Shown here: one piece after another, positions 1-64,000 of the stretch
Numbering within the stretch: position 1 is the first letter of the stretch
How the letters are laid out: every line of letters starts with the position of its first letter
Notes under the pieces: generated by a model
The model's database searches: none
What the model was told of the DNA's origin: nothing
The model's input: only the letters and a program-made list of their open reading frames with translations
Position numbers and translations under genes: made by a program
Virus record (IMG/VR): IMGVR_UViG_3300027842_000093
Span: 1-64,000 of that record
DNA from: a virus
Reading direction: 5' to 3' (one strand)
Length of the DNA stretch: 64,000 nucleotides

Positions 1-2
1 TT

Positions 3-659
3 ACCGAACAACTTGATGGGTATTTAAAATCGACCCAAGCTCCATACCCAAACACAAAAGTTATTCGTCCCTCCCAAATTCATCTTTGCTCCCGTTGGAT
101 TGTTGGAGATATTTTAGGGGTAGTTCCTTTCGAACCAAAGAGTGCTGTTCAGCAGCGTGTTCTGGATAATGGTTCTTACGTCCACAAGCGAATCCTTCAG
201 AAGTATTTGCCGAGGATGGGTATTGTTTCGCACATCCTGGATATCAAGAAAGGTGAAGTAAAACCGTTTATCGAAGTTAGTTTGCGTGATGATTCTTTAT
301 GGATGAAGGGAAGCCCAGACGCAATTATTTTAAATCCAAACGATGGACTTGCCTACGTCTTTGAATTGAAAAGTATGCGGGATGGAGAATTTAGAATTTT
401 AGAAGAAGCGAAGTGGGAACACATCCTTCAGTTGCATTGTTATTTTTATTTGACGAACCTCTCCCAAGGAATTTTATTTTACGAGAACAAAGACAACCAG
501 CAGACAAAAGAGTTTGTGATTCAGAAGAGCGACTTGGTAATGAATGATATTTTAAATAAAATTAGTTTGGTTCAGAAGGCTGTGATGGAAAAGAATTTAA
601 ATATTCCGTGCGATAATACAGGCACAAACGCTTGTAAATGTTCCTCATTACTGATATAG
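3..659 (+). CDS. Cas4/RecB-like PD-(D/E)XK nuclease, 5' end outside window
   Basis: The reading frame is open from the left edge, so the start lies upstream; 218 residues are visible. The core reads GSPDAII...YVFELKS, the D...ExK metal site of PD-(D/E)XK nucleases, followed by a QLHCYFYL helix typical of the RecB/Cas4 branch. One Cys near the start (LCSRW) and a C-terminal cluster (PC...ACKC) match the four-Cys iron-sulfur layout of Cas4/AddB-type nucleases. It probably processes DNA ends in replication or recombination. The Fe-S cluster is an inference from Cys spacing. Confidence 0.75.
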   Translation, partial: TEQLDGYLKSTQAPYPNTKVIRPSQIHLCSRWIVGDILGVVPFEPKSAVQQRVLDNGSYVHKRILQKYLPRMGIVSHILDIKKGEVKPFIEVSLRDDSLWMKGSPDAIILNPNDGLAYVFELKSMRDGEFRILEEAKWEHILQLHCYFYLTNLSQGILFYENKDNQQTKEFVIQKSDLVMNDILNKISLVQKAVMEKNLNIPCDNTGTNACKCSSLLI

Positions 660-667
660 TTGATGAT

Positions 668-943
668 ATGAAACTCTTCCACCATTCTCGCAAGCTCGTA
701 TACGATACAGAGACCGGAGAACTTCTAACATTTGAAGAGTTTGAATATAAAAAGACAATGAAAGAATTGGAAGAGAATAACAAGAATTTAGTTTGCGTTT
801 TGTGTGGTGAATTGTGGGAACCTGGATACAAGAATCTTTGTGAATGCGGTGGATTTTGTACATGGGGAGAATCTAAAGGGGCACAACCACTTTCTTGGAA
901 TGAAGATGGCACTGCCAAAGCTCCGCCGAAAGGAATTTCATGA
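668..943 (+). CDS. zinc-ribbon protein of unknown function
   Basis: 91 residues. CVLC and CECGGFC form a zinc ribbon in the second half; the N-terminal half is charged and helical. An in-frame ATG at 638 would overlap the nuclease gene; I prefer 668 because it falls just after the upstream stop, but neither start has a clear ribosome site. Its stop overlaps the start of the phosphoribosyltransferase gene (ATGA). Function unknown. Confidence 0.6.
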   Translation: MKLFHHSRKLVYDTETGELLTFEEFEYKKTMKELEENNKNLVCVLCGELWEPGYKNLCECGGFCTWGESKGAQPLSWNEDGTAKAPPKGIS

Positions 944-1371
944 ATAAGAAAATTTCAAAGTTGTATCTTGATTGGCCGACCTACCTGCAACTCATCGACC
1001 AGTTATCAGAGAAGATAAATTGGAAGGAAGAAAAGTTTGAAAGTATTGTTGCTATCAGCCGTGGCGGAAATATTCCAGCTACGATTCTTTCACATAAAGC
1101 GGGAATCCCTTTGGTCGTCTTGAACAAAACTGGGATGATTTATGAACGCGGAAAGTTTTTAGTTGTGGATGAAATTGCCCATACAGGTTCGACATTGGCG
1201 AACATCAATTACATGTCCCAAGGGGCAAGTAGAAAGTACCATCCCCTGCAATACGCAAGCAAGGATTTCAAAACTGCTACGCTGCATTATAGGAAGGAAT
1301 CGAAAGTGAAGCCGGATTATTTTGTCGAAACAACTGATAAGTGGATTGTGTACCCTTATGAGCAAGCCTGA
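940..1371 (+). CDS. purine-type phosphoribosyltransferase
   Basis: 143 residues. FLVVDEIAHTGSTL (about 73-86) is the PRPP-binding motif of type I phosphoribosyltransferases, with the acidic pair D77-E78. The upstream AISRGGNIPATIL matches the phosphate-loop region of hypoxanthine/xanthine/guanine enzymes. It would join a purine base to PRPP in salvage, which fits the nearby GMP reductase-like gene. The base specificity cannot be read from the sequence. Confidence 0.85.
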   Translation: MNKKISKLYLDWPTYLQLIDQLSEKINWKEEKFESIVAISRGGNIPATILSHKAGIPLVVLNKTGMIYERGKFLVVDEIAHTGSTLANINYMSQGASRKYHPLQYASKDFKTATLHYRKESKVKPDYFVETTDKWIVYPYEQA

Positions 1372-1531
1372 TATTATTTGTAAGTGTGGACACCTTCAAC
1401 ATTATGATAAATATTATCCTTTTGCACTTCTTGCTGGGACTTGTAGCACGGCTCCATGTAATTGCCGAGAATATACACCCGACAATCTTACCCACATCGA
1501 ACAATTAGCGAAGCAGAAAGGACTTGTATGA
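1358..1531 (+). CDS. zinc-head/DNL-tail small protein (family member 1)
   Basis: 57 residues, starting inside the end of the phosphoribosyltransferase gene. The head is CKCGH..H with later C and CNC; the end is PDNLTHIEQLAKQKGLV. This is the first of about 45 genes in the window with this tail; no known family is recognised. The last codons contain AAAGGA (1517-1522), five bases before the ATG of the next gene (1528), which overlaps this stop as ATGA, so translation is probably coupled. Confidence 0.8.
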   Translation: MSKPDIICKCGHLQHYDKYYPFALLAGTCSTAPCNCREYTPDNLTHIEQLAKQKGLV

Positions 1532-1866
1532 AAAAAATCTATAATACGACGGTAAAGACCAAAGCGAAACACTATAAGAAATTTTCAGATTTGGTTGGGA
1601 AGCAATTCATCCACGGCGGAGATAAATACAAATTGAATGGATTTTCTGACCGCGAAGCCACGGATGTTATTAGTTCGGTGTTCGGAGGGGAGCTTGGGGA
1701 TCAGTGGATTTTGGGTACAATTTTAAAATATTTGTTTCGATGGAATAATTTTCATCGAGAGAAGGATATTTTAAAGATGGCGACTTATTTGTATCTCCTT
1801 TGGGTCAAGCAAGGATTTCATTTACAAAAAGCACACGATGAAGATACTAAAAGGATAAGTAAGTGA
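1528..1866 (+). CDS. DUF3310-like protein (SaV-like nucleotide kinase family)
   Basis: 112 residues. The central part, LGTILKYLFRW...KDILKMATYLYLLW, matches the phage DUF3310 pattern (GNxxKYxxR...K..DL.KA..YL). DUF3310 proteins are common in phages and sometimes called nucleotide kinases, but there is no P-loop here, so I would not assign a reaction. A further upstream in-frame start exists; 1528 is chosen for the ATGA overlap and the AAAGGA site. Confidence 0.7.
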   Translation: MKKIYNTTVKTKAKHYKKFSDLVGKQFIHGGDKYKLNGFSDREATDVISSVFGGELGDQWILGTILKYLFRWNNFHREKDILKMATYLYLLWVKQGFHLQKAHDEDTKRISK

Positions 1867-2165
1867 GAAATCCATCCAAGCGCGAAATAGAAAGATTTCG
1901 AGATATTGAAAATCAAGGCGCTTGGAGTCTACCCTCCGAAGCATTACACAAAGCTCTTCCTTGTGATGGTTGTGGGAGAATGCCTGTAGTTAATCCGCGT
2001 TGGTTGATACGGGACAACCCCCGTTATGGTGCAGGAAGAAAATACATTCTTGGTTGTCCCTCTGCTATGTGGGGAGGGGCTGAAGTATACGAAACTTTAA
2101 TGGAAGCAATTGAGAACTGGAATTACCACGTTGAGTTTGGAGGACATAATTGTGTCGCAAGATAA
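1863..2165 (+). CDS. Lar-like restriction-alleviation-type zinc protein
   Basis: 100 residues with a GTG start overlapping the previous stop. CDGCG...C and the later LMEAIENWN resemble the Lar family (CPFCG ... EAI..WN), small proteins linked to relief of restriction. The match is to a short pattern only, so the role is tentative. A GGAGG near its 3' end serves the next gene. Confidence 0.55.
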   Translation: MRNPSKREIERFRDIENQGAWSLPSEALHKALPCDGCGRMPVVNPRWLIRDNPRYGAGRKYILGCPSAMWGGAEVYETLMEAIENWNYHVEFGGHNCVAR

Positions 2166-3150
2166 ACTCTTAGATTTTGATTCGGTGTTGATCGAACCGC
2201 AGTTTTCTATGGTGCGAAGTAGAAAGGATGTTGACGTTTCCACAGACTTTCTAGGGATGAAGCTTTCGCTTCCTGTAATGAATTCGAACATGGATACGGT
2301 CGCCAGCCCATCTTTATGCAGAGCTTTATCCGATTATGGAACAGTTGGAACCCTTCACAGATTCTGGAGTATTGAAGAGAATGTTAAAGCTTTTGTAGAA
2401 TCGATAAGCCCTGAAGGTAAGGGGGTTTGTCCAATTGTTTCAATTGGAATTGGGGATAAAGAATTTGAAAGGGCGCAAGCTCTGTACGATGTAGGCGCAA
2501 GCCGATTTATGTTGGATGTTGCTCATGCCGCCAACATTTCCGCTGTAGAAATGTACAACAGGCTAGTTAAAGAATTTCCGTATTGTTATTTTATTGTAGG
2601 GGATTTTGGAACGGGTAAAGAAATATTGGAGTTTCTTACGAAAGTTTCCAAATTTCCAGATGCTGTTAAAGTGGGAATTGGAGTAGGAAGTGTCTGCCAT
2701 ACAAAACTTGTCACTGGCGTAGGAAGTGCGGCATTGAGTTGTTTGTTTGATTGTGCCGATGCGTTGGATGATTCCGATCTGTTTGATAAAAAAATTCAAC
2801 TCGTTCTTGACGGAGGCGTTCAACATTATGGCGACATCGCCAAAGCGCTGGTAGCTGGGGCAGATGTTGTAATAAGCGGTTCGATGTTCGCAGGATGTTT
2901 AGAAGCGGGTGGAAAACAATTTAATGGAGTAAAAGAATATCGTGGATCAGCTTCATTACCGTCTTATGAGGTTCAGGGAAAGGTTGCAACGTGGAGAGCC
3001 CCAGAAGGAACTTCCACAATGATACAAATTACAGGGACTGCCTCAGAAGTGTTGAACAACATAAACGGCGGATTAAGAAGTTCCTTGAGTTATGTAGGAG
3101 CATTTAATTTGGATGAATTCAAAGCAAAGGCGAAGTTTCAATACAAATGA
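2152..3150 (+). CDS. GMP reductase-like enzyme (IMPDH/GMPR family)
   Basis: 332 residues with no CBS domains, the length of GMP reductase GuaC. NSNMDTV, GIGVGSVCHTK with the catalytic Cys at 182, LDGGVQHYGD and the C-terminal GGLRSSLSYVGA follow the GuaC order closely. The enzyme would interconvert GMP and IMP using NADPH. The GTG at 2152 is chosen because GGAGG lies at 2139-2143; a longer in-frame start at 2110 lacks one. It acts with the upstream phosphoribosyltransferase in purine balance. IMP dehydrogenase activity cannot be excluded. Confidence 0.85.
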   Translation: MSQDKLLDFDSVLIEPQFSMVRSRKDVDVSTDFLGMKLSLPVMNSNMDTVASPSLCRALSDYGTVGTLHRFWSIEENVKAFVESISPEGKGVCPIVSIGIGDKEFERAQALYDVGASRFMLDVAHAANISAVEMYNRLVKEFPYCYFIVGDFGTGKEILEFLTKVSKFPDAVKVGIGVGSVCHTKLVTGVGSAALSCLFDCADALDDSDLFDKKIQLVLDGGVQHYGDIAKALVAGADVVISGSMFAGCLEAGGKQFNGVKEYRGSASLPSYEVQGKVATWRAPEGTSTMIQITGTASEVLNNINGGLRSSLSYVGAFNLDEFKAKAKFQYK

Positions 3151-3341
3151 AAAATAAAGAAGTTAGGCCGTGTGGATATTGTGGTAAAGAATGGGCCGAC
3201 CACGAAGGTGCTGAATATTATTTAGAAGGGGATGCTGCATTTTGCTTTCATGTGAAATCAAATAATCCCACAGCTACGTATGTTCCGATGGACAATTTAA
3301 CGTACATCGAATATTTAGCAAAGAAAAAGAACTTGGTATGA
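3147..3341 (+). CDS. zinc-head/DNL-tail small protein
   Basis: 64 residues. The head is CGYCGKEWADH with a later C and H; the end is MDNLTYIEYLAKKKNLV. It overlaps the GMP reductase-like gene upstream and the primase gene downstream by four bases each. Function unknown. Confidence 0.8.
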   Translation: MKNKEVRPCGYCGKEWADHEGAEYYLEGDAAFCFHVKSNNPTATYVPMDNLTYIEYLAKKKNLV

Positions 3342-3997
3342 AAACCCTTCCCGCTTACAAATATTTGATTGAAGAACGACAGCTTACAGAAGAAACTATT
3401 AGGGCGTTTCATCTCGCTCACCGCGACGCTAAGGGAATGATGTACGTAGATGCCGATTGTACAGAACCTTTTCCAGAGCTTGACTTTCGATTCAACAATG
3501 CTGTGTTGTTTCCCGTTTTCGATTTGTATGGAAAGTGTATTGGAGTTTCAGCCCGACCTTTAACTCCAGGACCTGACTTGCCAAAGTACGTAAATACCAG
3601 TTACGAGAAGGCGGATCATTTATTTGGGTTGAATGTCGCTTACCCGTTTTGTATTAAAGAGAAAACAGCTTTCGTAGTAGAGGGAAATATCGATGTGGCG
3701 CAAATGCACCAGAAAGGAATTAAAAATGTCGTGGGTATGTTGGGTAGTAATTTTAGTGTTGTTCAGCTTGGCTTGCTTCTTGGTTTTGTAGAGCGAGTGA
3801 TTTTTGTGCCGGATGGAGATATGGCAGGACTTAATTTTATGGAAAAAACAAAGAACACTTTATTGAAGCGGTACAAAGATGTTCCGATGTCTTTTTCATT
3901 TCTGATGTTGCCAACGGGGTTTGACCCCGATTCGTATTTAAAGAAGTTTTCGAAAGAAGAGTTTCTAGCATTGCCGCAGGTTGAGGTAAAATCGTAA
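3338..3997 (+). CDS. DnaG-type primase catalytic core (TOPRIM)
   Basis: 219 residues. LFPVFD.YGKCIGVSAR then KYVNTSYEK and HLFGLNVA is the N-terminal part of the primase core. AFVVEGNIDV (Glu115) and FVPDGDMAG (Asp159, Asp161) are the TOPRIM metal residues. The zinc-binding domain and helicase-binding domain of cellular DnaG (about 580 residues) are absent, so this is a compact phage version that would make RNA primers at the fork. The helicase loader homolog lies far away at 49 kb. Confidence 0.85.
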   Translation: MKTLPAYKYLIEERQLTEETIRAFHLAHRDAKGMMYVDADCTEPFPELDFRFNNAVLFPVFDLYGKCIGVSARPLTPGPDLPKYVNTSYEKADHLFGLNVAYPFCIKEKTAFVVEGNIDVAQMHQKGIKNVVGMLGSNFSVVQLGLLLGFVERVIFVPDGDMAGLNFMEKTKNTLLKRYKDVPMSFSFLMLPTGFDPDSYLKKFSKEEFLALPQVEVKS

Positions 3998-4566
3998 TGA
4001 ATTTCTACGTCATTTACACACCGCTAACGCATGGGTTGACAAGCACACATCTAATCCAAGAAGCTTTTGAGACTCGCCATATCCACGCGAAACTTTGGAT
4101 TCCTATGCAGTGCATTAAGCGTTTACGTTACAATACAGAAATCGAGGCTCAAGTGCCCCTCTTTCCCAACTACGTACTTATTCAAACAACATTCCCAGAG
4201 GGTATGGAGCAGGAGATGGAGTTGGCGTTGTTGGAACTTAAAGCGGGTTACTTCTTGAAGTACCCTGGAAGCGACTTGCCAGCTATTATTACGACAGAAG
4301 AAATTGAAAGAATACAAGCTCACGAAGCCAAGGAGGTTCTGGAAACGCAAAAAGAAGAAACTTACACACCAGTCGAGATTGGTACTTATGTTGAAGTGGC
4401 TACAAGTCCACTCATGGGACTAAAAGGAATCGTTGTAGATACAACCAAAGAAACTGTTACAATCGAAACCTTTGTATTTGGCAGGAGTGCTCCTGTCGAA
4501 GTTCCCATATCCGTACTTTCACGTTCAACGCCAGTTCCCGTTTTGCAATCCAAAAATGTGTCATGA
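3997..4566 (+). CDS. NusG/RfaH-like transcription factor
   Basis: 189 residues. The N-terminal NGN-type domain contains VPLFPNYVLIQ, the signature strand of NusG and RfaH. About residues 125-165 form a KOW domain (VEIGTYVEVATSPLMGLKGIV). NusG-like proteins bind the RNA polymerase clamp and suppress pausing; a phage copy could act as a processive antiterminator for long operons. The next gene is a sigma-like protein, which supports a role in transcription control. Confidence 0.85.
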   Translation: MNFYVIYTPLTHGLTSTHLIQEAFETRHIHAKLWIPMQCIKRLRYNTEIEAQVPLFPNYVLIQTTFPEGMEQEMELALLELKAGYFLKYPGSDLPAIITTEEIERIQAHEAKEVLETQKEETYTPVEIGTYVEVATSPLMGLKGIVVDTTKETVTIETFVFGRSAPVEVPISVLSRSTPVPVLQSKNVS

Positions 4567-4976
4567 AAAAAAAGAAACAAGTTTCAAAGCGTAAAGAGTA
4601 CGTAAGAGATAACGCGGTACGAGCAAACAATTCTAAAATGGAGTTCGTGGAAATTTCCATGGACCCGGAAGCACTTGAAAAGGCGGCTCACGCCCATGCA
4701 ACATGGCAGCAGTTGATTAAGGATGACCCTGCCAACGATTACAATGAATTGGAAGTGAGAATGATCCAAGCCGAAAGGATTAATAAAATATTCCAAACGG
4801 CATCCCAAGTGTTGACAGAGGTACAGTTCAAGATTTTCGTAATGCGCTACGCTTACGACTTGAAGCAGAAGGATATTGCGAAGCAGATTCACTGCAACCA
4901 ATCTTACGTTCCTTCAGTGTTGAAAGCGTCGGTTAAGAAGATTCAGAAGAGGCTGAAGACGGAAGGGATTCTGTGA
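4563..4976 (+). CDS. sigma-70 region 4-like DNA-binding protein
   Basis: 137 residues. The C-terminal part, LTEVQFKIFVMRYAYDL then QKDIAKQIHCNQSYVPSVL, has the helix-turn-helix layout of sigma region 4. Regions 2 and 3 are missing; the N-terminus is basic. It may act as a small sigma factor or a co-activator with the NusG-like neighbour. The motif reading is moderate in strength. Confidence 0.6.
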   Translation: MKKKKQVSKRKEYVRDNAVRANNSKMEFVEISMDPEALEKAAHAHATWQQLIKDDPANDYNELEVRMIQAERINKIFQTASQVLTEVQFKIFVMRYAYDLKQKDIAKQIHCNQSYVPSVLKASVKKIQKRLKTEGIL

Positions 4977-5140
4977 TCGACATTCTTTGTTCTTGTGGGC
5001 ACGGTAAATCTCAGCATATAGTTGTAGGATGTATGAAATGTGCTGCCCTAGCAACCCGCTCTTTTGATATGTGCAATTATTACGTACCAGATAACCTTTC
5101 TACAATAGAAGTTCTTGCCCAACAAAAAGGACTCGTATGA
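4973..5140 (+). CDS. zinc-head/DNL-tail small protein
   Basis: 55 residues with a GTG start overlapping the previous stop (GTGA). The head is CSCGH....H, then CMKC and a later C; the end is PDNLSTIEVLAQQKGLV. Its last four bases overlap the ATG of the next gene. Confidence 0.78.
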   Translation: MIDILCSCGHGKSQHIVVGCMKCAALATRSFDMCNYYVPDNLSTIEVLAQQKGLV

Positions 5141-5712
5141 CAAACCTCGTGTTCATCGAACACAAAAAGGTTCCCAAGGACCAAGCCAGAGCGATTAAAG
5201 AGGATTTGAAATCTTACGCAATTTCGGTTGCTCTGAAGTTCCCCACACAAACCATTTCCGAAGAGGAGAAGGTGAAAGTGGCGAAGCATTCTGTCAGGAG
5301 TCTTTTTAAACGTTTCGACCTTTCCACAAAGAACCTTGGAACTTTGATTCACGATGAAGTGATTGGCAACCTCCAGAAGGTGTATTTCAAAATTAAGAAA
5401 ACCACTTTGAATTACCACTTCCTTTCCAAATCGAATAAAGAGCTTTTGGAAATGATTAGGATTGTTAAATTGCTTCGCAGGAATCATCCGAAGAAGTACA
5501 ACACACTTTCCAAATCCTTACAGAAACAATTGAACAAAAGGCAGCAGAAGATTTTCAACATTTATTTGAGATTCAAGCCAAGGGGCAAGAGACGGCTCAC
5601 ATACCAAACGGTCAGCAGATTATCGAACATTCCTGCTGGGACAATCAACCATCAAGTGAAGCAGGTTGTACAGAGTTTGGGGAAACTTATGAGACAGCAA
5701 AAACTAAAATGA
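5137..5712 (+). CDS. second sigma-region-4-like/HTH protein
   Basis: 191 residues, very basic. The C-terminus (KRQQKIFNIYLRF then TYQTVSRLSNIPAGTINHQV) has the shape of a sigma-type helix-turn-helix similar to the gene at 4563. The first 120 residues are not recognised. Two such proteins beside a NusG homolog suggest a transcription-control cluster. Confidence 0.5.
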   Translation: MTNLVFIEHKKVPKDQARAIKEDLKSYAISVALKFPTQTISEEEKVKVAKHSVRSLFKRFDLSTKNLGTLIHDEVIGNLQKVYFKIKKTTLNYHFLSKSNKELLEMIRIVKLLRRNHPKKYNTLSKSLQKQLNKRQQKIFNIYLRFKPRGKRRLTYQTVSRLSNIPAGTINHQVKQVVQSLGKLMRQQKLK

Positions 5713-6458
5713 CAGACGAAAATCAAAAACCTGAAGAACCAATAGAAGCTGAAGTGGTACCAACGCCAGTTCCGCCCAAGCATCTTTCCATGAAAGTGGG
5801 GAGGCTGGACTTGCTGCCCCCAGAACTTAAAGAGGAAATGGATACCCGCATTTTAAGTGGGGAAGCGCTCACCACTCTCCGGGAAGACATGATAAAAAAG
5901 TATCCGTCAGTGGAAGAACTCAAAGTGAGTTATTTGACTTGGGCCAAACGAGCCAGGAAGCTAAAGGGCGGAACGCAGAAAGAGCTTAAAGACGGTACAG
6001 TAGTGAAGAAAGAAATGGTTGCCGCTTTGCCCACAGCGGAGGATATCCAGAAGACAGTATCCAAAGTGATTGACCCAGCCGTTAGTTTGGAAGATAAACA
6101 AGCCGTTCTAGCGGCCCTTTACGCCAAGGAAATGCAGCGCCTTACAATCCTTGAATCAAAGCAGCAATCATTCATAAACCCCGATCTTGAGATGCTGATG
6201 CTGGGCTACGTAAAAGAAATCCGCGCCCTACTAGAGACAGTCAGCAAACTACAAGAAACTCTTCAAAAAGACACTCTCTCTGCGTTCAAGGGAGAACTGG
6301 ACGAACTTATCAGAACGATCCTAACGACCGTTTATGCTTCGTATCGTTTGGAACACCCAGACGTAGACCCCACCTCAAAATTCGATGGATTCAGAGCCAC
6401 CTTAGAAAGCCATTTGAGCAAGACCCTCCAACAGTATAAGCAGCAAAAACCAGCCTAG
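5709..6458 (+). CDS. unknown helical protein
   Basis: 249 residues. A Pro/Glu-rich start (about 25 residues) is followed by a mostly helical body with PPELKEEMDTRILSGEAL and coiled-coil-like stretches around 140-200. No catalytic motif is seen. It is the last gene before the first extended -10 promoter and so ends the first transcription block. Confidence 0.6.
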   Translation: MTDENQKPEEPIEAEVVPTPVPPKHLSMKVGRLDLLPPELKEEMDTRILSGEALTTLREDMIKKYPSVEELKVSYLTWAKRARKLKGGTQKELKDGTVVKKEMVAALPTAEDIQKTVSKVIDPAVSLEDKQAVLAALYAKEMQRLTILESKQQSFINPDLEMLMLGYVKEIRALLETVSKLQETLQKDTLSAFKGELDELIRTILTTVYASYRLEHPDVDPTSKFDGFRATLESHLSKTLQQYKQQKPA

Positions 6459-6490
6459 AAATTAACACGTTTTTACATTCAAATTAGCCC

Positions 6491-6519
6491 TTGACAGGCC
6501 ACTGTTTTTCTGTTACACT
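6491..6519 (+). promoter_or_regulatory. extended -10 sigma-70 promoter
   Basis: TTGACA (6491-6496), 17-bp spacer, TGT then TACACT (6514-6519). The ATG of the next gene lies six bases after the -10, so transcripts may be leaderless. Confidence 0.85.
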
Positions 6520-6524
6520 AAAGT

Positions 6525-7799
6525 ATGGAAAACAACGAATTCAAAGTGCCGGAAGGAAACCTGGGCTGGTTTAAGGGACAGATTGAAAAGCTCAATCGAC
6601 GGGCAGTGAAGTTGAACATGCCACTGATTGAGTTTTCTGTTTTGGGTGAAGAGATTGTCGCTATCCAACCCCACTTTGGTGGAACTACTGAAGCAGAATG
6701 TGGAGCCCTTCCGCAGGAAGTAAAATACCGCAAATATTTCAAAGTGGAAATCAAGGGGCAAGCCCCCTCCGTTGATGGTTGGGATTTCATTGGAACCATC
6801 GACCACATTGATGGCGGAAATATCCTTCGCTTGCTTCCCGGCCAAACCATTCCAGAACATTATCGTCAGGACCCTCAGAATTGCGACCACTGCCATGTGA
6901 ATCGAAAGCGCACCTCCACTTACATTCTCGTTAACGCGAAGGACGAATACAAGCAGGTGGGAAAACAATGCTTGCAGGATTTCTTTAAGCAGGACGTTGC
7001 GAATGTTGTTGCTCGTGCAGAACTCTTGGCGGCGGCTGGTGGATTGAAAGAAGCTTCTGAACATGAAGGGGTAAGCGGAATCTCTGGCAAGCAGTATTAC
7101 AAGCTTTCCGATTATTTAGCGAATGTTTTAGCCGTGGTGGAAAAGTACGGTTTTGTTAGCCGAACCAAAGCTGGCGAAGTCAACAAACCCGCTACCGCTA
7201 ATGTAGCTGCTGAGTTGATGATTCACCCCGGCAGCATGGAATCGTACAATTTAGGCGTTCGTGTATCCAAAGAGCACGAAGCAAAAGCGGCTGAAATTAT
7301 CGTTTGGATTGAAACGTATTTGGATAAACCGACTCTGAGCGATTACGAGCATAATTTGAAGGTGGTTGTGGATTCCGGTTATTGTGAGTGGAAGACCTTT
7401 GGTTTGGCAGCTTCGATAACCGCCCTACACTACCGTGAGACGACCGCTAAGGCCGAAAAGGAAGCCAAAAAGCCCTCTGAGTATGTTGGGGAGGTTGGGA
7501 AGCGTTTGAAGGGTTTAACCCTCACTTTGGTTAAAATAACCAGCCTTGGAAAGGGCGAATTTGGAATGCGTTATTTGTATCGATTTGTAGATATTAATGA
7601 GAACGTTTTGGTTTGGTTCACTGGAAACGTGGTGGATGCTGACACACGAGAATGGTTCGAAAACACCGTATATACTGGAGCTGTTAGCGTCAAAGAACAT
7701 TCAGAATACAAAGGAACCAAACAAACGGTTGTAACACGCTGCAAGCTGTTTTCTCCTGAATTACGGGCTAAGTTTGATGTGAAGGAAGAAGTGAAATGA
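6525..7799 (+). CDS. conserved phage protein with treble-clef-like zinc site and OB-like C-terminus
   Basis: 424 residues. NCDHCHVNRKRTSTYIL...VGKQCLQDF (about 118-148) is a CxxC...GxxC zinc site seen in many phage and plasmid proteins of unknown role. The C-terminal 100 residues (GEVGKRLKGLTLTL...YRFVDINEN..VWFT) look like an OB-type barrel. It probably binds nucleic acid. No ribosome site precedes the ATG and the promoter -10 ends at 6519, so initiation may be leaderless. Confidence 0.7.
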   Translation: MENNEFKVPEGNLGWFKGQIEKLNRRAVKLNMPLIEFSVLGEEIVAIQPHFGGTTEAECGALPQEVKYRKYFKVEIKGQAPSVDGWDFIGTIDHIDGGNILRLLPGQTIPEHYRQDPQNCDHCHVNRKRTSTYILVNAKDEYKQVGKQCLQDFFKQDVANVVARAELLAAAGGLKEASEHEGVSGISGKQYYKLSDYLANVLAVVEKYGFVSRTKAGEVNKPATANVAAELMIHPGSMESYNLGVRVSKEHEAKAAEIIVWIETYLDKPTLSDYEHNLKVVVDSGYCEWKTFGLAASITALHYRETTAKAEKEAKKPSEYVGEVGKRLKGLTLTLVKITSLGKGEFGMRYLYRFVDINENVLVWFTGNVVDADTREWFENTVYTGAVSVKEHSEYKGTKQTVVTRCKLFSPELRAKFDVKEEVK

Positions 7800-7981
7800 A
7801 AAAGGGTTATAAATTTGGCGTTCAATGGATTGCTCAGAACGATGAGTCAGGAACGTGTGATTCTTTAGATGTTGAGGCAGTAAGTGGGTATCCTACTACA
7901 ATGCTTTTGGCTGATCTCTTTGGAAAAGAAACTTTGGTTGTAGCAAACGACATAGTAAAATGGCGTAAAAATAACCCTTGA
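7796..7981 (+). CDS. small hypothetical protein
   Basis: 61 residues, with a good ribosome site (GGAAG) inside the upstream gene and an ATGA overlap. It ends in IVKWRKNNP. The gene at 10254 ends similarly (IIKWRRP), so the two may be distant relatives with an SH3-like fold. Function unknown. Confidence 0.65.
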   Translation: MKKGYKFGVQWIAQNDESGTCDSLDVEAVSGYPTTMLLADLFGKETLVVANDIVKWRKNNP

Positions 7982-8006
7982 CTTTTGCCCAAATACCTGT
8001 TACACT
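7978..8006 (+). promoter_or_regulatory. extended -10 sigma-70 promoter
   Basis: TTGACT (7978-7983), 17-bp spacer, TGT then TACACT (8001-8006), within the AAATAACCC upstream context shared by most promoters here. It drives the gene at 8027 through a short leader with GGAGGAA. Confidence 0.82.
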
Positions 8007-8026
8007 TTAGCATGGAGGAAACAATC

Positions 8027-8449
8027 ATGAAAACCAACGCAATGAACCTTTTGAACGAGCTAAATGCGACGGGATTAGTTTTCACCAAAACTTTGGAAAT
8101 GACTGCCGCCCTTTCCAAGTATCTTGACGCGATACGAGCCGACTATAGCAAAAATAACCAGGACCGGAATAAGCTGAACGATATTCAGCTTCAAGTGCAA
8201 ACCGAAATGACGGAAACATTCAATAAGGGTTTGTCAGTCGAAGAGGGAAAAGCGTATTACAAAATCGTTACCCGAAGCGGCTCCAGCCGCTCGGTTCACT
8301 CTTTTATCGTTAAAGAGAATGGCCCGAAGTTTAAGCGCGGGGATATTCTGAAAGCAGCTTCCTGGAACGCCCCTGCTAAGAATCAAGCGCGTGGGAATAT
8401 CTTTGGTGCGTACAAGACCCTTTGGACTGGTGCTTGGTATTTGCGATGA
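8027..8449 (+). CDS. hypothetical protein
   Basis: 140 residues. The start is ATG 8027, seven bases after GGAGGAA (8014-8020); the frame is open further upstream but that part overlaps the promoter. A helical N-terminal half is followed by a beta-rich part with IVTRSGSSRSVHSFIV and FKRGDILKAASW. Not recognised. Confidence 0.7.
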   Translation: MKTNAMNLLNELNATGLVFTKTLEMTAALSKYLDAIRADYSKNNQDRNKLNDIQLQVQTEMTETFNKGLSVEEGKAYYKIVTRSGSSRSVHSFIVKENGPKFKRGDILKAASWNAPAKNQARGNIFGAYKTLWTGAWYLR

Positions 8450-8601
8450 AAGTATATTTGGTTTGGGAAAATGAAGAGGGCTGTGAATGCGGAAATTCTT
8501 ACCCCAGGACCCTCGTGAGAATTTACGCAGATAAAGCGGTTGCTGAAGCGGAAGCTAAAATGTTGTGGGGTGGCAGAGTGACTGAAGAGGAAGTGAAATG
8601 A
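8446..8601 (+). CDS. small hypothetical protein with CxC
   Basis: 51 residues, overlapping its neighbours by four bases at each end. MKVYLVWENEEGCECG followed by RIYADKAVAEAEA is a pattern of small phage proteins with a beta hairpin and a helix. Function unknown. Confidence 0.6.
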   Translation: MKVYLVWENEEGCECGNSYPRTLVRIYADKAVAEAEAKMLWGGRVTEEEVK

Positions 8602-8786
8602 TCGTTAAACTCGTCAGAGTATTTAAGTGCGATCACCAATATTGCTGCGCTGTGGCGCGGGTTGAGACAAGCTCAACGGAATGTGGAACCAATTCCCGTA
8701 AAGAAGAAGAGGGTTTAAGAAAGCGTGGTTGGGTAGTTTGGGGAACAAAAGAATTTTGTAAAGAACATAAGGGGGATGCGAAATGA
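8598..8786 (+). CDS. small Cys-rich hypothetical protein
   Basis: 62 residues with CDHQYCC, a middle C and a final FCKEH, a possible zinc site. It overlaps both neighbours (ATGA). Not recognised. Confidence 0.6.
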   Translation: MIVKLVRVFKCDHQYCCAVARVETSSTECGTNSRKEEEGLRKRGWVVWGTKEFCKEHKGDAK

Positions 8787-9223
8787 GAACCGCTACCAGC
8801 TTGGCTGCTTATAACACGCTAAAAACCAATGGGTTTCTTACTGGGCTGCAAAGCAAAGTGTATGACGTGCTGTTCAATAATGGCCCGTTAACTCAAGGGG
8901 AAACGTGGGATGAACACCTCCCTGAGAATCAGAGGCACTCAATTGCGCCCCGGTTCGCAGAGCTTGAAAGGATGGGTGTAATTCGAACGGTAGGGGAGCG
9001 CCCTTGCAGGTTAACCGGGGTTGCGGCACTCGAATGGGACGTAACCGACCATGTGCCAGAATCGAAGCCTGTGAAGGTTCCTGTTAAACGGCTCCAGGAT
9101 GAAATACCCGTTATAATCGGTCTTTTGGTTAAACTGGAGCTTTATTTTAACGATTTACCAGAAGGCAGCAAACAAGAGCTTTTGCATTACGAAGTTAGCC
9201 AGTTAAGGGAGCGACTGAAATAA
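8783..9223 (+). CDS. winged-helix DNA-binding protein
   Basis: 146 residues. GLQSKVYDVLFNNGPLTQGE...SIAPRFAELERMGVI...ERPCRLTGVAALEW is a winged helix of the type found in phage regulators. The last 40 residues form a separate helix. It probably regulates a promoter; the genes around it are driven by the extended -10 promoters at 7978 and 9228. Confidence 0.65.
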   Translation: MRTATSLAAYNTLKTNGFLTGLQSKVYDVLFNNGPLTQGETWDEHLPENQRHSIAPRFAELERMGVIRTVGERPCRLTGVAALEWDVTDHVPESKPVKVPVKRLQDEIPVIIGLLVKLELYFNDLPEGSKQELLHYEVSQLRERLK

Positions 9224-9227
9224 ACCC

Positions 9228-9256
9228 TTGACAATTTTATAAAAATCTGTTATACT
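9228..9256 (+). promoter_or_regulatory. extended -10 sigma-70 promoter
   Basis: TTGACA (9228-9233), 17-bp spacer, TGT then TATACT (9251-9256). A GGGAGGA ribosome site follows at 9262-9268. Confidence 0.87.
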
Positions 9257-9273
9257 AAATTGGGAGGACAAAA

Positions 9274-9492
9274 ATGGCAAAGAAAACAAAACGCTTTGTG
9301 TTGGGTGAAGGGTACCCTTGGTACAAGCTTGAGCAGGGACTGCCAGGGCAGAATGAGTCGGGGTATTACGGGTTGACCCTTTACAGCAAACCTTTAAATT
9401 TTGGATACGCCAAAGGCACCAAGAAAGTTCCTTTAAAGATTCAATGGGGAGCTTGGAAGAAAGTAAGAATTTTGATTGAGGAGGTAAAGTAA
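9274..9492 (+). CDS. small hypothetical protein
   Basis: 72 residues, basic and beta-rich (GYYGLTLYSKPLNFG). It is the first gene after a strong promoter and ribosome site, so it is probably well expressed early. Not recognised. Confidence 0.7.
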   Translation: MAKKTKRFVLGEGYPWYKLEQGLPGQNESGYYGLTLYSKPLNFGYAKGTKKVPLKIQWGAWKKVRILIEEVK

Positions 9493-9858
9493 ATGTCCGA
9501 TAGAGACTGGCTACAAAATTTGAAGGTAGGCGACCAAGTTGTTGAGGATAGACATTTTCAAGGAAGAGATATTTCCATTGTTAGTAGAATTACAAATACG
9601 TTGATTATTGTTAAAAATCCTAAAGGCTTTGAATCTCGTTATCGCAAAACCGATGGATTCAATCCTGGTACTGACCGAGTGGCTATTCACATGCTGAGAC
9701 AGGCAACCCCCGAAGCCTTAGCTAAACTTGAAGAGGAACGCTACCGCCAAGTGTTTCAAAACAAACTTTCCCACCTCTCCTGGGCCGATGTACCACTGGA
9801 CCGGATTAAAGAGATTCGGGAATTGATTGAACCGTATATCAAGAGAAAGGAAAACTAA
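9493..9858 (+). CDS. hypothetical protein
   Basis: 121 residues, starting directly after the previous stop. The N-terminal half (LKVGDQVVED...SIVSRITNTLIIV) looks like a small barrel; the C-terminal half is helical. Not recognised. Confidence 0.65.
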   Translation: MSDRDWLQNLKVGDQVVEDRHFQGRDISIVSRITNTLIIVKNPKGFESRYRKTDGFNPGTDRVAIHMLRQATPEALAKLEEERYRQVFQNKLSHLSWADVPLDRIKEIRELIEPYIKRKEN

Positions 9859-9859
9859 A

Positions 9860-9970
9860 ATGGCCATTTTCTTTGGCGTTTTGTTAATCCTTTCTGTAGT
9901 GGGAAATGTTGTACGAGATAGACGCTTGAAACGTCTGCAAGATAAAATTGATCGTTTAGGAGAAAACTAA
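9860..9970 (+). CDS. 36-residue single-pass membrane peptide
   Basis: MAIFFGVLLILSVVGNVV forms one membrane segment, followed by a basic tail (RDRRLKRLQDK). AAAGG lies about eight bases upstream of the ATG. Its role is unknown; it is the first of several tiny membrane proteins in the window. Confidence 0.6.
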   Translation: MAIFFGVLLILSVVGNVVRDRRLKRLQDKIDRLGEN

Positions 9971-9971
9971 A

Positions 9972-10130
9972 ATGGCATGTGTTAACGCAAAAGCAATTCG
10001 TAACGCAATCAAAACTTTCTTCAAAGAGAATGCTCGGGACCCCGACTTCAAGGAATTTGCAAAGCTTGTTACGGGTAAAATGGGCAAAGAAGAGAAAAAG
10101 GCCGATGAAGAGCAAGAGAAAAGCGCATAA
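9972..10130 (+). CDS. small charged hypothetical protein
   Basis: 52 residues, helical with a Lys/Glu-rich end, starting just after the membrane peptide. Its 3' end overlaps the next gene by 26 bases. No motif recognised. Confidence 0.55.
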   Translation: MACVNAKAIRNAIKTFFKENARDPDFKEFAKLVTGKMGKEEKKADEEQEKSA

Positions 10131-10257
10131 GCATTTTTGCTACATTTGCAACCAACCAGTTACTTGTTATTTGGTACACTGGAAAGATGAAATGGTTGTA
10201 GGGCAGCTTTGCGATCCCTGCGTTAGGAAAGCTTGCGAAGGGATGAAAGGGATATGA
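10105..10257 (+). CDS. small zinc-ribbon protein
   Basis: 50 residues. CYIC and CDPC, 19 residues apart, form a simple zinc ribbon after a basic start. Longer in-frame starts exist upstream, but ATG 10105 is preceded by AAAAAGG and gives the compact ribbon. It overlaps the next gene as ATGA. Confidence 0.6.
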   Translation: MKSKRKAHKHFCYICNQPVTCYLVHWKDEMVVGQLCDPCVRKACEGMKGI

Positions 10258-10448
10258 AAAAGCCAAAGGTAGAAATCGGACAGTGCTACGAAGATAAATA
10301 TAAAAATATTTGGATGGTTATGAAAGGGCCTCTTTTTGGATGGGGTAAAAGATATTGGGAAATAGAAAATACATTAACGGGAGCAAAAGGATCTGTAGCT
10401 GAATCAGCAATTATTAAATGGCGTAGACCGTTTGAAAACTATGGGTAA
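10254..10448 (+). CDS. small hypothetical protein
   Basis: 64 residues: VEIGQCYEDKYKNIWMV...IIKWRRPFENYG. It is possibly related to the gene at 7796 by its IxKWR end. ATG 10254 is chosen for the ATGA overlap and the GAAAGGG upstream. Confidence 0.62.
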   Translation: MKKPKVEIGQCYEDKYKNIWMVMKGPLFGWGKRYWEIENTLTGAKGSVAESAIIKWRRPFENYG

Positions 10449-10456
10449 AATAACCC

Positions 10457-10485
10457 TTGACACGGATTCGAATTTCTGCTATACT
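10457..10485 (+). promoter_or_regulatory. extended -10 sigma-70 promoter
   Basis: TTGACA (10457-10462), 17-bp spacer, TGC then TATACT (10480-10485), preceded by AAAATAACCC. Confidence 0.87.
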
Positions 10486-10504
10486 GTAGGTAAGGATTAA
10501 AATT

Positions 10505-10738
10505 ATGAAGAAGCCTGTTTATACAATTGGAGGAGATGCAGGAAAACAGTATTGGCTGGAAGAAGATGGACTAGCCGTTACTGGGGATTTGTATGGAATC
10601 TTTGCTCTGATGGATTTAAAAAAGTTTGTAACTGCATATAACACGTTAGAAAAAATTAAAGAAGAACTTCCTGAAAATCCTAAGTTGCCTTTGACAACAA
10701 AAATCAAAAAGTTAGTAGAAGAAGGGTTGGGAGTTTAA
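10505..10738 (+). CDS. small hypothetical protein
   Basis: 77 residues. A beta-rich start (VYTIGGDAGKQYWLEEDGLAV) is followed by helices. The ribosome site is weak (AAGGA, ten bases upstream). Not recognised. Confidence 0.65.
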   Translation: MKKPVYTIGGDAGKQYWLEEDGLAVTGDLYGIFALMDLKKFVTAYNTLEKIKEELPENPKLPLTTKIKKLVEEGLGV

Positions 10739-10739
10739 A

Positions 10740-10919
10740 GTGGACCCGCAATATCCAACAAACAGGCAAGATTCTTTATACGACCAGCTTAAGACAGTTT
10801 ATCGCCTTGCTAATGAATCTGGATGTTATGACGCGGCTGATTACATTAAGATGGAAATTGAAGCAATTGATGAGATGCTTGAAAAGTGGGGAATAAATAA
10901 TGGACCGCGATCTCGATAA
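10740..10919 (+). CDS. small hypothetical protein
   Basis: 59 residues with a GTG start behind GGGAG. Helical (DSLYDQLKTVYRLANES). Its end overlaps the next gene by 20 bases. Not recognised. Confidence 0.55.
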   Translation: MDPQYPTNRQDSLYDQLKTVYRLANESGCYDAADYIKMEIEAIDEMLEKWGINNGPRSR

Positions 10920-11061
10920 GATGGTTGACGCTGCAATCGAAGAAGCCGTTATACAAAAGCATCAATACAATTTCGATGAAGAGGTTGCAAATGCTGAGGA
11001 TGCTTGTTGCACCGAATGCCAGGGACAAGCAGCTTATTATTTGCGAAAGGGGAACGTATGA
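10900..11061 (+). CDS. small Cys-containing hypothetical protein
   Basis: 53 residues with a helical start and CCTEC near the end. GTGGGG lies upstream of the ATG. It overlaps both neighbours. Not recognised. Confidence 0.55.
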   Translation: MDRDLDKMVDAAIEEAVIQKHQYNFDEEVANAEDACCTECQGQAAYYLRKGNV

Positions 11062-11177
11062 ATCTTTTGATGTTGGCAGGGCTTGTTTGCTTGGTGGTAG
11101 GACTTATTAAATTAGCAGGATGGCTGGGCGGCGGGTTAATTTTGGTAATCCTGGCCGTCCTTGTTGAATTAAGTTGA
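11058..11177 (+). CDS. 39-residue membrane peptide
   Basis: Almost entirely hydrophobic with two short membrane segments (MLAGLVCLVVGLIKLAGW and LILVILAVLVEL). It overlaps the gene before as ATGA. Function unknown. Confidence 0.58.
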   Translation: MNLLMLAGLVCLVVGLIKLAGWLGGGLILVILAVLVELS

Positions 11178-11191
11178 GAAAGGGGAACTAA

Positions 11192-11332
11192 ATGACAATC
11201 GTTAATGCTGAAGGCTGCATCGTACATCAAATTGTTAGTTTTGATAGGTACGAGCATTCACAGTCAGTTTTTAAATGTCAGGAATGTGGAGCGGAGTTTG
11301 TTGAATTCGAGGACTGCGGTTCAGGCTGTTAA
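11192..11332 (+). CDS. small zinc-ribbon-like peptide
   Basis: 46 residues with CQEC and DCGSGC, behind an AGGGGA ribosome site. It ends one base before the SLOG gene starts. Function unknown. Confidence 0.55.
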   Translation: MTIVNAEGCIVHQIVSFDRYEHSQSVFKCQECGAEFVEFEDCGSGC

Positions 11333-11333
11333 G

Positions 11334-11684
11334 ATGAAAGTTTTAATCGCCGGATCACGCTCCATTACTGATTACGAAACCGTTAAGACAGCAATTAAGA
11401 AGAGCGGTTTCTTCATTCATGAGTTGGTATCCGGCGGGGCCGCTGGAGTTGACAAACTTGGAGAGAAATGGGCAAACGAGAATTTAATTCCAGTAAAACG
11501 ATTCTTGCCAGATTGGAAAACCCATGGTAAGAAAGCAGGACCCATTAGGAACAGTGAAATGGTGAAGGTGGCTGAGGCCGCGATAATTATTTGGGACGGC
11601 TCCTCCAGGGGAACCAAAGACACGCTGGACAAGATACAGAAAGCTGGCAAGCAGGTGTTTATTTATGTCCCGGATGCCAAGTGA
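11334..11684 (+). CDS. SLOG-family protein (YspA-like)
   Basis: 116 residues. MKVLIAGSRSITDYETV, ELVSGGAAGVDKLGE, GKKAGPIRNSEM and WDGSSRGTKD are the nucleotide-binding motifs of the YspA/DprA-like SLOG fold. Such proteins are thought to bind nucleotides or NAD-derived ligands; the exact ligand is not known. A phage copy might sense or sequester a nucleotide signal. That last point is inference. Confidence 0.8.
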   Translation: MKVLIAGSRSITDYETVKTAIKKSGFFIHELVSGGAAGVDKLGEKWANENLIPVKRFLPDWKTHGKKAGPIRNSEMVKVAEAAIIIWDGSSRGTKDTLDKIQKAGKQVFIYVPDAK

Positions 11685-11694
11685 AATTTACCTA

Positions 11695-11723
11695 TTGACA
11701 AACCTTCATTTTTCTGCTACACT
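11695..11723 (+). promoter_or_regulatory. extended -10 sigma-70 promoter
   Basis: TTGACA (11695-11700), 17-bp spacer, TGC then TACACT (11718-11723). Confidence 0.85.
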
Positions 11724-11734
11724 AGAGGAACGAA

Positions 11735-11944
11735 GTGAGCAGCAAGAAGAAGCATTTGAGGGGGACGAGGAATAAGATGCCAAAGGGTAAAAGAGGTGGA
11801 TCTAAACCCCGACCAGTTTGTAAGAACGGACATGAGATAGCTGAGGTTGGCCGTGATTCCAGTGGACATTGCAAAAAATGCCAAGCTGACTATTACAAAG
11901 AACGTTGGGAGTTTGTTAAAAATAATTTTAAAAAAGCTTCTTAA
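11735..11944 (+). CDS. stand-alone zinc domain resembling an HNH-endonuclease N-terminus
   Basis: 69 residues with a GTG start behind GAGGAA. VCKNGHEIAEVGRDSSGHCKKC closely resembles the N-terminal module of the HNH gene at 53626 (ICINGHDISVVGRDEWGNC), but no nuclease core follows. It may be the leftover of a homing gene or a separate DNA-binding protein. A typical HNH gene follows after a gap. Confidence 0.6.
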   Translation: MSSKKKHLRGTRNKMPKGKRGGSKPRPVCKNGHEIAEVGRDSSGHCKKCQADYYKERWEFVKNNFKKAS

Positions 11945-11968
11945 AAATATAATAAATTGTGGTATTAT
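11940..11968 (+). promoter_or_regulatory. AT-rich promoter-like element before HNH gene
   Basis: CTTAAAAATATAATAAA, then TGG and TATTAT (11963-11968). A 27/30 match occurs at 58998-59027, also ahead of an HNH-gene unit. The -35 is poor for sigma-70; AAGGAG follows before the ATG at 12015. Confidence 0.5.
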
Positions 11969-12014
11969 TGAGACGTATTATGCAACTGATATTATAATTT
12001 TAAGGAGAATTTAA

Positions 12015-12698
12015 ATGAAGCGGAAGAAGATGACAAAAAAAGAAAAGAAACTCAAAAAGAAAGAATCTGATCACAAATATTATGAAAGAACTAAACGTAC
12101 ACGTCATCGTAAGCAAAAGAATAGAAAGAACCAACGTACATATTATTGGCGACATCGCACAAAAATATTACGAAAGAAAAAACAAACAGACAAAAAGAAT
12201 AGGGCGAAACTTAAAATTTATATGCGGCCCTATTTAAAAAAATATCGAGCAACTCATAAGTGTAAAATAAAAAAGATGCAGCAGCTACATTACCAACACA
12301 ATAAGAAACGCATAAGTAAAAAAGCTACAAAATATGTTAGAGAACGAACAAAGATTGATTTGCGATTTAAACTTATGAGAGCTTTACGAAGTCGATTATG
12401 GCACGCGATAAATACAAAGCAAAAAACTGGTTCAGCTATTAGCGATTTAGGCTGTTCTGTTAATTTTCTTAAAAATTACATTGCTGCCAAGTTTACTGGA
12501 AAAATGTCCTGGAGTAACTGGGGTAAGATTTGGGAGTTGGACCACATCATTGCGCTTCATAAGTTTGATTTGACTGATAGAAAGCAGTTTCTAAAAGCCT
12601 GTAACTATAAAAATCTTCAGCCCTTGACTGTAAAGGCGCATTTAAAGAAAACGGCAAAAGAGTTAAAAGAACTTCGTGAATTGAGAGGAAACTGGTAA
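12015..12698 (+). CDS. HNH homing-type endonuclease
   Basis: 227 residues. The first 120 are extremely Lys/Arg-rich (DNA binding). The C-terminal nuclease part contains LGCSVNFLKNYIAAKF, WELDHIIALHKFDLT (catalytic DH) and NYKNLQPL. Such enzymes cut DNA to spread their own gene. It has its own AT-rich promoter-like element and low GC compared with the neighbours, signs of independent mobility. Its stop overlaps the next ATG. Confidence 0.85.
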   Translation: MKRKKMTKKEKKLKKKESDHKYYERTKRTRHRKQKNRKNQRTYYWRHRTKILRKKKQTDKKNRAKLKIYMRPYLKKYRATHKCKIKKMQQLHYQHNKKRISKKATKYVRERTKIDLRFKLMRALRSRLWHAINTKQKTGSAISDLGCSVNFLKNYIAAKFTGKMSWSNWGKIWELDHIIALHKFDLTDRKQFLKACNYKNLQPLTVKAHLKKTAKELKELRELRGNW

Positions 12699-13915
12699 TG
12701 GCCGATAACAGCATTATAGAAAAGTGCATCATTCGCTTGCTCCGCACCAATGGCGTGTTCTACGCCAGCCTGTTGCAGCAGATGCACCGCATTCCTTTAG
12801 AGGGTAAAGAAGCTAAAGCGCTTAATACCTGCGGTGTCACAATCAAGAATGGTAGAATCCTCCTTTACTGGAATCCCAAATTTTTTGAAACCCTCACGAT
12901 GGATGAAGCCAGATCCGTATTGGAGCATGAGTGCCAGCACATCGTCCGGGCCCATGTTGAACGCTTCAAAGATAAAGACCAGCACATCGGCAACCTTGCC
13001 ACCGATCTTGCTCAGAATCAATTTATCACTGGGCTCCCCAAAGATTGTGTCACCCTCGACAAATTCCCCAAAGAATGGAAGTTGAAAGAGAAAGAATCCG
13101 CTGAGTATTATTACGATGAAATGATGAAACACTCTAATAAAATTACAGTTTCCAAAAACCCCGATGGGTCCTACCACGTTAAAATTACCGATCCTAAAGG
13201 CAAAACAATTTCCGAATTTGATGTGAACGACATGGATGGTAGTGAGTGGAAAGATGCCGACTCCTCAGAGTTTTCCAAAGAGGTGGTTCGACAGGCCGTT
13301 AAAGAAGCTGTTGACCAAATGAAACGCAGTCAGGGCTCTCTCCCAGCCGGACTTGAAATGTCTGTTAATGAAATTCTTCAACCTCCCAAGATTTCCTGGA
13401 ACCAACTCCTCAGACAGTATGTTGCCGCTTCGATTAAGTCCGGGAGTAGGCAGAGTTGGAAAAAACCTAACAGGCGATTTGGGGCAACACAGAAGGGTCG
13501 CATTGCCGACCACATAATTGCCATTTCAGTTGGGTTGGATACGAGCGGTTCAATTGGGCCGGAAGATTACAAGATATTTTTCTCGGAGTTAAAGAGTATC
13601 CAGGAATGCTATAAAGCGGATATCAACGTGATTGAGTGTGATGCTGATGTGCAACGGCACTACAAACTGAATCGGTACAAGAAGGGGAACCGTAACGTTA
13701 AGGGCGGAGGCGGGACGGATTTTCGACCAGTCTTCGATTACATTAAAAATAAAAAGATTCGTACCGATGTGCTTGTATTTTTCACTGACATGTGGGGGAG
13801 TTTTCCTAAAGAGAAATACGCATTCAAAACGATTTGGGTTTCGACGAGTGATGTGAAAGACGCACCGTTCGGGCGCGTGATTCGAATCAGCGATTATCCG
13901 AACAAGGGAAAATAA
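12698..13915 (+). CDS. DUF2201-like metallopeptidase/VWA-domain protein
   Basis: 405 residues. The N-terminal domain contains HECQH (77-81), a zinc-peptidase HExxH. The C-terminal half is a VWA-like domain with the MIDAS motif DTSGS (281-285) and GGGGTDF. This pairing is typical of DUF2201 proteins, which sit beside MoxR-type ATPases, exactly as here. The pair may remodel a host target; the substrate is unknown. The promoter at 13921 starts the ATPase gene separately. Confidence 0.85.
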   Translation: MADNSIIEKCIIRLLRTNGVFYASLLQQMHRIPLEGKEAKALNTCGVTIKNGRILLYWNPKFFETLTMDEARSVLEHECQHIVRAHVERFKDKDQHIGNLATDLAQNQFITGLPKDCVTLDKFPKEWKLKEKESAEYYYDEMMKHSNKITVSKNPDGSYHVKITDPKGKTISEFDVNDMDGSEWKDADSSEFSKEVVRQAVKEAVDQMKRSQGSLPAGLEMSVNEILQPPKISWNQLLRQYVAASIKSGSRQSWKKPNRRFGATQKGRIADHIIAISVGLDTSGSIGPEDYKIFFSELKSIQECYKADINVIECDADVQRHYKLNRYKKGNRNVKGGGGTDFRPVFDYIKNKKIRTDVLVFFTDMWGSFPKEKYAFKTIWVSTSDVKDAPFGRVIRISDYPNKGK

Positions 13916-13920
13916 AACCC

Positions 13921-13949
13921 TTGACAAATAATTTTAAAGCTGTTACACT
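13921..13949 (+). promoter_or_regulatory. extended -10 sigma-70 promoter
   Basis: TTGACA (13921-13926), 17-bp spacer, TGT then TACACT (13944-13949). It lies between the VWA and MoxR genes and gives the ATPase extra transcription. Confidence 0.86.
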
Positions 13950-13987
13950 AAAGCGAAGTTCAATAAAAACGAAAGAGAGAATCTAAA

Positions 13988-15055
13988 ATGAAAGTTCCAG
14001 AAGCTAAAATCTTCATCCGTGCATTGGTCGAGCATAACGTTCCACTCACCCCTTGCCTTGTGGGAGCTATGGGTATTGGGAAGTCCCAAATTGTCGCCCA
14101 GGTAGCTAAAGAGCTTGGGATTGGGCTGATTGACTTGCGTTTAGCCCAGATGGAAACCGGGGACCTTGTGGGTATCCCGTATCTTAATGGGAAAAAGACT
14201 TTCTGGGGACAGCCTGGATGGTGGCCGGAAGAGGGAACCAAAGGAATTTTGCTGATGGATGAAATTAATCGTGCTCCTAACGATGTGCGTCAGGCCGTTT
14301 TCCAATTGATTTTGGCCGACCATCATGGGAATCGAAAGCTGCATACCCATGTCCTGCCTAGAGGGTGGGCTGTGGTTGCCGCTATGAACCCGGACAATGG
14401 AGAGTATCAAGTTGAGACGTTGGACAAAGCGATGGTACGACGGTTCATTATGTTGACGGTGCAGCCGGATGTTGAATCGTGGCTCTTGTGGGCCAAGGAG
14501 AATGTTGGAGAGAAGGGTGCCCCAAAGGTTGATCCGGCCATTACTGCGTTCATTGCCGCCAATAAGAACCTGTTGAACTTGACAGAGAACTTCGATGTTG
14601 AGGTGAAACCCTCCTCCGATGCTTGGACGATGTTGAGCGCTCTTCGAGCGGCTAACGTCATTCCGTATGAAGCTGAGTTCGAAATTATGGCTGGGCTGGT
14701 TGGCAAGGAATCCGCTACAGCATTCCGCAAATGGTTGGATGCCAACTACAAGCGGCCAGTGAATGGGGAAGAAATCCTTAACAAGTATGACGATGTAGTT
14801 GACAAGTTGATGGAGCAGGGAAATGCGGAGTGGTACGCAACGAAGCTGGACCTTCTCACGCACCTTGCAACGAACAAAGACCTGAACAAGAAGCAGACGG
14901 AGAACCTTAAGCGGTTCATTAAGGACAGCCCTGCGGATATCCAAGCTGCCTTTGTCCAGGGGCTACCTCCAGAGTTGATGCACAAACTTACGAAAGACGA
15001 TGACATGCTGATTAAAATTGCAAAGAACCTGCACCGAGCGAACGAGGGTAAGTAG
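13988..15055 (+). CDS. MoxR-like AAA+ ATPase
   Basis: 355 residues. Walker A GAMGIGKS (26-33), Walker B ILLMDEIN (Asp91, Glu92), sensor-1 VAAMNPDNG and the VRRF arginine region are complete. MoxR ATPases work with VWA proteins as chaperones that insert metals or reshape complexes. With the upstream VWA metallopeptidase it forms a two-gene phage unit. The C-terminal 150 residues are helical. Confidence 0.88.
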   Translation: MKVPEAKIFIRALVEHNVPLTPCLVGAMGIGKSQIVAQVAKELGIGLIDLRLAQMETGDLVGIPYLNGKKTFWGQPGWWPEEGTKGILLMDEINRAPNDVRQAVFQLILADHHGNRKLHTHVLPRGWAVVAAMNPDNGEYQVETLDKAMVRRFIMLTVQPDVESWLLWAKENVGEKGAPKVDPAITAFIAANKNLLNLTENFDVEVKPSSDAWTMLSALRAANVIPYEAEFEIMAGLVGKESATAFRKWLDANYKRPVNGEEILNKYDDVVDKLMEQGNAEWYATKLDLLTHLATNKDLNKKQTENLKRFIKDSPADIQAAFVQGLPPELMHKLTKDDDMLIKIAKNLHRANEGK

Positions 15056-15370
15056 ATGAAAAATAATACAGTTAAATTCGTTTGCTCTGAGCACGGTGTG
15101 CAGCAATTCTCCGCCTTTTCAGGTCACGCACAGTTAACATTAAAATGTGGGTGTACGTGGTATGCGAACGGGGAAGGGTTAAAATTCAAAGAAATTCTTC
15201 CATACCGTGAGATGTGGTGGGAACAAACGGAAGCGGAACGCATTAAGTACGCAGATTGTGCAACGAATAGATGCAAACGAAAAGTTGTGGCAAATTTTAA
15301 TTTGGATTATTGGTGTGCTGTTGATTTGAAAAGAGTTAAGAACCTACGTAAAGAAAGAGCGTGGAAGTAA
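15056..15370 (+). CDS. Cys-containing hypothetical protein
   Basis: 104 residues. CSEHG, then LKCGCTW, then CATNRCKRK and WCAVDLKR suggest two zinc sites. It starts directly after the ATPase gene. Not recognised. Confidence 0.65.
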   Translation: MKNNTVKFVCSEHGVQQFSAFSGHAQLTLKCGCTWYANGEGLKFKEILPYREMWWEQTEAERIKYADCATNRCKRKVVANFNLDYWCAVDLKRVKNLRKERAWK

Positions 15371-15371
15371 C

Positions 15372-15578
15372 ATGGATGACTCTTCAGAATTGAAGCGCTT
15401 AATGAAAAAGAACGAGCGAGAAATCCTTCAGCTTCGTATTGAGAAAGAGTTGATTCACTTATCTACGGAAGTGGCTCTCCACACAATACGATCCATTAAT
15501 GAGTCTGGGTACACTGCCCCGGATGTGACTCCGTGGGCTACGAAGATAGTTGCAATTGTGAAAGAACACACGTTATGA
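15372..15578 (+). CDS. small helical hypothetical protein
   Basis: 68 residues with an amphipathic coiled-coil-like start (LKRLMKKNEREILQLRIEKE). It overlaps the next gene by four bases. Not recognised. Confidence 0.6.
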   Translation: MDDSSELKRLMKKNEREILQLRIEKELIHLSTEVALHTIRSINESGYTAPDVTPWATKIVAIVKEHTL

Positions 15579-15709
15579 ATGAATGGATTGATATTACAGA
15601 CATGTATGCAGAGACACGAAGACTCCAACAAATAGCGTTAGAAAAGCTACGCAAAGAATACCACCAAGAACTTCGACAATGCTGGTGGTTTGAGGAGAAA
15701 GTGTCTTGA
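15575..15709 (+). CDS. small helical hypothetical protein
   Basis: 44 residues (ETRRLQQIALEKLRKEYH then WWFEEK), overlapping both neighbours by four bases. Not recognised. Confidence 0.55.
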   Translation: MNEWIDITDMYAETRRLQQIALEKLRKEYHQELRQCWWFEEKVS

Positions 15710-15870
15710 ACTGGCTCCTCCACGATACGTACAAGACAGAGAAAGAAGCTAAGCGAGATGGGCACACAATAGTTAAAGTGGGGTTGTCCAAGGGAGTAAA
15801 GATTAAGCCGAATAAGAAGAACAAGAAAAGGCCGTTTGAGTTGTACATTCGAGCAAGTACGGAGAAATAA
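15706..15870 (+). CDS. small basic hypothetical protein
   Basis: 54 residues with a TTG start behind GAGGAG, overlapping the previous stop. It is Lys-rich in the middle with a beta-like end (FELYIRAS). Not recognised. Confidence 0.5.
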   Translation: MNWLLHDTYKTEKEAKRDGHTIVKVGLSKGVKIKPNKKNKKRPFELYIRASTEK

Positions 15871-15871
15871 A

Positions 15872-16084
15872 ATGGCTGATGAAGTGAAGAAGTGTTTGGT
15901 TTGCGCGATGTCAACCAACCATCGATTTCGGGAATGCGATTCGATTAATTGCGAGTGCTTGTGCCTTGAGGAGATTCATGGTTCGGTACCGCTGGCGTTT
16001 GACGATTACCCCAGATGGTTCCGTGTTGTGACAAGAAAAGAAGCTGAACGATTTACTAAAATACACAGTAAGAAAGGACACTAA
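15872..16084 (+). CDS. Cys-rich zinc-site protein
   Basis: 70 residues. CLVC...C...CECLCLEEIH forms a Cys-rich head reminiscent of the small zinc proteins of this window but without their tail. The start at 15872 follows GGAG; a longer frame overlaps the gene before. Confidence 0.58.
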   Translation: MADEVKKCLVCAMSTNHRFRECDSINCECLCLEEIHGSVPLAFDDYPRWFRVVTRKEAERFTKIHSKKGH

Positions 16085-16085
16085 A

Positions 16086-16259
16086 ATGCAATATCTCGAA
16101 CACCCAAATTCAAAGAACACGCCCAGCAGAAAAGCAAGAAAGTCAGCCCGTAATAAAGTGTTTGTCACCAACGCTGACTTGGCCGCTAAGAAACGAAGAG
16201 AGAAGAAGGCCGCTAAACGAGCAGCGCGATTAGCTGAAGAGGAAGGTACGGAGGAATAA
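16086..16259 (+). CDS. small, very basic protein
   Basis: 57 residues, rich in Lys, Arg and Ala (KKRREKKAAKRAARLAEEE), likely helical and nucleic-acid binding. GGAGG near its end serves the TTG start of the RNA ligase gene. Confidence 0.55.
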   Translation: MQYLEHPNSKNTPSRKARKSARNKVFVTNADLAAKKRREKKAAKRAARLAEEEGTEE

Positions 16260-16260
16260 T

Positions 16261-17322
16261 TTGGAGCGCAAACTTGCATCGATACAGAAAGTAGCCGACA
16301 TTCTTTCACACGAGAATGCAGACAAGCTTGAGATTTGTAAAATTCTTGGTTGGAATGCCGTTGTATTAAAGGGACAATTCAAGAAGGACGAGCTTGTAGT
16401 GTACGTAGAGACGGATGCAGTTCTTCCTGAAGGCCGACCTGAATGGGAATTTATGCGGGAAAGACATTTCAGAGTGAAGACAATCCGCTTGCGCGGGGTT
16501 GTTTCGCAAGGGTTGGTATTTCCACTTACGATTCTACCACCACCTGTTTATGGACCAGAAGAAGTTTTGGGAAGTTCCACTGGTATTACAACTTCCATTA
16601 GACAAATTTCTGGGTATTTTCAAGGGCAGGATGTTACCGAACTCCTGGGGATAACGAAGTACGAACCCTACGTACCTGCCCAACTTGCTGGAAAGGTGAA
16701 AGGTTCCTTCCCAGGTTTCCTACGCAAGACAGATGAAACTCGGATTCAAACTGTGCCGGACGTTCTCATTCGCCATGCTGGAAAGTTGTTTTACATTACG
16801 GAAAAGCTTGATGGAACCTCAGCCACCTATTTCCTGAACAACGGAACCTTTGGTGTTTGCTCCAGGAACTTGGAACTTTCAGAGGACGATTCCAACATTT
16901 ACTGGAAGGTAGCAAAGTCCTTAAACTTGCAAGAGCGCCTGGCTAAATTGGGTGGCAACTTCGCAATTCAAGGGGAGCTTGTTGGAAATGGAATTCAAAA
17001 GAACAAATACAATTTGCCGGATGTGAAGTTTTTTCTGTTCAACATCTTCGATATCGACAAGCAAGCTTATTTGAATTATGACGATTTCAGACAGGCAGCT
17101 AAAGTTTTGGAATTAGAAACGGTTCCCGTTGTTTCAATAATGGCACTGCGACATACAGTTGAGGAGTTGGTTGAACTTTCTAAGGGACAGAGCGCATTGA
17201 ATAAAAATACACAGCGAGAAGGAATTATTTGGCGAACGATGGTAGAAGATACGGATGTTGAGTTGGGTCGTTTATCTTTTAAAATTATCAACCCTGAATT
17301 TCTTTTAAAATTCGATGAATAA
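16261..17322 (+). CDS. RNA ligase, DraRnl (DRB0094)-type
   Basis: 353 residues with a TTG start behind GGAGG. The N-terminal 150 residues form the OB-type domain typical of DraRnl. The nucleotidyltransferase core carries EKLDGTS with the AMP-accepting Lys182, then IQGELVGNGIQ and EGIIWR. It would seal RNA nicks with ATP. The window has a second ligase of the T4 Rnl1 type at 38676 and a kinase at 45881, so this belongs to an RNA-repair set. Confidence 0.88.
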   Translation: MERKLASIQKVADILSHENADKLEICKILGWNAVVLKGQFKKDELVVYVETDAVLPEGRPEWEFMRERHFRVKTIRLRGVVSQGLVFPLTILPPPVYGPEEVLGSSTGITTSIRQISGYFQGQDVTELLGITKYEPYVPAQLAGKVKGSFPGFLRKTDETRIQTVPDVLIRHAGKLFYITEKLDGTSATYFLNNGTFGVCSRNLELSEDDSNIYWKVAKSLNLQERLAKLGGNFAIQGELVGNGIQKNKYNLPDVKFFLFNIFDIDKQAYLNYDDFRQAAKVLELETVPVVSIMALRHTVEELVELSKGQSALNKNTQREGIIWRTMVEDTDVELGRLSFKIINPEFLLKFDE

Positions 17323-17644
17323 CGGCCCAGTAAAAACAGTTGTTGTACAACAAGGGTTTCCTCATACTGGCCCTCTTACAATTTATCCTGCTTATTCTTA
17401 CAGCACTGTTACAGTAACTGAAATAGTACCAGTATCTAGTGAGAAATATTTATACAACATTATTTCGTGGTGGAACATTCGGCCTTGTAAATACTGTAAA
17501 AAAGTATTTTCCAAGCACAATGAATATACAAGGGGATGTGGGGAATTCGAAGAGAACTCAAATTTGTTTTGGAAAACTTCTTATGAACCGATGGATGCGT
17601 TGAGCTTCATAGAGCACTTAGCCAAGGAAAAGGGTCTTGTATGA
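17315..17644 (+). CDS. zinc-head/DNL-tail protein with N-terminal extension
   Basis: 109 residues, overlapping the ligase gene by eight bases. An unusual 45-residue Val/Thr/Tyr-rich start precedes CKYCKKVFSKH...C; the end is MDALSFIEHLAKEKGLV, a variant with Ala for Asn. Its stop overlaps the next ATG. Confidence 0.72.
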   Translation: MNNGPVKTVVVQQGFPHTGPLTIYPAYSYSTVTVTEIVPVSSEKYLYNIISWWNIRPCKYCKKVFSKHNEYTRGCGEFEENSNLFWKTSYEPMDALSFIEHLAKEKGLV

Positions 17645-17946
17645 ACTGGGCCGAACTAGAAAACTTTGCGGAGTATGACAGGGAGCTTCCTTGTTTCATT
17701 TGTAAGCAGCCAGCCAAGCCGACGGTTGCTGGCGGTAACTGGAAATGCCATTCGTGCAATCATTTATTCAGAGAGGATGGAACCAAACCAGAAATGGAAT
17801 GTTTCTGTAAAGTTTGCGCTTCAGCGCACGACCCTTTAAAAGGCAAGACAAAAGGCAAGAAAGCCGAATTGCAATTGCCAGAAAAGAATAAAAAATCTCA
17901 GCTTCGGAAGGCGAAGGTACGAAAGAATAAACGTTCAGGTAACTGA
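17641..17946 (+). CDS. double zinc-ribbon protein
   Basis: 101 residues. CFIC...CHSC and CFCKVC make two CxxC-type ribbons; the last 35 residues are Lys-rich. It probably binds nucleic acid. It is followed by a strong hairpin. Confidence 0.62.
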   Translation: MNWAELENFAEYDRELPCFICKQPAKPTVAGGNWKCHSCNHLFREDGTKPEMECFCKVCASAHDPLKGKTKGKKAELQLPEKNKKSQLRKAKVRKNKRSGN

Positions 17947-17954
17947 ACGTACTC

Positions 17955-17989
17955 AGCTAGAGGGTTGAACCCTCCCTCGCCCTCTAGCT
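17955..17989 (+). terminator. strong intergenic hairpin, possible terminator or processing site
   Basis: A perfect 10-bp inverted repeat, AGCTAGAGGG (17955-17964) with CCCTCTAGCT (17980-17989) and a 15-nt loop; the loop side can also pair as GAGGG/CCCTC. The run after it is AATTTTA, not a clean T tract, so termination is uncertain. Confidence 0.5.
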
Positions 17990-17997
17990 ACAATTTT

Positions 17998-18243
17998 ATG
18001 AAACGACCAGATTCAGTTAAGTGTGAGAATTGTATGTTTTCCAGACCTGAAGACGGCGAAATCCTACGTTGTAAAAGATTTCCCCCTGTTATGTTTCCAG
18101 AAGGCCAAAATTTTAGTTGGAAACATCCATGGGTGAATCCAAATAGTTATTGTGGAGAATATCTTCCAGCTAACAATCTAGACGGTATCGAATGGGTAAC
18201 ATGGAAGAAAGGACTGCTTGAAGATGGACAAGTGCAAAAGTAA
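17998..18243 (+). CDS. Cys-containing protein with divergent DNL-like tail
   Basis: 81 residues. CENCMF...CKRFPP...YCGEY is a CxxC...C...C pattern seen in small phage proteins. The end, NNLDGIEWVTWKKGLL, is a weak version of the tail. No ribosome site is visible; the ATG follows CAATTTT directly after the hairpin. Confidence 0.6.
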   Translation: MKRPDSVKCENCMFSRPEDGEILRCKRFPPVMFPEGQNFSWKHPWVNPNSYCGEYLPANNLDGIEWVTWKKGLLEDGQVQK

Positions 18244-18499
18244 TATCGTTTGGAAATTTGGACCCCTCTTCAAAGCTTACGGGGATCATTTTTATTTGAT
18301 TGAAGAAGTTTATCAAGTTTTGGCGCACATAATTAGTTTGGAGAGTCCGTTCATTTTAGTGAAACGTTGCCAGAATTGTAGAGAGAGAAAAGATATCGTA
18401 AACGTAAGTGGGGATGAATTGGAAGAGTTGGTTAAGGAATTCCCAATGGCTTTTAATCGAGATACGCTGAGAGTGTTGAAAAATGAATTACCCGAGTGA
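18224..18499 (+). CDS. hypothetical protein with CxxC
   Basis: 91 residues starting inside the preceding gene. It contains RCQNCRERK in the middle and a helical end. ATG 18224 is preferred over the TTG six bases upstream. Not recognised. Confidence 0.58.
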   Translation: MDKCKSNIVWKFGPLFKAYGDHFYLIEEVYQVLAHIISLESPFILVKRCQNCRERKDIVNVSGDELEELVKEFPMAFNRDTLRVLKNELPE

Positions 18500-18662
18500 T
18501 TGGCTGTGTATCTGTGGGCACAAGCAAAAACATCATGCAGGATGCCCTGATGGGCGTTATTATGGTTGTTTCTTTCTTTTTGATGGGTGTACCCAGTTCA
18601 AACCAATAGACAACCTCACTTACGTGGAGAAATTAGCCGATGCTAGAACAGCCGATTTGTAA
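18483..18662 (+). CDS. zinc-head/DNL-tail small protein
   Basis: 59 residues. The head is CICGHKQKHH with later C residues; the end, IDNLTYVEKLADARTADL, has lost the KGLV finish. It overlaps both neighbours by 17 to 23 bases. Confidence 0.72.
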   Translation: MNYPSDWLCICGHKQKHHAGCPDGRYYGCFFLFDGCTQFKPIDNLTYVEKLADARTADL

Positions 18663-18807
18663 ACTGTGTGGGCATACTTTCAGGGAACATCAATGTGATG
18701 AACTTGGAATCTGGTGGTGTGAAGCATATGGGGATTGCGCCTGTGATAATTTTTACCCAGACAGCGACAATAGAAGTGAGCAGTTTGACAAGTTCAACTT
18801 GAATTAA
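18640..18807 (+). CDS. zinc-head protein with decayed tail
   Basis: 55 residues. CKLCGHTFREHQC then CAC is a full family head, but after FYPDSDN the tail is replaced by RSEQFDKFNLN. It is useful as a natural example of the head without the tail. Confidence 0.65.
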   Translation: MLEQPICKLCGHTFREHQCDELGIWWCEAYGDCACDNFYPDSDNRSEQFDKFNLN

Positions 18808-18818
18808 AAGAGGATAAA

Positions 18819-18974
18819 ATGACAAAGAAACAATTGACACTTGAAGACTTGGAACCCCAGTACCGCGCATTCTGCGAGAATGTAAAAGCCGTGAAGCAGA
18901 ATACGTATTGGCGCACTGCATTTAATAAAATTGGTAAGGATGCCCATGGCAAAGAAGAAAAAGAAAATCAATAA
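18819..18974 (+). CDS. small hypothetical protein
   Basis: 51 residues behind AGGATAAA: LTLEDLEPQYRAFCENV. Its 3' end overlaps the next gene by 29 bases. Not recognised. Confidence 0.55.
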   Translation: MTKKQLTLEDLEPQYRAFCENVKAVKQNTYWRTAFNKIGKDAHGKEEKENQ

Positions 18975-19404
18975 AATTCACATTCCTGTTATCGGGAAGT
19001 ACATCGACACCCCCACCAAAGCTGAGGTGGGAGTGATATTTTTTATCGATGATATTAGGGAATACAAATTGTCCGGTGGTGGCCTTCCATCCGTAACGTT
19101 AAAAAGCTGTCGATTTCAATTACGGGTTGCGGAAGTGAAACGTAAGAAAAAATTTTACAATAAACTGCAACCCCTTATCGCTTTATCCGATGCCAGAGAC
19201 TTGGACCAGCCCCAGTCTGCCTATCAAATTCCTCTTTCGTTTGGACTACTCAAGCTGCGTAAAAATAAGAAACGACAATTCGTGTTGATTCAGTCGGCCA
19301 ACCAATTTTACGCAAGCGATTTAATTAACGTGTTGGCAGTGGTAGTTGACAATTTGTTGTACGTTGACTTGGTAAATAAATTAAAGAACAGCCTTGAAAA
19401 GTAA
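18946..19404 (+). CDS. hypothetical protein
   Basis: 152 residues with a Lys-rich start, then a beta-rich body (HIPVIGKYIDTP). ATG 18946 has AAGGA six bases upstream; an ATG at 18940 is also possible. Not recognised. Confidence 0.6.
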   Translation: MAKKKKKINKIHIPVIGKYIDTPTKAEVGVIFFIDDIREYKLSGGGLPSVTLKSCRFQLRVAEVKRKKKFYNKLQPLIALSDARDLDQPQSAYQIPLSFGLLKLRKNKKRQFVLIQSANQFYASDLINVLAVVVDNLLYVDLVNKLKNSLEK

Positions 19405-19422
19405 GGGAACTTGTAGTATAAT
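19394..19422 (+). promoter_or_regulatory. sigma-70 promoter, TATAAT class
   Basis: TTGAAA (19394-19399), 17-bp spacer, TATAAT (19417-19422). GGGGAGG follows at 19432. The -35 lies inside the preceding gene. Confidence 0.8.
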
Positions 19423-19442
19423 TGTAACAAAGGGGAGGCACA

Positions 19443-19694
19443 ATGAAACGCTTTTTGCTTGGAATTATAGTGGGGTTGGTTTTGGGATGGGTGACAGTGC
19501 CATTCCTCGTAGCTTCTTTTTCAATTTCCCAAAGTGATGGAGCAACAGGTGGTTTTGTAAGCGATGATGAACCAAACATTCGCACGTACAAAGATTATTT
19601 GAAACAGATGTTGAAAGAGATTCGAGAAGTGAACACCCACCTCAAGAACGTTGAAGCAAACACATTTGCGGTGAAAGAAAAACTGAAAGCCTAA
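19443..19694 (+). CDS. membrane-anchored coiled-coil protein
   Basis: 83 residues. One N-terminal membrane segment (FLLGIIVGLVLGWVTVPFLV) is followed by a helical end (LKQMLKEIREVNTHLKNVEA). It could be an envelope or lysis accessory protein, but there is no direct evidence. Confidence 0.65.
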   Translation: MKRFLLGIIVGLVLGWVTVPFLVASFSISQSDGATGGFVSDDEPNIRTYKDYLKQMLKEIREVNTHLKNVEANTFAVKEKLKA

Positions 19695-19704
19695 AAGGAG
19701 ACAC

Positions 19705-19938
19705 ATGACAGATTCTAAATGGAATTTTATTGCAGTAGGTGTGGCAGGGTTAGGCGCTTTTCTTTCCGCTCTTTCACATGCTGGGATTCCTCTCCTTCTT
19801 AATTTGTTTTTCGTTGTGCTTAACTGGTATGCAGGAGCAGATAAAAGAAAGATGGAAGAGGTGGCATTGATAGCGGAGTACGAGATAGCGAAGGCTGAAG
19901 CAGACAAAGATACAAATGAAGAGACTGATGCCCACTAA
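19705..19938 (+). CDS. small membrane protein
   Basis: 77 residues with a hydrophobic first half (two segments up to about residue 43) and an acidic cytosolic-like tail. AAGGAG lies upstream. Function unknown. Confidence 0.62.
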   Translation: MTDSKWNFIAVGVAGLGAFLSALSHAGIPLLLNLFFVVLNWYAGADKRKMEEVALIAEYEIAKAEADKDTNEETDAH

Positions 19939-20122
19939 GAAGAAAAAGTACCAGGGGCGTATTACAATCGAACCTGTCGAGCCAAACAATATTTGCCTGA
20001 CCTGCAATCATAGTTGGGAAAGTCACGACCATCACGGAAGTAGAATGTGTTGTGAGGCGGATATAAATGACGCAGGGTACCTCATCGCCATGTGCCATTG
20101 TAAAGCGTTTAAGGAGAAATAA
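19916..20122 (+). CDS. zinc-head protein without tail
   Basis: 68 residues (or 64 if the ATG at 19928 is used). CLTCNHSWESHDHHG, then CC and CHCKAF, follows the family head; it stops right after KAFKEK, where the tail would begin. It overlaps the gene before by 23 bases. Its end (AAGGAGAAATAAA) carries the ribosome site of the next gene. Confidence 0.65.
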   Translation: MKRLMPTKKKKYQGRITIEPVEPNNICLTCNHSWESHDHHGSRMCCEADINDAGYLIAMCHCKAFKEK

Positions 20123-20123
20123 A

Positions 20124-20324
20124 ATGACGAAAGAAGAGTTGTTTGCCCAAGGCTGGGAACTTATTTATTCAGACCCAAGTAGTGTAGCTGGATGGGGGAA
20201 GTGGGTTGTACATTTGCAGCATCAATCGGGCCGCAGGGTGAATGGGTACGGTACAGACGAAAGTGCGGCCATGAGTGAAGCTATGGAAACGATTAACAAA
20301 CCGTTGGAGGATACAAAGAAATGA
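20124..20324 (+). CDS. small hypothetical protein
   Basis: 66 residues. MTKEELFAQGWELIY...WVVHLQHQSGRRVNGYGTDE with a final helix is a beta-sheet/helix pattern common in small phage proteins. ATG 20124 has AAGGAG upstream. Not recognised. Confidence 0.62.
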   Translation: MTKEELFAQGWELIYSDPSSVAGWGKWVVHLQHQSGRRVNGYGTDESAAMSEAMETINKPLEDTKK

Positions 20325-20572
20325 AATTCTTAAAAACATATTGGGCACAAATTACTGGAATCCTTACAATCCTCGCTTTGCTGTTCGGATGGTGCTGGCG
20401 GTTGGCAAGCAAGTTTGATTCTATCGTTTCGACCGTTAATCAAAATTCTGCACGGTTGGACGACCACGATAAAATGTTGGAAGAACATGATGCCGCTTTG
20501 GATGAGCACGACCACAGGTTGATACCGCTGGAGACGAAAGAAGAATTGCGTGAGCGAGGATTAATGAAATGA
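20321..20572 (+). CDS. membrane-anchored heptad-repeat protein
   Basis: 83 residues. One membrane segment (ITGILTILALLFGWCW) precedes a clear heptad repeat, RLDDHDKMLEEHDAALDEHD. The layout resembles small holin-accessory or XhlA-like proteins, but I cannot assign lysis function. Confidence 0.62.
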   Translation: MKFLKTYWAQITGILTILALLFGWCWRLASKFDSIVSTVNQNSARLDDHDKMLEEHDAALDEHDHRLIPLETKEELRERGLMK

Positions 20573-21012
20573 GCCCAGATAAAGACGCGGCACTTGTAAA
20601 AGACTTCCCCCACTTGTTTGGGGATAGAAGTGCTCCAATGAACCAGACGGCGATGTGTTGGGGCTTTGAGTGCTCCGATGGTTGGGAGCCATTAATACGT
20701 AGGGCGGCTGAGAAGTTAGAGCCCTTGATTGTTCAATGGATAGACGAGCGGATTAAAAACGGAGAAACAGAACAGCTAGAAATGTATGGATTTCCAAGAG
20801 CAAGTCAAATCAAAGAAAAGTTTGGGACACTAAGATTCTACTTAACAGTTGGAACTGATGAAATGCACAAGATTGTTTCCAAAGCTGAAAAAAAATCTGC
20901 AAAGATTTGTGAACAATGCGGAGCTAAAGGCAAGTTGAGAGGAACTGGTTGGGTTTTCACGATGTGCAACAAGTGTTGGAAGAAACATAAGGTTGAACGT
21001 GGAATCAAATAA
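20569..21012 (+). CDS. conserved phage protein with C-terminal zinc site
   Basis: 147 residues. CWGFECSDGWEPLI, QIKEKFGTLRFYL and CEQCGAKGKLRGTGWVFTMC match a widespread phage/prophage protein of unknown function with a C-terminal zinc ribbon. It starts as ATGA on the previous stop. Confidence 0.7.
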   Translation: MSPDKDAALVKDFPHLFGDRSAPMNQTAMCWGFECSDGWEPLIRRAAEKLEPLIVQWIDERIKNGETEQLEMYGFPRASQIKEKFGTLRFYLTVGTDEMHKIVSKAEKKSAKICEQCGAKGKLRGTGWVFTMCNKCWKKHKVERGIK

Positions 21013-21187
21013 TCCAAAATGTATTTGTGGGCACGAAAAGGCCATACACACATCTTGGGTTGAGAGATGTGTTGCTTATGACGAAGCATCTGGATTTTTT
21101 GAGCCCAAAGATTGTGAGTGCAAAAGTTTCAAACTCGACAACCTCTCTTACATTGAAGCGTTGGCTAAAGAGAGGAACTTGGTATGA
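20999..21187 (+). CDS. zinc-head/DNL-tail small protein
   Basis: 62 residues. GTG 20999 follows AAGG; a TTG at 20993 is an alternative. The head is CICGHEKAIH...C...CECKSF; the end is LDNLSYIEALAKERNLV. Confidence 0.75.
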   Translation: MESNNPKCICGHEKAIHTSWVERCVAYDEASGFFEPKDCECKSFKLDNLSYIEALAKERNLV

Positions 21188-21552
21188 ACGAACCTGTTGA
21201 ACCCAAATTTCAATTGGGGGATTTTGCACGTAACACGATTCATGGGCACATTTCTTTCCTGTACAAACGTGATTCGAATACCCCCATTTATTTTGATGGG
21301 TTGGTAATTGACGTTTCTAAAATTACTGATGAGTGGCCAAAAGGATACAGACAGGTTGGAATGGTAAGAGTAGAAGTTGACGGCGAATTAGAAAAGGTAG
21401 AACCAACCCTTCCGCTGATAACCTGGGCTAAGGGATTTTTAAACAATTTGAATTTACAGCAGTACCAACAACTGGACAACCTTTCGTATATTGAGTTGTT
21501 GTACAAACTAAATGAGCAAGAAAAGGCACTGAAAAATGAAAACCCCGTATAA
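21184..21552 (+). CDS. protein with DNL tail on a non-zinc body
   Basis: 122 residues. A beta-rich body (FQLGDFARNTIHGHISFLY...GLVIDVSKI) has no zinc head. LDNLSYIELLYKLNEQ lies near the C-terminus, followed by ten more residues. Not recognised apart from the tail. Confidence 0.65.
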   Translation: MNEPVEPKFQLGDFARNTIHGHISFLYKRDSNTPIYFDGLVIDVSKITDEWPKGYRQVGMVRVEVDGELEKVEPTLPLITWAKGFLNNLNLQQYQQLDNLSYIELLYKLNEQEKALKNENPV

Positions 21553-21826
21553 CGCGATAAGAAACATTTTTATTCAAAGCAGTTTAACTGACGTATTGAT
21601 GGAACAAAAAGTCCAGTCTTTAGGGAAGAATTTTATGTACGCAGGAGAGTTGCGTTATTGGTTTTGGCGGTACGTTTACATGAAAGACATTACAAAGAAA
21701 ACCCTCACCCACCATTTGCTCAAAGGGGGATTTGACAATTTAACGGTGATAGAGATTGTCAACGCTTTAAATGGTACTCGTGAGATTGTAAAAGAGCTTT
21801 TAAAAGATGCTGAAGGGGCAAAATGA
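21536..21826 (+). CDS. helical protein with DNL-like segment
   Basis: 96 residues overlapping the gene before by 17 bases. GGFDNLTVIEIVNALNG occurs about 25 residues before the end and matches the start of the tail only. Not recognised. Confidence 0.6.
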   Translation: MKTPYNAIRNIFIQSSLTDVLMEQKVQSLGKNFMYAGELRYWFWRYVYMKDITKKTLTHHLLKGGFDNLTVIEIVNALNGTREIVKELLKDAEGAK

Positions 21827-22173
21827 AACAAGCAATTTTAATCCGTAAGGATTTAAAATTAAAAATTGGGAAAGCTTGTAGTCAAGCGGCGCATTCTAGT
21901 GTGGGGGCATCCTTGGTCGCTTTCACGCGATTTAAGGGGGTATTTAGTGAATGGGAGTCCCAGGGTCAAAAGAAGGTAGTTCTGGGCTGTAAGAGTGAGC
22001 AGGAGCTTTTAAATGCCTACAATCAGGCGGTTCAGAAGAACATCCCAGCTTATTTGGTCAGGGATGCAGGTTTGACCACTTTCCATGGACAACCAACTAT
22101 TACGTGTTGTGCCATTGGACCCATTGATAACTGGCAAATCGACCCAATTGTTGGGCATTTGAAATTGCTATGA
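21823..22173 (+). CDS. peptidyl-tRNA hydrolase, Pth2 type
   Basis: 116 residues, the usual Pth2 length. ILIRKDLKLKIGKACSQAAH, GQKKVVLGCKSEQELL, RDAGLTTFHGQPT and TCCAIGP follow the Pth2 order throughout. Pth2 frees tRNA from stalled peptidyl-tRNA and is typical of archaea and eukaryotes; a phage copy may rescue tRNA during takeover. It sits among tail-family genes. Confidence 0.88.
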   Translation: MKQAILIRKDLKLKIGKACSQAAHSSVGASLVAFTRFKGVFSEWESQGQKKVVLGCKSEQELLNAYNQAVQKNIPAYLVRDAGLTTFHGQPTITCCAIGPIDNWQIDPIVGHLKLL

Positions 22174-22373
22174 TTGCCGAAATTTGTATTTCGTGCAGTC
22201 ACAAAAGACAGAACCATTTGCCTTACGGAGGTAAGCGTAACATTCTTGTAATGCCATCGCTTGGGGAACATTGGTGCGAACATTGCGTAGGCACTGTAAA
22301 TTCTTTTCACACTTTTAAGTTGGACAACCTTTCATATATCGAAGAGGTAGCGAAAGAAAGAAAACTCGTATGA
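22170..22373 (+). CDS. zinc-head/DNL-tail small protein
   Basis: 67 residues. The head is CISCSHKRQNH with CEHC later; the end is LDNLSYIEEVAKERKLV. ATGA overlaps at both ends. Confidence 0.75.
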   Translation: MIAEICISCSHKRQNHLPYGGKRNILVMPSLGEHWCEHCVGTVNSFHTFKLDNLSYIEEVAKERKLV

Positions 22374-22699
22374 AGAAACGAACAGCAAAAGTTGGCGATT
22401 TTGTAAAATGGATTGGAAGAATACCAGATAATTCTGGGCGATACGGTGTAGTATGCAAAGCTGACCCAGAAGACGACGCCTTTTATAAATACACGATACT
22501 ATGGCTTGGAAATGGAGAAGGCCTCGTAGAATTTAATTCCAGCGGATTCTCTGAGGAATGTAAAAAGATTTCAAAAATGCCAAAGAAGTATTTAAAACGG
22601 ATAGAGAAAGCTTTATTGTTCGCGCTTAACAGTTCACCAGCAACAATTACAAATCTCGATTTTGTAGAGACATTGGCAAAAATAAAAAAATTCATATGA
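22370..22699 (+). CDS. SH3-like protein with DNL-like tail
   Basis: 109 residues. AKVGDFVKWIGRIPDNSGRYGVV looks like a small barrel; the end is a variant tail, ITNLDFVETLAKIKKFI. No zinc head is present. Its stop overlaps the pyrophosphatase start. Confidence 0.65.
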   Translation: MKKRTAKVGDFVKWIGRIPDNSGRYGVVCKADPEDDAFYKYTILWLGNGEGLVEFNSSGFSEECKKISKMPKKYLKRIEKALLFALNSSPATITNLDFVETLAKIKKFI

Positions 22700-23181
22700 A
22701 CTTTGATGCCGTTGTAGAGATTCCGAAAGGTAGTAGAGTGAAATACGAATTTGATGAAAAGGCTCACCGCTTTCGAATCAACCGAGTTTTGCCAAATTCT
22801 GTTTCTTATCCGATCAATTACGGATTTATGCCCAACTCCCTTTCAACCGATGGCGACCCATCTGATATTTTGATTCCTTCTGTTGATGCGCTTGAACAAG
22901 GCTGCATCGTTGAGGTGAGGCCCGTTGGAGTGTTGTACATGATTGATGGAGGAGAAGAGGACCATAAGGTTTTCGCCGTTCCCACATTCGACACGTATTG
23001 GAAAAACATCCACAACATCCACCAAGTACCACCAGATTTGTTGATCGAAATTAAACACTTCTTCAAAATTTATAAACAGCTAGGCGGTAAGAAAGTTAAA
23101 GTGAAGCATTGGGGAAACAGAAGGGAAGCAATTAAACTGCTTAAAAAATCCATCAAGAAGTACAAGAAAGCAAATGGCTAG
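22696..23181 (+). CDS. ppa: inorganic pyrophosphatase
   Basis: 161 residues. VVEIPKGSRVKYEFD, YPINYGFMPNS and the signature DGDPSDIL are clear family I pyrophosphatase motifs. The enzyme hydrolyses PPi made by nucleotide and nucleic-acid synthesis and so pulls DNA replication forward. It is slightly shorter than bacterial enzymes (about 175). Phage copies are uncommon but fit the nucleotide-metabolism genes here. Confidence 0.92.
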   Translation: MNFDAVVEIPKGSRVKYEFDEKAHRFRINRVLPNSVSYPINYGFMPNSLSTDGDPSDILIPSVDALEQGCIVEVRPVGVLYMIDGGEEDHKVFAVPTFDTYWKNIHNIHQVPPDLLIEIKHFFKIYKQLGGKKVKVKHWGNRREAIKLLKKSIKKYKKANG

Positions 23182-23428
23182 ACTCTCCCGCGATTCATAC
23201 ATTCAACTCTTCGATGCCCTTCTTAGTGAAGAGCTTTATTTCAGTTCCGCCTTTGCATCCGAAGCAAACATCCTTGCGGCCACCAAGAGAATGCTGGGCC
23301 GTGCAATAAAGAACGATTGTATTCTTGGGTATTCGGACCTTGTAATTGATCCTGGGCTTAATGTCCATTTTAAAATAACTGATCCTGACAAAGACATAAT
23401 TCAAATTACCCTTCTTTATGGACCTTAA
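23174..23428 (+). CDS. hypothetical protein
   Basis: 84 residues. A helical first half is followed by a beta hairpin (DLVIDPGLNVHFKI). It overlaps both neighbours. Not recognised. Confidence 0.58.
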   Translation: MARLSRDSYIQLFDALLSEELYFSSAFASEANILAATKRMLGRAIKNDCILGYSDLVIDPGLNVHFKITDPDKDIIQITLLYGP

Positions 23429-23693
23429 CGAGCATTTAGAAAAACGTAATAAGGATTTTTCACGATGGATTGAGGATGTCTGCCGTGACTGTAAGCACAA
23501 AAGATTGTTTCACTTATTTAATGAAAGCGATATTACCGACAAGAAATACCTTCACAGCAATTGCAATTTTGTTTTGGAAGTTGGTGGATTTTGTATGTGT
23601 CTAGAATACATGCCATCGGACAATCTCGACTACATAGAAATTCTTGCAAAGAAAAAAGGTTTGATTCCAGACGAAGAGGGGAAAAATGAATAG
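23418..23693 (+). CDS. zinc-head/DNL-tail protein
   Basis: 91 residues with a helical start, then CRDCKHKRLFH...C...CMC; the tail is SDNLDYIEILAKKKGLI followed by PDEEGKNE. Similar in layout to the genes at 25407 and 25802. Confidence 0.73.
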   Translation: MDLNEHLEKRNKDFSRWIEDVCRDCKHKRLFHLFNESDITDKKYLHSNCNFVLEVGGFCMCLEYMPSDNLDYIEILAKKKGLIPDEEGKNE

Positions 23694-24183
23694 TGGAACA
23701 TCAACTTCTGGCCCAAGTGTAAAAATAGGCGAGGGGAGACGGTGGTTTTCTTTGAGAGAACGTTTAGATACTGTAGGTCGTTATTTCGGTTTGGGATATT
23801 TCTTTGCGTTGCCAATTGTTGTTGCATTTCTTTCCATAAAATCCGCGCTGGCTATTTTAGCTGTAGAAGCATTGGGGTATTACATTGGAATGATGATTTA
23901 CGAATTCGATAAGTGGTATAATTATAGGACGATGGGAGAGAAGCTAGAAGGCGAAGAAGAATGGTGTGAACCTTTAACGGAATCACGAAGAATTTTGAAA
24001 CGGTTTAATTACTTCAGATACAAATACGGTATTTCCCTCGACGATGTTTTTTTATTTTTGGACCGCCCTGAAATACCAATCAGAGATAATTTGGATTGGA
24101 TAGAACTCGTAAGTATTGTAAACGACCTTAGCTTGCACGTTGGGCAGCGATTTGATGAAGATGACACGAAAGGGAACGAATAA
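23686..24183 (+). CDS. membrane protein with DNL-type segment
   Basis: 165 residues. Two membrane segments lie at about 36-72. RDNLDWIELVSIVNDL sits about 20 residues before the end. The same variant (DNLDYLEWVSLVNEL) ends the membrane protein at 41937, so the two form a subgroup. Confidence 0.65.
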   Translation: MNSGTSTSGPSVKIGEGRRWFSLRERLDTVGRYFGLGYFFALPIVVAFLSIKSALAILAVEALGYYIGMMIYEFDKWYNYRTMGEKLEGEEEWCEPLTESRRILKRFNYFRYKYGISLDDVFLFLDRPEIPIRDNLDWIELVSIVNDLSLHVGQRFDEDDTKGNE

Positions 24184-25085
24184 TGAAAATTGGATTGATT
24201 ACCGTCGGAGGTAGCGCAAAAGGCGTAGCTATTCACTTTGCCACGATAGCAGCAATGAGAAATTTGGATCTTAAACCAGATGTTATTTTAGGAGCAAGTG
24301 CCGGGTCTATTATGGCGTCCTTCATGGCGACTGGGATGAGTTCAGAATTTATGAAGTACCACATGTCCACTTTGCGAACAAAAGATTTTTTAGACCCGCT
24401 CCCTAAATTTGAATTGCTCAAAGAATTGATTTGGAATCATGGAAGTAAATTGTACGGCTTTATTAAAGGGGATAAGTTGGCTGAGTACGTAAGTAAGAGA
24501 ATCGCTCCCAAAGATGATTTTTCAAAAACGGATATTCCATTGTACGTATCAGTAACCAATTTAAAAACATACAAGCTGACACTCTTTAATACGGGTTCGA
24601 TTTCTGAAAAAGTGCAAGCCTCATGCGCCATTCCAATGATGTTTTGCCCAAAGAAAATCGACAACCAGTATTACATTGATGGAGCGATTCAAAAGGACCG
24701 TCTTCCCAGAGCGCTATTATCCGTTCAACCGGACCTCGACTACGTAATTGTCAGCAACGCTTCCTACGATGATGAGACGGATGACAACTCTTATTTGGAA
24801 GGGGCAAAGCTGCCAATGGTAGAGATTGTGCGACGCACAATGTCGATGCACGAAAAGTTTGTGTGGCCAAAAAAGATTGGGAAAACAAAGCTCATTTATT
24901 TATCGCCTGGAACTACGGTGCCCATTGATATTTTCAACATCGACCCAACCATCATGAATTCAGTGTACCAGGACTCTCTTAAATATTCCACTTTCCACCT
25001 GGAGAAGTATTTCAAAAGGATGAAGGCAAGACAGCTACGTAAAGAACAGCAGAAACCTCCAGAGCCCCCAACACTTACTGTATGA
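24183..25085 (+). CDS. patatin-like phospholipase
   Basis: 300 residues. VGGSAKG (oxyanion loop), GASAGS with nucleophile Ser39, and YYIDGA with Asp166 form the Ser-Asp dyad of patatins. It would hydrolyse membrane lipids; possible uses are host lysis, envelope remodelling or countering a lipid-based defence. There is no signal peptide, so it acts in the cytosol or at the inner membrane face. The stop of the previous gene overlaps its ATG. Confidence 0.85.
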   Translation: MKIGLITVGGSAKGVAIHFATIAAMRNLDLKPDVILGASAGSIMASFMATGMSSEFMKYHMSTLRTKDFLDPLPKFELLKELIWNHGSKLYGFIKGDKLAEYVSKRIAPKDDFSKTDIPLYVSVTNLKTYKLTLFNTGSISEKVQASCAIPMMFCPKKIDNQYYIDGAIQKDRLPRALLSVQPDLDYVIVSNASYDDETDDNSYLEGAKLPMVEIVRRTMSMHEKFVWPKKIGKTKLIYLSPGTTVPIDIFNIDPTIMNSVYQDSLKYSTFHLEKYFKRMKARQLRKEQQKPPEPPTLTV

Positions 25086-25414
25086 AAAATCTCTATTTGC
25101 CGGGAACTAATAAGAACGTCGGATATTTGGACAAAGATGTGTTGTATCTTTACGAACGTCATATGAAGTATTTTCCATTAACGATGGCCTCTTATATAGG
25201 GGTTGGAAGTGACATCGTAGCCCCAGTTATTTTCTCCAAAAGGGATAAGAAGGTTGAAGAAAACATTCAACTTAAAGGACACAGTGGATTTTTCTACAAT
25301 GTAGATACAAAGATGTGGATTTTTTCCAATTGCACTTTCAAAACCCCGGATAACTTGGACGTAATTGAAATGGCGTACCTTTACAAGAATTGGAACAAAA
25401 AGAAACATGAGTGA
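25082..25414 (+). CDS. protein with DNL-type C-terminus
   Basis: 110 residues; beta-rich body without zinc residues. The end, PDNLDVIEMAYLYKNW, follows the first half of the tail only. Not recognised. Confidence 0.62.
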   Translation: MKNLYLPGTNKNVGYLDKDVLYLYERHMKYFPLTMASYIGVGSDIVAPVIFSKRDKKVEENIQLKGHSGFFYNVDTKMWIFSNCTFKTPDNLDVIEMAYLYKNWNKKKHE

Positions 25415-25634
25415 TTCAGAAGGCGCAGAAGTATTAAGACAGTGGATTAAAGAGGTTGAAGAAAAATGTCGAGAGTGCAATCACATGAAAATGAGTCATT
25501 CGTATTTAGGTAAAAAATGCAACGAATTATTAAGAACAGAGTCGCCATTTCTCTGCAATTGTCAAGAGTTCGTTCCATCAGACAATCTGGATTACGTTGA
25601 ATGGTTGGCAAAGAAAAAAGGGTTGGTCCAATGA
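25407..25634 (+). CDS. zinc-head/DNL-tail protein
   Basis: 75 residues. A helical lead (VLRQWIKEVEEK) comes before CRECNHMKMSH...C...CNCQEF; the end is SDNLDYVEWLAKKKGLVQ. A longer in-frame start would overlap the gene before by 50 bases; ATG 25407 is preferred. Confidence 0.74.
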   Translation: MSDSEGAEVLRQWIKEVEEKCRECNHMKMSHSYLGKKCNELLRTESPFLCNCQEFVPSDNLDYVEWLAKKKGLVQ

Positions 25635-25801
25635 TTGAGCCGACAATCGTGAACGTCATTTGCCCGAAATGCGAGAAAACGTGGTTGAATAAAGATTCGG
25701 AAAGTGGGGAATATTTCTGCTGCCATTGTGGGTATGCGATTACGGAAGAAGAGGCGAAGGCGGAAGCTTGGAGAAGCAAGTCGCCGTATTACGGGGAATA
25801 G
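25631..25801 (+). CDS. small zinc-ribbon protein
   Basis: 56 residues. CPKC...CCHCG is a classical ribbon; a helical end follows. It overlaps the previous stop as ATGA and lacks the tail. Function unknown. Confidence 0.62.
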   Translation: MIEPTIVNVICPKCEKTWLNKDSESGEYFCCHCGYAITEEEAKAEAWRSKSPYYGE

Positions 25802-26053
25802 ATGGTTGACGAAAACAATTTGAAGAAGGAAATGTCTCAGTGGATTCAAGAGAAACTTGAAAAGAACAAATTCCCTTGTGCCAAGTGTAAACATTTTGAG
25901 TCCTCGCACATTAAAGGGTTGTGCATTGGGTGCCACGATATTGAAAATGATTGGCATGGAGAAAATAGGGTGAGTTGTTACCACGTATACGAACAAATTG
26001 ACAACCTGAGTTTGATAGAATGGGTGGCAGAACAGAAAGAGGAGAAAAAGTAA
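25802..26053 (+). CDS. zinc-head/DNL-tail protein
   Basis: 83 residues. A helical lead (MSQWIQEKLEK) precedes CAKCKHFESSH...C..C...CYH; the end is IDNLSLIEWVAEQKEEKK. Its layout follows the gene at 25407, suggesting local duplication. Confidence 0.72.
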   Translation: MVDENNLKKEMSQWIQEKLEKNKFPCAKCKHFESSHIKGLCIGCHDIENDWHGENRVSCYHVYEQIDNLSLIEWVAEQKEEKK

Positions 26054-26371
26054 GTGGGACTGTTTGATTCACTTTATTATTTTTGTCCGTTGTGCGGTGC
26101 GGAAAATGAAACACAAAGTAAATCCGGGCCGTGCTTGTTGGATACTTTTAAATTTAAAGACGACCTTCCTCTTTGGTTGATGGAGGACTTGAATGGTTCT
26201 GAGGAGACATGCGCCAAATGTAAGAAGAAGCTGAAGCTGATTTTTGATTTGAAAGTGACGATTAAAAAGAAAGCAATTGAGCCGATTGATAATTTGGATT
26301 TCGTTGAGTTTACGTATCGAAAGCGATTAAAGGCAAAGCATAAAAGTAGAAGAAAAAATAAAGGGTTGTAA
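26054..26371 (+). CDS. zinc-ribbon protein with DNL-type C-terminus
   Basis: 105 residues with a GTG start right after the previous stop. CPLCG near the start and CAKC in the middle make a ribbon unlike the family head. IDNLDFVEFTYRKRLK is followed by a Lys/Arg-rich end. Confidence 0.64.
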   Translation: MGLFDSLYYFCPLCGAENETQSKSGPCLLDTFKFKDDLPLWLMEDLNGSEETCAKCKKKLKLIFDLKVTIKKKAIEPIDNLDFVEFTYRKRLKAKHKSRRKNKGL

Positions 26372-26394
26372 AATTAAGCTGGGTGTGGTATAAT
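26366..26394 (+). promoter_or_regulatory. sigma-70 promoter, TATAAT class
   Basis: TTGTAA (26366-26371), 17-bp spacer, TGG then TATAAT (26389-26394). It drives the genes at 26416 and 26636. Confidence 0.75.
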
Positions 26395-26415
26395 TGTAAA
26401 GAGGAGAGAAAAACA

Positions 26416-26586
26416 ATGGATGAAAAAGAATTACGACAATATTTTAACGATTTGTACGGTATCTTTTTGGGGTCAGCCCAGAAGAATGGACACGCATTGA
26501 ATCCTGATGCGATTTTGAAAGATACGGAAACACACTGGAAAGCGTTGGTAAAGCATTTGAAGGAAATTAAGGCAGAAGAAATTTAG
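26416..26586 (+). CDS. small hypothetical protein
   Basis: 56 residues behind GAGGAGAG; helical (ELRQYFNDLYGIFLGSAQK). Not recognised. Confidence 0.6.
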   Translation: MDEKELRQYFNDLYGIFLGSAQKNGHALNPDAILKDTETHWKALVKHLKEIKAEEI

Positions 26587-26635
26587 AAGTACGGTGTACA
26601 CCAACAAAACTAAAAAACAAAGGAGAAATACTAAG

Positions 26636-26893
26636 ATGGCAAGACGCACTCTGAGCAATGAAGTAAAGCAGGGAATTCTAGATGGATTGAAGAACGGCCT
26701 TCGTCCGGCAGATTTAGCCGTGACGTTTGGCGTTAGTATCCCCACGGTCTACAATTTTAAGAACCGTGCTGCCGCTGCCGAAGCTAACACAAACGTTGCA
26801 CTGTCAGGGTTTGCTACTCCTGCGGAAGTGGGAACAGTTACGGTTCCTGTTGCAACTCGTACCGCTCGTAAGAGCACAAAAGCTTCTCGCTAA
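26636..26893 (+). CDS. helix-turn-helix DNA-binding protein
   Basis: 85 residues behind AAAGGAGAA. EVKQGILDGLKNGLRPADLAVTFGVSIPTVYNFK is a resolvase-type HTH; the rest is Ala/Thr/Val-rich and ends in basic residues. It is probably a small regulator. A strong hairpin follows its stop and could control downstream genes. Confidence 0.72.
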   Translation: MARRTLSNEVKQGILDGLKNGLRPADLAVTFGVSIPTVYNFKNRAAAAEANTNVALSGFATPAEVGTVTVPVATRTARKSTKASR

Positions 26894-26905
26894 GAAGCAA
26901 CAAAA

Positions 26906-26933
26906 GTGGGGTCGCTCGTGGCAAGGACCCCAC
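26906..26933 (+). promoter_or_regulatory. 8-bp intergenic RNA hairpin
   Basis: GTGGGGTC (26906-26913) pairs perfectly with GACCCCAC (26926-26933) around a 12-nt loop. No T tract follows, so it is more likely a stability, processing or regulator-binding element than a terminator. Confidence 0.5.
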
Positions 26934-26959
26934 CAAAGATTTGGAAAGGATAAGAGAAA

Positions 26960-27112
26960 ATGACGAGTCATCTAATCTACGTTTGTGAGAACTGCGATCA
27001 ACACTACTGCGGTAATTGTACAGATGCCGATGAATACAACAAGTTCTGTTCCAATAGATGTCAGCAAGAGTTTGAAAGCGAACACGAGCTTTTAAATAAC
27101 GAGGGTTGCTAA
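26960..27112 (+). CDS. small Cys-rich zinc protein
   Basis: 50 residues. CENC...CGNC...CSNRC is a three-pair Cys pattern able to hold one or two zincs. Its stop overlaps the next ATG. Function unknown. Confidence 0.6.
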   Translation: MTSHLIYVCENCDQHYCGNCTDADEYNKFCSNRCQQEFESEHELLNNEGC

Positions 27113-27300
27113 TGGACCTGCATTACTCGATTAAGGATTTGGAGGATATTGAAATTAGAGTGCTGCGTTCTATTGGAGCATTGCAAACTAATGGAACAAT
27201 CCTGGGTGAAGAACATTCCCTCACAGTAATTAAAAAGCTCATTGAAGAAAATCGCGCTTTAAGAGATGAATTGATTCTGAGATATGGAGGGGCTAAATAG
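27112..27300 (+). CDS. small helical hypothetical protein
   Basis: 62 residues, helical (LEDIEIRVLRSIGALQ and KKLIEENRALRDEL). GGAGGGG near its end serves the next gene. Not recognised. Confidence 0.58.
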   Translation: MDLHYSIKDLEDIEIRVLRSIGALQTNGTILGEEHSLTVIKKLIEENRALRDELILRYGGAK

Positions 27301-27301
27301 C

Positions 27302-27481
27302 GTGGATATTTTGAGAATCGTATGTGCTTTGATACTTACTCCCTTTGTCCTGATAAGTGTGTTACTTATGGGAACCATTTTCCTTGGATTTGTGGAAGAA
27401 TATGGAGATGACATTTTGGGCTGGGGTTTTATTCTGGGATGGCTGGCTTTAACATTCGCTGTTATTTATAAAATACTTTAA
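27302..27481 (+). CDS. two-segment membrane peptide
   Basis: 59 residues with a GTG start behind GGAGGGG. Hydrophobic stretches VCALILTPFVLISVLLMGTI and GFILGWLALTFAVIY flank an acidic loop. Function unknown. Confidence 0.6.
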   Translation: MDILRIVCALILTPFVLISVLLMGTIFLGFVEEYGDDILGWGFILGWLALTFAVIYKIL

Positions 27482-27846
27482 TGAACGTTAAATTCTTCGA
27501 TCTTGCCAAGAAGATTGCAAAGCTTTCGGATCACCCAAAATTTAAATTAGGTTGCGTAATCGTTAAAAAACGAAAAATATTGGGGAAAGGGTGTAATATG
27601 ATAAAAACTTCACCCCACTCCAATCACCCATTTAATATGATTCACGCAGAACTGTCGGCCATTTTAAATGCCGATAAACAAAGCGAAATTCGGAATGCGG
27701 ATTTTTATATTTACAGAGAAACAAAGACAGGAAAATTGGCACAAAGTTTTCCATGTTCGTATTGTTTAACTCTTTTAGAAAATTGCGGTATTAAAAATTT
27801 GTATCATACAGGAGACGGGTGTTATGTATATAGCAAACTTGTATAG
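27481..27846 (+). CDS. dCMP/cytidine deaminase-like zinc enzyme
   Basis: 121 residues. IHAELSA supplies the zinc His and catalytic Glu; PCSYC supplies the two zinc Cys. The fold order matches deoxycytidylate deaminases, which make dUMP for thymidylate synthesis. The N-terminal KLGCVIVKKRKILGKG also fits. It pairs logically with the ThyX-like gene at 50746. The last 23 bases overlap the following HNH gene. Confidence 0.8.
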   Translation: MNVKFFDLAKKIAKLSDHPKFKLGCVIVKKRKILGKGCNMIKTSPHSNHPFNMIHAELSAILNADKQSEIRNADFYIYRETKTGKLAQSFPCSYCLTLLENCGIKNLYHTGDGCYVYSKLV

Positions 27847-28459
27847 TCCCAGACCAACAAAACTTATCCGTACTAAAGTGCGTGAAAATGAAAATGGAAT
27901 TTTAGTAAATTCAAGAAATAAAAGAATAACCGATATTCGAGGTAAAACATTTAACAGGCTAACCGCAATTTCTTGGTTTGGAACTTCGGAAGATGCTCAA
28001 CGTGCATATTGGGTTTTTAAATGTATGTGTGGAACTGTAAAAGTTTTAAATAGCCTTTTAGTAAAACGAGGAACAACTAAAAGTTGTGGATGTTTAAAGA
28101 AAGAACAAATAAAAGAATCTGCTTTTAAGTTATTGATGAGAATGTATACCCAACATGCAGATAAAAGGCAACTTGAATTTACTTTAGCGTTTGAGGATTT
28201 TAAGAATATAATTTTACAAAAGTGTTATTATTGTGGAACCCCTCCGTCTACCCGCAGAACAAATAAAGCAAAATTAACAAAAAAGTTTGTAGTATTTTAT
28301 TCAGGCATTGATAGAGTGGATAGTGACAAGGGATACGTTAAAGGAAATGTGGTTCCATGCTGTATTGTTTGCAATCGTGGTAAAGGAGATTTGCCCGAAA
28401 AGCAATGGCTAAAGCATTTAGATAATTTAATAGAATTTAGGATGAAATCTCATGCGTGA
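27824..28459 (+). CDS. HNH homing-type endonuclease
   Basis: 211 residues. The N-terminal module, GKTFNRLTAISWFG...CMCGTVKV...SCGCL, is shared with the HNH gene at 57893. The nuclease core is CYYCG...GIDRVDSDKGYVKGN...CCIVCNRGKGD. It overlaps the deaminase gene at its start and the macro-domain gene at its end, so it inserted between genes without breaking them. Confidence 0.85.
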   Translation: MYIANLYSPRPTKLIRTKVRENENGILVNSRNKRITDIRGKTFNRLTAISWFGTSEDAQRAYWVFKCMCGTVKVLNSLLVKRGTTKSCGCLKKEQIKESAFKLLMRMYTQHADKRQLEFTLAFEDFKNIILQKCYYCGTPPSTRRTNKAKLTKKFVVFYSGIDRVDSDKGYVKGNVVPCCIVCNRGKGDLPEKQWLKHLDNLIEFRMKSHA

Positions 28460-28901
28460 AGTGAAGGGCAACCTCTTCGACCAAAATGTTGATGTCGTTT
28501 GTATTACGACGAATGGCAGCGTAAAAGCTGACGGCAGAGCCGTTATGGGCCGAGGGTGTGCAAAAGAAGCTGCTGAATTGTTCCCAGAGCTTCCTTTGCT
28601 TTTGGGAACCTGGATTCAATCGGTTGGGAATCACCTCCATTATCTGAAGTACTACGAAGATCGCGGATACACCGTAGCCAGTTTTCCAGTGAAACATGCT
28701 TGGAGTGAAAAGGCCGACCTTAAATTGATCGAACAATCTTGCAAGGATTTGGCTGAATCAACTGTTGAAGGTTTGAAGGTTGCTCTTCCCAGGCCGGGAT
28801 GCGGCAACGGTGGGAGAGACTGGGCGACAGAAGTAAAACCGATACTTGAGCGTTATTTGGATGACCGTTTCATTGTGGTAAGTTTCGAAAATGAATTGTA
28901 A
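28452..28901 (+). CDS. macro-domain protein (ADP-ribose binding)
   Basis: 149 residues. EVKGNLFDQNVDVVCITTNG, AVMGRGCAKEA and LPRPGCGNGGRDW are macro-domain motifs of the ADP-ribose-1''-phosphate phosphatase branch. Such proteins process ADP-ribose derivatives, including by-products of RNA repair, or remove ADP-ribose marks. In this RNA-repair-rich phage either use is plausible. Confidence 0.83.
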   Translation: MREVKGNLFDQNVDVVCITTNGSVKADGRAVMGRGCAKEAAELFPELPLLLGTWIQSVGNHLHYLKYYEDRGYTVASFPVKHAWSEKADLKLIEQSCKDLAESTVEGLKVALPRPGCGNGGRDWATEVKPILERYLDDRFIVVSFENEL

Positions 28902-29031
28902 ACACCCACATACAAAGTTGGAAACCCTTGAACTTGAGAAACCGAGTGGAGAAGGCTGGTATCAAGTATTGAGCGAGAGTTGTTTGATTTGTGGGGAAAA
29001 ATTAAACGTGGAGGGAAAGTATGGAAACTAA
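28891..29031 (+). CDS. small zinc-ribbon peptide
   Basis: 46 residues. NCKHPH at the start and CLIC later suggest a C/H zinc site. It overlaps both neighbours by 11 bases. Function unknown. Confidence 0.55.
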   Translation: MNCKHPHTKLETLELEKPSGEGWYQVLSESCLICGEKLNVEGKYGN

Positions 29032-29170
29032 GGCGAAGAAAGAAAAGAAGTTAAAGAAACTCGAATTGAAGGCTAAAAAACTTCTTGAACCCCATTTGCA
29101 TAATTTGATAGAGATACTTAAAGAAAAAGAAGAATTGCTTAAAGATAAAGAAAGGTACCCACTTGGATGA
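29021..29170 (+). CDS. small Lys-rich coiled-coil protein
   Basis: 49 residues of charged helix (KKEKKLKKLELKAKKLLEP and EILKEKEELLKDKE) behind GGAGGGAAAG. Function unknown. Confidence 0.55.
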   Translation: METKAKKEKKLKKLELKAKKLLEPHLHNLIEILKEKEELLKDKERYPLG

Positions 29171-29457
29171 AAAAGCTAATTTGTTTGGTCCTACTTTTAA
29201 CTGGTTGTGCCACTTTCAATTTTCGAATCGTTGGATGGTACAATGAAGATACTGAAGTGTTGACAAGCAATGGAACCTTTGTTCGTATCATTGGCAACCC
29301 CCGTATTACGTGTTTCACAAAGGCTGGCACTAAACTGGCCGATGGGATTTTTGTCACGGTTCACGACAACGATTTGATCGTAGATGAATGGGGAAAAGAC
29401 TACGTGCATGTAAAAAACGATGGAAATAATTATTGTAAACTTTGGGAGCAGAAATAA
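29167..29457 (+). CDS. small lipoprotein
   Basis: 96 residues. MKKLICLVLLLTGC is a lipoprotein signal with lipid-carrying Cys14. The mature part is beta-rich with a Hint-like look (EVLTSNGTFVRIIG). It would sit in the host envelope; surface exclusion or lysis support is possible but unproven. Confidence 0.68.
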   Translation: MKKLICLVLLLTGCATFNFRIVGWYNEDTEVLTSNGTFVRIIGNPRITCFTKAGTKLADGIFVTVHDNDLIVDEWGKDYVHVKNDGNNYCKLWEQK

Positions 29458-29726
29458 TGTACTGCCCACGCTGCGGCATTCTGTTACATTTGGATGAACA
29501 AAGCAAAAGGATTGACAATGCTATTACCGATAATAAAGAAGCAGAACTGTTTGTTTACAAAGGATGTGGATTTAGAAGGTCGGAAGCTTGGTGGGAATCG
29601 TTGCAGCTTGACGTTAACACGGAAATAGATTGGGGTAAGGCTGAGGAAGAGAAGTTGATAAAAGAAGATGCAGACGAGTTACCAGAAGAGTTGGCTGGAT
29701 ATTGCGAAAGTCCATGGGGAGATTGA
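29457..29726 (+). CDS. zinc-ribbon hypothetical protein
   Basis: 89 residues. YCPRCG at the start and GCGFRR later resemble a one-sided zinc ribbon; the end is acidic. ATG 29457 overlaps the previous stop. Confidence 0.58.
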   Translation: MYCPRCGILLHLDEQSKRIDNAITDNKEAELFVYKGCGFRRSEAWWESLQLDVNTEIDWGKAEEEKLIKEDADELPEELAGYCESPWGD

Positions 29727-29861
29727 ATGGTTGAGATTCTATTCCCCAAAGCTAAAGGGCGTTTATACTGGGCCGGAATGAATATTGTTGGGCACGATAG
29801 ACGTTGGCATTTGAATGAGTTGGGAGAACAACTTACCGCACATTTTATGAGGTGGGCTTAA
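29727..29861 (+). CDS. small hypothetical protein
   Basis: 44 residues (MVEILFPKAKGRLYWAGMNI), starting directly after the previous stop. Not recognised. Confidence 0.5.
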   Translation: MVEILFPKAKGRLYWAGMNIVGHDRRWHLNELGEQLTAHFMRWA

Positions 29862-30071
29862 GTGAGAGAACGACCTTTATTTGTAACTTGCCCAAATTGT
29901 TCTGGCCACAAAGGGGTGGCCGGGAAAAGTGCTGGACCTTGGATTGGAGCACCAGCTACTTTGCTTTGCCCCAGGTGTGATGGTATGGGTGAAATTCCTT
30001 TAAACTCATTGACCGAAGAAGAGAAGAATCCCAAACCTCCTGTACGATTTGAAAGGGATGATAACCCTTGA
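29862..30071 (+). CDS. DnaJ-type zinc-motif protein
   Basis: 69 residues with a GTG start. CPNCSGHKGVAG and CPRCDGMGEI are a pair of CxxCxGxG-like repeats as in the DnaJ cysteine-rich domain. No J domain is present. Its stop overlaps the TTG start of the exonuclease gene. Confidence 0.62.
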   Translation: MRERPLFVTCPNCSGHKGVAGKSAGPWIGAPATLLCPRCDGMGEIPLNSLTEEEKNPKPPVRFERDDNP

Positions 30072-30649
30072 GCAAGAAACAAAAATACTCTGACAATTGT
30101 ATCTTGGTAGTTGACGTGGAGAGTACCTGCCAAGAGAACAAAGATGGCCAACCACAAGAAACATTTGTCAGCGAAATTATTGAAGTTGGGTATGCCGTTC
30201 TGGATTATAAAACGAATGAAATTAAAGAGGATGGGTCCATTATTGTAAAACCCATTCAGTCAGTTGTAACCCCATATTGTACAAACCTCACGTCCCTTAC
30301 GCAGGAGATTGTTGACCGTGGAATCTCGTTCCAGGAAGCATGTGAAACACTGCAACGCGATTTAATATCCGGGGGCCGTTTGTGGGGGTCCTTTGGAAAC
30401 TACGATGTTGAAATGTTCAGAAAAGAATGCGAACGCAAAAACGTCAAGTACCCCTTTACTCCACAACACGCCAACATTAAATCGTTTTGTACTTTGATGA
30501 ACGGTGAGGTTAACGGTTTAGGCCGTGCTCTTTCCAAGATAGGGCTTAATTTTGAAGGTCGCCACCACAGTGGGAAAGATGATGCTAGAAACGCCGCTAG
30601 AATACTCCAATACTACAAAGCTAAACTTGGAGCAACAGTCCTTATTTAG
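30068..30649 (+). CDS. DEDDh 3'-5' exonuclease (ERI1-like)
   Basis: 193 residues with a TTG start overlapping the previous stop. VVDVEST (D, E), GSFGNYDVEMF (D) and HHSGKDDARNAARI (H, D) are the DEDDh residues in order, with LTSLTQEIVDRG between. ERI1-like members trim RNA 3' ends; DNA proofreading is an alternative. It fits the RNA-repair genes of the window. Confidence 0.82.
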   Translation: MSKKQKYSDNCILVVDVESTCQENKDGQPQETFVSEIIEVGYAVLDYKTNEIKEDGSIIVKPIQSVVTPYCTNLTSLTQEIVDRGISFQEACETLQRDLISGGRLWGSFGNYDVEMFRKECERKNVKYPFTPQHANIKSFCTLMNGEVNGLGRALSKIGLNFEGRHHSGKDDARNAARILQYYKAKLGATVLI

Positions 30650-30674
30650 CTGATTTTTAGCATCAAAATAACTA

Positions 30675-30703
30675 TTGACAAACTCCCAAAAACCTGTTAT
30701 ACT
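30675..30703 (+). promoter_or_regulatory. extended -10 sigma-70 promoter
   Basis: TTGACA (30675-30680), 17-bp spacer, TGT then TATACT (30698-30703); GGGAGGT follows at 30712. Confidence 0.87.
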
Positions 30704-30725
30704 TAAACATAGGGAGGTAACAAAA

Positions 30726-31310
30726 ATGCATAATACCAAAGTCGTATTATTGGCAGTTATCATTTCCTCAATCTTGACTTTTGGGATTGAAAAAATCATC
30801 AGCCTCTCTTACATAGCGAAAGAGTATTCTGCTACTCTTAAAGACCTTCGCTATTACAAAGAAGCGACGCTCCTTACGGACTGCCTTTACCGGGAGGGGA
30901 CACCAGTAAGCGCGAAAACTATTAAAGAAACGTTGGAAACTATTGACAAAACGTTGCCGAAGTATTTCCCCAACGGTCCTTACACTCGTGAAGATTTTGT
31001 AGCTATTGCGTGGCTTGAGTCAGGGTTCAATCAATTTGAAACGGGAACCCATGGAGAGAAGGGCATCTTCCAAATCATGCCGGATGAGTTTGAAGAGAAC
31101 AACATAAAGTTGAATAAGTACGACATCAGCACAAATGCTGAGCTTTGTATGACAGTATTGAAAGCAAAGTGGCAGAGGTACCCGGATTATAAAAGAGCGA
31201 TTATTGCGTACAATGGAGTCGTAAGGAATAAGAGAGGCAAGTGGTCTGAGAAGTATTGGAAGAGCTTTGAAAAGCGCAGGTCAGTTGTTGGAACGTTGTT
31301 TAACTCGTGA
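30726..31310 (+). CDS. membrane-anchored lytic transglycosylase (SLT domain)
   Basis: 194 residues. An N-terminal membrane anchor (VVLLAVIISSILTFG) is followed by a linker and an SLT domain: WLESGFN with catalytic Glu, HGEKGIFQIMPDEF and IIAYNGV. It would cut peptidoglycan from the periplasmic side, for lysis or entry. ATG 30726 is eight bases after GGGAGGT; the frame further upstream overlaps the promoter. It begins a transcription unit. Confidence 0.82.
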   Translation: MHNTKVVLLAVIISSILTFGIEKIISLSYIAKEYSATLKDLRYYKEATLLTDCLYREGTPVSAKTIKETLETIDKTLPKYFPNGPYTREDFVAIAWLESGFNQFETGTHGEKGIFQIMPDEFEENNIKLNKYDISTNAELCMTVLKAKWQRYPDYKRAIIAYNGVVRNKRGKWSEKYWKSFEKRRSVVGTLFNS

Positions 31311-31558
31311 TGCAATACCCAAAGTGCAAACATTGTAAGCACAGCAAAACGAAGCACGTTAATTTCTATAATGGTATGAAACTCTCTCTTACTTTATGTT
31401 TGGACTGCTATAATTATTTTAATAATGGGCCGACGTATGAGTGGGAATACGAAGATGGTCCAGAAGTAAATTCTGAAACGTTCAATTACTACCACAACTA
31501 TCATCCAGACAACCTTACGTACATTGAGAAGCTGGCAGAGCGTAGAGGGTTAGTGTGA
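31310..31558 (+). CDS. zinc-head/DNL-tail protein
   Basis: 82 residues (GTG 31307 is also possible). The head is CKHCKHSKTKH...CLDC; an acidic insertion of about 30 residues follows; the end is PDNLTYIEKLAERRGLV. Confidence 0.73.
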   Translation: MQYPKCKHCKHSKTKHVNFYNGMKLSLTLCLDCYNYFNNGPTYEWEYEDGPEVNSETFNYYHNYHPDNLTYIEKLAERRGLV

Positions 31559-31764
31559 ACGACATTATTTGCAGGTGTGGGCATGAAAGAGAAAACCATC
31601 CGGGGGAACACCCCACAATTAAGTTTCAAGTTTGCAACGACTGTTTTATGAGGAATTTAAGGGCAAATCAGGGATTGAACGGCATTAAAAATTCTTGTCC
31701 CAAATATATCCCGGACAATTTGACGCACATTGAGATGTTGGCAGCGCAAAGAGGATTGGTATGA
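31555..31764 (+). CDS. zinc-head/DNL-tail protein
   Basis: 69 residues, GTG start on the previous stop. The head is CRCGHERENH...CNDC...CPKY; the end is PDNLTHIEMLAAQRGLV. Its last codons read GGATTGGTATGA, overlapping the next ATG. Confidence 0.76.
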   Translation: MNDIICRCGHERENHPGEHPTIKFQVCNDCFMRNLRANQGLNGIKNSCPKYIPDNLTHIEMLAAQRGLV

Positions 31765-32312
31765 GTACATTTTGGCTTTCTGTTTTATTCTTCGCCATCG
31801 GTTTAATTGAGTTTGCCGTGGACCAGTATGAGAAGCTGGTATCGGTACGTCTTAAGATTTTCCCTACGCTTTTGTACAGCATCATAAACAACTCAATTGA
31901 CTTTCTTATGTATGTTTTTCTTTTCAGCATCTTAATTCAGTTCTGGGAAAATTGGCACCAAGGCGTTCACAACTACTACAAACTCATTCCTTTCGTTTTC
32001 TACACAATAGGAAAAATAGCTGGCACTGTGTTGGCCCTGTATATTTATTCCGAAACAAAGAAGCAGCGCGACAGAGAGAAAGCCTTTAAGTTGGCTGATA
32101 AGAAAGAGAAAAAGCCCAAAGGAAAGAAGAGAACAAAGAAGCAAAAGGCCAAAGATGACAAACACAACTCCGACGTAGCGGCTACGATGCTTGATGCGGT
32201 TGAGATTGAAGATTTAAAAAGCGAAGTTAGAGAAAGGGTTATTGAAAAAGCTACACAGCAAATCACTGAACGTGTAGATGAAGTATTCAATAGTGAGGGA
32301 GAATCAAAATGA
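31761..32312 (+). CDS. integral membrane protein with charged cytosolic tail
   Basis: 183 residues. About three membrane segments lie in the first 105 residues; the rest is Lys-rich (KKEKKPKGKKRTKKQKAKDD) and then coiled-coil-like. Function unknown. Confidence 0.65.
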   Translation: MSTFWLSVLFFAIGLIEFAVDQYEKLVSVRLKIFPTLLYSIINNSIDFLMYVFLFSILIQFWENWHQGVHNYYKLIPFVFYTIGKIAGTVLALYIYSETKKQRDREKAFKLADKKEKKPKGKKRTKKQKAKDDKHNSDVAATMLDAVEIEDLKSEVRERVIEKATQQITERVDEVFNSEGESK

Positions 32313-32515
32313 GAACGATTAAAGCGTCTTTGAGAATCAATAAGAACGGCAGGTTGTATTGTACAGCCCACCAAACTTACAAGGTAGCCAGCCCTCCAAG
32401 GAACGGCTGTAAAATCTGTTGGGAACTATTTGATAAAAATATTGTGCAGCCCTCTCTGGATGCAATGATTGAAGATTTGGAAAAGGAATTAAAGAGAAGG
32501 AATACAAATGAATAA
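32309..32515 (+). CDS. small CxxC protein
   Basis: 68 residues. LYCTAHQTYK...PPRNGCKICWELF is a zinc-type pattern seen in small phage proteins; a helix follows. Function unknown. Confidence 0.6.
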   Translation: MRTIKASLRINKNGRLYCTAHQTYKVASPPRNGCKICWELFDKNIVQPSLDAMIEDLEKELKRRNTNE

Positions 32516-32675
32516 ACCCAGAGGATATCGCCACATTCTTTCCGGCATCCTAAGAAATCCACCTTTCGTCAAACTTTATGTAAGTAAGAGACTAAAAGGG
32601 ACTATTTATTTTAAAAAAAGTGAATACCAATCTCTTCGTGAACAGCTATCAGCGTGGCTTCACAGGTACATTTAA
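32508..32675 (+). CDS. small basic hypothetical protein
   Basis: 55 residues, Arg/Lys-rich with aromatic residues (FVKLYVSKRLKGTIYFKKSE). It overlaps the gene before by eight bases. Not recognised. Confidence 0.52.
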   Translation: MNKPRGYRHILSGILRNPPFVKLYVSKRLKGTIYFKKSEYQSLREQLSAWLHRYI

Positions 32676-33224
32676 ATGAACCCAATTAGAGCGCAGAGGA
32701 CGTGGAACGCACTGGCATCCAAATGGATAAGCGCCGTACCCTTTGGGAGGGGAACGCCACTTAGAAACTCAAGACGCAAGCAAGCTGGTGGTATAAAGAA
32801 AGGCGTACTTACTAATTTTATTCCAGTTGAGGTGGTGAACGCTATTACAGGTGAGGTAGCAAAGGGATACATGCGCGACCTCTCCATCAGGCGCTTAAGG
32901 AAATGGCTTTCCTATCACAACTATCGAGCCCAGGTGGAGCAGGTATTCTTTTCAAATAAAAATACGCTGCATCATCTCTCACCCAAAGAGATTGAAAACT
33001 TTCCAATCCTAGTTAAGCTTGGGAAGTATCAGGTGCCTTATTTAATTTCTTCCACTCGTTCCTCTTTGATTGTACGTGGCAGACAAACAATTACGCTTGA
33101 CTTGAGTGCGGTGGATAATTTAAAATACCTCGAAACCGTTGCAGATAGAAAGAGTATGATGATGTCCCTTCTTAATAAAATTAAGAGGACAAAGAAGCGC
33201 AAGAAAGCAAAGAATAAGAGATGA
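32676..33224 (+). CDS. basic protein with internal DNL-like segment
   Basis: 182 residues with an Arg/Lys-rich N-terminus and a basic end. VDNLKYLETVADRKS lies about 30 residues before the end, a weak tail match. It is probably nucleic-acid binding. Not recognised. Confidence 0.58.
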   Translation: MNPIRAQRTWNALASKWISAVPFGRGTPLRNSRRKQAGGIKKGVLTNFIPVEVVNAITGEVAKGYMRDLSIRRLRKWLSYHNYRAQVEQVFFSNKNTLHHLSPKEIENFPILVKLGKYQVPYLISSTRSSLIVRGRQTITLDLSAVDNLKYLETVADRKSMMMSLLNKIKRTKKRKKAKNKR

Positions 33225-33493
33225 CCGAATACCCAGAAGAATGGATTTGTAAAACGTGTGGGAACCAATTAAAAAACCACATAAAAAAAGGTTCTCCTGA
33301 TAAGGTTCCTGGTACTGGTGCTTTCGTGCCAGCCAAAAATGACTGGTGTTTTCCAAATTATGAACCAGGAGGAATTAGACAGACCTGGGCTTTTATTCCC
33401 CTAGATAATTTAACTTTAATTGAAACCCTGGCAAAAGAGGTGGGTATAACAGAAGAAATACCACAAGGCAACACCCCTAAAATAAACGAGTAG
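33221..33493 (+). CDS. zinc-head/DNL-tail protein (tandem copy A)
   Basis: 90 residues. CKTCGNQLKNH...DWCF; the tail is LDNLTLIETLAKEVGI followed by 15 residues. Spacing and residues (GSPDKVPGTGAF...NDWCF) parallel the next gene, so the two are a tandem duplication. Confidence 0.72.
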   Translation: MTEYPEEWICKTCGNQLKNHIKKGSPDKVPGTGAFVPAKNDWCFPNYEPGGIRQTWAFIPLDNLTLIETLAKEVGITEEIPQGNTPKINE

Positions 33494-33547
33494 GGTGGGC
33501 ATTTAAATAAGAGTTGGACAGTATAGATAGGCAGCAGGATTAAAATA

Positions 33548-33817
33548 ATGGGTAAAGGTAAGGCGCTAATAGGAGGAACCGAACGAAGTGAGGAGATTGT
33601 TTACCCTCCAGACTGGCCTTGCGTTCGTTGTAAGCGGCCCTTCTCTGAGCATGTTAAAATTGGTACGCCAGGGCAACAAATGGGTGGCGAACAAACCGCT
33701 ACCTACAATTGGTGCTTTACAGCGGATAATCCAAAAGCCGCAAATAGTTGGGATTTTAAACCAGTTGACAACCTCACTTACGTGGAGATGAAAGCAAATG
33801 GAAAAATATCCATCTGA
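33548..33817 (+). CDS. zinc-head/DNL-tail protein (tandem copy B)
   Basis: 89 residues. CVRCKRPFSEH, then GTPGQQMG and NWCF parallel copy A; the end is VDNLTYVEMKANGKISI. The 54 bases before it hold no gene. It overlaps the next gene by 20 bases. Confidence 0.7.
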   Translation: MGKGKALIGGTERSEEIVYPPDWPCVRCKRPFSEHVKIGTPGQQMGGEQTATYNWCFTADNPKAANSWDFKPVDNLTYVEMKANGKISI

Positions 33818-33947
33818 TTGGCCGTGTAAGTGTGGGCATATTTCTCATATCCATTTCCTGGGTGAAGAATTATGCCGCTGCGTTTGGTACGAACCGATTG
33901 ACAATCTTTCTTATGTTGAATTGATGGCGAAGAAGAAATTAAAATGA
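33798..33947 (+). CDS. minimal zinc-head/DNL-tail protein
   Basis: 49 residues, one of the shortest complete members: CKCGHISHIH...CRC then IDNLSYVELMAKKKLK. It shows that head plus tail alone is a stable gene unit. Confidence 0.72.
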   Translation: MEKYPSDWPCKCGHISHIHFLGEELCRCVWYEPIDNLSYVELMAKKKLK

Positions 33948-34057
33948 TTAAAGGCACAATTGACAACACTCCTATTCTTAAAGTGTATTCTGTAGGGCTT
34001 ACCATTGGATTCTTTGTTGGGCTTGTTTTTGGGTACGCAATTTGGGGGTTGCGATGA
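33944..34057 (+). CDS. 37-residue membrane peptide
   Basis: One membrane segment (VGLTIGFFVGLVFGYAIW) after a polar start; ATGA overlaps at both ends. Function unknown. Confidence 0.55.
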   Translation: MIKGTIDNTPILKVYSVGLTIGFFVGLVFGYAIWGLR

Positions 34058-34188
34058 ATAAAGAAACTGTTATTAAAATTATTTTGATTGTTCTTGTGTC
34101 CCTTTGTTTCTACCAAGCTTGTAGGTGTTTGGCGTTTCACCCCAAGATTGAATACATCGATGACGGTGCTACTGTAAATTTAAAGTAG
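34054..34188 (+). CDS. 44-residue membrane or exported peptide
   Basis: IIKIILIVLVSLCFYQAC-like hydrophobic start (residues 6-23), then a polar end (KIEYIDDGATVN). The segment could be an anchor or a signal. Function unknown. Confidence 0.52.
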   Translation: MNKETVIKIILIVLVSLCFYQACRCLAFHPKIEYIDDGATVNLK

Positions 34189-34201
34189 GACGTGTTATAA
34201 T
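34173..34201 (+). promoter_or_regulatory. possible TATAAT-class promoter
   Basis: TGT then TATAAT (34196-34201) with a poor -35 (TGTAAA, 34173-34178); AAGGAG follows before the ATG at 34221. Confidence 0.45.
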
Positions 34202-34220
34202 AAAATAAAGGAGAAATAAA

Positions 34221-34352
34221 ATGAAATTGGGATTCAAAGTAGGATTCATGACAACGCTGGGTGTGTTGACCGCATACGCTTTGTTTCAGCTTGGAGCGCA
34301 AGCATTGGTTACGTTTGTGTTGGCACCGTTAGTTAACTTGTTGGGACTGTAA
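34221..34352 (+). CDS. 43-residue membrane peptide
   Basis: Mostly hydrophobic (MTTLGVLTAYALFQLGAQ then VTFVLAPLVNLLGL), behind AAGGAGAAA. Its stop overlaps the next ATG. Function unknown. Confidence 0.58.
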   Translation: MKLGFKVGFMTTLGVLTAYALFQLGAQALVTFVLAPLVNLLGL

Positions 34353-34516
34353 TGGAACGAATCATCCTTACCAAATCTGTTCAGCATATGTTCAAACCTC
34401 CGTATACTGGAACTTTAATTAGGCGGCAAGGTGGAGAACGCATTACGGTAATCAGGGATGGACGCAAGAGTAGAGAGACGTGGAGTTATAGATTGTGGAG
34501 GAAATTACCCAAATGA
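34352..34516 (+). CDS. small basic hypothetical protein
   Basis: 54 residues, Arg-rich with beta-like stretches (GTLIRRQGGERITVIRDGRK). GGAGG near the 3' end serves the next gene. Not recognised. Confidence 0.53.
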   Translation: MERIILTKSVQHMFKPPYTGTLIRRQGGERITVIRDGRKSRETWSYRLWRKLPK

Positions 34517-34743
34517 GATTCCATTTCATTTATCATGACGGTAGCGAACTTTTATTCGAAGCAAGCGAAGCGAGACATTTTACCGGGCACGTAGTTTTGA
34601 CCGATGCCAAACTTATAGAAAAAGTTGCAGGTAATTACGGTATGGACCTCATCCCAGAAGGGAAAGTATTCCCACGATTTAATCTCGCCCTCAATGGCAA
34701 TCTCTTGGGCATGTGGCCGGAGGAAGAAGATAATGTCCAATAA
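34513..34743 (+). CDS. small hypothetical protein
   Basis: 76 residues: MRFHFIYHDGSELLFEASEA with a final acidic segment. ATG 34513 overlaps the previous stop. Not recognised. Confidence 0.57.
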   Translation: MRFHFIYHDGSELLFEASEARHFTGHVVLTDAKLIEKVAGNYGMDLIPEGKVFPRFNLALNGNLLGMWPEEEDNVQ

Positions 34744-35080
34744 ACTTTATCGTGGTGTTCGTAAAGAGCATGTACCCAAAGTGTATGTGGATGCTGAAGA
34801 GCTTTCTTTAGATGCCGCTAAGAAATTGCGTCCATCTGAAGCTACCGTCGAATTTGGATATTTCGGCGATGGACCTTCGCAGACAAGTTTGGCAATCCTC
34901 TTAGATGCAACAGAAGACGAACAGAATTCATTAAAATACATGCACGAATTCAAAGCGGAGTTTATTGCCCCGGCAGATTACCAACTCGGTTTCACCATCC
35001 TCCAGTCCCAAATAAAATCGTGGATGGAAAAGAAGATTGCGGGTTCCAGTGGCTCTACTGGTTGGGCTTGGGGTATTTAA
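34733..35080 (+). CDS. DUF6166-like protein
   Basis: 115 residues. LYRGVRKEHVPKVYVDAEEL, FGYFGDGPSQTSLAILLDAT and a final helix follow the DUF6166 pattern (YkG...V.Vdg..L ... GYgGsGPaQLALAIL). The family's function is unknown. It overlaps the previous gene by 11 bases. Confidence 0.65.
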   Translation: MSNKLYRGVRKEHVPKVYVDAEELSLDAAKKLRPSEATVEFGYFGDGPSQTSLAILLDATEDEQNSLKYMHEFKAEFIAPADYQLGFTILQSQIKSWMEKKIAGSSGSTGWAWGI

Positions 35081-35379
35081 TGCTGCGTGAGGTTGGAGTT
35101 GTGCTTGCAACTGGCGCTGTACTATTTGATTTTGCAAACTGGCAGAAACAAATCAGCAAGATACTAAGAACCAAACACAGCAGCCAGATTTCTTCTTCCG
35201 CTTTGATGGCAAAGATTGGGCATTACCTTTGTTCTGTTTCATCGCTTTTAATTTTTGCAAATTGGTTGGGTGCAGGAATGGAATGCGTAGCATTGCTGTG
35301 TTGTTTAATAACTTTTTCACTCGTCGTCAAATTTAAACCGAAGAATTGGAAATTGATAAATTTTAAAGGAGGACGGTAA
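35080..35379 (+). CDS. small integral membrane protein
   Basis: 99 residues with three hydrophobic segments (about 3-20, 50-66, 68-85) and ANWQKQISKILRTK between; faint resemblance to half of a PQ-loop transporter. Function unknown. Confidence 0.55.
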   Translation: MLREVGVVLATGAVLFDFANWQKQISKILRTKHSSQISSSALMAKIGHYLCSVSSLLIFANWLGAGMECVALLCCLITFSLVVKFKPKNWKLINFKGGR

Positions 35380-35381
35380 AT

Positions 35382-35525
35382 ATGAAAAACATTGGTGCAG
35401 CGGTACTTATTATCTTGGGATTGGCAGTGGTTGGGTTGTTAACCTTTGGAGCAGTGAAAGCAACAGCAGAATTGAGTAGGGTGATTGCTGAAGGTATCAG
35501 CAACATTTACGCAGTGGGAGAATAA
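35382..35525 (+). CDS. 47-residue membrane peptide
   Basis: One membrane segment (AAVLIILGLAVVGLLTFGAV) behind AAAGGAGG, then a helical polar end. Its stop overlaps the next ATG. Function unknown. Confidence 0.57.
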   Translation: MKNIGAAVLIILGLAVVGLLTFGAVKATAELSRVIAEGISNIYAVGE

Positions 35526-36046
35526 TGAATATTTTGTTTCTCGATTTTGATGGTGTTTTAAATTCCAAGCAACACTTTCTTATGGACGAGGAGAAAGAAC
35601 TTCCTGGGCAAGAGACACTTATTATGGCTGACTTCGAATTTATGAAATCTGGAATCAACGCAAACAACATGTGGTGCTTGAAGTACATCCTAAATAACGT
35701 TCCAGATTTGAAGATTGTTCTTTCTACTTCCTGGCGCACTCATTTTGAGATTGAACAATTCAAGGAGTTGTTCAAACATTATGGGTTGGATGGAGAACGG
35801 ATTATTGGTAAGACACCAAAGAAATTCTCATCTGAAAGAATGCATGAGATTCATTTGTGGCTTGAAGACAATAAAGATGTAAAGAAATGGATAGCTTTGG
35901 ACGACCATGCGGTGTTCAACCTGGAAGACCCTGACAAACAGAATGAAGTGTTGACGGATAGCTGGAATGGGTTGACGATGAATGAAGCATTCAAAATCAT
36001 TAAGCATTTTAAGCCTGATTTTGAAGAGCCAGTCCTTTACATTTAA
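35525..36046 (+). CDS. HAD-type phosphatase, Swiss-army-knife RNA-repair-like
   Basis: 173 residues. LFLDFDGVLN holds the two HAD aspartates; STSWR is motif II and KWIALDDH the final acidic motif. The order fits the HAD_SAK group, whose members are linked to RNA end repair (removing 3' phosphates). With two RNA ligases and a kinase in the window, that role is attractive but inferred. Confidence 0.75.
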   Translation: MNILFLDFDGVLNSKQHFLMDEEKELPGQETLIMADFEFMKSGINANNMWCLKYILNNVPDLKIVLSTSWRTHFEIEQFKELFKHYGLDGERIIGKTPKKFSSERMHEIHLWLEDNKDVKKWIALDDHAVFNLEDPDKQNEVLTDSWNGLTMNEAFKIIKHFKPDFEEPVLYI

Positions 36047-36049
36047 CCC

Positions 36050-36078
36050 TTGATTTCGTCCCCTTTTTCTGCTACACT
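36050..36078 (+). promoter_or_regulatory. extended -10 sigma-70 promoter
   Basis: TTGATT (36050-36055), 17-bp spacer, TGC then TACACT (36073-36078). The next ATG (36084) is six bases further on, a leaderless arrangement. Confidence 0.82.
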
Positions 36079-36083
36079 GTATT

Positions 36084-36794
36084 ATGAGAATTGTTAAAAT
36101 GCTTTCATTTCTAACCCTTTTATCTGCCTTATTTGGATGCGAAAAAACCACTCCAAACATCCCTATTGTGATTGTGGCGGGACAGAGTAATGCGGTAGGT
36201 TTTGGGCAGCACACTCCATCACCTGCCAATCCTAAAATTATCTGGCGTGGGTTGGATTTCCCAAGAGGTATCGGAGTTTCCTTCGCTGAAGCTTATTTGC
36301 AAAGGACTCTTCAATCTAAAATAATTGTGGTTCAATGTGCGGTAGGCGGAACAAGTATTGAGCAATGGCAACCAGGGAGTGTCTTGTACGAGCAGTGCTT
36401 ACAAATAGTTGGGCAGGTTAAGAAAGAGTATCCGACCTCCTACATCGCCACAATCCTTTTCTGGCAGGGAGAAGCGGATACCCAATTCCTTAACATTCCG
36501 TGGGCGGATAAGTTTACGAATGTCGTAAGGGCATTTCGATACGACTTACAGATTAAAAATCTACCAGTGGTTTTCTGTCAGATTCACAACCACGCTGAAG
36601 AATCTACTTACCCCTCTTGGGCTGAAATTCAAAAGGAACAAGCTTCTGTATCACTGCCTTTCGTTACGATGGTAGGGACCTCTGATACTCAGATGGCAGA
36701 TTCATTGCACGTAGGACCGCAGGGTTTGGTTGTGGTGGGGCGTAGAATGGCCGCTGCTTATTTCAGGCTGTTTACTAATTTGTGCGGTTGTTAA
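36084..36794 (+). CDS. SASA-type carbohydrate O-acetylesterase lipoprotein
   Basis: 236 residues. An N-terminal hydrophobic segment ends in LFGC (Cys19), a probable lipoprotein signal. VAGQSNAVGFG supplies the SGNH-type Ser, LFWQGEAD the conserved Gln-Gly-Glu, and DSLHVGPQG the Asp-His pair of sialate O-acetylesterase-like enzymes (PF03629). It may deacetylate surface sugars and so alter receptors for other phages. An internal start at 36099 is possible if leaderless initiation does not occur. Confidence 0.8.
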   Translation: MRIVKMLSFLTLLSALFGCEKTTPNIPIVIVAGQSNAVGFGQHTPSPANPKIIWRGLDFPRGIGVSFAEAYLQRTLQSKIIVVQCAVGGTSIEQWQPGSVLYEQCLQIVGQVKKEYPTSYIATILFWQGEADTQFLNIPWADKFTNVVRAFRYDLQIKNLPVVFCQIHNHAEESTYPSWAEIQKEQASVSLPFVTMVGTSDTQMADSLHVGPQGLVVVGRRMAAAYFRLFTNLCGC

Positions 36795-36802
36795 AATAAC
36801 CC

Positions 36803-36831
36803 TTGACAAGAATGGGTTCTCCTGCTATACT
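36803..36831 (+). promoter_or_regulatory. extended -10 sigma-70 promoter for ncRNA
   Basis: TTGACA (36803-36808), 17-bp spacer, TGC then TATACT (36826-36831), preceded by AAAATAACCC. No reading frame follows for 600 bases; the transcript would begin at about 36837. Confidence 0.88.
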
Positions 36832-36836
36832 AAGTT

Positions 36837-37440
36837 TGAGGGACGGTTAGCTGGTTCGAGTCCAGCCTTGGGGCCTTTGGGAACCAAAAGTAATCTTAGA
36901 AGGTAAAGATGGCCCTCACAAATTTAGAAGTTCTTTGAAAGATTTGGCTCAGCGTTTGCGGTGGAGATAACTTCATACTTGCGCTGCTAAAAGGGTTTGA
37001 TCAACCCATCCTGAAAGAAGAACCGCTAGGGTTAGCTTTAGAGCCAGCAAATCTACCAGTAGGTAGACACCAGCGTAATATGCGTGTAAGTGGGCCACTC
37101 TTATAATTGAAGGCCCATTGAAAGGGATGAACTAGTTAAATTCCACAGGTGATATATCAATTTGATTCTGCGGTAGGAGTACGATCCATATACCGTTGCT
37201 AGACGTGTAAAACAGGGAACTTTCGTACAAAGCAAAGACGTTTAATAAGCAGACGACCTGTTCAGAATCATTAATTCTCGACCAACTCAAAAGGGTCGTT
37301 CAGGGGCATAGCTCACCCCGCCTATCAGTAATGGTAACGCATGATGAGCTACAATATCTGGTGAAGATGCGGCCTAATGACCCGCCCCTCGTCCATGACT
37401 TGGGTAGTTCAAGAATCATAGAACGTCACTAACAATTTAG
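36837..37440 (+). ncRNA. large structured noncoding RNA (about 600 nt), class not identified
   Basis: This is the only long gap between genes. It has a strong promoter and no convincing reading frame. The 5' domain is closed by TGAGGG (36837-36842) with CCCTCA (36913-36918) and holds three hairpins: GCTGG/CCAGC with a TTCGAGT T-loop (36850-36866), CTTTGG/CCAAAAG around GAA (36875-36890), and ATCTT/AAGAT (36893-36910). Further helices include GGGTT/AACCC (36993-37007), TCTACC/GGTAGA (37052-37067), TGGGCC/GGCCCA (37091-37117), AGAAT/ATTCT (37264-37278), CGACC/GGTCG (37279-37298), AGGGGC/GCCCCT (37302-37389) and TAGCTC/GAGCTA (37309-37351). Size, setting and complexity recall the large ornate phage RNAs (ROOL, GOLLD), but I cannot match a consensus. 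The 3' end is inferred from the ribosome site of the next gene. Confidence 0.75.
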
Positions 37441-37452
37441 AAAGGATTACAA

Positions 37453-37794
37453 ATGAATAAATTTATTCGAATAGCTATCTGGGCATTCATCGTAAGTATC
37501 TTGGCTTCTGGCATTGCTCTAACTAAAAGGGCATTTGCTGAGGATGTCAACGTTCTGTCACGTCAGTACAATCTTCTATTCACTGAGCTTCTTGTTAAGA
37601 AAGTAAAAACCATTGACAAGGGTTCTCCGGTTGTGATATATTTTAAAGATGGTTCAGAGGTAGCTGGCATTTACAAGGGTTACAGTGGATACGATGATTC
37701 TCTTTGGATAAAAGTTTATGGGGACTGGTTGCAGAGTGGATACGATTTGAATGAGTTGCAGGATGTAAGAGTGAAAGCAAAGGAGCCAGTGTGA
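37453..37794 (+). CDS. exported or membrane-anchored hypothetical protein
   Basis: 113 residues behind AGAAAGGA. An N-terminal hydrophobic segment ends in AFA, a possible signal-peptidase site. The rest has an SH3-like pattern (GSPVVIYFKDGSEVAGIYKG). It lies directly downstream of the structured RNA and may share its transcript. Confidence 0.65.
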   Translation: MNKFIRIAIWAFIVSILASGIALTKRAFAEDVNVLSRQYNLLFTELLVKKVKTIDKGSPVVIYFKDGSEVAGIYKGYSGYDDSLWIKVYGDWLQSGYDLNELQDVRVKAKEPV

Positions 37795-37904
37795 TAAATT
37801 TTTTAATTGTTATTAATCTATTTTTTGGATGCTTGGATATTTATTTTCATAATTACAGTTTAGCCGCATTTAATCTTGGTGCATTCCTGTGGTTAATTTC
37901 ATGA
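37791..37904 (+). CDS. 37-residue membrane peptide
   Basis: GTG start overlapping the previous stop; hydrophobic throughout (INFLIVINLFFGCLDIYF). ATGA overlap with the next gene. Function unknown. Confidence 0.5.
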   Translation: MINFLIVINLFFGCLDIYFHNYSLAAFNLGAFLWLIS

Positions 37905-38104
37905 ACAACCCTTGCGAATTCATTAAAGGTATTCACGACGACCCTTTCAGGCTTGTTAAGAATTTGACAGTGAAAGAGTATTACGCTTTGAAGGAACATG
38001 TAACTGGCTGTTCCGAATGCACAAGGCTCCTGGATGATTTGGATGAGAAGTACAAAGACACTGCTCCAGGTAGCAGTGAATGGGACCAAACGAGGTACAA
38101 TTAA
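37901..38104 (+). CDS. small zinc-finger-like protein
   Basis: 67 residues. ALKEHVTGCSECTRLLDDL has the H...CxxC pattern of anti-sigma zinc fingers. It may bind a sigma factor or another protein; only the motif supports this. Confidence 0.58.
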   Translation: MNNPCEFIKGIHDDPFRLVKNLTVKEYYALKEHVTGCSECTRLLDDLDEKYKDTAPGSSEWDQTRYN

Positions 38105-38105
38105 A

Positions 38106-38321
38106 ATGGCTGACATGCAAAAGGTGGCAAGCTCAAACATCGGGTCAATTGGTTACGACAAATCCTCTTGTACCCTTTACGTTCAATTCACATCTGGTGG
38201 ATTATACAAAGTGGCTGATGTCGATGAGGGTGTGTTCGACCGATTTAAGTTGGCTAAGAGTAAGGGAAAGTTTTTCAACCAAGAAATAAAGCCGAGCTAT
38301 AAAGTAGAAAAGGTATCGTGA
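38106..38321 (+). CDS. KTSC-domain protein
   Basis: 71 residues. VASSNIGSIGYDKSSCTLYV, GGLYKVADV and SKGKFFNQEIKPSYK match the KTSC domain, a small module often found beside nucleic-acid enzymes, of unknown role. ATG 38106 follows the previous stop. Confidence 0.78.
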   Translation: MADMQKVASSNIGSIGYDKSSCTLYVQFTSGGLYKVADVDEGVFDRFKLAKSKGKFFNQEIKPSYKVEKVS

Positions 38322-38500
38322 ACACGGAACTCGCTTGTACAAAAAAGCGCAAGTATAAAACTAAAGAACTTGCTACAATCGCTGGAGCATACCAGGAACT
38401 AAGGACGCCAAACAAGCTAAGGGTATATCAGTGCCCACGTTGCAATCAGTGGCACTTGACAAAGACTGATCACGCATTTAAGAAGGCAGGTATATTGTGA
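38318..38500 (+). CDS. small zinc-ribbon protein
   Basis: 60 residues with a GTG start. CTKKRKYKTKELA...YQCPRCNQWHLT is a familiar small phage zinc protein of unknown function. GTGA overlaps on both sides. Confidence 0.68.
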   Translation: MNTELACTKKRKYKTKELATIAGAYQELRTPNKLRVYQCPRCNQWHLTKTDHAFKKAGIL

Positions 38501-38667
38501 CGCCCTGCATAATGTGCCACAAAGAATTTGAAAAAGCTCAATTAGATTTTCTGGAACGCTGTGATGATTGTTTTAAATTGTACATGACGATGCCCGAAGC
38601 AGACAGACCAAAGCTGGGCGTTCCATTCGTGCCTATTTATAACGGTAAAGACAAATACGGATTTTAG
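38497..38667 (+). CDS. small double-CxxC protein
   Basis: 56 residues with a GTG start. CIMC and CDDC, 18 residues apart, form a zinc site; a Pro-rich end follows. Function unknown. Confidence 0.58.
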   Translation: MTPCIMCHKEFEKAQLDFLERCDDCFKLYMTMPEADRPKLGVPFVPIYNGKDKYGF

Positions 38668-38675
38668 AGAATAAC

Positions 38676-39806
38676 ATGCAAGATCCTCGCAGCTATTTTT
38701 CAGACAATCAATTATTTGATTTGGAAACGCTTAAGCAACATTGTGAACATCATGGTGTTTGGTCCAACACGTCCGAACGATTTCCCAATCTTACTCTGCT
38801 CAAGTATAAAGACGAAGTGCAATGGGGGGACAAACCCTGGACCTCGTTTGCCAGAATGTCCAGGGGGCTTGTAGTTGATATGAAGAATCAAACTATTTTA
38901 GCGCATGGATTTAACAAATTCTTCAATATAAATCAGCAGCCAGAAACCAATTACGAAATCCTGAAAGACCAGAAGGGATTCGAAGTGTCAGAAAAGCTAG
39001 ATGGTTCGTGTCTTGTATCATTTTTGAATCCGAATGACAACCAGTTTTACCTCACCACAACTGGTTCTTTTGATTCTGAGCATGGGAAGGTAGGCACCGA
39101 GCTTTTCAGGCAAATGCTGTGTTGCCCTAAAATAGCCGCTTATGCGGCCATGGGAACGTTCATCTTTGAATTAATCGATGCGAGATTTCGTATCGTTATT
39201 AATTATCGAGCCAAAGGATACGAAGACGGCCTGTATCTCATTGGGTACAGGACCAGGGAAGGTCGCTTGCTTACCTACGCTGAGGTGCAGGAATTAGCCA
39301 CCCAGCTTGCCCTACCTTGCATGAACACCTACGCTTTCGAGTCCTTGGACCAACTCATAGAAAAGACGAAGGAATTGCCTTTATCGGAGGAGGGTTACGT
39401 TTTGCGTTATCCTGATGGGTTAATGGTTAAAATTAAGGGAACTGCCTACCTCCAGGCTCACAGGTTTGTTAGCCAACTCTCTGACAAGCACCTTCTTGAA
39501 TCTTTGATAGAGGGCGTTGAAGACCCCTTAATTGAAATCTGCCCAGATGAATTCCGCCAGGAAGTAGTTGAGAAGATCACTTATTTTAAATTACGCAAGC
39601 TCGACATTTTGAATCAGTGTTACAAATACTTTGCTGAAGCTCCAAAAGAAGATAGAAAGACATTTGCCCTGTGGGTAATTAAAAATGTGAAGCCGAGTTT
39701 GAAGGGCTGCTTATTTCAATTGATTGATTGCAAGCCGTTGAAAGATAAGGACTTGTATGGTATAATTGAAAGAACGGAGAAGCCGAGTACGGTGACAAGA
39801 ATATGA
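38676..39806 (+). CDS. RNA ligase, T4 Rnl1-like
   Basis: 376 residues, close to T4 RnlA (374). ARMSRGLVVDM, GFNKFFNINQ, SEKLDGS with AMP-accepting Lys107, EEGYVLRYPDG and LMVKIKG are the ligase motifs in order. T4 Rnl1 reseals tRNAs cut by host anticodon nucleases; the presence of a kinase and phosphatase elsewhere in the window supports the same use here. A promoter for the next gene lies within its 3' end. Confidence 0.88.
   Translation: MQDPRSYFSDNQLFDLETLKQHCEHHGVWSNTSERFPNLTLLKYKDEVQWGDKPWTSFARMSRGLVVDMKNQTILAHGFNKFFNINQQPETNYEILKDQKGFEVSEKLDGSCLVSFLNPNDNQFYLTTTGSFDSEHGKVGTELFRQMLCCPKIAAYAAMGTFIFELIDARFRIVINYRAKGYEDGLYLIGYRTREGRLLTYAEVQELATQLALPCMNTYAFESLDQLIEKTKELPLSEEGYVLRYPDGLMVKIKGTAYLQAHRFVSQLSDKHLLESLIEGVEDPLIEICPDEFRQEVVEKITYFKLRKLDILNQCYKYFAEAPKEDRKTFALWVIKNVKPSLKGCLFQLIDCKPLKDKDLYGIIERTEKPSTVTRI
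39738..39766 (+). promoter_or_regulatory. sigma-70 promoter inside ligase gene, TATAAT class
   Basis: TTGAAA (39738-39743), 17-bp spacer, TGG then TATAAT (39761-39766). It drives the exported protein gene at 39803. Confidence 0.75.
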
Positions 39807-40213
39807 AAAAACAATTATTGTTGGGGTTGGTTTTAATTCAGATAAGCAGCAATGCTTTTCCTTTTTGTCTGCGGTCCCCCGAAGGAAGAGAAGAATGTAC
39901 TCCAGAGCCAGTTACCGTTTTGCCCGCTAAAAAAGCAAGGGACATTATAATGAACACTGTGTACAAGAAACACGAAAAGGCAATTGATTGGTGGGTTACA
40001 GAAATAAATAAGAAAATTATACATGAGTCCGATTTCCCAAGTGCCAGTGTTACAGTTGATATCACAGCAGCAAGCGATGAAGTTCAGAGATATTTACAGA
40101 TGGCGTATGAACGTGAAGGGTACACTGCCCAAATAATGGGAAACCATTGGCGTCACCATCCATACTACGATAAGAATGTGGAGCCGCACTATTATTTGGG
40201 ATTGTCGTGGTAA
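39803..40213 (+). CDS. exported hypothetical protein
   Basis: 136 residues. A signal peptide (KQLLLGLVLIQISSNAFPFC) starts it; the mature part has SVTVDITAASDEVQRYLQMA and a His/Tyr-rich end. No enzyme motif. It has its own promoter within the ligase gene. Confidence 0.65.
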   Translation: MKKQLLLGLVLIQISSNAFPFCLRSPEGREECTPEPVTVLPAKKARDIIMNTVYKKHEKAIDWWVTEINKKIIHESDFPSASVTVDITAASDEVQRYLQMAYEREGYTAQIMGNHWRHHPYYDKNVEPHYYLGLSW

Positions 40214-40214
40214 T

Positions 40215-40424
40215 ATGAAAGCGATAAATAAAAAACAATTTTCCCACAAAGATATGAATTCTGCCAGGAAGCGCGGTGTTGTGGCTGGATTGGTATTGGC
40301 AACCGACCTTGTGTATGCAGAACAAAAGAAAGCTGCGAGGAAAGGATTGCAAACAAACGCTTTAGATATTTTGGACGCTATTCAAAAAGCTCTGGATGAA
40401 ACACGAGGACCGATAAAGTTATGA
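40215..40424 (+). CDS. small hypothetical protein
   Basis: 69 residues, basic start and helical body (KRGVVAGLVLATDLVYAE). ATG 40215 just follows the previous stop. Not recognised. Confidence 0.56.
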   Translation: MKAINKKQFSHKDMNSARKRGVVAGLVLATDLVYAEQKKAARKGLQTNALDILDAIQKALDETRGPIKL

Positions 40425-40528
40425 AAATAGTTCCAGAGATAGCTTGTCCAGACCACGGTAGGAAATGGAAGCCGGAGATTTGTGAAAATTGTGCTGTGAT
40501 CGTTAAATATTTTAGGGAGAGTAGATGA
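40421..40528 (+). CDS. 35-residue zinc-type peptide
   Basis: CPDHGRKW and CENC suggest one zinc site. ATGA overlaps on both sides. Function unknown. Confidence 0.5.
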   Translation: MKIVPEIACPDHGRKWKPEICENCAVIVKYFRESR

Positions 40529-41010
40529 CAACAGCTTGGGGACAGTTTAGAAATTTTATAAACTCCAAAGAGGTTGGATACACTTTTACCCGTCAGAAGT
40601 TGTTTGATTCCCTTCGCGCACTCAATCCCGCAACAATAGATGGGTACCGCTGTCTAGCACAGCAAGCCAAGTTTGTTGAGCGCGTTGGCCGTGGGCGATA
40701 TAAAATTGCAAATCATTTACCTGAAGGTTTAACAATGGGTTCCTTGTTTGCATTGTTGAGAGGTGACAATCTCACGTACATAGAAGAGATTCAAAAGCAA
40801 AAAGAGTTAAACGTAATTAAACAACAATTTAATAAAGACCGTAGAGAAGTGTTGAAGCATTTAATTGTTCAAATCTCACAGCACATTCCATATGCCGAAG
40901 CCATAGAATCTTCTGCGTTTGGTTTGAAACAACTAATCCGTAGCTGGAAATGGGAATTGAGTAAAGAAAAGAATCCAACAAAAAATTGGAGTGAAAGGAG
41001 AAATAAATGA
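40525..41010 (+). CDS. winged-helix-like protein with internal DNL segment
   Basis: 161 residues. The first 70 (YTFTRQKLFDSLRALNPAT...FVERVGRGRYKI) look like a small winged helix. RGDNLTYIEEIQKQKEL follows at about 79-95 and a helical domain comes after it. This is one of the few cases where the tail sequence is internal. Confidence 0.62.
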   Translation: MTTAWGQFRNFINSKEVGYTFTRQKLFDSLRALNPATIDGYRCLAQQAKFVERVGRGRYKIANHLPEGLTMGSLFALLRGDNLTYIEEIQKQKELNVIKQQFNKDRREVLKHLIVQISQHIPYAEAIESSAFGLKQLIRSWKWELSKEKNPTKNWSERRNK

Positions 41011-41123
41011 TAAACTTGTTACTGTCTTCTAATGTGCTCTTGCTGCTCTCTACCCTCGTATTGTTGAGGCGCGATAGATTGGTAAGGGTAGCGCGTAAAC
41101 AACACAAACGATTGCCGAGATAA
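41007..41123 (+). CDS. 38-residue membrane peptide
   Basis: One hydrophobic segment (LLLSSNVLLLLSTLVLL) and an Arg-rich end, behind AAAGGAG. Function unknown. Confidence 0.55.
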   Translation: MINLLLSSNVLLLLSTLVLLRRDRLVRVARKQHKRLPR

Positions 41124-41126
41124 ATA

Positions 41127-41282
41127 ATGGAAACATCTGCGATCAATTTAACTGGAACTCCGGGTTTCTGGACATTTGTTTTTGTTCACCCCTGTCTATC
41201 ATTCTTCGCTTTTTGTTTTTTAGTATGGGCTTTCTTTGGCACCATCACAGATATTTTAATTGCATGGAGCAAAAGGAAATAA
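41127..41282 (+). CDS. 51-residue membrane peptide
   Basis: Aromatic-rich membrane segment (FFAFCFLVWAFFGTITDI) with a basic end. Its stop overlaps the next ATG. Function unknown. Confidence 0.55.
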   Translation: METSAINLTGTPGFWTFVFVHPCLSFFAFCFLVWAFFGTITDILIAWSKRK

Positions 41283-41467
41283 TGGACAAAGTAGAAAGAG
41301 CAATTTTTCTTAAGTTTTTGAATTACAGTATTGTTACAATGAACTGGTTTGTTAGGCGCGTTGAAAAGAAATACGCCAGTGAGCTTGACCCCGAACAAGT
41401 TGCAGAGGTTAAAGAATTATTGAAAAAGTTAGAGGTAGAAAGAGACGGACTGGAGCACGAAGAGTGA
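41282..41467 (+). CDS. small helical hypothetical protein
   Basis: 61 residues, helical (EQVAEVKELLKKLEVERDGLE). ATG 41282 is chosen for the TAATG overlap. Not recognised. Confidence 0.57.
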   Translation: MDKVERAIFLKFLNYSIVTMNWFVRRVEKKYASELDPEQVAEVKELLKKLEVERDGLEHEE

Positions 41468-41898
41468 AGCTTTTCATTGACGACTATCGCTCCGAACCAG
41501 AAGGTTGGCACTTAGCCAAGACGATTACGGAAGCAGTTCGTATTCTTTCTGGGCCTATTTATGCCGAGGCGATATCTTTGGACCACGACATCATATTTCG
41601 TGAAGGCAAGCACGGCTTTTCTGAAGAGACCTTTGCCACAGTTGCTCGTTATATTGCTGTCATGCCAAAAGAAAAATTACCTAAGATTGTGTATGTACAC
41701 ACAGCAAATCCGAAAGGTGCAAACAACATTTTGGAAATTCTTAAGGATGTTGTTCCCACTGTGAATATTGAAAATGATGGACATTTCAATACAACTGGCG
41801 ACTACTCTGGTGATATTAATTACAAGGGGATATTGATAAAATTAGAGCAGGAACGTGAGAAGCAAGAACAGGAACATAAATTTGAAGGGGAGTTTTAA
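41464..41898 (+). CDS. cREC-like receiver-domain protein (cyclic phosphate processing)
   Basis: 144 residues with a GTG start. LFIDDYRSEPEGW, AISLDHDI and IVYVHTANPKGANN match the cREC receiver-like family, linked by neighbourhood to processing of 2',3'-cyclic phosphate RNA ends. It fits the RNA-repair genes here. The link to cyclic phosphates is from literature on the family and not from the sequence itself. Confidence 0.68.
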   Translation: MKLFIDDYRSEPEGWHLAKTITEAVRILSGPIYAEAISLDHDIIFREGKHGFSEETFATVARYIAVMPKEKLPKIVYVHTANPKGANNILEILKDVVPTVNIENDGHFNTTGDYSGDINYKGILIKLEQEREKQEQEHKFEGEF

Positions 41899-41921
41899 AA
41901 GTAGCTGAAGTCTGGTATACT
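41893..41921 (+). promoter_or_regulatory. possible extended -10 promoter
   Basis: TGG then TATACT (41916-41921) with a weak -35 (TTTTAA, 41893-41898); GGAG follows before ATG 41937. Confidence 0.5.
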
Positions 41922-41936
41922 TAATATTGGAGAATC

Positions 41937-42347
41937 ATGAGCCTGTTCGAAACACTATTTGAAACATTTATTTGGGGAGTGTTTGGAACAACCTTTATTG
42001 TGGGAATTGGGGCAGCTATTTTTACTTTGTTTAAATACCCACTCATCTTCTTGGGTCTGGTTGGGTTCTTCACATTCGTTTTATTTGTAGGTTGGTGCAT
42101 CCTTCACTACAATAACTTTTGCGAGTTGTTCAGCAGGAGAGCGGATAAAAATGCTCCCGTTCCGTCTTATGGGAATACAACGCTCGGTAAGTTGAGCAGA
42201 CTCGAAAACAAATATCGAATAACCACCGTAGAATTTATGAGCTTTGCTTCGCGGGATTTGATGCCGTATGGGATGGACAACTTGGATTACTTGGAATGGG
42301 TTTCGCTCGTAAACGAATTGCCCTCTATAATCCAATGGGAGGCGTAA
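41937..42347 (+). CDS. membrane protein with DNL-type C-terminus
   Basis: 136 residues. Two membrane segments (about 13-32 and 35-58) precede a cytosolic part. The end contains MDNLDYLEWVSLVNEL, matching the subgroup of the gene at 23686. Its stop overlaps the next ATG. Confidence 0.65.
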   Translation: MSLFETLFETFIWGVFGTTFIVGIGAAIFTLFKYPLIFLGLVGFFTFVLFVGWCILHYNNFCELFSRRADKNAPVPSYGNTTLGKLSRLENKYRITTVEFMSFASRDLMPYGMDNLDYLEWVSLVNELPSIIQWEA

Positions 42348-42724
42348 TGAATAAAATTACGGTATTTGTTCTCGGTGCTATGTTTGGTGAAATTACAATG
42401 CTTCCCGCTATCGCACACATTATAAACACGCCAGTGGTAAGAGCAGAAATAGTACCCAATTGTTATGAGCTTGTACAGCAAACGTTTGTACACGAAATTA
42501 AGAACGTCAAGAATTTTCAGGGGAAGGTCAGCACTTTAAAGATTCATTTAGTTAATCCACAATCCCTTCAAAAGATTTACGAGGATAGGTTTGGAGAAGA
42601 TGATAGTGTTGGTACAATTATGGGTTTCTACGATGACAAAACAAACGAGATATTTTGCGTCTACGACGCTAATGTCCTTTCACACGAGTTGAAACACGTA
42701 TTCGAAGGTTCTTGGCACAGATAG
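42347..42724 (+). CDS. exported HExxH metallopeptidase-like protein
   Basis: 125 residues. A signal peptide (ITVFVLGAMFGEITMLPAIA) starts it. SHELKHVFEG holds HELKH (113-117), a zinc-peptidase motif near the very end, so the domain is short. It may act in the periplasm. Not assigned to a family. Confidence 0.62.
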   Translation: MNKITVFVLGAMFGEITMLPAIAHIINTPVVRAEIVPNCYELVQQTFVHEIKNVKNFQGKVSTLKIHLVNPQSLQKIYEDRFGEDDSVGTIMGFYDDKTNEIFCVYDANVLSHELKHVFEGSWHR

Positions 42725-42733
42725 GAGAAAACG

Positions 42734-43000
42734 ATGAGTGAAGATACAGACCAGGATTTGGCTTGCGCTGGAATTGACGACGGTTATGAAAGTGTATTCG
42801 AAGAACGGTTTAAACCCAGGCAGCAGTTCTTTTATGTTGTGTTGCAAGACAACACAGGAAAGATTGTAGATATTGGACACTACAACGATTATGAAGTAGC
42901 TTTGATGCGCGGAATGGACAAAGCTAAAGAGACTGGAACTCAGTGGAGTATATTTTCACTGGCAGGGAAATTTGTTGATGGAAATTTTGTTGGAAAATAA
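42734..43000 (+). CDS. hypothetical protein
   Basis: 88 residues behind AGGAGAAA. FFYVVLQDNTGKIVDIGHY...GMDKAKETG is a beta-sheet/helix layout. Not recognised. Confidence 0.6.
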   Translation: MSEDTDQDLACAGIDDGYESVFEERFKPRQQFFYVVLQDNTGKIVDIGHYNDYEVALMRGMDKAKETGTQWSIFSLAGKFVDGNFVGK

Positions 43001-43018
43001 AAATAAAGGAGAATTAAA

Positions 43019-43366
43019 ATGCCTGAAAGACCGTTAGGACCAGCAGACTGGCTAAAGAAAACAGTTACAGACTTTGACAAAGCAAACGCACCAGCAGTTG
43101 AAGAAGTAAAGAAAGAGTTGGTTGAGGAAGTTGTAAGGCTTGACCCAGCAGCACCAAAGGTTGAAGAGCCAGTTAAGGTTGAAGAGCCAGTTAAGGTTGA
43201 AGAAAAAGCTACGCCTGTTCCTCCAGCCGCTGAGGTTGCCCCAGAACTTAACAACGCTCCCACTTCAACAGTGCCGCCAGCCGTTGCTTCACCAGCACCA
43301 GTTGTGACGCCAGCACCAACAGTTCCACCAGTTGCTTCAGTTTCACCGACAACGCCACTGAAGTAA
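43019..43366 (+). CDS. Pro/Val/Glu-rich low-complexity protein
   Basis: 115 residues behind AAAGGAGAA. A helical start is followed by VEEPVK repeats and a Pro/Ala/Val/Thr-rich end, probably unfolded. It may be a linker or stalk. The repeat is also visible in the DNA. Confidence 0.62.
   Translation: MPERPLGPADWLKKTVTDFDKANAPAVEEVKKELVEEVVRLDPAAPKVEEPVKVEEPVKVEEKATPVPPAAEVAPELNNAPTSTVPPAVASPAPVVTPAPTVPPVASVSPTTPLK
43157..43204 (+). repeat. 18-bp tandem repeat inside gene
   Basis: The unit AAGGTTGAAGAGCCAGTT occurs at 43157-43174 and 43175-43192, with a partial third copy; it encodes KVEEPV. Confidence 0.85.
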
Positions 43367-43377
43367 GGGAAGTAAAC

Positions 43378-43497
43378 ATGCATGATGTGTGGTTGGCTGT
43401 TTGGGACCTGCTTAAAACAACCCTCATAGCTACGCCATTAATTATCGTAGGTGCTTTGGTAATGACTGCCATTTGTTCGTGGCCGCTCGATGATTGA
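43378..43497 (+). CDS. 39-residue membrane peptide
   Basis: One membrane segment (LIATPLIIVGALVMTAI) after an aromatic start. It overlaps the next gene by eight bases. Function unknown. Confidence 0.53.
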   Translation: MHDVWLAVWDLLKTTLIATPLIIVGALVMTAICSWPLDD

Positions 43498-43681
43498 TAT
43501 TATTTGTAGGTGTGGACATAGTAAAAATGTTCATCAGCGCTTAGGTAATGAAGAGTATGGTGCCACAATGTGTCTTGCGGCAGGACCTGATACATTGGTT
43601 CAAGATTGTCCATGTTATGAATATACACCAGACAATCTTCTTCACATTGAGCAAATGGCAAAGGAACGAAAGTTGACATGA
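43490..43681 (+). CDS. zinc-head/DNL-tail small protein
   Basis: 63 residues. IICRCGHSKNVH...C...CPCYEY then PDNLLHIEQMAKERKLT. It is followed by a second member with an ATGA overlap. Confidence 0.76.
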   Translation: MIDIICRCGHSKNVHQRLGNEEYGATMCLAAGPDTLVQDCPCYEYTPDNLLHIEQMAKERKLT

Positions 43682-43854
43682 TTGATATTCCTTGCACATG
43701 TAAGCACAAAAATACGGAGCATTATAAACCGCCAAAAGCTACAACTTATTCGTCTTGTTGGTTTTGTGCGTTAGCGGGTAACTGGTGTGCTCAGTATGTA
43801 CCAGACAACTTATCTTACGTAGAACAACTGGCAAAGGAGAAGAATTTGATATGA
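43678..43854 (+). CDS. zinc-head/DNL-tail small protein
   Basis: 58 residues. CTCKHKNTEH, then CWFC and WCAQY; the end is PDNLSYVEQLAKEKNLI. It overlaps the next start as ATGA. Confidence 0.74.
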   Translation: MIDIPCTCKHKNTEHYKPPKATTYSSCWFCALAGNWCAQYVPDNLSYVEQLAKEKNLI

Positions 43855-44150
43855 AGATTGATTATTCAAAATGGTATTTTACCCCAACATCAAATGGGCA
43901 GTATTTTTCTGGGCTACTTAAAATATTCAACCCGGCAGAAAATATTGAACTGAGCCACTACGTTTATGGAAGTAAGGGCTCTTTGGACCCAACTGATGAC
44001 CCATTAAAACATATCAAAGAAGTATGTAAGCTAGAAATAAGAAACTGGTACCTTAATCGAGAATACGATAAACTGGTTGACCAAAAGATACCAATTGAAG
44101 ATAATCTGGATTACGTTGAGAATGAAGCAGAGAAACGAGGGTTGATTTGA
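43851..44150 (+). CDS. non-zinc DNL-tail protein
   Basis: 99 residues. A Tyr/Trp-rich body without Cys pairs ends in EDNLDYVENEAEKRGLI. It belongs to the DNLDxxE subgroup with the genes at 50026, 50312 and 55851. Confidence 0.68.
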   Translation: MKIDYSKWYFTPTSNGQYFSGLLKIFNPAENIELSHYVYGSKGSLDPTDDPLKHIKEVCKLEIRNWYLNREYDKLVDQKIPIEDNLDYVENEAEKRGLI

Positions 44151-44323
44151 CAGAACCTTTCCATCTCGACCTTAAAGGTTGTGTGAAAAGCAAAGGAGTT
44201 ATTTGCATTCCTTTGCCAGAGCTTATTAAATTGTTTGAGAAGTTCCCGTATCACATGGGCAAACAATACAAAGAGTTTCTGGAACAGGCGAACGTATCGG
44301 ATAAAATTGAGGAGACAAAATGA
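44147..44323 (+). CDS. small hypothetical protein
   Basis: 58 residues with a TTG start overlapping the previous stop. GCVKSKGVICIPLPELIKLF; helical end. GGAGA near the 3' end serves the next gene. Not recognised. Confidence 0.5.
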   Translation: MTEPFHLDLKGCVKSKGVICIPLPELIKLFEKFPYHMGKQYKEFLEQANVSDKIEETK

Positions 44324-44628
44324 AAAGATTAATTTTAATATTGGCGATGTTTGGACTACCTACATTGGTACACGCAAATATGACAGGACAAGAATTACAT
44401 TGGCAACTTTCTGTGCCTCTGGACGGGATGCCGTGGGTTATTGGACATGCAGAAGGATACATTGATGGAGTAATTTCTGCTGCTTTAGGATGTCCTTCTG
44501 GAAAACATTTAACATCAGGACAAGCATGGCAGATAGTTCAAAACTATTTGGAAGCACATCCAGAAGAGTGGCATAAAGAAGCAGCCCTTCTTATTAAAGA
44601 AGCTTTAGATCCACTATGTAAATATTAG
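44320..44628 (+). CDS. Rap1a/Tai-like periplasmic protein
   Basis: 102 residues. A signal peptide (to HA at about 19) is followed by GQELHWQL, GHAEGYIDGVISAALGC, TSGQAWQIVQNYLEAHPE and LIKEALDPLC, the pattern of Rap1a immunity proteins. In bacteria these neutralise secreted amidase toxins in the periplasm. A phage copy could protect the infected cell from rivals or guard its own lysis timing; that is inference. Confidence 0.75.
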   Translation: MKRLILILAMFGLPTLVHANMTGQELHWQLSVPLDGMPWVIGHAEGYIDGVISAALGCPSGKHLTSGQAWQIVQNYLEAHPEEWHKEAALLIKEALDPLCKY

Positions 44629-44640
44629 GAGGTAATTAGA

Positions 44641-45171
44641 ATGCGAGCATATCTTTCGGGCAGTATGGCCGGACGATTTACCCAGGAAGTCCAGGCAGAA
44701 CGCGCTGAAGCTTCTGCTGCCTTGGCAAAGATTGGTGTACGCGCTGCCGATCCTGCTGCGGCTGAATCACAGCTTTGGGGCCGACACGTAAAGTCTCGTG
44801 TCTCCACAAAGTTCAAATATAAAATTATAGAAGCAATGGTGAAACGCGATCTTTGGTTGATTCGCCGTTGCGATATTGTGTTGGTTCTTACTGGCGATCA
44901 AGTAAGTGATGGAACGTGGCAAGAATGGTGTTACGCTAACATGATGGGCATCCCTGTTGTTATGATTGCCCCCAAACGGCACAAAGGAGAGCTTTCGGGT
45001 TGGGCCAATGTTACGATACCAAGGGGAAATATTGTACCGAATCTCAAAGCTGCTTGCAACCTGATTAAACGCAGGTATCTAAAAGAAGATGCACAATTCA
45101 AAGCGTATTTCAATGCTTCAATCAAAAACGCCAACAGAAACATTAAGAACGGGAAGCGAAAAAAGCATTGA
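44641..45171 (+). CDS. nucleoside 2-deoxyribosyltransferase-like protein
   Basis: 176 residues behind AGGAGG. AYLSGSM, the DLWLIRRCDIVLVL strand and DGTWQEWCYANMMGIPVVMI match the NDT-like branch of the SLOG-related fold. NDT enzymes move deoxyribose between bases; some relatives only bind nucleotides. The Arg/Lys-rich last 25 residues are unusual. Confidence 0.72.
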   Translation: MRAYLSGSMAGRFTQEVQAERAEASAALAKIGVRAADPAAAESQLWGRHVKSRVSTKFKYKIIEAMVKRDLWLIRRCDIVLVLTGDQVSDGTWQEWCYANMMGIPVVMIAPKRHKGELSGWANVTIPRGNIVPNLKAACNLIKRRYLKEDAQFKAYFNASIKNANRNIKNGKRKKH

Positions 45172-45196
45172 CAATTGGCAGCAAATCTGTTATAAT
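45168..45196 (+). promoter_or_regulatory. extended -10 sigma-70 promoter
   Basis: TTGACA (45168-45173), 17-bp spacer, TGT then TATAAT (45191-45196). The ATG of a tail-family gene follows nine bases later (45205), so the leader is absent or minimal. Confidence 0.85.
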
Positions 45197-45204
45197 TAAA
45201 GTGT

Positions 45205-45426
45205 ATGAAGATTAAAGCCACACACCTCTGTCGTTGTGGACACGCTGCGTGGAACCATACCCATGGGGTTTTTAATGGGGAAGAGTGCGTTGCTGATTTT
45301 AGAAAAGTTAGAAATAACGATAAAAATCCAAAAGGTTGTAGCAAATGTTATATAAGCTGTAAAAAGTTTCAATTGCCCAACTTCGACCTTGTTGAATATT
45401 TAGCTGAGAAGAGGGGATTAGTGTGA
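45205..45426 (+). CDS. zinc-head/tail protein with its own promoter
   Basis: 73 residues. CRCGHAAWNH...C...CSKCYISC is the head; the end is PNFDLVEYLAEKRGLV, a variant with NFD for DNL. It is the first gene of a transcription unit that includes the HD-kinase. Confidence 0.75.
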   Translation: MKIKATHLCRCGHAAWNHTHGVFNGEECVADFRKVRNNDKNPKGCSKCYISCKKFQLPNFDLVEYLAEKRGLV

Positions 45427-45884
45427 GTGACGATAAAGATAACATTCGCGTTGACCTCTTAAAATTCCGCCGCAAGGCGTACCTCACTTATCCTGTGGGA
45501 AGTGAGGAACGGAAGATTTTCTTGAAAGCCGTCCTCAAACACGAATTGATGTTAACGGAAAGGGACGTTCCCCAGGACCTCATCAACCTTATTATCGAAG
45601 GTGGACAGGTTGTGTTCTGGGATTCAATGAAGCATTTTCTTCTTTGGCTTGGAGCATCTACTGTGTGTGGCGGTATTTTTGCTTGGCTGTATACTCTGCG
45701 TATATTTATGGGGTTCGGCTTTCTTTTTTTCGGAGTGGGGTGCCTCACTATCGCAGTCCAATACCTTTACGAGTATTGGCGGTATTGCAAGAGTTTAAAG
45801 ACAGTCAAAAAGTATTCGAATGATATGCAACAATATATAAATAAAATATCGAATGACATTAAGAGATTGGAAGGACCACGATGA
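45423..45884 (+). CDS. membrane protein
   Basis: 153 residues with a GTG start. Two membrane segments (about 73-92 and 94-113) sit between charged helical ends. Function unknown; its stop overlaps the kinase gene start. Confidence 0.63.
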   Translation: MSDDKDNIRVDLLKFRRKAYLTYPVGSEERKIFLKAVLKHELMLTERDVPQDLINLIIEGGQVVFWDSMKHFLLWLGASTVCGGIFAWLYTLRIFMGFGFLFFGVGCLTIAVQYLYEYWRYCKSLKTVKKYSNDMQQYINKISNDIKRLEGPR

Positions 45885-47098
45885 ATACCGTTGAACAGTT
45901 TACGCAACTCATACTTGATTGTCAACCAATTGACCTTTACGACTTTAAAGAAGTCGTAGGCGAACTTTTACCGTTAGAAGATTGTCAACAAGATCCGCAG
46001 TGGCACGGAGAAAAATCGGTCCTGGCACATACCAATCTTGTGATGAAAGAGACGCTTGAGCAGATGCAAAACCTCCGCCAAGGTTTCCCAAGGATTGCTT
46101 TGTATATTGCAGCTTTGTTACACGATGTGGGGAAACCAGATACGGCCAAGTTAAAAACCAATGGACATAATTCGTTCCATGGGCACGAGAAAGCGGGTGT
46201 GTGGAGAGCAAAAGAATTCCTGAAGAAATATTTCCCACAATTTAATTTTAGACAGCGGGACTTGATTCTGAATCTCGTTGAGTATCACGGCCACCCCAAG
46301 AGAATGATTGAGGATGGTTCACAGGATGATAGGTTCAAGCGCCTGTCCCTTGAAGTGCCAACTCATCTTGTTTACAACCTGGAGATTGCCGACTTCAAAG
46401 GTCGAATCGCCAACGATATTCCAAAGTCCTTGATTGTCCTTGACCAATTCAAGAAAAAGTGTGAGGACCTTGATATTTATGGGAAAGCGTACCAGATTCC
46501 CAATTCGAAGGAATTAACAAACCTCCAGTATTCTATTTTCAGATGGAACATTCTAATGCACCACGATGAAGATACTAATCAAAAAGAGATTGACAGAGTT
46601 ATCAAATTGACTGATAGACCGAATCCTTTGGAGCTTACTTTATTGGTTGGTTGCCCCGGTTCCGGGAAGACAACCTATCGAAACACATTGACAAATAGCA
46701 ACGTTATTTCTATGGATGACGAAAGGCAACGTCTTTGTGGCACCCCCAACGATATGTCTAGAAATCAAGAGGTTTTTAATAACTGCTTCAGAGAACTTAA
46801 CAAGAATATGAAGGCAGGTGAAAATGTCGTTTGGGACGCAACCTCTTACAGCCGCAAAGCCCGTAAACCCCTCCTAGAATCGGCTAGGAACCACGGAGCC
46901 AAGGTCAACCTCATCTACTGGGACCTCGCCATAGAAACCCTCTTAAAACGAAACGCTGAGCGTGAGAAGGTGGTTCCAGAGGACATTGTGTGGCGGTTTT
47001 ATAAAACAATTGAAACCCCGGCATCTTACGAGTACGATCAGCTTTTCGTATTTGATGACAAAGAGCAGGATTATGAAAAAGGAGAAAAAGCAACCTGA
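45881..47098 (+). CDS. HD-domain/polynucleotide kinase fusion
   Basis: 405 residues. The N-terminal HD domain has LAHT (His50), LLHDVGK (H81-D82) and VEYHGH; it resembles the HD part of tRNA nucleotidyltransferase and could open 2',3'-cyclic phosphates. The C-terminal kinase has GCPGSGKTT (about 257-265), ISMDDER and RNAEREKVVPE, as in Pnk-type 5' kinases. Together with the ligases, it would prepare cut RNA ends for sealing. Confidence 0.85.
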   Translation: MNTVEQFTQLILDCQPIDLYDFKEVVGELLPLEDCQQDPQWHGEKSVLAHTNLVMKETLEQMQNLRQGFPRIALYIAALLHDVGKPDTAKLKTNGHNSFHGHEKAGVWRAKEFLKKYFPQFNFRQRDLILNLVEYHGHPKRMIEDGSQDDRFKRLSLEVPTHLVYNLEIADFKGRIANDIPKSLIVLDQFKKKCEDLDIYGKAYQIPNSKELTNLQYSIFRWNILMHHDEDTNQKEIDRVIKLTDRPNPLELTLLVGCPGSGKTTYRNTLTNSNVISMDDERQRLCGTPNDMSRNQEVFNNCFRELNKNMKAGENVVWDATSYSRKARKPLLESARNHGAKVNLIYWDLAIETLLKRNAEREKVVPEDIVWRFYKTIETPASYEYDQLFVFDDKEQDYEKGEKAT

Positions 47099-47393
47099 AG
47101 TAGTCGAGTGGAGCGATTTGAAGGTGGGAGATTTTATTGAAAGCAACTTCAATAGAATGTTTTGCTTTACACGAAATAGTTCAGGGCCTTCTTGTTTGGG
47201 TAACAGCAAATGGAGAGAAGAAAAGCCTCCAATTGCTTATGTAGGTAGTGGCATTGTAGAATATACACGAATGAAACCCACTAAACCTTTTATAAAATTG
47301 TGCAAACGGCTGTTGGATTTGAATCTGAAAGAATACCATTTGGACAATCTCTCTTACGTTGAAGCTCTTGCAGCGCTAAAGAAATATGATTGA
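47073..47393 (+). CDS. non-zinc DNL-tail protein, LKKY variant
   Basis: 106 residues overlapping the kinase gene by 26 bases. The body (WSDLKVGDFIESNFNRMF) is beta-rich; the end is LDNLSYVEALAALKKYD. It shares the LAxLKxY ending with the genes at 47565 and 47842. Confidence 0.68.
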   Translation: MKKEKKQPEVVEWSDLKVGDFIESNFNRMFCFTRNSSGPSCLGNSKWREEKPPIAYVGSGIVEYTRMKPTKPFIKLCKRLLDLNLKEYHLDNLSYVEALAALKKYD

Positions 47394-47568
47394 GTATTGT
47401 TATTGTGGGCACAACATAAATGAACATGACGGGTGGGAGGGAGAACCAACGGGTTGTACGTATAGTGTTGAGATTGCTCACGGTACTCAATGTTGTTATT
47501 GCTCAGAATTCAAATTAGATAATCTTAAATTCGTAGAAGACCTTGCCAAACAAAAGCATCTATTATGA
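47386..47568 (+). CDS. zinc-head/DNL-tail small protein
   Basis: 60 residues. CYCGHNINEH...C...CCYCSEF then LDNLKFVEDLAKQKHLL. Overlaps on both sides. Confidence 0.75.
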   Translation: MIEYCYCGHNINEHDGWEGEPTGCTYSVEIAHGTQCCYCSEFKLDNLKFVEDLAKQKHLL

Positions 47569-47852
47569 CACCAATCAATGAAGTGCCAGTAGGAAAGTTT
47601 TGTAGATTTGACGGGAATGTTGTTTATGTCCACAAGAATAATTTTAAGGATACTTACGCATTGATTCCCATAGTAGGATCAGTCCCACGAGATAAAAATT
47701 GGGATCATCGTGTGTATGTTTACAAACGGATACAGAAGTCATGGGTAGAAGATGCAAAGAAATGGATGGATGAGTTACTTGAATATGGGCAAAGAATAGA
47801 CAACCTCACCTACATCGAGAACCTAGCTATTTTAAAATCGTATGGAATTTAA
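47565..47852 (+). CDS. non-zinc DNL-tail protein, LKSY variant
   Basis: 95 residues. A beta-rich body (PVGKFCRFDGNVVYVHKN) ends in IDNLTYIENLAILKSYGI. ATGA overlap with the gene before. Confidence 0.67.
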   Translation: MTPINEVPVGKFCRFDGNVVYVHKNNFKDTYALIPIVGSVPRDKNWDHRVYVYKRIQKSWVEDAKKWMDELLEYGQRIDNLTYIENLAILKSYGI

Positions 47853-48225
47853 ACCAGGAGATATTTTATACCGTAAGTATTCAGATAAGAACGATTTGTA
47901 TTGCGTTCTTGCGATTACGAAAGGGCCGTTTAACATCGGTCCCAATGTTAAATTAATTCGCATGGTTGGATATTATTCAATTACTCGCACACCTACCGTC
48001 ATTGACAGTGAAGTAAGCACCTCTATTGAAGAATGGTACATAAAGGCGGATTTGAATAATTACGACATTAAAGATAAATTTTTGAAGAAGATAAAAGAGT
48101 ACTTAATCGATAACCTTGGCAAGACAATTCATTACGATTTAATACTGGACAACTTGTTGTACATTGAAATCCTAGTAGCGTTGAAAAAGTACGAAACAAG
48201 TGATATAGTTGAATCTGAAGAGTAA
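47842..48225 (+). CDS. non-zinc DNL-tail protein, LKKY variant
   Basis: 127 residues. FKPGDILYRKYSDKNDLYCVLAI begins a barrel-like body; the tail is LDNLLYIEILVALKKY, followed by ETSDIVESEE. About 105 gene-free bases follow. Confidence 0.67.
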   Translation: MEFKPGDILYRKYSDKNDLYCVLAITKGPFNIGPNVKLIRMVGYYSITRTPTVIDSEVSTSIEEWYIKADLNNYDIKDKFLKKIKEYLIDNLGKTIHYDLILDNLLYIEILVALKKYETSDIVESEE

Positions 48226-48330
48226 TTTGTCCTTAACCGTAAGCCGTTGACGTTTCTTATACACTACTTAAGTTTCTTTTCTTTAAATTATTTTAGGGTA
48301 GATTACGGTCAAGACTAGCAGGAGACAATT
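48226..48330 (+). other. gene-free spacer with inverted repeat
   Basis: ACCGTAA (48236-48242) near the left end is complementary to TTACGGT (48303-48309) near the right end. TTGACG (48247-48252) is present, but no -10 is found at 16-18 bp. No firm element is assigned. Confidence 0.35.
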
Positions 48331-48825
48331 TTGTTTCACAAGCCGTCTTACATGAAATCGTACAACAATTTTTATTACAAGAACAACAAAAGACGAATTT
48401 TGGTTAACAAACAGTTGAAACGAATGCAAGGGTATTTTACCTTAAATGGGCACCTGGAACCTATCCATGATGCTATCAGGCGTTATGCTTCCCAGTGGAA
48501 GATTCCAATTGATACGCTCAAAAAGTTTAGGCGTTGGGCTTTGATGGATTCTGCATACGAAGAATTATTTAAAGCTTGGGAAGAGGCTTCCTTTCCCAAG
48601 GAGCTTACCCCAATCGTAATGCGTCGAGTTAAGAAGCAAGGGTTTGTAATTGATAATTTGTATTGGTCCACGAAGAAGCAACATAGTTGGTGGTCTGGTG
48701 AAATTGATAAGCTGAATGTTTTGCGTAAAGAGATGGAGAAGAGACAGATTAAAAATAACGAAGCAGATGAAGATGAACAGCAAGAGATGCTTGGCAGGTT
48801 GAAGGCCAAGAGGAAAAGTAAGTGA
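48331..48825 (+). CDS. basic helical hypothetical protein
   Basis: 164 residues with a TTG start behind AGGAG. It is helical and rich in Trp, Lys and Arg (QWKIPIDTLKKFRRWAL); the end is Lys-rich. DNLYWSTKKQ occurs at about 108 but is not like the tail. Probably nucleic-acid binding. Confidence 0.6.
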   Translation: MFHKPSYMKSYNNFYYKNNKRRILVNKQLKRMQGYFTLNGHLEPIHDAIRRYASQWKIPIDTLKKFRRWALMDSAYEELFKAWEEASFPKELTPIVMRRVKKQGFVIDNLYWSTKKQHSWWSGEIDKLNVLRKEMEKRQIKNNEADEDEQQEMLGRLKAKRKSK

Positions 48826-49022
48826 ACATCCCGCTCGATACAAAGTGTGGAAAATGTTTACATACAAAATCATGCCATCAATTTTCTCTTGGAGGGAAAA
48901 TAATTATTTCAAGTTGCTACAAATGTGTAAATCCACATACACTATTTGAAAATTGCCCAAAATTTATTTTAGATAATTTAACTTTAGTAGAACTTTTAGC
49001 AAAAGAAAAGAACCTTATATGA
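48822..49022 (+). CDS. zinc-head/DNL-tail small protein
   Basis: 66 residues with a GTG start. CGKCLHTKSCH...CYKC...CPKF then LDNLTLVELLAKEKNLI. It overlaps the loader gene start (ATGA). Confidence 0.74.
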   Translation: MNIPLDTKCGKCLHTKSCHQFSLGGKIIISSCYKCVNPHTLFENCPKFILDNLTLVELLAKEKNLI

Positions 49023-49648
49023 TCCGCGCTAGAATCAACGAAGAGCCATTTGAATATAAAAATGCTTCTTTAAATTCCTACGCTTTCTCTCAAGAATCTG
49101 TAAAGATTTTACCAGTACTTAAGACCTTCTCCAATCGTGTAGAATCGATGTCCAAGGGCCTTAATATCTTCCTTTGGTCGTCTAATAACGGAGCGGGTAA
49201 GACATACCTCTCTTATGCAATTCTCAGGCAGGTTAGAGAATTCGATCAACCCCTATGGCAAAGAGAGAATGGAAACATCCTACCCTTTGGCAATGTCAAA
49301 ACTATGGCGATTAATTTCAAACATTTCGTAGATCTCTGCAAGACATTCGACGACGGTGCAAAGAAATACCAGGAAGCTCTTTACAATGCCGACTATCTTT
49401 TGATTGATGAAGTATCCTCGAATATGCTTTCACAGAATCCCCATGAGGATAAACGGCAACTATTGGTCGTATTGGATGATAGGTTGTCTGAGTTTCGTCC
49501 AACGATTATCACAAGCAACAATTCACCTGAAGAGTTTCTAAATGCTTTTGGTCCTAATATTTATTCCAGGCTGCAATCCCGAACAGAATTTATTGAGGTT
49601 CCAGGAAAGGATATGAGGCCAATTTTAAAGATGGTAGAAGATGAATAA
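49019..49648 (+). CDS. DnaC-like AAA+ helicase loader
   Basis: 209 residues. Walker A SNNGAGKTY, Walker B YLLIDEVSSN and sensor-1 TIITSNNSPEEF, then the SRLQSR arginine region, match the DnaC/DnaI group. It would load the replicative helicase, which is not in this window. It fits with the primase at 3338. Confidence 0.83.
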   Translation: MIRARINEEPFEYKNASLNSYAFSQESVKILPVLKTFSNRVESMSKGLNIFLWSSNNGAGKTYLSYAILRQVREFDQPLWQRENGNILPFGNVKTMAINFKHFVDLCKTFDDGAKKYQEALYNADYLLIDEVSSNMLSQNPHEDKRQLLVVLDDRLSEFRPTIITSNNSPEEFLNAFGPNIYSRLQSRTEFIEVPGKDMRPILKMVEDE

Positions 49649-49832
49649 TGCAGATATTTTGTGTAAGTGTGGTCATGTACAACGCATTCATACGCATTGG
49701 AATATGAATAATCTTGAGTGCGATGGTTGGATTAACGATGGGTTAGAAATGTGTGAATGTGAATGTAAGGAATTTGATCAGGACAATCTCTCCTATATTG
49801 AAGCTCTGGCAAAACAAAAAGATTTAGTGTGA
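49641..49832 (+). CDS. zinc-head/DNL-tail small protein (block copy A1)
   Basis: 63 residues. ILCKCGHVQRIH...NDGLEMCECECKEF then QDNLSYIEALAKQKDLV. It is closely similar to the gene at 55200 (shared NDGLEM and CECKEFDQDNLSY), so a block was duplicated. Confidence 0.77.
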   Translation: MNNADILCKCGHVQRIHTHWNMNNLECDGWINDGLEMCECECKEFDQDNLSYIEALAKQKDLV

Positions 49833-50029
49833 AGAACGATATTATTTGTCAATGTGGACACGAAAAGAAATACCATGGTAAAGTGGATGCACCGATATGG
49901 GATGAATGGTGTAATGGTGGTAGAGTAAATGCAAGTCCGACGGATGATGGCGTATGTGTTTGTTGTTCGTACATTCCAGACAACCTCCTACACATTGAAA
50001 TGATGGCAAAGAAAAAAGGACTGGTATGA
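49829..50029 (+). CDS. zinc-head/DNL-tail small protein
   Basis: 66 residues with a GTG start. IICQCGHEKKYH...C...CVCCSY then PDNLLHIEMMAKKKGLV. Last codons read AAAGGACTGGTATGA. Confidence 0.77.
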   Translation: MKNDIICQCGHEKKYHGKVDAPIWDEWCNGGRVNASPTDDGVCVCCSYIPDNLLHIEMMAKKKGLV

Positions 50030-50328
50030 ACCTACATAAGCTTTTCCGTCAATTATTTGAACTCCCAGATAAAGATAGCTACGAAGTTTTTGAATTCCTT
50101 GAGAAAGTAAGGGATGCTCGAACTGAGTTTGAAAACACAGGTACAGAATTTACATACGAACGATTCAAGCAATGGTTCCAAAAAGTGTACATAAATCGTT
50201 ACAATCCACCTCATCCTCCATACGTTAAATTGTTGAAGATTATTGAGGGCGACAATTTGGATATTATCGAAGATGCTGCTGAAGAGAAAGGACTGATTCC
50301 AAAGGAACAGGATGAAGAACCCAAGTAA
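50026..50328 (+). CDS. helical DNL-tail protein (block copy A2)
   Basis: 100 residues. NLHKLFRQLFELPD begins a helical body without Cys; the tail is GDNLDIIEDAAEEKGLI followed by PKEQDEEPK. It is a paralog of the gene at 55851, which starts NLHKLFKELQKLD. Confidence 0.7.
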   Translation: MNLHKLFRQLFELPDKDSYEVFEFLEKVRDARTEFENTGTEFTYERFKQWFQKVYINRYNPPHPPYVKLLKIIEGDNLDIIEDAAEEKGLIPKEQDEEPK

Positions 50329-50749
50329 TTACGGGGAACTTATCGCAAGCTACCTGTGTGGAACCTTGTGGTCGTATGCTGAATACGGAGACTACCAGGG
50401 CGATTACGTAGCTTTGATTTACAAAGATTCCAACCTTCTAATTTATAAAGGTTCGTTTGGTTCTTGTAGCGGGTGTGATTGGCTGTCGGATTATTACGAT
50501 AAAGAAATCCCGGATAAAGACGCGCAGGAATACATGAAAGATATGAAACCCTTTCTAACCATTCCATCCGACTCCCTCCCAAAGACAGAAGGGGATTTAA
50601 TCGCTTTGCTGCCAGCTAATACACGAGTTTGGCTGGACGACGAATGGACTGAATTTAAAGTGCATGATATTTTAAAGCAGATAAGTAGCCCGACGTGCGA
50701 CAACCTGGATATTATAGAAACAGAAGCTAAAAGCAAAGGATTTATATGA
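50312..50749 (+). CDS. SMI1-like or unknown DNL-tail protein
   Basis: 145 residues. ALIYKDSNLLIYKGSFGSCSGCDWLSDYYD lies in the middle; no known domain is certain. The end is CDNLDIIETEAKSKGFI. It overlaps the gene before by 17 bases. Confidence 0.63.
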   Translation: MKNPSNYGELIASYLCGTLWSYAEYGDYQGDYVALIYKDSNLLIYKGSFGSCSGCDWLSDYYDKEIPDKDAQEYMKDMKPFLTIPSDSLPKTEGDLIALLPANTRVWLDDEWTEFKVHDILKQISSPTCDNLDIIETEAKSKGFI

Positions 50750-51369
50750 AGCGTATTTTAATTTCTGGCTACATCAAGAAGATTGATTCAAATGGTACGG
50801 ACAATATTCTTGTAGAAACGATTAAGGACCTTCATCCAACATACCGAGATTTGAAGTTGCCCCTACAACAATTCTTTAACGATGGTATGATTGATGCTTT
50901 CGAACACTACAATTTTACATTTAAGCTGAAAATCCCAAGCTCTCTTCTTTATATTTTCAGGTATTACCGCATTGCCGTTCTTACAGAACTCCCAGAGATT
51001 GAACAGCTTGCCTACGTTCCACCTACGTTTCTTAAAGGTGGGCAGAAAATGCCAGATGCTGAAAGCAGTGAGATGAATACCAAATACCAGAACTTCTACA
51101 AATTCCTATTTAACTTTTTTAACAAACTGATTAAGCAAAACGTATCGGTTCATCAACTCGAATTCATCTTACCAGGGGGAAGATTCACTGAATTGTACCT
51201 CACCATGAATTTGAATGATTTGATGCCCTTTTTAAATACAAATTTAAGAAGTGAAATGCCAGAAGTGAAAGAGATAGCGCAAGCGATGCTAGAATATTTT
51301 AAAGAGGAATTTCCGTTGACGGCTTCAGTGTTTTTGGCTCACAATTTTCCTCGTCAGAGCCCGACGTAA
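50746..51369 (+). CDS. ThyX-like protein with degenerate signature
   Basis: 207 residues. The order of parts follows flavin-dependent thymidylate synthase: a core strand then RYYRIAVLTELPE where ThyX has RHRxxSxNExS, PPTFLKGG, and a C-terminal part (LPGGRFTELYLTMNLNDLMPFLNTNL...EVKEIAQAML). The catalytic RHR and the substrate Arg/Ser residues are altered. It may be an inactive or re-purposed relative, or a divergent enzyme working with the deaminase. Confidence 0.62.
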   Translation: MKRILISGYIKKIDSNGTDNILVETIKDLHPTYRDLKLPLQQFFNDGMIDAFEHYNFTFKLKIPSSLLYIFRYYRIAVLTELPEIEQLAYVPPTFLKGGQKMPDAESSEMNTKYQNFYKFLFNFFNKLIKQNVSVHQLEFILPGGRFTELYLTMNLNDLMPFLNTNLRSEMPEVKEIAQAMLEYFKEEFPLTASVFLAHNFPRQSPT

Positions 51370-51414
51370 AAACGTAATAAAATCAGGTATTAGTAAGGGA
51401 CAACTAAAAATTTT

Positions 51415-52032
51415 ATGAATAATGTAACCATAGCTTCAAATACTTCTTTCACAAGTATAGGCACAAATCCATGCCCAATTCATGGATGGCAACCTTGTAA
51501 CTGTGCTGGGATTTACCAATCTTGTTGTTCCTCATGTGGACAATATTATAATGGACTTTCCCATATTTGTGGAACCTCTTACAATTACATTCAATGTAGT
51601 TTTTGTAATCAATTTTATACTCCACAGGCTGGGCATTATTGTCCAAATGTAATTGCCCCCCAGACTTGGAGCACCACTGGAACATTTCAGTTAACGGGAG
51701 TCTCTTTGAAAGAAGTGAAAGAGATTACTACTGATAATGAGTTAACATACGAATGGAATGGCGGTTCGTTTGATATGAAACTCCCATCAAAATTTAATGA
51801 TTGTTTTCTTAAAGTTGGATATACATGGGCTCCTTTGTACCCTTTAATTTTCTCCGCTTTAGAGAATGACGAGAAAACTATTTCATTTCATATGGTTGTG
51901 GGAATTACTGATAAAGTATTTGAGGGAGAGAAAGTAATTTTGAAAGCGGTTACAACGACTAAGATTGAAGACAATTTAACATTGGTGCAACTTTTGGAAC
52001 GCGCTAGAGCATATTTAAAAAAGGACGCATGA
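51415..52032 (+). CDS. multi-zinc protein with DNL-type C-terminus
   Basis: 205 residues. The first 80 hold many Cys/His pairs (CPIHGWQPCNC, CCSSCGQYY, CSFCNQFYTPQAGHYC). A beta-rich middle follows; the end is EDNLTLVQLLERARAY. The ATG follows AAATTTT with no clear ribosome site. Confidence 0.64.
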   Translation: MNNVTIASNTSFTSIGTNPCPIHGWQPCNCAGIYQSCCSSCGQYYNGLSHICGTSYNYIQCSFCNQFYTPQAGHYCPNVIAPQTWSTTGTFQLTGVSLKEVKEITTDNELTYEWNGGSFDMKLPSKFNDCFLKVGYTWAPLYPLIFSALENDEKTISFHMVVGITDKVFEGEKVILKAVTTTKIEDNLTLVQLLERARAYLKKDA

Positions 52033-52493
52033 TTCTTCCCGTTAGACTTTACACCGAAGCCGTCCTCAATGCGCCTTGTAAGCCAGTAACTGACTTCAAC
52101 GACCCGGTGCTTGAACAATTGATTCAGGATCTTTTAGAATCTTGTGCTGCTTACAATGGGGTTGGGCTTGCAGCAAACCAAGTTGGAATAGATAAATCCA
52201 TTTGTGTTTTGGATGTTGAAGAACGAACAAAGAAAATGGTTTTGATTAATCCCACTATTGCAATGTATAGTAAAAAGAAGCTTGTTATGCTAGAAGCTTG
52301 CTTGTCGTGTCCAGGGCTTACAGTCCAAATGAAACGTCCAGAGACTCTAGTTGTAGACGCGAATTTGCTTACTGGAGAAAAAGTTAGGTACCAGTTTACA
52401 GGATATGACGCGAAAATAGCAGGACATGAAATCGACCATTTGTTTGGAAAAACGATTGGCAGCACTGTTAAATCTTTGCGCCCCATGGTATAG
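52029..52493 (+). CDS. def: peptide deformylase
   Basis: 154 residues. Motif 1 GVGLAANQ (44-51), motif 2 EACLS (89-93, usually EGCLS) and motif 3 HEIDH (133-137) are all present, with metal ligands Cys91, His133 and His137. It removes formyl groups from new proteins. Phage deformylases are known in marine cyanophages, where they are thought to favour rapid protein maturation. Confidence 0.9.
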   Translation: MILPVRLYTEAVLNAPCKPVTDFNDPVLEQLIQDLLESCAAYNGVGLAANQVGIDKSICVLDVEERTKKMVLINPTIAMYSKKKLVMLEACLSCPGLTVQMKRPETLVVDANLLTGEKVRYQFTGYDAKIAGHEIDHLFGKTIGSTVKSLRPMV

Positions 52494-52495
52494 TT

Positions 52496-52657
52496 ATGGA
52501 AGAGTATTGTATTTGTGGACATAGTAAATGGATTCATGAATACTTGAACGTAAGAGATATTCCAATTCATGATTTTAGTTGTTCATGTGAAATCTTCAAA
52601 CTCGATAATTTACGATTGGTAGAAGATATTGCAAAGCAAAGAAACTTAACAAACTAA
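52496..52657 (+). CDS. zinc-head/DNL-tail small protein
   Basis: 53 residues. CICGHSKWIH...CSCEIF then LDNLRLVEDIAKQRNLTN. It begins just after the deformylase stop. Confidence 0.75.
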   Translation: MEEYCICGHSKWIHEYLNVRDIPIHDFSCSCEIFKLDNLRLVEDIAKQRNLTN

Positions 52658-52670
52658 GAGGAGATAAGAC

Positions 52671-52967
52671 ATGCGTGATACAACATTGTGGGGTCATTTA
52701 CAAACTTTAGGAAGCTATATTCAACAGGTTGAGCAGTCAGCACGATTGGGAATTACAGGCGAAGCAGTTAGGAACGCGGCTCTGCAAGCCCTGATGATTA
52801 AAAAAGGTTTGATTACAGAAGCTGAATTAACCGAAGCTATTGGCGAAGTGATTAAAAAAGCAAACGAACCTAAGCCAGCAGAGGAAGCTCCAAAGGTTGA
52901 GCTTGCAACGCCGTCACCGGAACAAGTTCAGGCAGTAGAGAAGAGTGTCACTGAGGAACCAAAGTAA
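52671..52967 (+). CDS. helical hypothetical protein
   Basis: 98 residues behind AGGAGAT. A helical body (LTEAELTEAIGEVIKKA) is followed by a Pro/Glu/Val-rich end. Its stop overlaps the next ATG. Not recognised. Confidence 0.62.
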   Translation: MRDTTLWGHLQTLGSYIQQVEQSARLGITGEAVRNAALQALMIKKGLITEAELTEAIGEVIKKANEPKPAEEAPKVELATPSPEQVQAVEKSVTEEPK

Positions 52968-53095
52968 TGGATGAACATCCGTTAGTAATTACAGTTGATG
53001 ATGCATGTTCACGATTGTATATCAACCTTTCTGATGAACAGTTAAAAGAAGTAGCACGACAAGTTGCTGAAATTTTAAAGGGGTCAAAGAAATGA
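52967..53095 (+). CDS. 42-residue hypothetical protein
   Basis: A short strand (PLVITVDDACSRLYINL) and a helix (DEQLKEVARQVAEIL). TAATG and ATGA overlaps. Function unknown. Confidence 0.55.
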   Translation: MDEHPLVITVDDACSRLYINLSDEQLKEVARQVAEILKGSKK

Positions 53096-53616
53096 ACTGG
53101 AACCCAGAATGCTACCGTTGCCAAAATGAAGGTTGGGTAATTAATACCCTTGGAGTTTATATAGATTGCCCAGTTTGCCGCGACAGCAGGTTAGTTAGAA
53201 TTTTAAAGCAAACTACCTTCAATTTAATTTTAAAGCTTTTTAAAATTTCTTCCGACTATTTGAAAAAACTCAATTGGGCTTCAGAACAAGAAATCCGGTT
53301 CGCACGACTCTATAACGTAGAATTGGAAGGAAAGATAGAAAAAGCACAGAAGCCGCCGTTTGAAAGTTATGAAACCGTCTTTGAAACTGGTAACACGGTA
53401 TTTAAAAATAAGGTGGCGTACAAGCTCATCGGTGACTACCTTGTTGGCTACACAGTTAACTTGGACCTACTACGACTTGCGATAAAAGAGCTTGTAATTC
53501 CTGAAAAGATTGAGGCTGTGTGTGTTTCACTAGAACAGGCACATGGAGCAGCGTTAATGGGAAAAGATAGGTCAGAAGATTTTTACAAAGAGTTGAACAA
53601 TAATTTAAAGAATTAG
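53092..53616 (+). CDS. hypothetical protein with DnaJ-like zinc start
   Basis: 174 residues. CYRCQNEGWVI...CPVC at the start is a CxxCxxxG pair like a DnaJ zinc repeat; the rest is helical then beta-rich. Not recognised. Confidence 0.6.
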   Translation: MNWNPECYRCQNEGWVINTLGVYIDCPVCRDSRLVRILKQTTFNLILKLFKISSDYLKKLNWASEQEIRFARLYNVELEGKIEKAQKPPFESYETVFETGNTVFKNKVAYKLIGDYLVGYTVNLDLLRLAIKELVIPEKIEAVCVSLEQAHGAALMGKDRSEDFYKELNNNLKN

Positions 53617-53625
53617 GATTATTTT

Positions 53626-54282
53626 ATGTTATTTAAAAATCTAAAAAAACAAATTTGTAAGCATGGCCACGATACTTTTGTTTGTGGACGAAACAAATGG
53701 CGTGAGTGCAATGAATGTAAAAAATCTAAAAATCGTATTGATCCCAATAAAGATTCTAGAAGTAGACCCATCTGTATAAATGGTCACGACATTTCTGTTG
53801 TTGGTAGAGATGAGTGGGGAAATTGCAACACTTGTGTTATTATTCGAAAAAATATATGGGATGAAAATAACAGACATAAAATTTCTGAGGATAACAAGAA
53901 ATGGAAAGAAGCACACCCAGATTATTTTAAGCAGTGGAGGGCTAAACACAGGCCCGAAAGTAATGAAAAACATAAAGAATGGATAAAAAAGCATCCAGAA
54001 GTTTTACGAATTGCTAGGATGAAATGTAAAACAAATCGTAATATCCGCATTGTTGCTTGGACGGATTGGAAAAGTATATTAGAATTTGAAAAGAAGAAAC
54101 CAACTGGCATGACAACGGACCATATTATTCCGCTTCAAAATGAGTTAGTTTGGGGTTTGCATGTTTCTTGGAATATGCAGTATTTAACTAAATCAGAAAA
54201 TTCTAAGAAACATAATAAAGTAAATTTAATTGAAGTATCAGAATGGTACGGTAAGATTTTAGAAAAGGAAGGATTAAAATAA
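53626..54282 (+). CDS. HNH homing-type endonuclease
   Basis: 218 residues. Two zinc repeats at the start (ICKHGHDTF...CNEC and ICINGHDISVVGRDEWGNC) precede an HNH core: TTDHIIPL, GLHVSWNMQYL and NSKKHNKVNL. The end (SEWYGKILEKEGLK) matches that of the HNH gene at 59253. It has no ribosome site (ATTATTTTATG) and low GC, which suggests insertion. Confidence 0.85.
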   Translation: MLFKNLKKQICKHGHDTFVCGRNKWRECNECKKSKNRIDPNKDSRSRPICINGHDISVVGRDEWGNCNTCVIIRKNIWDENNRHKISEDNKKWKEAHPDYFKQWRAKHRPESNEKHKEWIKKHPEVLRIARMKCKTNRNIRIVAWTDWKSILEFEKKKPTGMTTDHIIPLQNELVWGLHVSWNMQYLTKSENSKKHNKVNLIEVSEWYGKILEKEGLK

Positions 54283-54294
54283 AGGAGCTTTTAA

Positions 54295-54822
54295 ATGAAT
54301 GAAGACTTATCAAAGGGCGTAGATATTAGAGAAGAGGTAGAACAAGTTACGATCTCAAAGGCCGACTTGCAAAAAATGCAAGAAACAATAACGCTTCTTT
54401 CTCAACAGTTTCAGAAAGAAGTGGTTCATCCAGCCGCGCCAGCCATCCAGCCAGCCCAAGCTGTTATCACAGCAGATTCCAATGCTGCCAAACCAGAAGC
54501 AGCCAAAGAAGTTATTTTAGAAGAGGTTGATGCCGCTACGCTGTTTAACCAGAATCCTTGGAGAATTGGTGCTAAAGTGCGCGTATCTGAAAAGTACCCG
54601 CAGATTCAAGGTGGAGTAAATTGGAAAGGCCGTGTGGGAACTGTTACAAAGATTACCAAAGCACCTTCAGGCGTTAAGGTTGTGGAAGTAGCTTTCGGTG
54701 ATGTTCAGATTCCATTCCAGAAAGCCCACCCAACAAAGCCTGGGATTATTCAAAAGGGTTATCGCATTCAGAAAGCTATTCAGACATTCGATGACAGTTG
54801 CTTGGAACCAGTGTACGAATAA
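54295..54822 (+). CDS. hypothetical protein with C-terminal barrel
   Basis: 175 residues behind AAAGGAG. A coiled-coil segment (ADLQKMQETITLLSQQFQKE), an Ala/Pro linker and a KOW/SH3-like end (IGAKVRVSEKYPQIQGG...GRVGTVTKI). Possibly a structural or accessory factor. Confidence 0.62.
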   Translation: MNEDLSKGVDIREEVEQVTISKADLQKMQETITLLSQQFQKEVVHPAAPAIQPAQAVITADSNAAKPEAAKEVILEEVDAATLFNQNPWRIGAKVRVSEKYPQIQGGVNWKGRVGTVTKITKAPSGVKVVEVAFGDVQIPFQKAHPTKPGIIQKGYRIQKAIQTFDDSCLEPVYE

Positions 54823-55024
54823 GCCGTGGAAAGTACGTCCAGATAGTGCGGAAGATCTTTATTTTTGCATTTGTGGACACGAATTAATTCACCATTATTT
54901 AACTGGTGATGGTTGTAATTCTTGCTTTTTTGAAAGCAAGCCACAAGATAAATGGCAACACAGGTTTCAACTGGACAACTTATTTTACATCGAAGAACTT
55001 GCCAAAAAACGAGGATTGGTGTGA
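54791..55024 (+). CDS. zinc-head/DNL-tail protein
   Basis: 77 residues if ATG 54791 is used, overlapping the gene before by 32 bases; no ribosome site is visible. The head is CICGHELIHH...C..C; the end is LDNLFYIEELAKKRGLV. Confidence 0.65.
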   Translation: MTVAWNQCTNKPWKVRPDSAEDLYFCICGHELIHHYLTGDGCNSCFFESKPQDKWQHRFQLDNLFYIEELAKKRGLV

Positions 55025-55200
55025 GACTGGATTTGGATAACGTATGCATCTGTTCACACAAATTACGTTTTCATGTTGACCACGAAATTATTGGTATTGT
55101 AAAGTATTGCGTAGGCGATGATATTTGTGTATGTCAGGATTTTAAATTGGACAATTTATCCTACATTGAAGACTTGGCGGAAGAACGAGGACTTGTGTGA
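55021..55200 (+). CDS. zinc-head/DNL-tail small protein
   Basis: 59 residues with a GTG start. CICSHKLRFH...C...CVCQDF then LDNLSYIEDLAEERGLV. GTGTGATG joins it to the next gene. Confidence 0.74.
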   Translation: MRLDLDNVCICSHKLRFHVDHEIIGIVKYCVGDDICVCQDFKLDNLSYIEDLAEERGLV

Positions 55201-55379
55201 TGGATGTTCTTTGTAAATGCGGGCACACACAATCCATTCATTTTCCCGAACTCAAACACTACAAGTGTGCCGGATCTTTTAATGACGGTCTAGAAATGTT
55301 AGATTGTGAATGTAAGGAATTTGATCAGGACAATTTAAGTTACGTTGAGCAGCTTGCAAAGAAAAGGAATTTGATATGA
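55200..55379 (+). CDS. zinc-head/DNL-tail small protein (block copy B1)
   Basis: 59 residues (GTG 55197 also possible). VLCKCGHTQSIH...NDGLEMLDCECKEF then QDNLSYVEQLAKKRNLI; the closest relative in the window is at 49641. Confidence 0.76.
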   Translation: MDVLCKCGHTQSIHFPELKHYKCAGSFNDGLEMLDCECKEFDQDNLSYVEQLAKKRNLI

Positions 55380-55849
55380 TACAATGGAAACGAGAGAATA
55401 TTTTTAATTTGCTTTGTCTTTTTGGTGACGACAAACCCCATGGTTGGATGGAGTCGGTGAACTTAGGCACTCGCCTTTTCGTTCACATCCCAATTCAAAA
55501 CTGCAAATTTAAAACCCATCAAGCCAAGTTTGAAGCCTTCTTTCAAAAAGCCATTGAGTATGGTATAATTGAAATGGTCCCCACTGAATACATCGTAAAA
55601 GCGAGGACAAAGAACAACTACATGATTTCCAAAGAGGATTACAATTACAAGCTTTCAGAAAAGGGTGATGGACTTCTTCGACAGGAACAAGCTGAAAGAG
55701 AAGAAGACCGCGCTTTCTACTATAACATGTTCGACCGCTCTGTTGATGGAAAGTTTGGTGTTGACGCATTTGCTCCACTGACGCCAACAAACCTGAACAT
55801 AAAAGACAAGCAAGTTTATAAAGCAAAAGATTTGAAAAGGGGAATTTGA
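55376..55849 (+). CDS. hypothetical protein
   Basis: 157 residues. NIFNLLCLFGDDKPHGWMES, then FEAFFQKAIEYGIIEMVPTEYIV resembles a winged-helix layout; the end is charged. Not recognised. Confidence 0.6.
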   Translation: MIQWKRENIFNLLCLFGDDKPHGWMESVNLGTRLFVHIPIQNCKFKTHQAKFEAFFQKAIEYGIIEMVPTEYIVKARTKNNYMISKEDYNYKLSEKGDGLLRQEQAEREEDRAFYYNMFDRSVDGKFGVDAFAPLTPTNLNIKDKQVYKAKDLKRGI

Positions 55850-55850
55850 C

Positions 55851-56162
55851 ATGAGCAACCTACATAAGTTGTTTAAAGAGTTACAAAAGTTGGATTACGA
55901 TGATTTTGATTTGTTGTGTGATGCTTGGCGTGAATCTACACAAGTAAAAAACCAGTGTAAAAATATGGGAATTAAGTACAACGATAAATATTTAATTAAT
56001 GCCGTGACGAAGAGAGCAACTTCCAAATTAAATTACCCAGGAGCGGCACCCCCAATAAATCCCCCCGGACAAAATAATCGGGATAAAAAGATTCATCAGA
56101 TAATTGTGGGTGACAATCTGGACATTATTGAAGAGGCCGCAAAAAAGAAAGGATTGATATGA
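55851..56162 (+). CDS. helical DNL-tail protein (block copy B2)
   Basis: 103 residues. NLHKLFKELQKLDYDDF begins a helical body; the end is GDNLDIIEEAAKKKGLI. Paralog of the gene at 50026. The last codons (AAAGGATTGATATGA) hold the ribosome site and start of the protease gene. Confidence 0.71.
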   Translation: MSNLHKLFKELQKLDYDDFDLLCDAWRESTQVKNQCKNMGIKYNDKYLINAVTKRATSKLNYPGAAPPINPPGQNNRDKKIHQIIVGDNLDIIEEAAKKKGLI

Positions 56163-56917
56163 TTTTAAATATACTTGCTGTCATCTTAGGAATTGCTGCG
56201 GTTATTGGAATCCACGAAGCTTCCCACATGCTTGTTTCCAAACTGTTTGGTGTAAAGGTTTTAAAATTCTCCCTGGGGTTTGGTCCAGTTATTTTCTCCA
56301 AAAAGATTGGAGATACGCAGTACCAACTCTCCGCTCTCCCTTTGGGTGGGTACGTCCAGTGCGCTGGCGAGGACCCAGAAAGTAACGTACAGAATGGGTT
56401 TTTCAGTCTACCATGGTACAAACGTTCCCTGATAGCCCTAGCTGGCCCTGTGGCTAACCTTATCCTTGGATTTGGACTAATCTTTGCCCTCCTCGTTTTG
56501 TTCAAAGGATGGCCTATTTTAGCGGGACTGGGACAAGCGTTTAAATTGTGCTCGTTCGTTATTACAACCAGCTTAAAATGGATATTTGGAATGTTACCAG
56601 CAGCCAAAGATGCAGCACAAGGGTCTGGATTATCGGGCCCGATAATGGTGACAAAAATTCTGATGTCCTCAGCCAAAGAGGGAGCGGCACAATTTTTATT
56701 TGTCTTGTCTCTTATTTCTTTAAGCTTGGGGTTGTTTAATCTTTTCCCCATACCTGCACTTGATGGAGGCCACGTCTTTCTGTACACGCTTGAAGGTATT
56801 AGGGGCAAAAAGTTTTCGAACAAAGTGTATTTGGTATGGAATTTTGTAGGGATGCTTTTGCTGGCCAGCTTAATGTTGTACACTTGTTTTTCCGACATAA
56901 CTACCCTGCTTAAATAA
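56159..56917 (+). CDS. site-2-type intramembrane metalloprotease (M50)
   Basis: 252 residues. HEASH (19-23) is the zinc motif in the first membrane helix, with KFSLGFGP following; FPIPALDGGHV is the second metal motif (LDG) in a later helix. Four or more membrane helices are visible. The PDZ domains of RseP are missing. It would cut a membrane-bound protein; in bacteria such enzymes release anti-sigma factors. Phage copies are rare and the substrate is unknown. Confidence 0.85.
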   Translation: MILNILAVILGIAAVIGIHEASHMLVSKLFGVKVLKFSLGFGPVIFSKKIGDTQYQLSALPLGGYVQCAGEDPESNVQNGFFSLPWYKRSLIALAGPVANLILGFGLIFALLVLFKGWPILAGLGQAFKLCSFVITTSLKWIFGMLPAAKDAAQGSGLSGPIMVTKILMSSAKEGAAQFLFVLSLISLSLGLFNLFPIPALDGGHVFLYTLEGIRGKKFSNKVYLVWNFVGMLLLASLMLYTCFSDITTLLK

Positions 56918-57261
56918 TGGACCCAAAGATTATAAACGACACATTCGAAAAAGATCCACATATTTGTTCGATGTGCGAATGTGGGTCTGGAAATCATTTA
57001 ATTTTCTATTCATGCCCGTTATTCAGTGGACACCCAATCTGCCAGGATTGTTGCATGGTGGATATGATGAAAGACGATATAGATACAAAAGTATCCGCGA
57101 AGTTGGGCAACCCAATAGATAAAGCAACAATCAATTCCATTTGTCGTAGCTGTGGTATGAATAACGCCTGTCAAAATCAAAAGTTGGCTGAGGATTTAGA
57201 ACGAGGAGCACTAGGAGAACCCAATGGCCCAGAACAAGACGGACCTAGAAAAACGCGCTGA
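56917..57261 (+). CDS. Cys-rich protein
   Basis: 114 residues. CSMCECGSGNH, CPLFSGHPICQDCC and CRSCGMNNAC give about ten Cys, perhaps two zinc sites or an Fe-S site. The stop overlaps the ClpP-like gene by 38 bases. Function unknown. Confidence 0.62.
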   Translation: MDPKIINDTFEKDPHICSMCECGSGNHLIFYSCPLFSGHPICQDCCMVDMMKDDIDTKVSAKLGNPIDKATINSICRSCGMNNACQNQKLAEDLERGALGEPNGPEQDGPRKTR

Positions 57262-57886
57262 CGAGGGAGAAGAAAACGCAACACCTCCTTCACCATCTCA
57301 TCCTTTCGATGAGTATGCCCACAGCACGTATGAAGAACTTCTCGAAGAGAGAATCATATTGCTCAATGGTGACATTCGAGAGAATGTAATCGAGAAGGCC
57401 GCAATTCCCCTTATGAAATTGGCTCAAGAAAAAGGCCCAATACAGATTTACGTTAACAGTTATGGCGGTTCAATCAATGACAGCCAAGCCGTTGTGGACA
57501 TCATTTCCACAATAGATAACCCAGTAATCACAATGGCTTTTGGGAAGGCTATGAGTGCGGCGTTTGATATTTTCGTCGCAGGGGATTATAGAATCTCATA
57601 TCCCAATACTGTATTCATGTGTCACAGTGGTGCAGCTTCTTTAGGGCTTCAAACTCTCTCCGCTATCAATGTTGAAGCGAAGCTTCATCTCCAATATTTC
57701 GAGCGTTGGGCAAAATTTTACGCTTCCCGAACCAAAGTGTCTGAGAAAGAATGGATGGAAATTCTTAATAATTCATTAAATCGATATTACTTCCCGGACG
57801 AGGCGTTGGCTAAAGGAATAGTTCACCACATAGTTAGTCCAGGAAACAAACCTCCTATGAAAAGCATTTTAAAAATGAAGTGGTAA
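57224..57886 (+). CDS. ClpP-like serine protease (S14)
   Basis: 220 residues. ERIILLNGDI, QIYVNSYGGSI, GKAMSAAF with Ser111, and FMCHSG with His134 follow ClpP. The position of the catalytic Asp (RDRF region of E. coli ClpP) is Asn186 here, as in Listeria ClpP1. A 30-residue polar N-terminus replaces the propeptide. Phage ClpP-like proteins often act as prohead proteases; genuine Clp function is the alternative. The genes after it encode modular proteins with repeated KEA sites. Confidence 0.85.
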   Translation: MAQNKTDLEKRADEGEENATPPSPSHPFDEYAHSTYEELLEERIILLNGDIRENVIEKAAIPLMKLAQEKGPIQIYVNSYGGSINDSQAVVDIISTIDNPVITMAFGKAMSAAFDIFVAGDYRISYPNTVFMCHSGAASLGLQTLSAINVEAKLHLQYFERWAKFYASRTKVSEKEWMEILNNSLNRYYFPDEALAKGIVHHIVSPGNKPPMKSILKMKW

Positions 57887-57892
57887 AAAATT

Positions 57893-58714
57893 ATGCGAAA
57901 GCCCTTAGAATTAATAAACAAAAGATTTGGTAGAATTTTAATTACTAAAAGAGTGGGTACGGATAAATGGAATCAATCTATTTGGTTGGGACAATGCGAC
58001 TGTGGAAATTCTAAGATTTTTATAGGAAATAATTTAGTAAAAGGCAGATCCAACTCATGTGGGTGTTTACGAAAAGAATTAATAACTACGCACGGCATGT
58101 CCCACACTAAATTTTATACGACATGGGAAGGTATTATTAATAGATGCACCAATCCGCGAAGCAAATGGTTTAATGATTACGGAGGTAGAAACATTCTAGT
58201 GTGCGGATCTTGGCTTAAGTTTGAAAATTTTATGAAAGATATGTATGAATCCTATCTTTCCCACATTAAAGAGTTTGGTGAAAATAACACTTCCATTGAT
58301 CGTATTGATGTTGATGGTAACTACGAGCCAAATAATTGTAAATGGTCCACTAATAGAGAGCAACAACGTAACAAAAGAGATTCTGCTAAAACCTTTAACT
58401 ATGATCTTCATCTCAAGAATAAAAATAAATTAGCCTCTTTTCTGACATTATGTGTCCGGCGGATACGAAATTATCCAAGCTTTGAAATTAAGTTTGGTAT
58501 TGATGTTATTGGGTTTCGAAAATATATTGAATCCCAATTTGAATCCTGGATGAATTGGGATAATTATGGAAGTGGGAAAGGTAAGTGGAACCTAGGGCAT
58601 AAAGTTCCAGTTTTTAAATTCGATTTGTCCGATCCCGATGATTGTAAAAGATGCTATCATTATACAAATTTCAAACCACAGAAATGGGAAGAAAATATTC
58701 GATGGAAGAATTAA
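57893..58714 (+). CDS. homing-type endonuclease with two nuclease-like parts
   Basis: 273 residues. GKRFGRILITKRVG-like start (residues 9-22) with CDCGNSKIF and SCGCL; then WEGIINRCTNP, YGGRNILVC, SIDRIDVDGNYEPNNCKWS, a GIY/HNH-associated module. A C-terminal part resembles the HNH gene at 12015 (GFRKYIESQF, KFDLSDPDD, HYTNFKPQ), but where DH is expected it reads LGHKVP, so that half may be inactive. No ribosome site is seen. Inserted after the ClpP gene. Confidence 0.78.
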   Translation: MRKPLELINKRFGRILITKRVGTDKWNQSIWLGQCDCGNSKIFIGNNLVKGRSNSCGCLRKELITTHGMSHTKFYTTWEGIINRCTNPRSKWFNDYGGRNILVCGSWLKFENFMKDMYESYLSHIKEFGENNTSIDRIDVDGNYEPNNCKWSTNREQQRNKRDSAKTFNYDLHLKNKNKLASFLTLCVRRIRNYPSFEIKFGIDVIGFRKYIESQFESWMNWDNYGSGKGKWNLGHKVPVFKFDLSDPDDCKRCYHYTNFKPQKWEENIRWKN

Positions 58715-58726
58715 AATGGTAATTTT

Positions 58727-58984
58727 ATGAAGCTCTACATTGTAACCCTCTTTGACCCTAACGGACTTTCAGATAAAATTATTAAAGTATTTTCCACAAA
58801 AGAAAATACAGAGAAGTGGATGCGTTCTGCCAAACTAATGCACCAGGAATTGTTTGGGGATAAGACCTTTGATATTACCCAGCAATACAAGGTTAAAGAG
58901 GCAGATTTGGACAATCTTGATTTTGTGGACCTCCTTGCCGAAGCAAGGGGTCTTGGTGCTCAAGTTAAACCTTCCCAGCCCTAG
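58727..58984 (+). CDS. non-zinc DNL-tail protein
   Basis: 85 residues. A small alpha/beta body (LYIVTLFDPNGLSDKIIKVF) ends in LDNLDFVDLLAEARGLG then AQVKPSQP. No ribosome site (GGTAATTTTATG). It is the last tail-family gene in the window. Confidence 0.65.
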   Translation: MKLYIVTLFDPNGLSDKIIKVFSTKENTEKWMRSAKLMHQELFGDKTFDITQQYKVKEADLDNLDFVDLLAEARGLGAQVKPSQP

Positions 58985-58997
58985 TGACGAAAAACCC

Positions 58998-59026
58998 CTT
59001 AAAAATATAATAAAAACTGGTATTAT
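58998..59026 (+). promoter_or_regulatory. AT-rich promoter-like element before HNH unit
   Basis: CTTAAAAATATAATAAA, then TGG and TATTAT (59021-59026): 27 of 30 bases match 11940-11969. AGGAGAA follows before ATG 59089. Confidence 0.5.
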
Positions 59027-59088
59027 TAGGATGTATGCTGCGTTTATATATTTTAATTTAATTTTAGGAGAACAAGAAGAGAAACAAT

Positions 59089-59256
59089 ATGGGTAAAGAA
59101 GAAATAAAGATTCGGCTAACTTGGCCGTCCGATATGGACCCGTCTACAAAAGTCCACAGAGTTAAGACAGGCTACAACAAAAAGCATGTCAAGAAAGAAA
59201 TCGAAGACGCTTTGCTAGAAGCGGAAGACGAAAACGCAGACTTGGATTGGCCATGA
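59089..59256 (+). CDS. small acidic-ended hypothetical protein
   Basis: 55 residues. KIRLTWPSDMDPSTKVHRVK and an acidic end (LLEAEDENADLDWP). Its stop overlaps the HNH gene start (ATGA). Not recognised. Confidence 0.58.
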   Translation: MGKEEIKIRLTWPSDMDPSTKVHRVKTGYNKKHVKKEIEDALLEAEDENADLDWP

Positions 59257-59927
59257 AAAAACGCAAGTGCAGAACATGCGAAACGTTCAAAAATATTATT
59301 GAATTTGGAAAATTAAAAGCGTCTTCAGATGGTCTTAATACAATTTGTAAGTCCTGTAATGCTGCGGCGGCTCTTGCAAGTTATTACAGGCACCTCAAAC
59401 GAAATAGAATTACTCACAAGAAAAGTGCCATACGATGGAGAAAAAATAACAAATCTCATATTTCAAAACACATGAAAGAATATTATGGGACAAATTCTAA
59501 TAGAATAAAAAGACGACAAAAGAGGCGTATTAAAGCCAAGCCAGAAAATAGAAAACGATCCTTACAAAAATACTATAATAAAAATAAAGAGAAGTGCAGA
59601 CGTAATCTTCGAGATTGGAGAAGAAAAAATCCTAAAAAAGCGAAAGCGCAGTCAAATGTTAGAAGGCATAAAGTACGAAAAGCAACTCCAAAGTGGTTAT
59701 CCAAAAAATTATTTGTTAAAGTTGTTAACTTTTATGAAAGATGCCCGACAAAATTAACCGTTGATCATATCGTACCCATAAATGGAGAAAAAGTTTCTGG
59801 TTTAAATGTTCCGTGGAATCTTCAATATTTAACTCCATCAAGGAACAGCAGTAAAGGCAATAGAATAAATCTTTTAGAAGCTTCCGAACAATACGGGAAA
59901 ATATTGAAAAAAGTTGGATTAAAGTAG
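59253..59927 (+). CDS. HNH homing-type endonuclease
   Basis: 224 residues. CRTCETFKNIIEFGK...CKSCNAAAALASYY is a zinc start, then a Lys/Arg-rich linker and the HNH core LTVDHIVPINGEKVSGLNVPWN-like region (residues about 165-186, catalytic DH), NSSKGNRINL. Its end, SEQYGKILKKVGLK, matches the gene at 53626. Low GC compared with neighbours. Confidence 0.85.
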   Translation: MKKRKCRTCETFKNIIEFGKLKASSDGLNTICKSCNAAAALASYYRHLKRNRITHKKSAIRWRKNNKSHISKHMKEYYGTNSNRIKRRQKRRIKAKPENRKRSLQKYYNKNKEKCRRNLRDWRRKNPKKAKAQSNVRRHKVRKATPKWLSKKLFVKVVNFYERCPTKLTVDHIVPINGEKVSGLNVPWNLQYLTPSRNSSKGNRINLLEASEQYGKILKKVGLK

Positions 59928-59949
59928 ATTTTATTTAAGGAGAATTACA

Positions 59950-61122
59950 ATGGCAAAATGGATTGACCAGTTGTTCAGTTTGAACAAAGAAGCATCCACG
60001 GATGCCCAACAGGAATTTACGAAGAAAGTAAAAGCTTCTGGATGGGTTGATGGAGTGATGGGAATTGACGAACCAGCTTTAGTTAAAGAAGCTGACCAGA
60101 AGATAGAAGCCGAGCTTGCTGTTCGTGATGAAATTACGAAGGAAGCGGCTTATGAACCATTTCAGACAACTGAAGAAACTCTTAAGCATGACTACCGCAG
60201 AGACGTTTCTATCCTCAGTGACTTTACGCTTGCTTCAATGATTGCTGAAATGCGCGGCCATGCTAAGCAGGATTTTCCTGAGAACGCTACCGAATATTTT
60301 GAAGCCGCAAAGAAAGACGTTAAATCTGACCGTAAAGCAGTTGAAAAGGAACTCTTGGAAGGTACTGGAATGTCAGCACAACTTGATACATTTAAAGCTT
60401 TTGCTGACTACAAGAAAGATGAAACTCCTAAACAAGCTACGGAGAAAGAGCTTTACAAGCCGCAGCTAAAAGATGTCAACGATGACCTTTCCAAAGGTGG
60501 AAAGGTTGACGCTTACGCCGAGACTGATGAACAACATGCGAAAACTATGTTGGGTGTTGGCCGCGAAGAGTCTGAAAGAACAGATGTAACCGCGCAGCCT
60601 GGGGAAGTTCATAAAAATGCCGCTTTGGTTCGTGATCCAGACACCGAGCTTCATATTGGTACGATTGTTCGTTTAGCGCGAACCATAATGACAAAAGAAG
60701 GCTTTCTACTTCCAGAAGGTTCTAGTTGGGAAGTGACTGAATTGGACGGATACCATTACACAATTAGCGCCAATGGCAAGAGCCACACAATCAGTGGACA
60801 CGACAGCCCAAAGTTCAATAAGCTTGCATCACAGAAAGAAGCTGGATCTCCTCCATGTGCAAAATGTGGAAACAGCAAATACGAACATCCCACAGATGAT
60901 GGGCATTGTTCACAATACGTTCCTCCCACATCTGAGGAGCCTAAAAAGGCTTCACAAGAGATTGAGAACCGAGCAACCAAGGAGCAGATTTTTATTAAAA
61001 TTGCAGAAATTAAATCTCCGTGGGCTGTAGTAGAAAAAGACGGACAAGAAGTAATTGCCAGGATTTCAGACGAACAAGTTTCCAAAGAATCAGTAGAGGA
61101 AAAAGAGAATTTAAATAAGTAA
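59950..61122 (+). CDS. large modular protein with KEA motifs and embedded zinc head
   Basis: 390 residues behind AAGGAGAA. It starts FSLNKEAS; KEA recurs at VKEAD, TKEAAY and QKEAG. A zinc unit CAKCGNSKYEH...GHCSQYVP (about 300-320) is the same head found in the small tail-family proteins. A beta-rich module (IGTIVRLARTIMTKEGFLLPE) precedes it. It may be a virion or maturation protein; KEA sites could be protease targets of the nearby ClpP. That is inference. Confidence 0.62.
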   Translation: MAKWIDQLFSLNKEASTDAQQEFTKKVKASGWVDGVMGIDEPALVKEADQKIEAELAVRDEITKEAAYEPFQTTEETLKHDYRRDVSILSDFTLASMIAEMRGHAKQDFPENATEYFEAAKKDVKSDRKAVEKELLEGTGMSAQLDTFKAFADYKKDETPKQATEKELYKPQLKDVNDDLSKGGKVDAYAETDEQHAKTMLGVGREESERTDVTAQPGEVHKNAALVRDPDTELHIGTIVRLARTIMTKEGFLLPEGSSWEVTELDGYHYTISANGKSHTISGHDSPKFNKLASQKEAGSPPCAKCGNSKYEHPTDDGHCSQYVPPTSEEPKKASQEIENRATKEQIFIKIAEIKSPWAVVEKDGQEVIARISDEQVSKESVEEKENLNK

Positions 61123-61137
61123 TAGAGGTCGTCAGCC

Positions 61138-61320
61138 ATGTTTAAAGATGCCTATGAAATCCCTATAAACGTGGGAGACACGGTGCTTCTTAAAGATGGC
61201 TGTATTTGTTTCATAAGAGATTTTGTTGTATACGAAATGGCCGTTGAGACACTTTTAGAGGACAAACTTACACACAATTTTAGGACAGAGCAACCAAGAA
61301 ACATAATGAAAATTTCGTAA
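61138..61320 (+). CDS. small hypothetical protein
   Basis: 60 residues. IPINVGDTVLLKDGCICFI looks like a small barrel strand set; the rest is helical. It lies between two large modular genes. Not recognised. Confidence 0.55.
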   Translation: MFKDAYEIPINVGDTVLLKDGCICFIRDFVVYEMAVETLLEDKLTHNFRTEQPRNIMKIS

Positions 61321-61333
61321 CGAGGACACCACT

Positions 61334-64000
61334 ATGCTAGAAAAATTCGCAGGATACAAAACCCAGATTCGTGTACTTGAGAAAAAACTCAAGGAGATGG
61401 ACCATTCTAAACTTTCACCAGCTAAAGTTAAAGAGGTGACGGAAGCTATCCAAAATCTCAAGAGTCTTGTCAAAGAGAAAGAAGATAAGAGAATTGAGCG
61501 CAAAAAGAAGAAAGAAGAAGCTGCTGCATCTAAACCCGTCGAAACTCCCAAAGTGGAAGCTGTTGCACAACCAGCCGAAGTTGTCAAGGAATCTTCCCCA
61601 GCACCCACCGAAGTAACCAAAGAATCTACCGTCGAGAAATTTGCAGTTGATAGTAAAGTGGAACCCATTCGTGGTACTCCTGGAAGTTGGGGTACTGTTA
61701 TCCGCGAAGCTGGAGTTAATGGTGATCCTTTAATTTACGTTAAGTGGAATGAAGGACATTTGAAAACCGCCCATGGCGATTACGGTGCGTATTATCCTTC
61801 CGATTTGCGTCTCAAAGTGGAAGCAAAGTCTCCAACCGATTATGTTCCCCGCGAACAGGTGTACAACCTCGAAGCTGATTACAAAGGTAAACTTTCAGCG
61901 ATGATTAAGGATTTGGAAGAGGAAATTAAAACGGCTTATGATAAAGGTGAGGCAGTTTGGGCCCATCGTTTAGAACAGAAATTGTCTGATGCAAAGAAAG
62001 CCCTTGAAGAAAAATCTGAGAAAGAAGCTGCTGGTGTCCACGAGGGCTGGGATGTTATTCTTAACGGTAAAGTTATAAATAAAGTTTTTTATGTTCCAGG
62101 CGTATCGGCTGATGAAGTTAAAAGAGGTTTGGTTGAGCATGATGGATTTGACCCAGGAATTACAGTACGCAAAGAAAAACGCGCAGAAGATGAAAATGGA
62201 AGTGGTGGAACCAATAAACTTAAAGTGATTGATTTAACGCCAGCGCATGATAAAGACCCACAGGAGAAAGCCACAGGCTATGGTGGAGATCGTTCTATGG
62301 GAGCTTTGGTAGCACCTAACAGCGATGAGAATTCTTTGCCTTTAGAATCTTCTTTGGATAAAGATGCGAAGCACACTTTGAAGATTAAAAGCCTTGACGA
62401 TGCTATGGCAGATTGTTCAGAAGGTGACTGGCATTTTAGCGGTACCGGAGCCAGAACAAAAGAAGAAATTGAAGAACAATTTAAAAAGCATGTTCACGCC
62501 TCCCTCAATAAAAATTCCATAAATATTACAGTAGCTGAAAAGCTTTTCGTTGTTAATCCTTTAGCCAAGACAGCAGAGAATGAATACGTTTACGATGTAT
62601 CTTTGTCCAATGGCGATAAGTTTTGTAAAATTACCTCCGAAGCCGAAATGGGTCAGGAGCATCTTTCTTATGCCATTGAGAAAGCTATTTTGAATCACAA
62701 AGAAGCATCAAACAAGTGTGCAATCTGCAATATGGAATTTAAATCGTGGGAAGAATATGACGCACATAAAAAAGAAAAACACGGCCCCAAAATGGCCAAG
62801 CTTGTAAGCAACCTCGCCTTCTTGAAGAAAGGCTCGTTTGTCTCTATTTTAAATGTTGATAAAACAAAGAAACAAGTTAAGTTTGCATCATTAGATGGAA
62901 CTCTTCGAGGTTGGGCACCAATACAGAAGTTTGCAGCATTTGCCGCTCCAGAAACCAATCTCGTTCCACATGAAAATCATCAAGATGAAGTGTTGGCTGA
63001 AAGTGGGCATGAGCTTCTAGTATCCTGTCCGGCCAACAGCACAAACGTTATTTGGAGAGCGGTTGAAGCTCCTCCGGCCACACCAGAAAGTTTGAATGAT
63101 TTAGAAAGTAAGAAAATAGTTCCACACACGAAAGAATGTAATGAAGCAAATGACAGACATGTTGGGCCAACTGAAATTTGTATTTGTGATAGTAAGAAAG
63201 AAGCAGCCAAAGATTGTCCAGACTGTCATGGAAACTTTGTAGGGAAAGAAGATGAGAAATGCCCTACATGTGGAAGGTTTGCTGTAGAAGCACATTGTGG
63301 AATGCCTCATGGAGAGAAAAAAGAAGCTCGTGGATGCGATCAATGCAATGCAGCTATGATTAACGGTGTGTTTTGTCATGAAACTGGTTGTCCCAATAAA
63401 CGCAAAGAACGTGAGCAGGAAGATATGGAGATGGAAAGCTCTTTAAATAAAGATTCCCACATTCGCCACGAAGATGGGAAATGGGTTATTTACAGTCACG
63501 ATTACAAAAAGAAGCTTGGAACTTATGACACTGAAGAAGAAGCTAAAAAGCGTTTGGGACAAATTGAATATTTTAAGCATCAAGGTTCATTGCATCCATT
63601 ATCCAAGAAAGAGGCTGCTGAAAAACTTAAACGTTGTGATTGCGGAAATTTAGTTTACCCAAATCATAAAGAACGATATGGGCATGAGTATATTACCCCA
63701 ACAGAATCCAAGAAAGAAGCTGGTGCAATGGATACAAAATGTGAAGAATGTGGTGAACCTTTGGGTCCTGAAGCATTCCTTTCCAAATGGCCAGTTTGTG
63801 GTAAATGCACAAAGAAACGCCATGAGAAAGCAGTAGGAAAGAGAGCAGACCAGAATATTTCTCTAGAGCAACAGATACAAGGGTTTAAAGATCGCATGAG
63901 CGCAGTGACTGAAAGACTTTCAAATCCTCCAGTTAAAACAGCCGCTGAAACTTCAGAGCAAGCTCAAGAAGGTGAGAAGGTTATCGCCACTCCAGAGCTT
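61334..64000 (+). CDS. giant modular protein, 3' end outside window
   Basis: 889 codons are open to the right edge. Modules in order: coiled coil (1-65); barrel-like GTPGSWGTVI...DYGAYYPSDLRLK (115-175); coiled coil; GWDVILNGKVINKVFYV (236-280); a C2H2-like finger CAICNMEFKSWEEYDAH (about 460); several zinc ribbons (CPDCHGNF, CPTCGRF, CDQCNAAM, CEECGEPLG); and DGKWVIYSHDYKKKLGTYD...RLGQIEYFKH, a short domain common in virion proteins. SLNK(D/N) and KKEA motifs separate modules. Probably a virion-associated protein. Confidence 0.7.
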   Translation, partial: MLEKFAGYKTQIRVLEKKLKEMDHSKLSPAKVKEVTEAIQNLKSLVKEKEDKRIERKKKKEEAAASKPVETPKVEAVAQPAEVVKESSPAPTEVTKESTVEKFAVDSKVEPIRGTPGSWGTVIREAGVNGDPLIYVKWNEGHLKTAHGDYGAYYPSDLRLKVEAKSPTDYVPREQVYNLEADYKGKLSAMIKDLEEEIKTAYDKGEAVWAHRLEQKLSDAKKALEEKSEKEAAGVHEGWDVILNGKVINKVFYVPGVSADEVKRGLVEHDGFDPGITVRKEKRAEDENGSGGTNKLKVIDLTPAHDKDPQEKATGYGGDRSMGALVAPNSDENSLPLESSLDKDAKHTLKIKSLDDAMADCSEGDWHFSGTGARTKEEIEEQFKKHVHASLNKNSINITVAEKLFVVNPLAKTAENEYVYDVSLSNGDKFCKITSEAEMGQEHLSYAIEKAILNHKEASNKCAICNMEFKSWEEYDAHKKEKHGPKMAKLVSNLAFLKKGSFVSILNVDKTKKQVKFASLDGTLRGWAPIQKFAAFAAPETNLVPHENHQDEVLAESGHELLVSCPANSTNVIWRAVEAPPATPESLNDLESKKIVPHTKECNEANDRHVGPTEICICDSKKEAAKDCPDCHGNFVGKEDEKCPTCGRFAVEAHCGMPHGEKKEARGCDQCNAAMINGVFCHETGCPNKRKEREQEDMEMESSLNKDSHIRHEDGKWVIYSHDYKKKLGTYDTEEEAKKRLGQIEYFKHQGSLHPLSKKEAAEKLKRCDCGNLVYPNHKERYGHEYITPTESKKEAGAMDTKCEECGEPLGPEAFLSKWPVCGKCTKKRHEKAVGKRADQNISLEQQIQGFKDRMSAVTERLSNPPVKTAAETSEQAQEGEKVIATPEL

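Follow-up and report, generated by a model that had tools for sequence, protein, structure and literature searches.

In what is probably a single operon, a large uncultured phage carries its own version of the bacterial elongation factor NusG, a stand-alone sigma region-4 protein, and what may be a small sigma factor, and two classes of promoter-like elements, here called class E (host type) and class L (not of host type), occur in its DNA. Given these features, the phage probably reprograms the host RNA polymerase (RNAP) for part of its genes. The best explanation, to which we assign a probability of about one-half, is that the operon is a transcription-takeover module in which the sigma proteins would direct RNAP to class L and the NusG protein would provide processivity. 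The stretch of DNA that was analyzed, referred to below as the window, is 64,000 nucleotides (nt) long.

Proteins encoded by the probable operon

The open reading frames (ORFs) of 189, 137, and 191 amino acids (aa) that had been described earlier were all present (Table 1), and a Cys-rich ORF of 55 aa, which was overlooked in the earlier note and which yielded no match in family searches, separates the two sigma-like genes. With the start codons of the ORF list, start and stop codons overlap from gene to gene, as TAATG at 3995 to 3999 and by 4 nt at 4563, 4973, 5137, and 5709, and because of these overlaps the genes from 3338 to 6458 probably form one operon.

Table 1. Operon genes and promoter-like elements located in the window
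Feature	Position	Strand	Basis and remarks
Toprim/DnaG-type primase fragment, 219 aa	3338..3997	+	Family matches; upstream, same operon
NusG-type elongation factor, 189 aa	3997..4566	+	NGN ~3-107, KOW ~128-175, FGRxxPVE segment as in E. coli NusG
Sigma region-4 protein, 137 aa, without detectable region 2	4563..4976	+	Family match
Cys-rich ORF, 55 aa	4973..5140	+	ORF list; C-terminal end is the phage's repeated tag DNLSTIEVLAQQKGLV
Possible divergent two-domain sigma, 191 aa	5137..5712	+	Sigma2-like ~14-90, sigma4-like ~118-190
249-aa protein	5709..6458	+	ORF list; final gene of the operon
Class-E site	6491..6519	+	Matrix; just past the operon
Class-E site	9228..9256	+	Matrix
Class-E site	10457..10485	+	Matrix
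Class-E site	11695..11723	+	Matrix
Class-L element	11938..11973	+	Matrix/pattern; precedes 227-aa ORF at 12015
Class-E site	13921..13949	+	Matrix
Class-E site	30675..30703	+	Matrix
Class-E site	36803..36831	+	Matrix
Class-E site, 12/12 consensus	45168..45196	+	Matrix; last at threshold ahead of the virion genes
Class-L element, degenerate	51363..51398	+	Matrix/pattern; precedes 205-aa ORF at 51415
Class-L element	58996..59031	+	Matrix/pattern; precedes 55-aa ORF and endonuclease-like gene (59247)

The 189-aa protein had been claimed to be a complete NGN-KOW protein, and this was confirmed by a match of its NGN domain to Pfam NusG (PF02357; E = 5.8e-6, 27.2 bits, cut-off 22.2) and by alignment of its KOW domain. 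It also matched PHROG 6386, "transcription antiterminator" (5.7e-11), and, below the respective cut-offs, the NCBIfam models for UpxY (5.6e-13, residues 21 to 171, 49.2 bits, cut-off 100) and LoaP (4.7e-10, residues 3 to 175, 39.8 bits, cut-off 125), housekeeping NusG (TIGR00922; 1.7e-8, residues 31 to 170, 34.5 bits, cut-off 135.7), and RfaH (TIGR01955; 20.1 bits, cut-off 144.5). A profile built from this protein and four other phage NusGs found E. coli NusG (2jvv) at 5.8e-39, a score to which the four other proteins contributed a part. The C-terminal KOW domain is seen in the reach of the LoaP, UpxY, and NusG models to residues 170 to 175 and in the alignment of the E. coli NusG KOW at FGRxxPVE; all Pfam KOW models stayed under cut-off (best, KOW5_SPT5, 17.3 versus 27; PF00467 not listed). 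By its sequence, the 189-aa protein thus belongs to the NusG family and, to judge from family alone, would be a processivity or antitermination factor. The FGRxxPVE segment of the E. coli NusG KOW is the contact face for S10 and Rho, and its retention here favors a reading in which the main role of phage NusG is to displace its host counterpart, and hence Rho or ribosome coupling, so that phage transcripts are protected or the host is shut down, the link to the sigma proteins being slight. The NusG of the huge phage LR745206, which lacks a sigma-like neighbor among the ORFs read, points the same way, but the phage NusG studied here shares a string of overlapping genes with sigma-like genes, and we consider displacement, which is compatible with the other readings, somewhat unlikely as the main role.

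Two small proteins with sigma-4-like helix-turn-helix (HTH) ends had also been reported, and both were upheld, the 137-aa protein clearly by sequence and the C-terminal HTH of the 191-aa protein weakly. The 137-aa protein contains region 4, scoring 27.2 bits with PF08281 (Sigma70_r4_2; cut-off 25.7); it scored 38.8 bits with TIGR02937 (7e-10, under the cut-off of 42.9) and aligned in hhalign to a profile built from five sigma factors (probability 84.7, E = 6.7e-6). No region-2 model was among its matches and no PF04542 match was present in the record, which makes it, as far as its sequence can tell, a region-4-only protein and therefore not a sigma factor by itself. Foldseek with its predicted model returned no sigma entry, and the fold searches gave no useful match, indicating that such models are not drawn to sigma factors spontaneously, yet can miss a true one. 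Weak matches to PF06530 (Phage_antitermQ; 0.02, 15.2 bits, under the cut-off of 26) and to the Q-like phrog_79 (0.015) would fit a different reading, in which neither HTH protein is a sigma factor, both serving instead as ordinary late regulators or as antiterminators of the Q/ArpU type, and a host sigma reads class L. We regard this as quite improbable, since the sigma models score higher and the fold matches listed for the 191-aa protein are mostly sigma factors.

For the 191-aa protein, region 4 was detected weakly by PF04545 (E = 0.017, 15.0 bits versus a cut-off of 24.1; 0.0046 with the C-terminal part alone), by TIGR02937 (E = 0.002, under cut-off), and by hhalign (E = 0.014 but probability 3.1), while PF08281 gave no match at E = 1; the protein aligned with RpoE as LSY..PVGT/LTY..PAGT. 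Its N-terminal half had no sigma region 2 match by HMM, and hhalign gave E = 0.086 and probability 0.7 for this region. The structural model is a single-sequence prediction with a pLDDT of 59.8, the other four models being lower (36.8 to 48.8). Among the PDB matches listed by Foldseek, none of which had E < 0.001, 45 of 50 were sigma-containing entries, many of them repeating a few sigma factors. When Foldseek's own candidates were realigned, with chain identity taken from titles, lengths, and ranges, all 50 matches listed contained sigma at Z of 7.9 to 10.2, middling values being common among helical bundles. The sigma2 part superimposed at 2.1 Å over 75 residues, the good fit being for domain 2 only and the full-length rmsd exceeding 10 Å. 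In BFVD, phage sigma factors made up 8 of the 11 functionally named rows among the matches listed, and one structural row was to the KPV15 "sigma-like factor." This low-confidence model suggests a possible divergent sigma with two domains, whereas by sequence region 4 alone is seen in the 191-aa protein, and weakly. Across the phage's two records, neither sigma region 2 (PF04542, by sequence) nor the one RNAP family searched for, beta' PF04997, was matched.

Searches for relatives were made with the same proteins. When viral contigs were scanned with NusG and the 191-aa protein, no relative emerged, the 14 stretches that matched a pattern in the 191-aa scan all being unrelated. Among annotated phages NusG had three matches, including one to a huge phage (3e-6); tblastn returned two matches for the 191-aa protein (E = 0.5 and 1) and none for the 137-aa protein. 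The related phage G001 and G002 gave no hit with any of the three proteins apart from one doubtful, stop-containing stretch (E = 0.05) with a sigma-like query; G003 had no PF02357 match, and G003, G014, and G015 had no match to the 191-aa protein. All of the lineage records searched are fragments, and the absence of a match in G001 is uninformative because that record ends just ahead of the region. In the records searched (for viral contigs, with the 191-aa query only), neither sigma-like protein had a convincing homologue. A NusG in the Microcystis phage MaAM05 record was set aside as bacterial DNA because its neighbors are secE, rplK, and rplA. Synteny of NusG with a sigma-4 gene in Bacillus phage G is not claimed, gp580 matching only a generic HTH (PF04545, 5e-5, 23.2 bits, below the cut-off of 24.1) and gp583 having no useful match.

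Two classes of promoter-like elements

Class E is of the host sigma-70 type, with the form TTGACA-17-TAYACT and an extended -10. A matrix built from 11 sites of this phage found 15 sites here, 12 in G001, and 0 to 3 in simulations, and at the matrix threshold none of the 15 lay between 45,196 and 118,040. Weaker sigma-70-like sites do occur within the virion stretch, on the plus strand at 48,181 and 68,801 and in G001 at 70,417 (score 15.2), and generic sigma-70-like counts were near chance in 1 to 60 kb (46 versus 33.1, 39 versus 42.3, and 65 versus 50.4). The earlier note had suggested that the NusG homolog and the two sigma-like proteins together could let RNAP read through terminator-poor operons, a premise that the counts did not bear out: terminator-like sites were at chance in 1 to 60 kb (16, 17, and 13 versus 20.7, 18.2, and 15.3 expected), which reveals no unusual need for antitermination, and above chance in one 20-kb stretch of the virion-gene region (30 versus 17.6). 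An Rfam search of the window at gathering scores gave no match.

Class L is a 36-nt conserved element of the form CTTAAA-17-TATTAT. Weight matrices were used for it because a loose core search allowing 14 mismatches picked up chance matches as well, returning 23 matches in this phage, 23 in G001, and 5 in a mono-shuffled G000 copy. A matrix built on 8 of the phage's own sites found 9 sites here, 9 in G001, and none in three simulations, that from all 18 sites found 20 in the phage and G001 together (simulations 0, 0, 0, 1, and 0), and a pattern written from the window sites occurred 3 times in the window versus 0.01 expected. The pattern was present in none of the genome contigs searched, and TerL had two distant matches in Fimbriimonadales MAGs; neither result names a host. 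The earlier note had suggested searching for a second promoter class used late, and class L is a promoter-like class of this kind, with class E presumably acting early and class L late.

Class-L sites precede putative virion and endonuclease-like genes, several serving endonuclease-like genes outside the virion region, and the sole minus-strand site among the 20 directly precedes a minus-strand gene. The places of 6 of this phage's 10 sites are matched in G001, with 3 of the remaining 4 falling outside the comparison, and those of two are matched in a third phage, G003. Hairpins at the 5' end, right after class L, were found in 8 of 22 leaders at p ≤ 0.05. None of the 22 stretches further down and none of the 15 that follow class E folded in this way, a contrast consistent with transcripts that start at this point. 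By reading, these hairpins had no obvious common loop or stem sequence. The possibility that class L itself is an RNA stem was rejected, its CCC/GGG ends not covarying on reading.

Conservation over 36 positions exceeds the needs of two hexamers, the ends of the element are in part inverted repeats, and several of its copies lie ahead of endonuclease-like genes, all of which could suggest that class L is another kind of repeated element, for instance one that serves as an operator or as a processing site, or one left behind by endonuclease mobility. This reading is highly improbable in our view, since it has to contend with an orientation that matches the downstream gene, -35- and -10-like parts at a 17-nt spacing, hairpins just past the putative start, and copies before virion-type genes that hold their place in other phages. 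On sequence evidence, class E and class L are both putative promoters. Host sigma could read class L, because TATTAT closely resembles the host's own -10 (5 of 6 positions to TATAAT), and TG stands ahead of it in 13 of the 18 tabulated sites, while the -35 is unlike TTGACA. Together with a 137-aa protein that is a clear region-4 relative lacking a detectable region 2, these features are what would be expected if host sigma read TATTAT while the 137-aa protein, seated on the beta flap in place of host region 4, read CTTAAA, the 191-aa protein being only a DNA-binding co-factor. The region-2 signal at the level of fold in the 191-aa protein argues against such sigma appropriation, which we judge distinctly unlikely.

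A proposed scheme for transcription takeover

In the takeover module that we favor, early genes would be transcribed by host RNAP and its main sigma from class-E promoters. The operon would then supply the small divergent sigma (191 aa) and the stand-alone region-4 protein (137 aa), and these would bring the host enzyme to the class-L promoters that precede putative virion and endonuclease-like genes; we infer that one or the other of the two proteins reads class L. Phage NusG would join the elongating enzyme and aid its passage through the long virion-gene operons. The earlier proposal that these proteins redirect host RNAP thus received partial and indirect support, from the lack of PF04997 and region-2 matches, the fold hint in the 191-aa protein, and the second promoter-like class. 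A very unlikely extension of this scheme is that the class-L 5' hairpin, or the sigma-loaded enzyme, loads phage NusG and that only phage-sigma transcripts are processive; such a link between initiation and elongation would give a NusG of LoaP-like kind a dedicated sigma and promoter as partners. The class-L consensus offers a direct testable target.

Comparison with known systems

Phages that depend on host RNAP usually alter either its start site (sigma factors, gp55/gp33) or its reach (N, Q, p7). If the proposed scheme is true, a NusG, two sigma-family proteins, and two promoter-like classes would make a compact system altering both. The SPO1 late sigma pair gp33/gp34 likewise consists of two phage subunits, with late promoters that have their own -35 and -10. 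In T4, two small phage proteins, gp55 and gp33, redirect host RNAP to separate late promoters, and gp33, like region 4, clamps onto the flap tip helix while being structurally unrelated to region 4 (PMC7892883). Our proposal resembles this account in its two small proteins and separate promoter class, but the 137-aa protein, unlike gp33, is related in sequence to region 4, and class L, unlike T4 late promoters, has a -35-like part. T4 late transcription also needs the gp45 clamp.

LoaP, UpxY, and RfaH are NGN-KOW paralogues that serve long operons, and LoaP requires that the leader RNA carry a small hairpin (PMC7819879, PMC12691694). The window NusG, though NGN-KOW like these, misses all three subfamily cut-offs, and the leader hairpins here show no obvious loop or stem sequence common to them. 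The accessible text of two sources places specialized NusG paralogues on chromosomes and plasmids, with phage-encoded ones unmentioned there (PMC7819879, PMC6391919). The huge phages LR745206, LR756502, and LR756504 have NusG-type ORFs (178, 182, and 186 aa) whose identity to the window NusG is about 18 to 25%, depending on the alignment, and, unlike it, with no sigma-like neighbor within ~6 kb (ORFs read; one LR745206 neighbor was profile-searched, with no match).

A phage-encoded NusG is already known from Bacillus phage G (Donellivirus), whose gp582 is, as here, an NGN-KOW protein and is annotated as a NusG-like antitermination factor (PF02357, 2.6e-17); no literature pairing "NusG" with "Bacillus phage G" was found. 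Phage G gp1 is 29% identical to this phage's terminase, and a DUF2201/VWA-type gene lies <10 kb from NusG in both the window and phage G (gp576, by reading only). Unlike the window NusG, gp582 lacks FGRxxPVE, the gene neighbors differ, and phage G has a region-2 plus region-4 sigma elsewhere in its genome. What is new here is the possible two-domain sigma, the absence of PF04542 and PF04997 matches, the two promoter-like classes, and the frequent 5' hairpins of class L.

A probable operon for a NusG-type protein, a region-4 protein and a possible sigma factor

The earlier note described a complete NGN-KOW protein followed by two small sigma-region-4-like proteins, and all three ORFs are present in the window. 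The NGN-KOW assignment held: besides its PF02357 match, the 189-aa protein matched a phage antiterminator PHROG, and its matches to NCBIfam UpxY, LoaP and NusG spanned most of its length, all below cut-offs. A profile built from it and four other phage NusGs matched E. coli NusG at 5.8e-39. The FGRxxPVE of E. coli NusG is kept in its KOW, and no Pfam KOW model scored above cut-off for this protein. The region-4 assignment stood for the 137-aa protein, in which region 2 was not detectable; the region-4 signal in the 191-aa protein was weak. A 55-aa Cys-rich ORF between these two genes had been overlooked. Throughout 3338-6458, every ORF shares 1 to 4 nt with the next.

The 191-aa protein was modeled from its single sequence with AlphaFold2 (pLDDT 59.8; 36.8-48.8 for the other four models). 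Among the 50 best of 241 Foldseek PDB matches (E up to 10), 45 were sigma-containing entries, many repeating a few sigma factors and none with E <0.001; the other five were unrelated proteins. When Foldseek's own candidates were realigned, with sigma identity read from titles, lengths and ranges, all 50 listed rows were sigma containing at Z 7.9-10.2, values that helical models often get by chance. The N-terminal part superposed well on sigma domain 2, with 75 residues aligned at 2.1 A to 8b3z. In rows covering residues 1-191 the rmsd was 16-23 A; the relative placement of the two halves is thus unmatched. Of the 11 listed BFVD rows that carried a functional name, 8 were phage sigma factors. 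By sequence, the N-terminal half did not match region 2, and hhalign placed residues 68-95 on region 2.3-2.4 weakly (E 0.086, probability 0.7). For the 137-aa protein, whose model is likewise helical and of equal confidence, none of the nine Foldseek rows was a sigma entry, and realignment gave one low-Z sigma-complex row (8z6g, Z 3.0). This cuts both ways: such models are not drawn to sigma by themselves, and the fold search overlooked a genuine region-4 protein. On balance, a two-domain sigma is the somewhat likelier reading of the 191-aa protein.

The phage and its polymerase

The window covers positions 1-64000 of a virus record with 117,490 bases. A second record, G002 (141,877), matches the window at 99.99-100% from 37,007 on and extends about 61 kb further. 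In L048, a short contig from a relative, about 1.2 kb separates the DNA polymerase ORF from the counterpart of window 23-3151. The window start was therefore taken to adjoin the distal end of G002, from which we infer a whole phage of about 180 kb. Two related phages were compared, G001 (151,359; about 65-91% identity in aligned pieces) and G003 (28,536). Among annotated phages, the nearest terminase is Bacillus phage G gp1 (29% identity). Neither sigma region 2 (PF04542), of which a divergent form would escape detection, nor RNA polymerase beta' domain 1 (PF04997), the one polymerase family searched, was found in this phage's two records or G001. For these reasons, use of the host RNA polymerase is graded as likely only.

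Several other genes were recorded in passing (see the table). The primase may be split between the Toprim fragment and the zinc-type piece, and the start of the DNA polymerase gene resembles, by its motif, a uracil-DNA glycosylase domain. By reading, gp576, near the phage G NusG, resembles the DUF2201/VWA gene. Many small window ORFs end in a common 16-residue tag, approximately DNLSYIExLAKxKGLV-stop, often after CxCGH...C motifs. Against an expectation of 0.22 per strand in mononucleotide-shuffled DNA, the motif occurs 41 times on the plus strand and never on the minus strand; in 21 cases it stands exactly 16 codons before a stop, and the next start often overlaps. Its third codon positions vary, which marks it as a protein motif; by two strict patterns it is confined to this lineage among viral contigs, and it merits its own study.

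Features of the phage (phage coordinates unless a stretch labeled L005, L017, L018 or L026 is named)
Feature	Position	Observation
NusG-family protein, 189 aa	3997-4566	PF02357 above cut-off
Sigma region 4 protein, 137 aa	4563-4976	above a Pfam cut-off; hhalign E 6.7e-6
Possible sigma, 191 aa	5137-5712	weak region-4 signal, not seen by PF08281
Class-L site	85,822	two small ORFs, then 1192-aa protein with head maturation protease match (phrog_18299, 2.5e-15)
Class-L site	113,426	976-aa protein
976-aa virion-type protein	113,534-116,464 (L005 9534-12464)	Ice_binding-like domain (PF11999, E 4e-37, residues 377-548)
Class-L sites	75,767; 92,398; 51,363	proteins without match
Class-L sites	160,787; 166,427	genes with HNH or endonuclease VII matches
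Class-L site	58,996	55-aa ORF, next gene with HNH or endonuclease VII match
Class-L sites	11,938; 174,199	no useful family match
C-terminal tag, examples	1481; 3291; 5090; 31714; 49782; 55150; 56112	plus strand
IMP dehydrogenase/GMP reductase	2119-3150	PF00478, 2e-61; upstream of NusG gene
Toprim fragment	3338-3997	adjoins NusG gene
Zinc-type N-terminal primase piece	L018 1839-2357	by reading only
DNA polymerase	L018 18164 on; L026 5192-7843	
DUF2201 metallopeptidase/VWA protein, then MoxR-like ATPase	12698-15055	ATPase assigned by reading
Site-2-type membrane protease and ClpP-like protein	56159-57886	near each other (by reading)
Second ClpP-like gene	L017 12177	by reading

Two classes of promoter-like sites

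Class E, the host type, reads TTGACA, 17 nt, TAYACT (or a near variant), and CTG precedes the -10. Its strict pattern, derived from the sites themselves, occurs eight times in the window, each time on the plus strand, and was absent from 100 shuffles. The independent test used a weight matrix built on 11 of this phage's sites. It found 15 sites in this phage and 12 in G001, and the total of 27 held at both thresholds, 12 and 14 (0-5 and 0-3 in simulations). Generic sigma-70-like counts were near chance. None of the 15 sites falls between 45,196 and 118,040, a stretch that includes the terminase along with the portal and further putative virion genes, these assigned by reading. The gap came to notice only in hindsight, and it is not absolute: a looser scan gave weaker sigma-70-like sites, on the plus strand at 48,181 and 68,801 and on the minus strand at 48,931 and 112,076. 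In G001, a single weak class-E site occurs at 70,417 (score 15.2).

A second promoter class, which the earlier note had suggested seeking, has a candidate in class L, discovered by reading the gaps of this stretch in both phages. Its consensus is CCCTTAAAAATATAATAAAATGTGGTATTATTAGGR, and seen as a promoter it reads CTTAAA, 17 nt, TATTAT. A matrix from eight sites of this phage found nine there and nine in G001; three simulations of the two genomes, and five loci of other phages, gave none. A matrix from all 18 found 10 in each genome (simulations, 0, 0, 0, 1 and 0). The pattern, composed from the sites, occurs 3 times in the window against 0.01 expected, and among viral contigs it is confined to this lineage, with 10 stretches spread over three contigs. 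Nineteen of the 20 sites are on the plus strand, and the lone minus-strand site, in G001, directly precedes a minus-strand gene. At positions interpolated from alignments, 6 of this phage's 10 sites have G001 counterparts, three L018 sites being outside the comparison; two have counterparts in G003. The genes that follow class-L sites are varied: some are virion-type, some endonuclease-like and some without an assigned function. By reading, with no family match behind it, the start of the 976-aa protein resembles a tail sheath, and at the matching place G001 encodes a much shorter 565-aa protein.

Folding of the 30 nt from the putative first transcribed bases was compared with mononucleotide-shuffled copies. 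Class-L leaders folded better (mean z -1.35; p<=0.05 in 8 of 22, which include orthologues and hence are not independent), and neither the sequence 29 nt further down (mean z 0.28; 0/22) nor class-E sites (mean z 0.25; 0/15) did so. By reading, stem sequences vary among sites while pairing is kept. These sequence features are consistent with class-L messages that begin at AGGR and carry a 5' hairpin. The hairpin may serve message stability or, in the boldest reading, may load the phage NusG by analogy with LoaP (PMC12691694).

In the likeliest working order, host holoenzyme would transcribe early genes from class E, the operon would then add the phage NusG together with the region-4 and possible sigma proteins, class L would come into use, and NusG would aid the long virion operons. 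Fitting almost as well is appropriation, in which the host sigma would recognize the class-L -10 and leave the -35 to the 137-aa protein. A need for antitermination, as implied by the earlier note's read-through of terminator-poor operons, is unsupported by the counts: terminator-like sites are at chance in 1-60 kb and above chance in 84-104 kb.

Comparison with known systems

To our knowledge, the open-access literature describes no phage operon in which a NusG gene stands together with genes for a sigma and a region-4-only protein. A phage-encoded NusG is known, as an annotation, in Bacillus phage G (gp582), and NusG-type ORFs occur in three huge-phage records (634-642 kb) that lack annotation. 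The T4 gp55/gp33 pair works in a similar way, gp33 being structurally unrelated to region 4 (PMC7892883). Beside these systems, the NusG/sigma-like operon, with its putative protein-promoter pairing, is a real and interesting variant.
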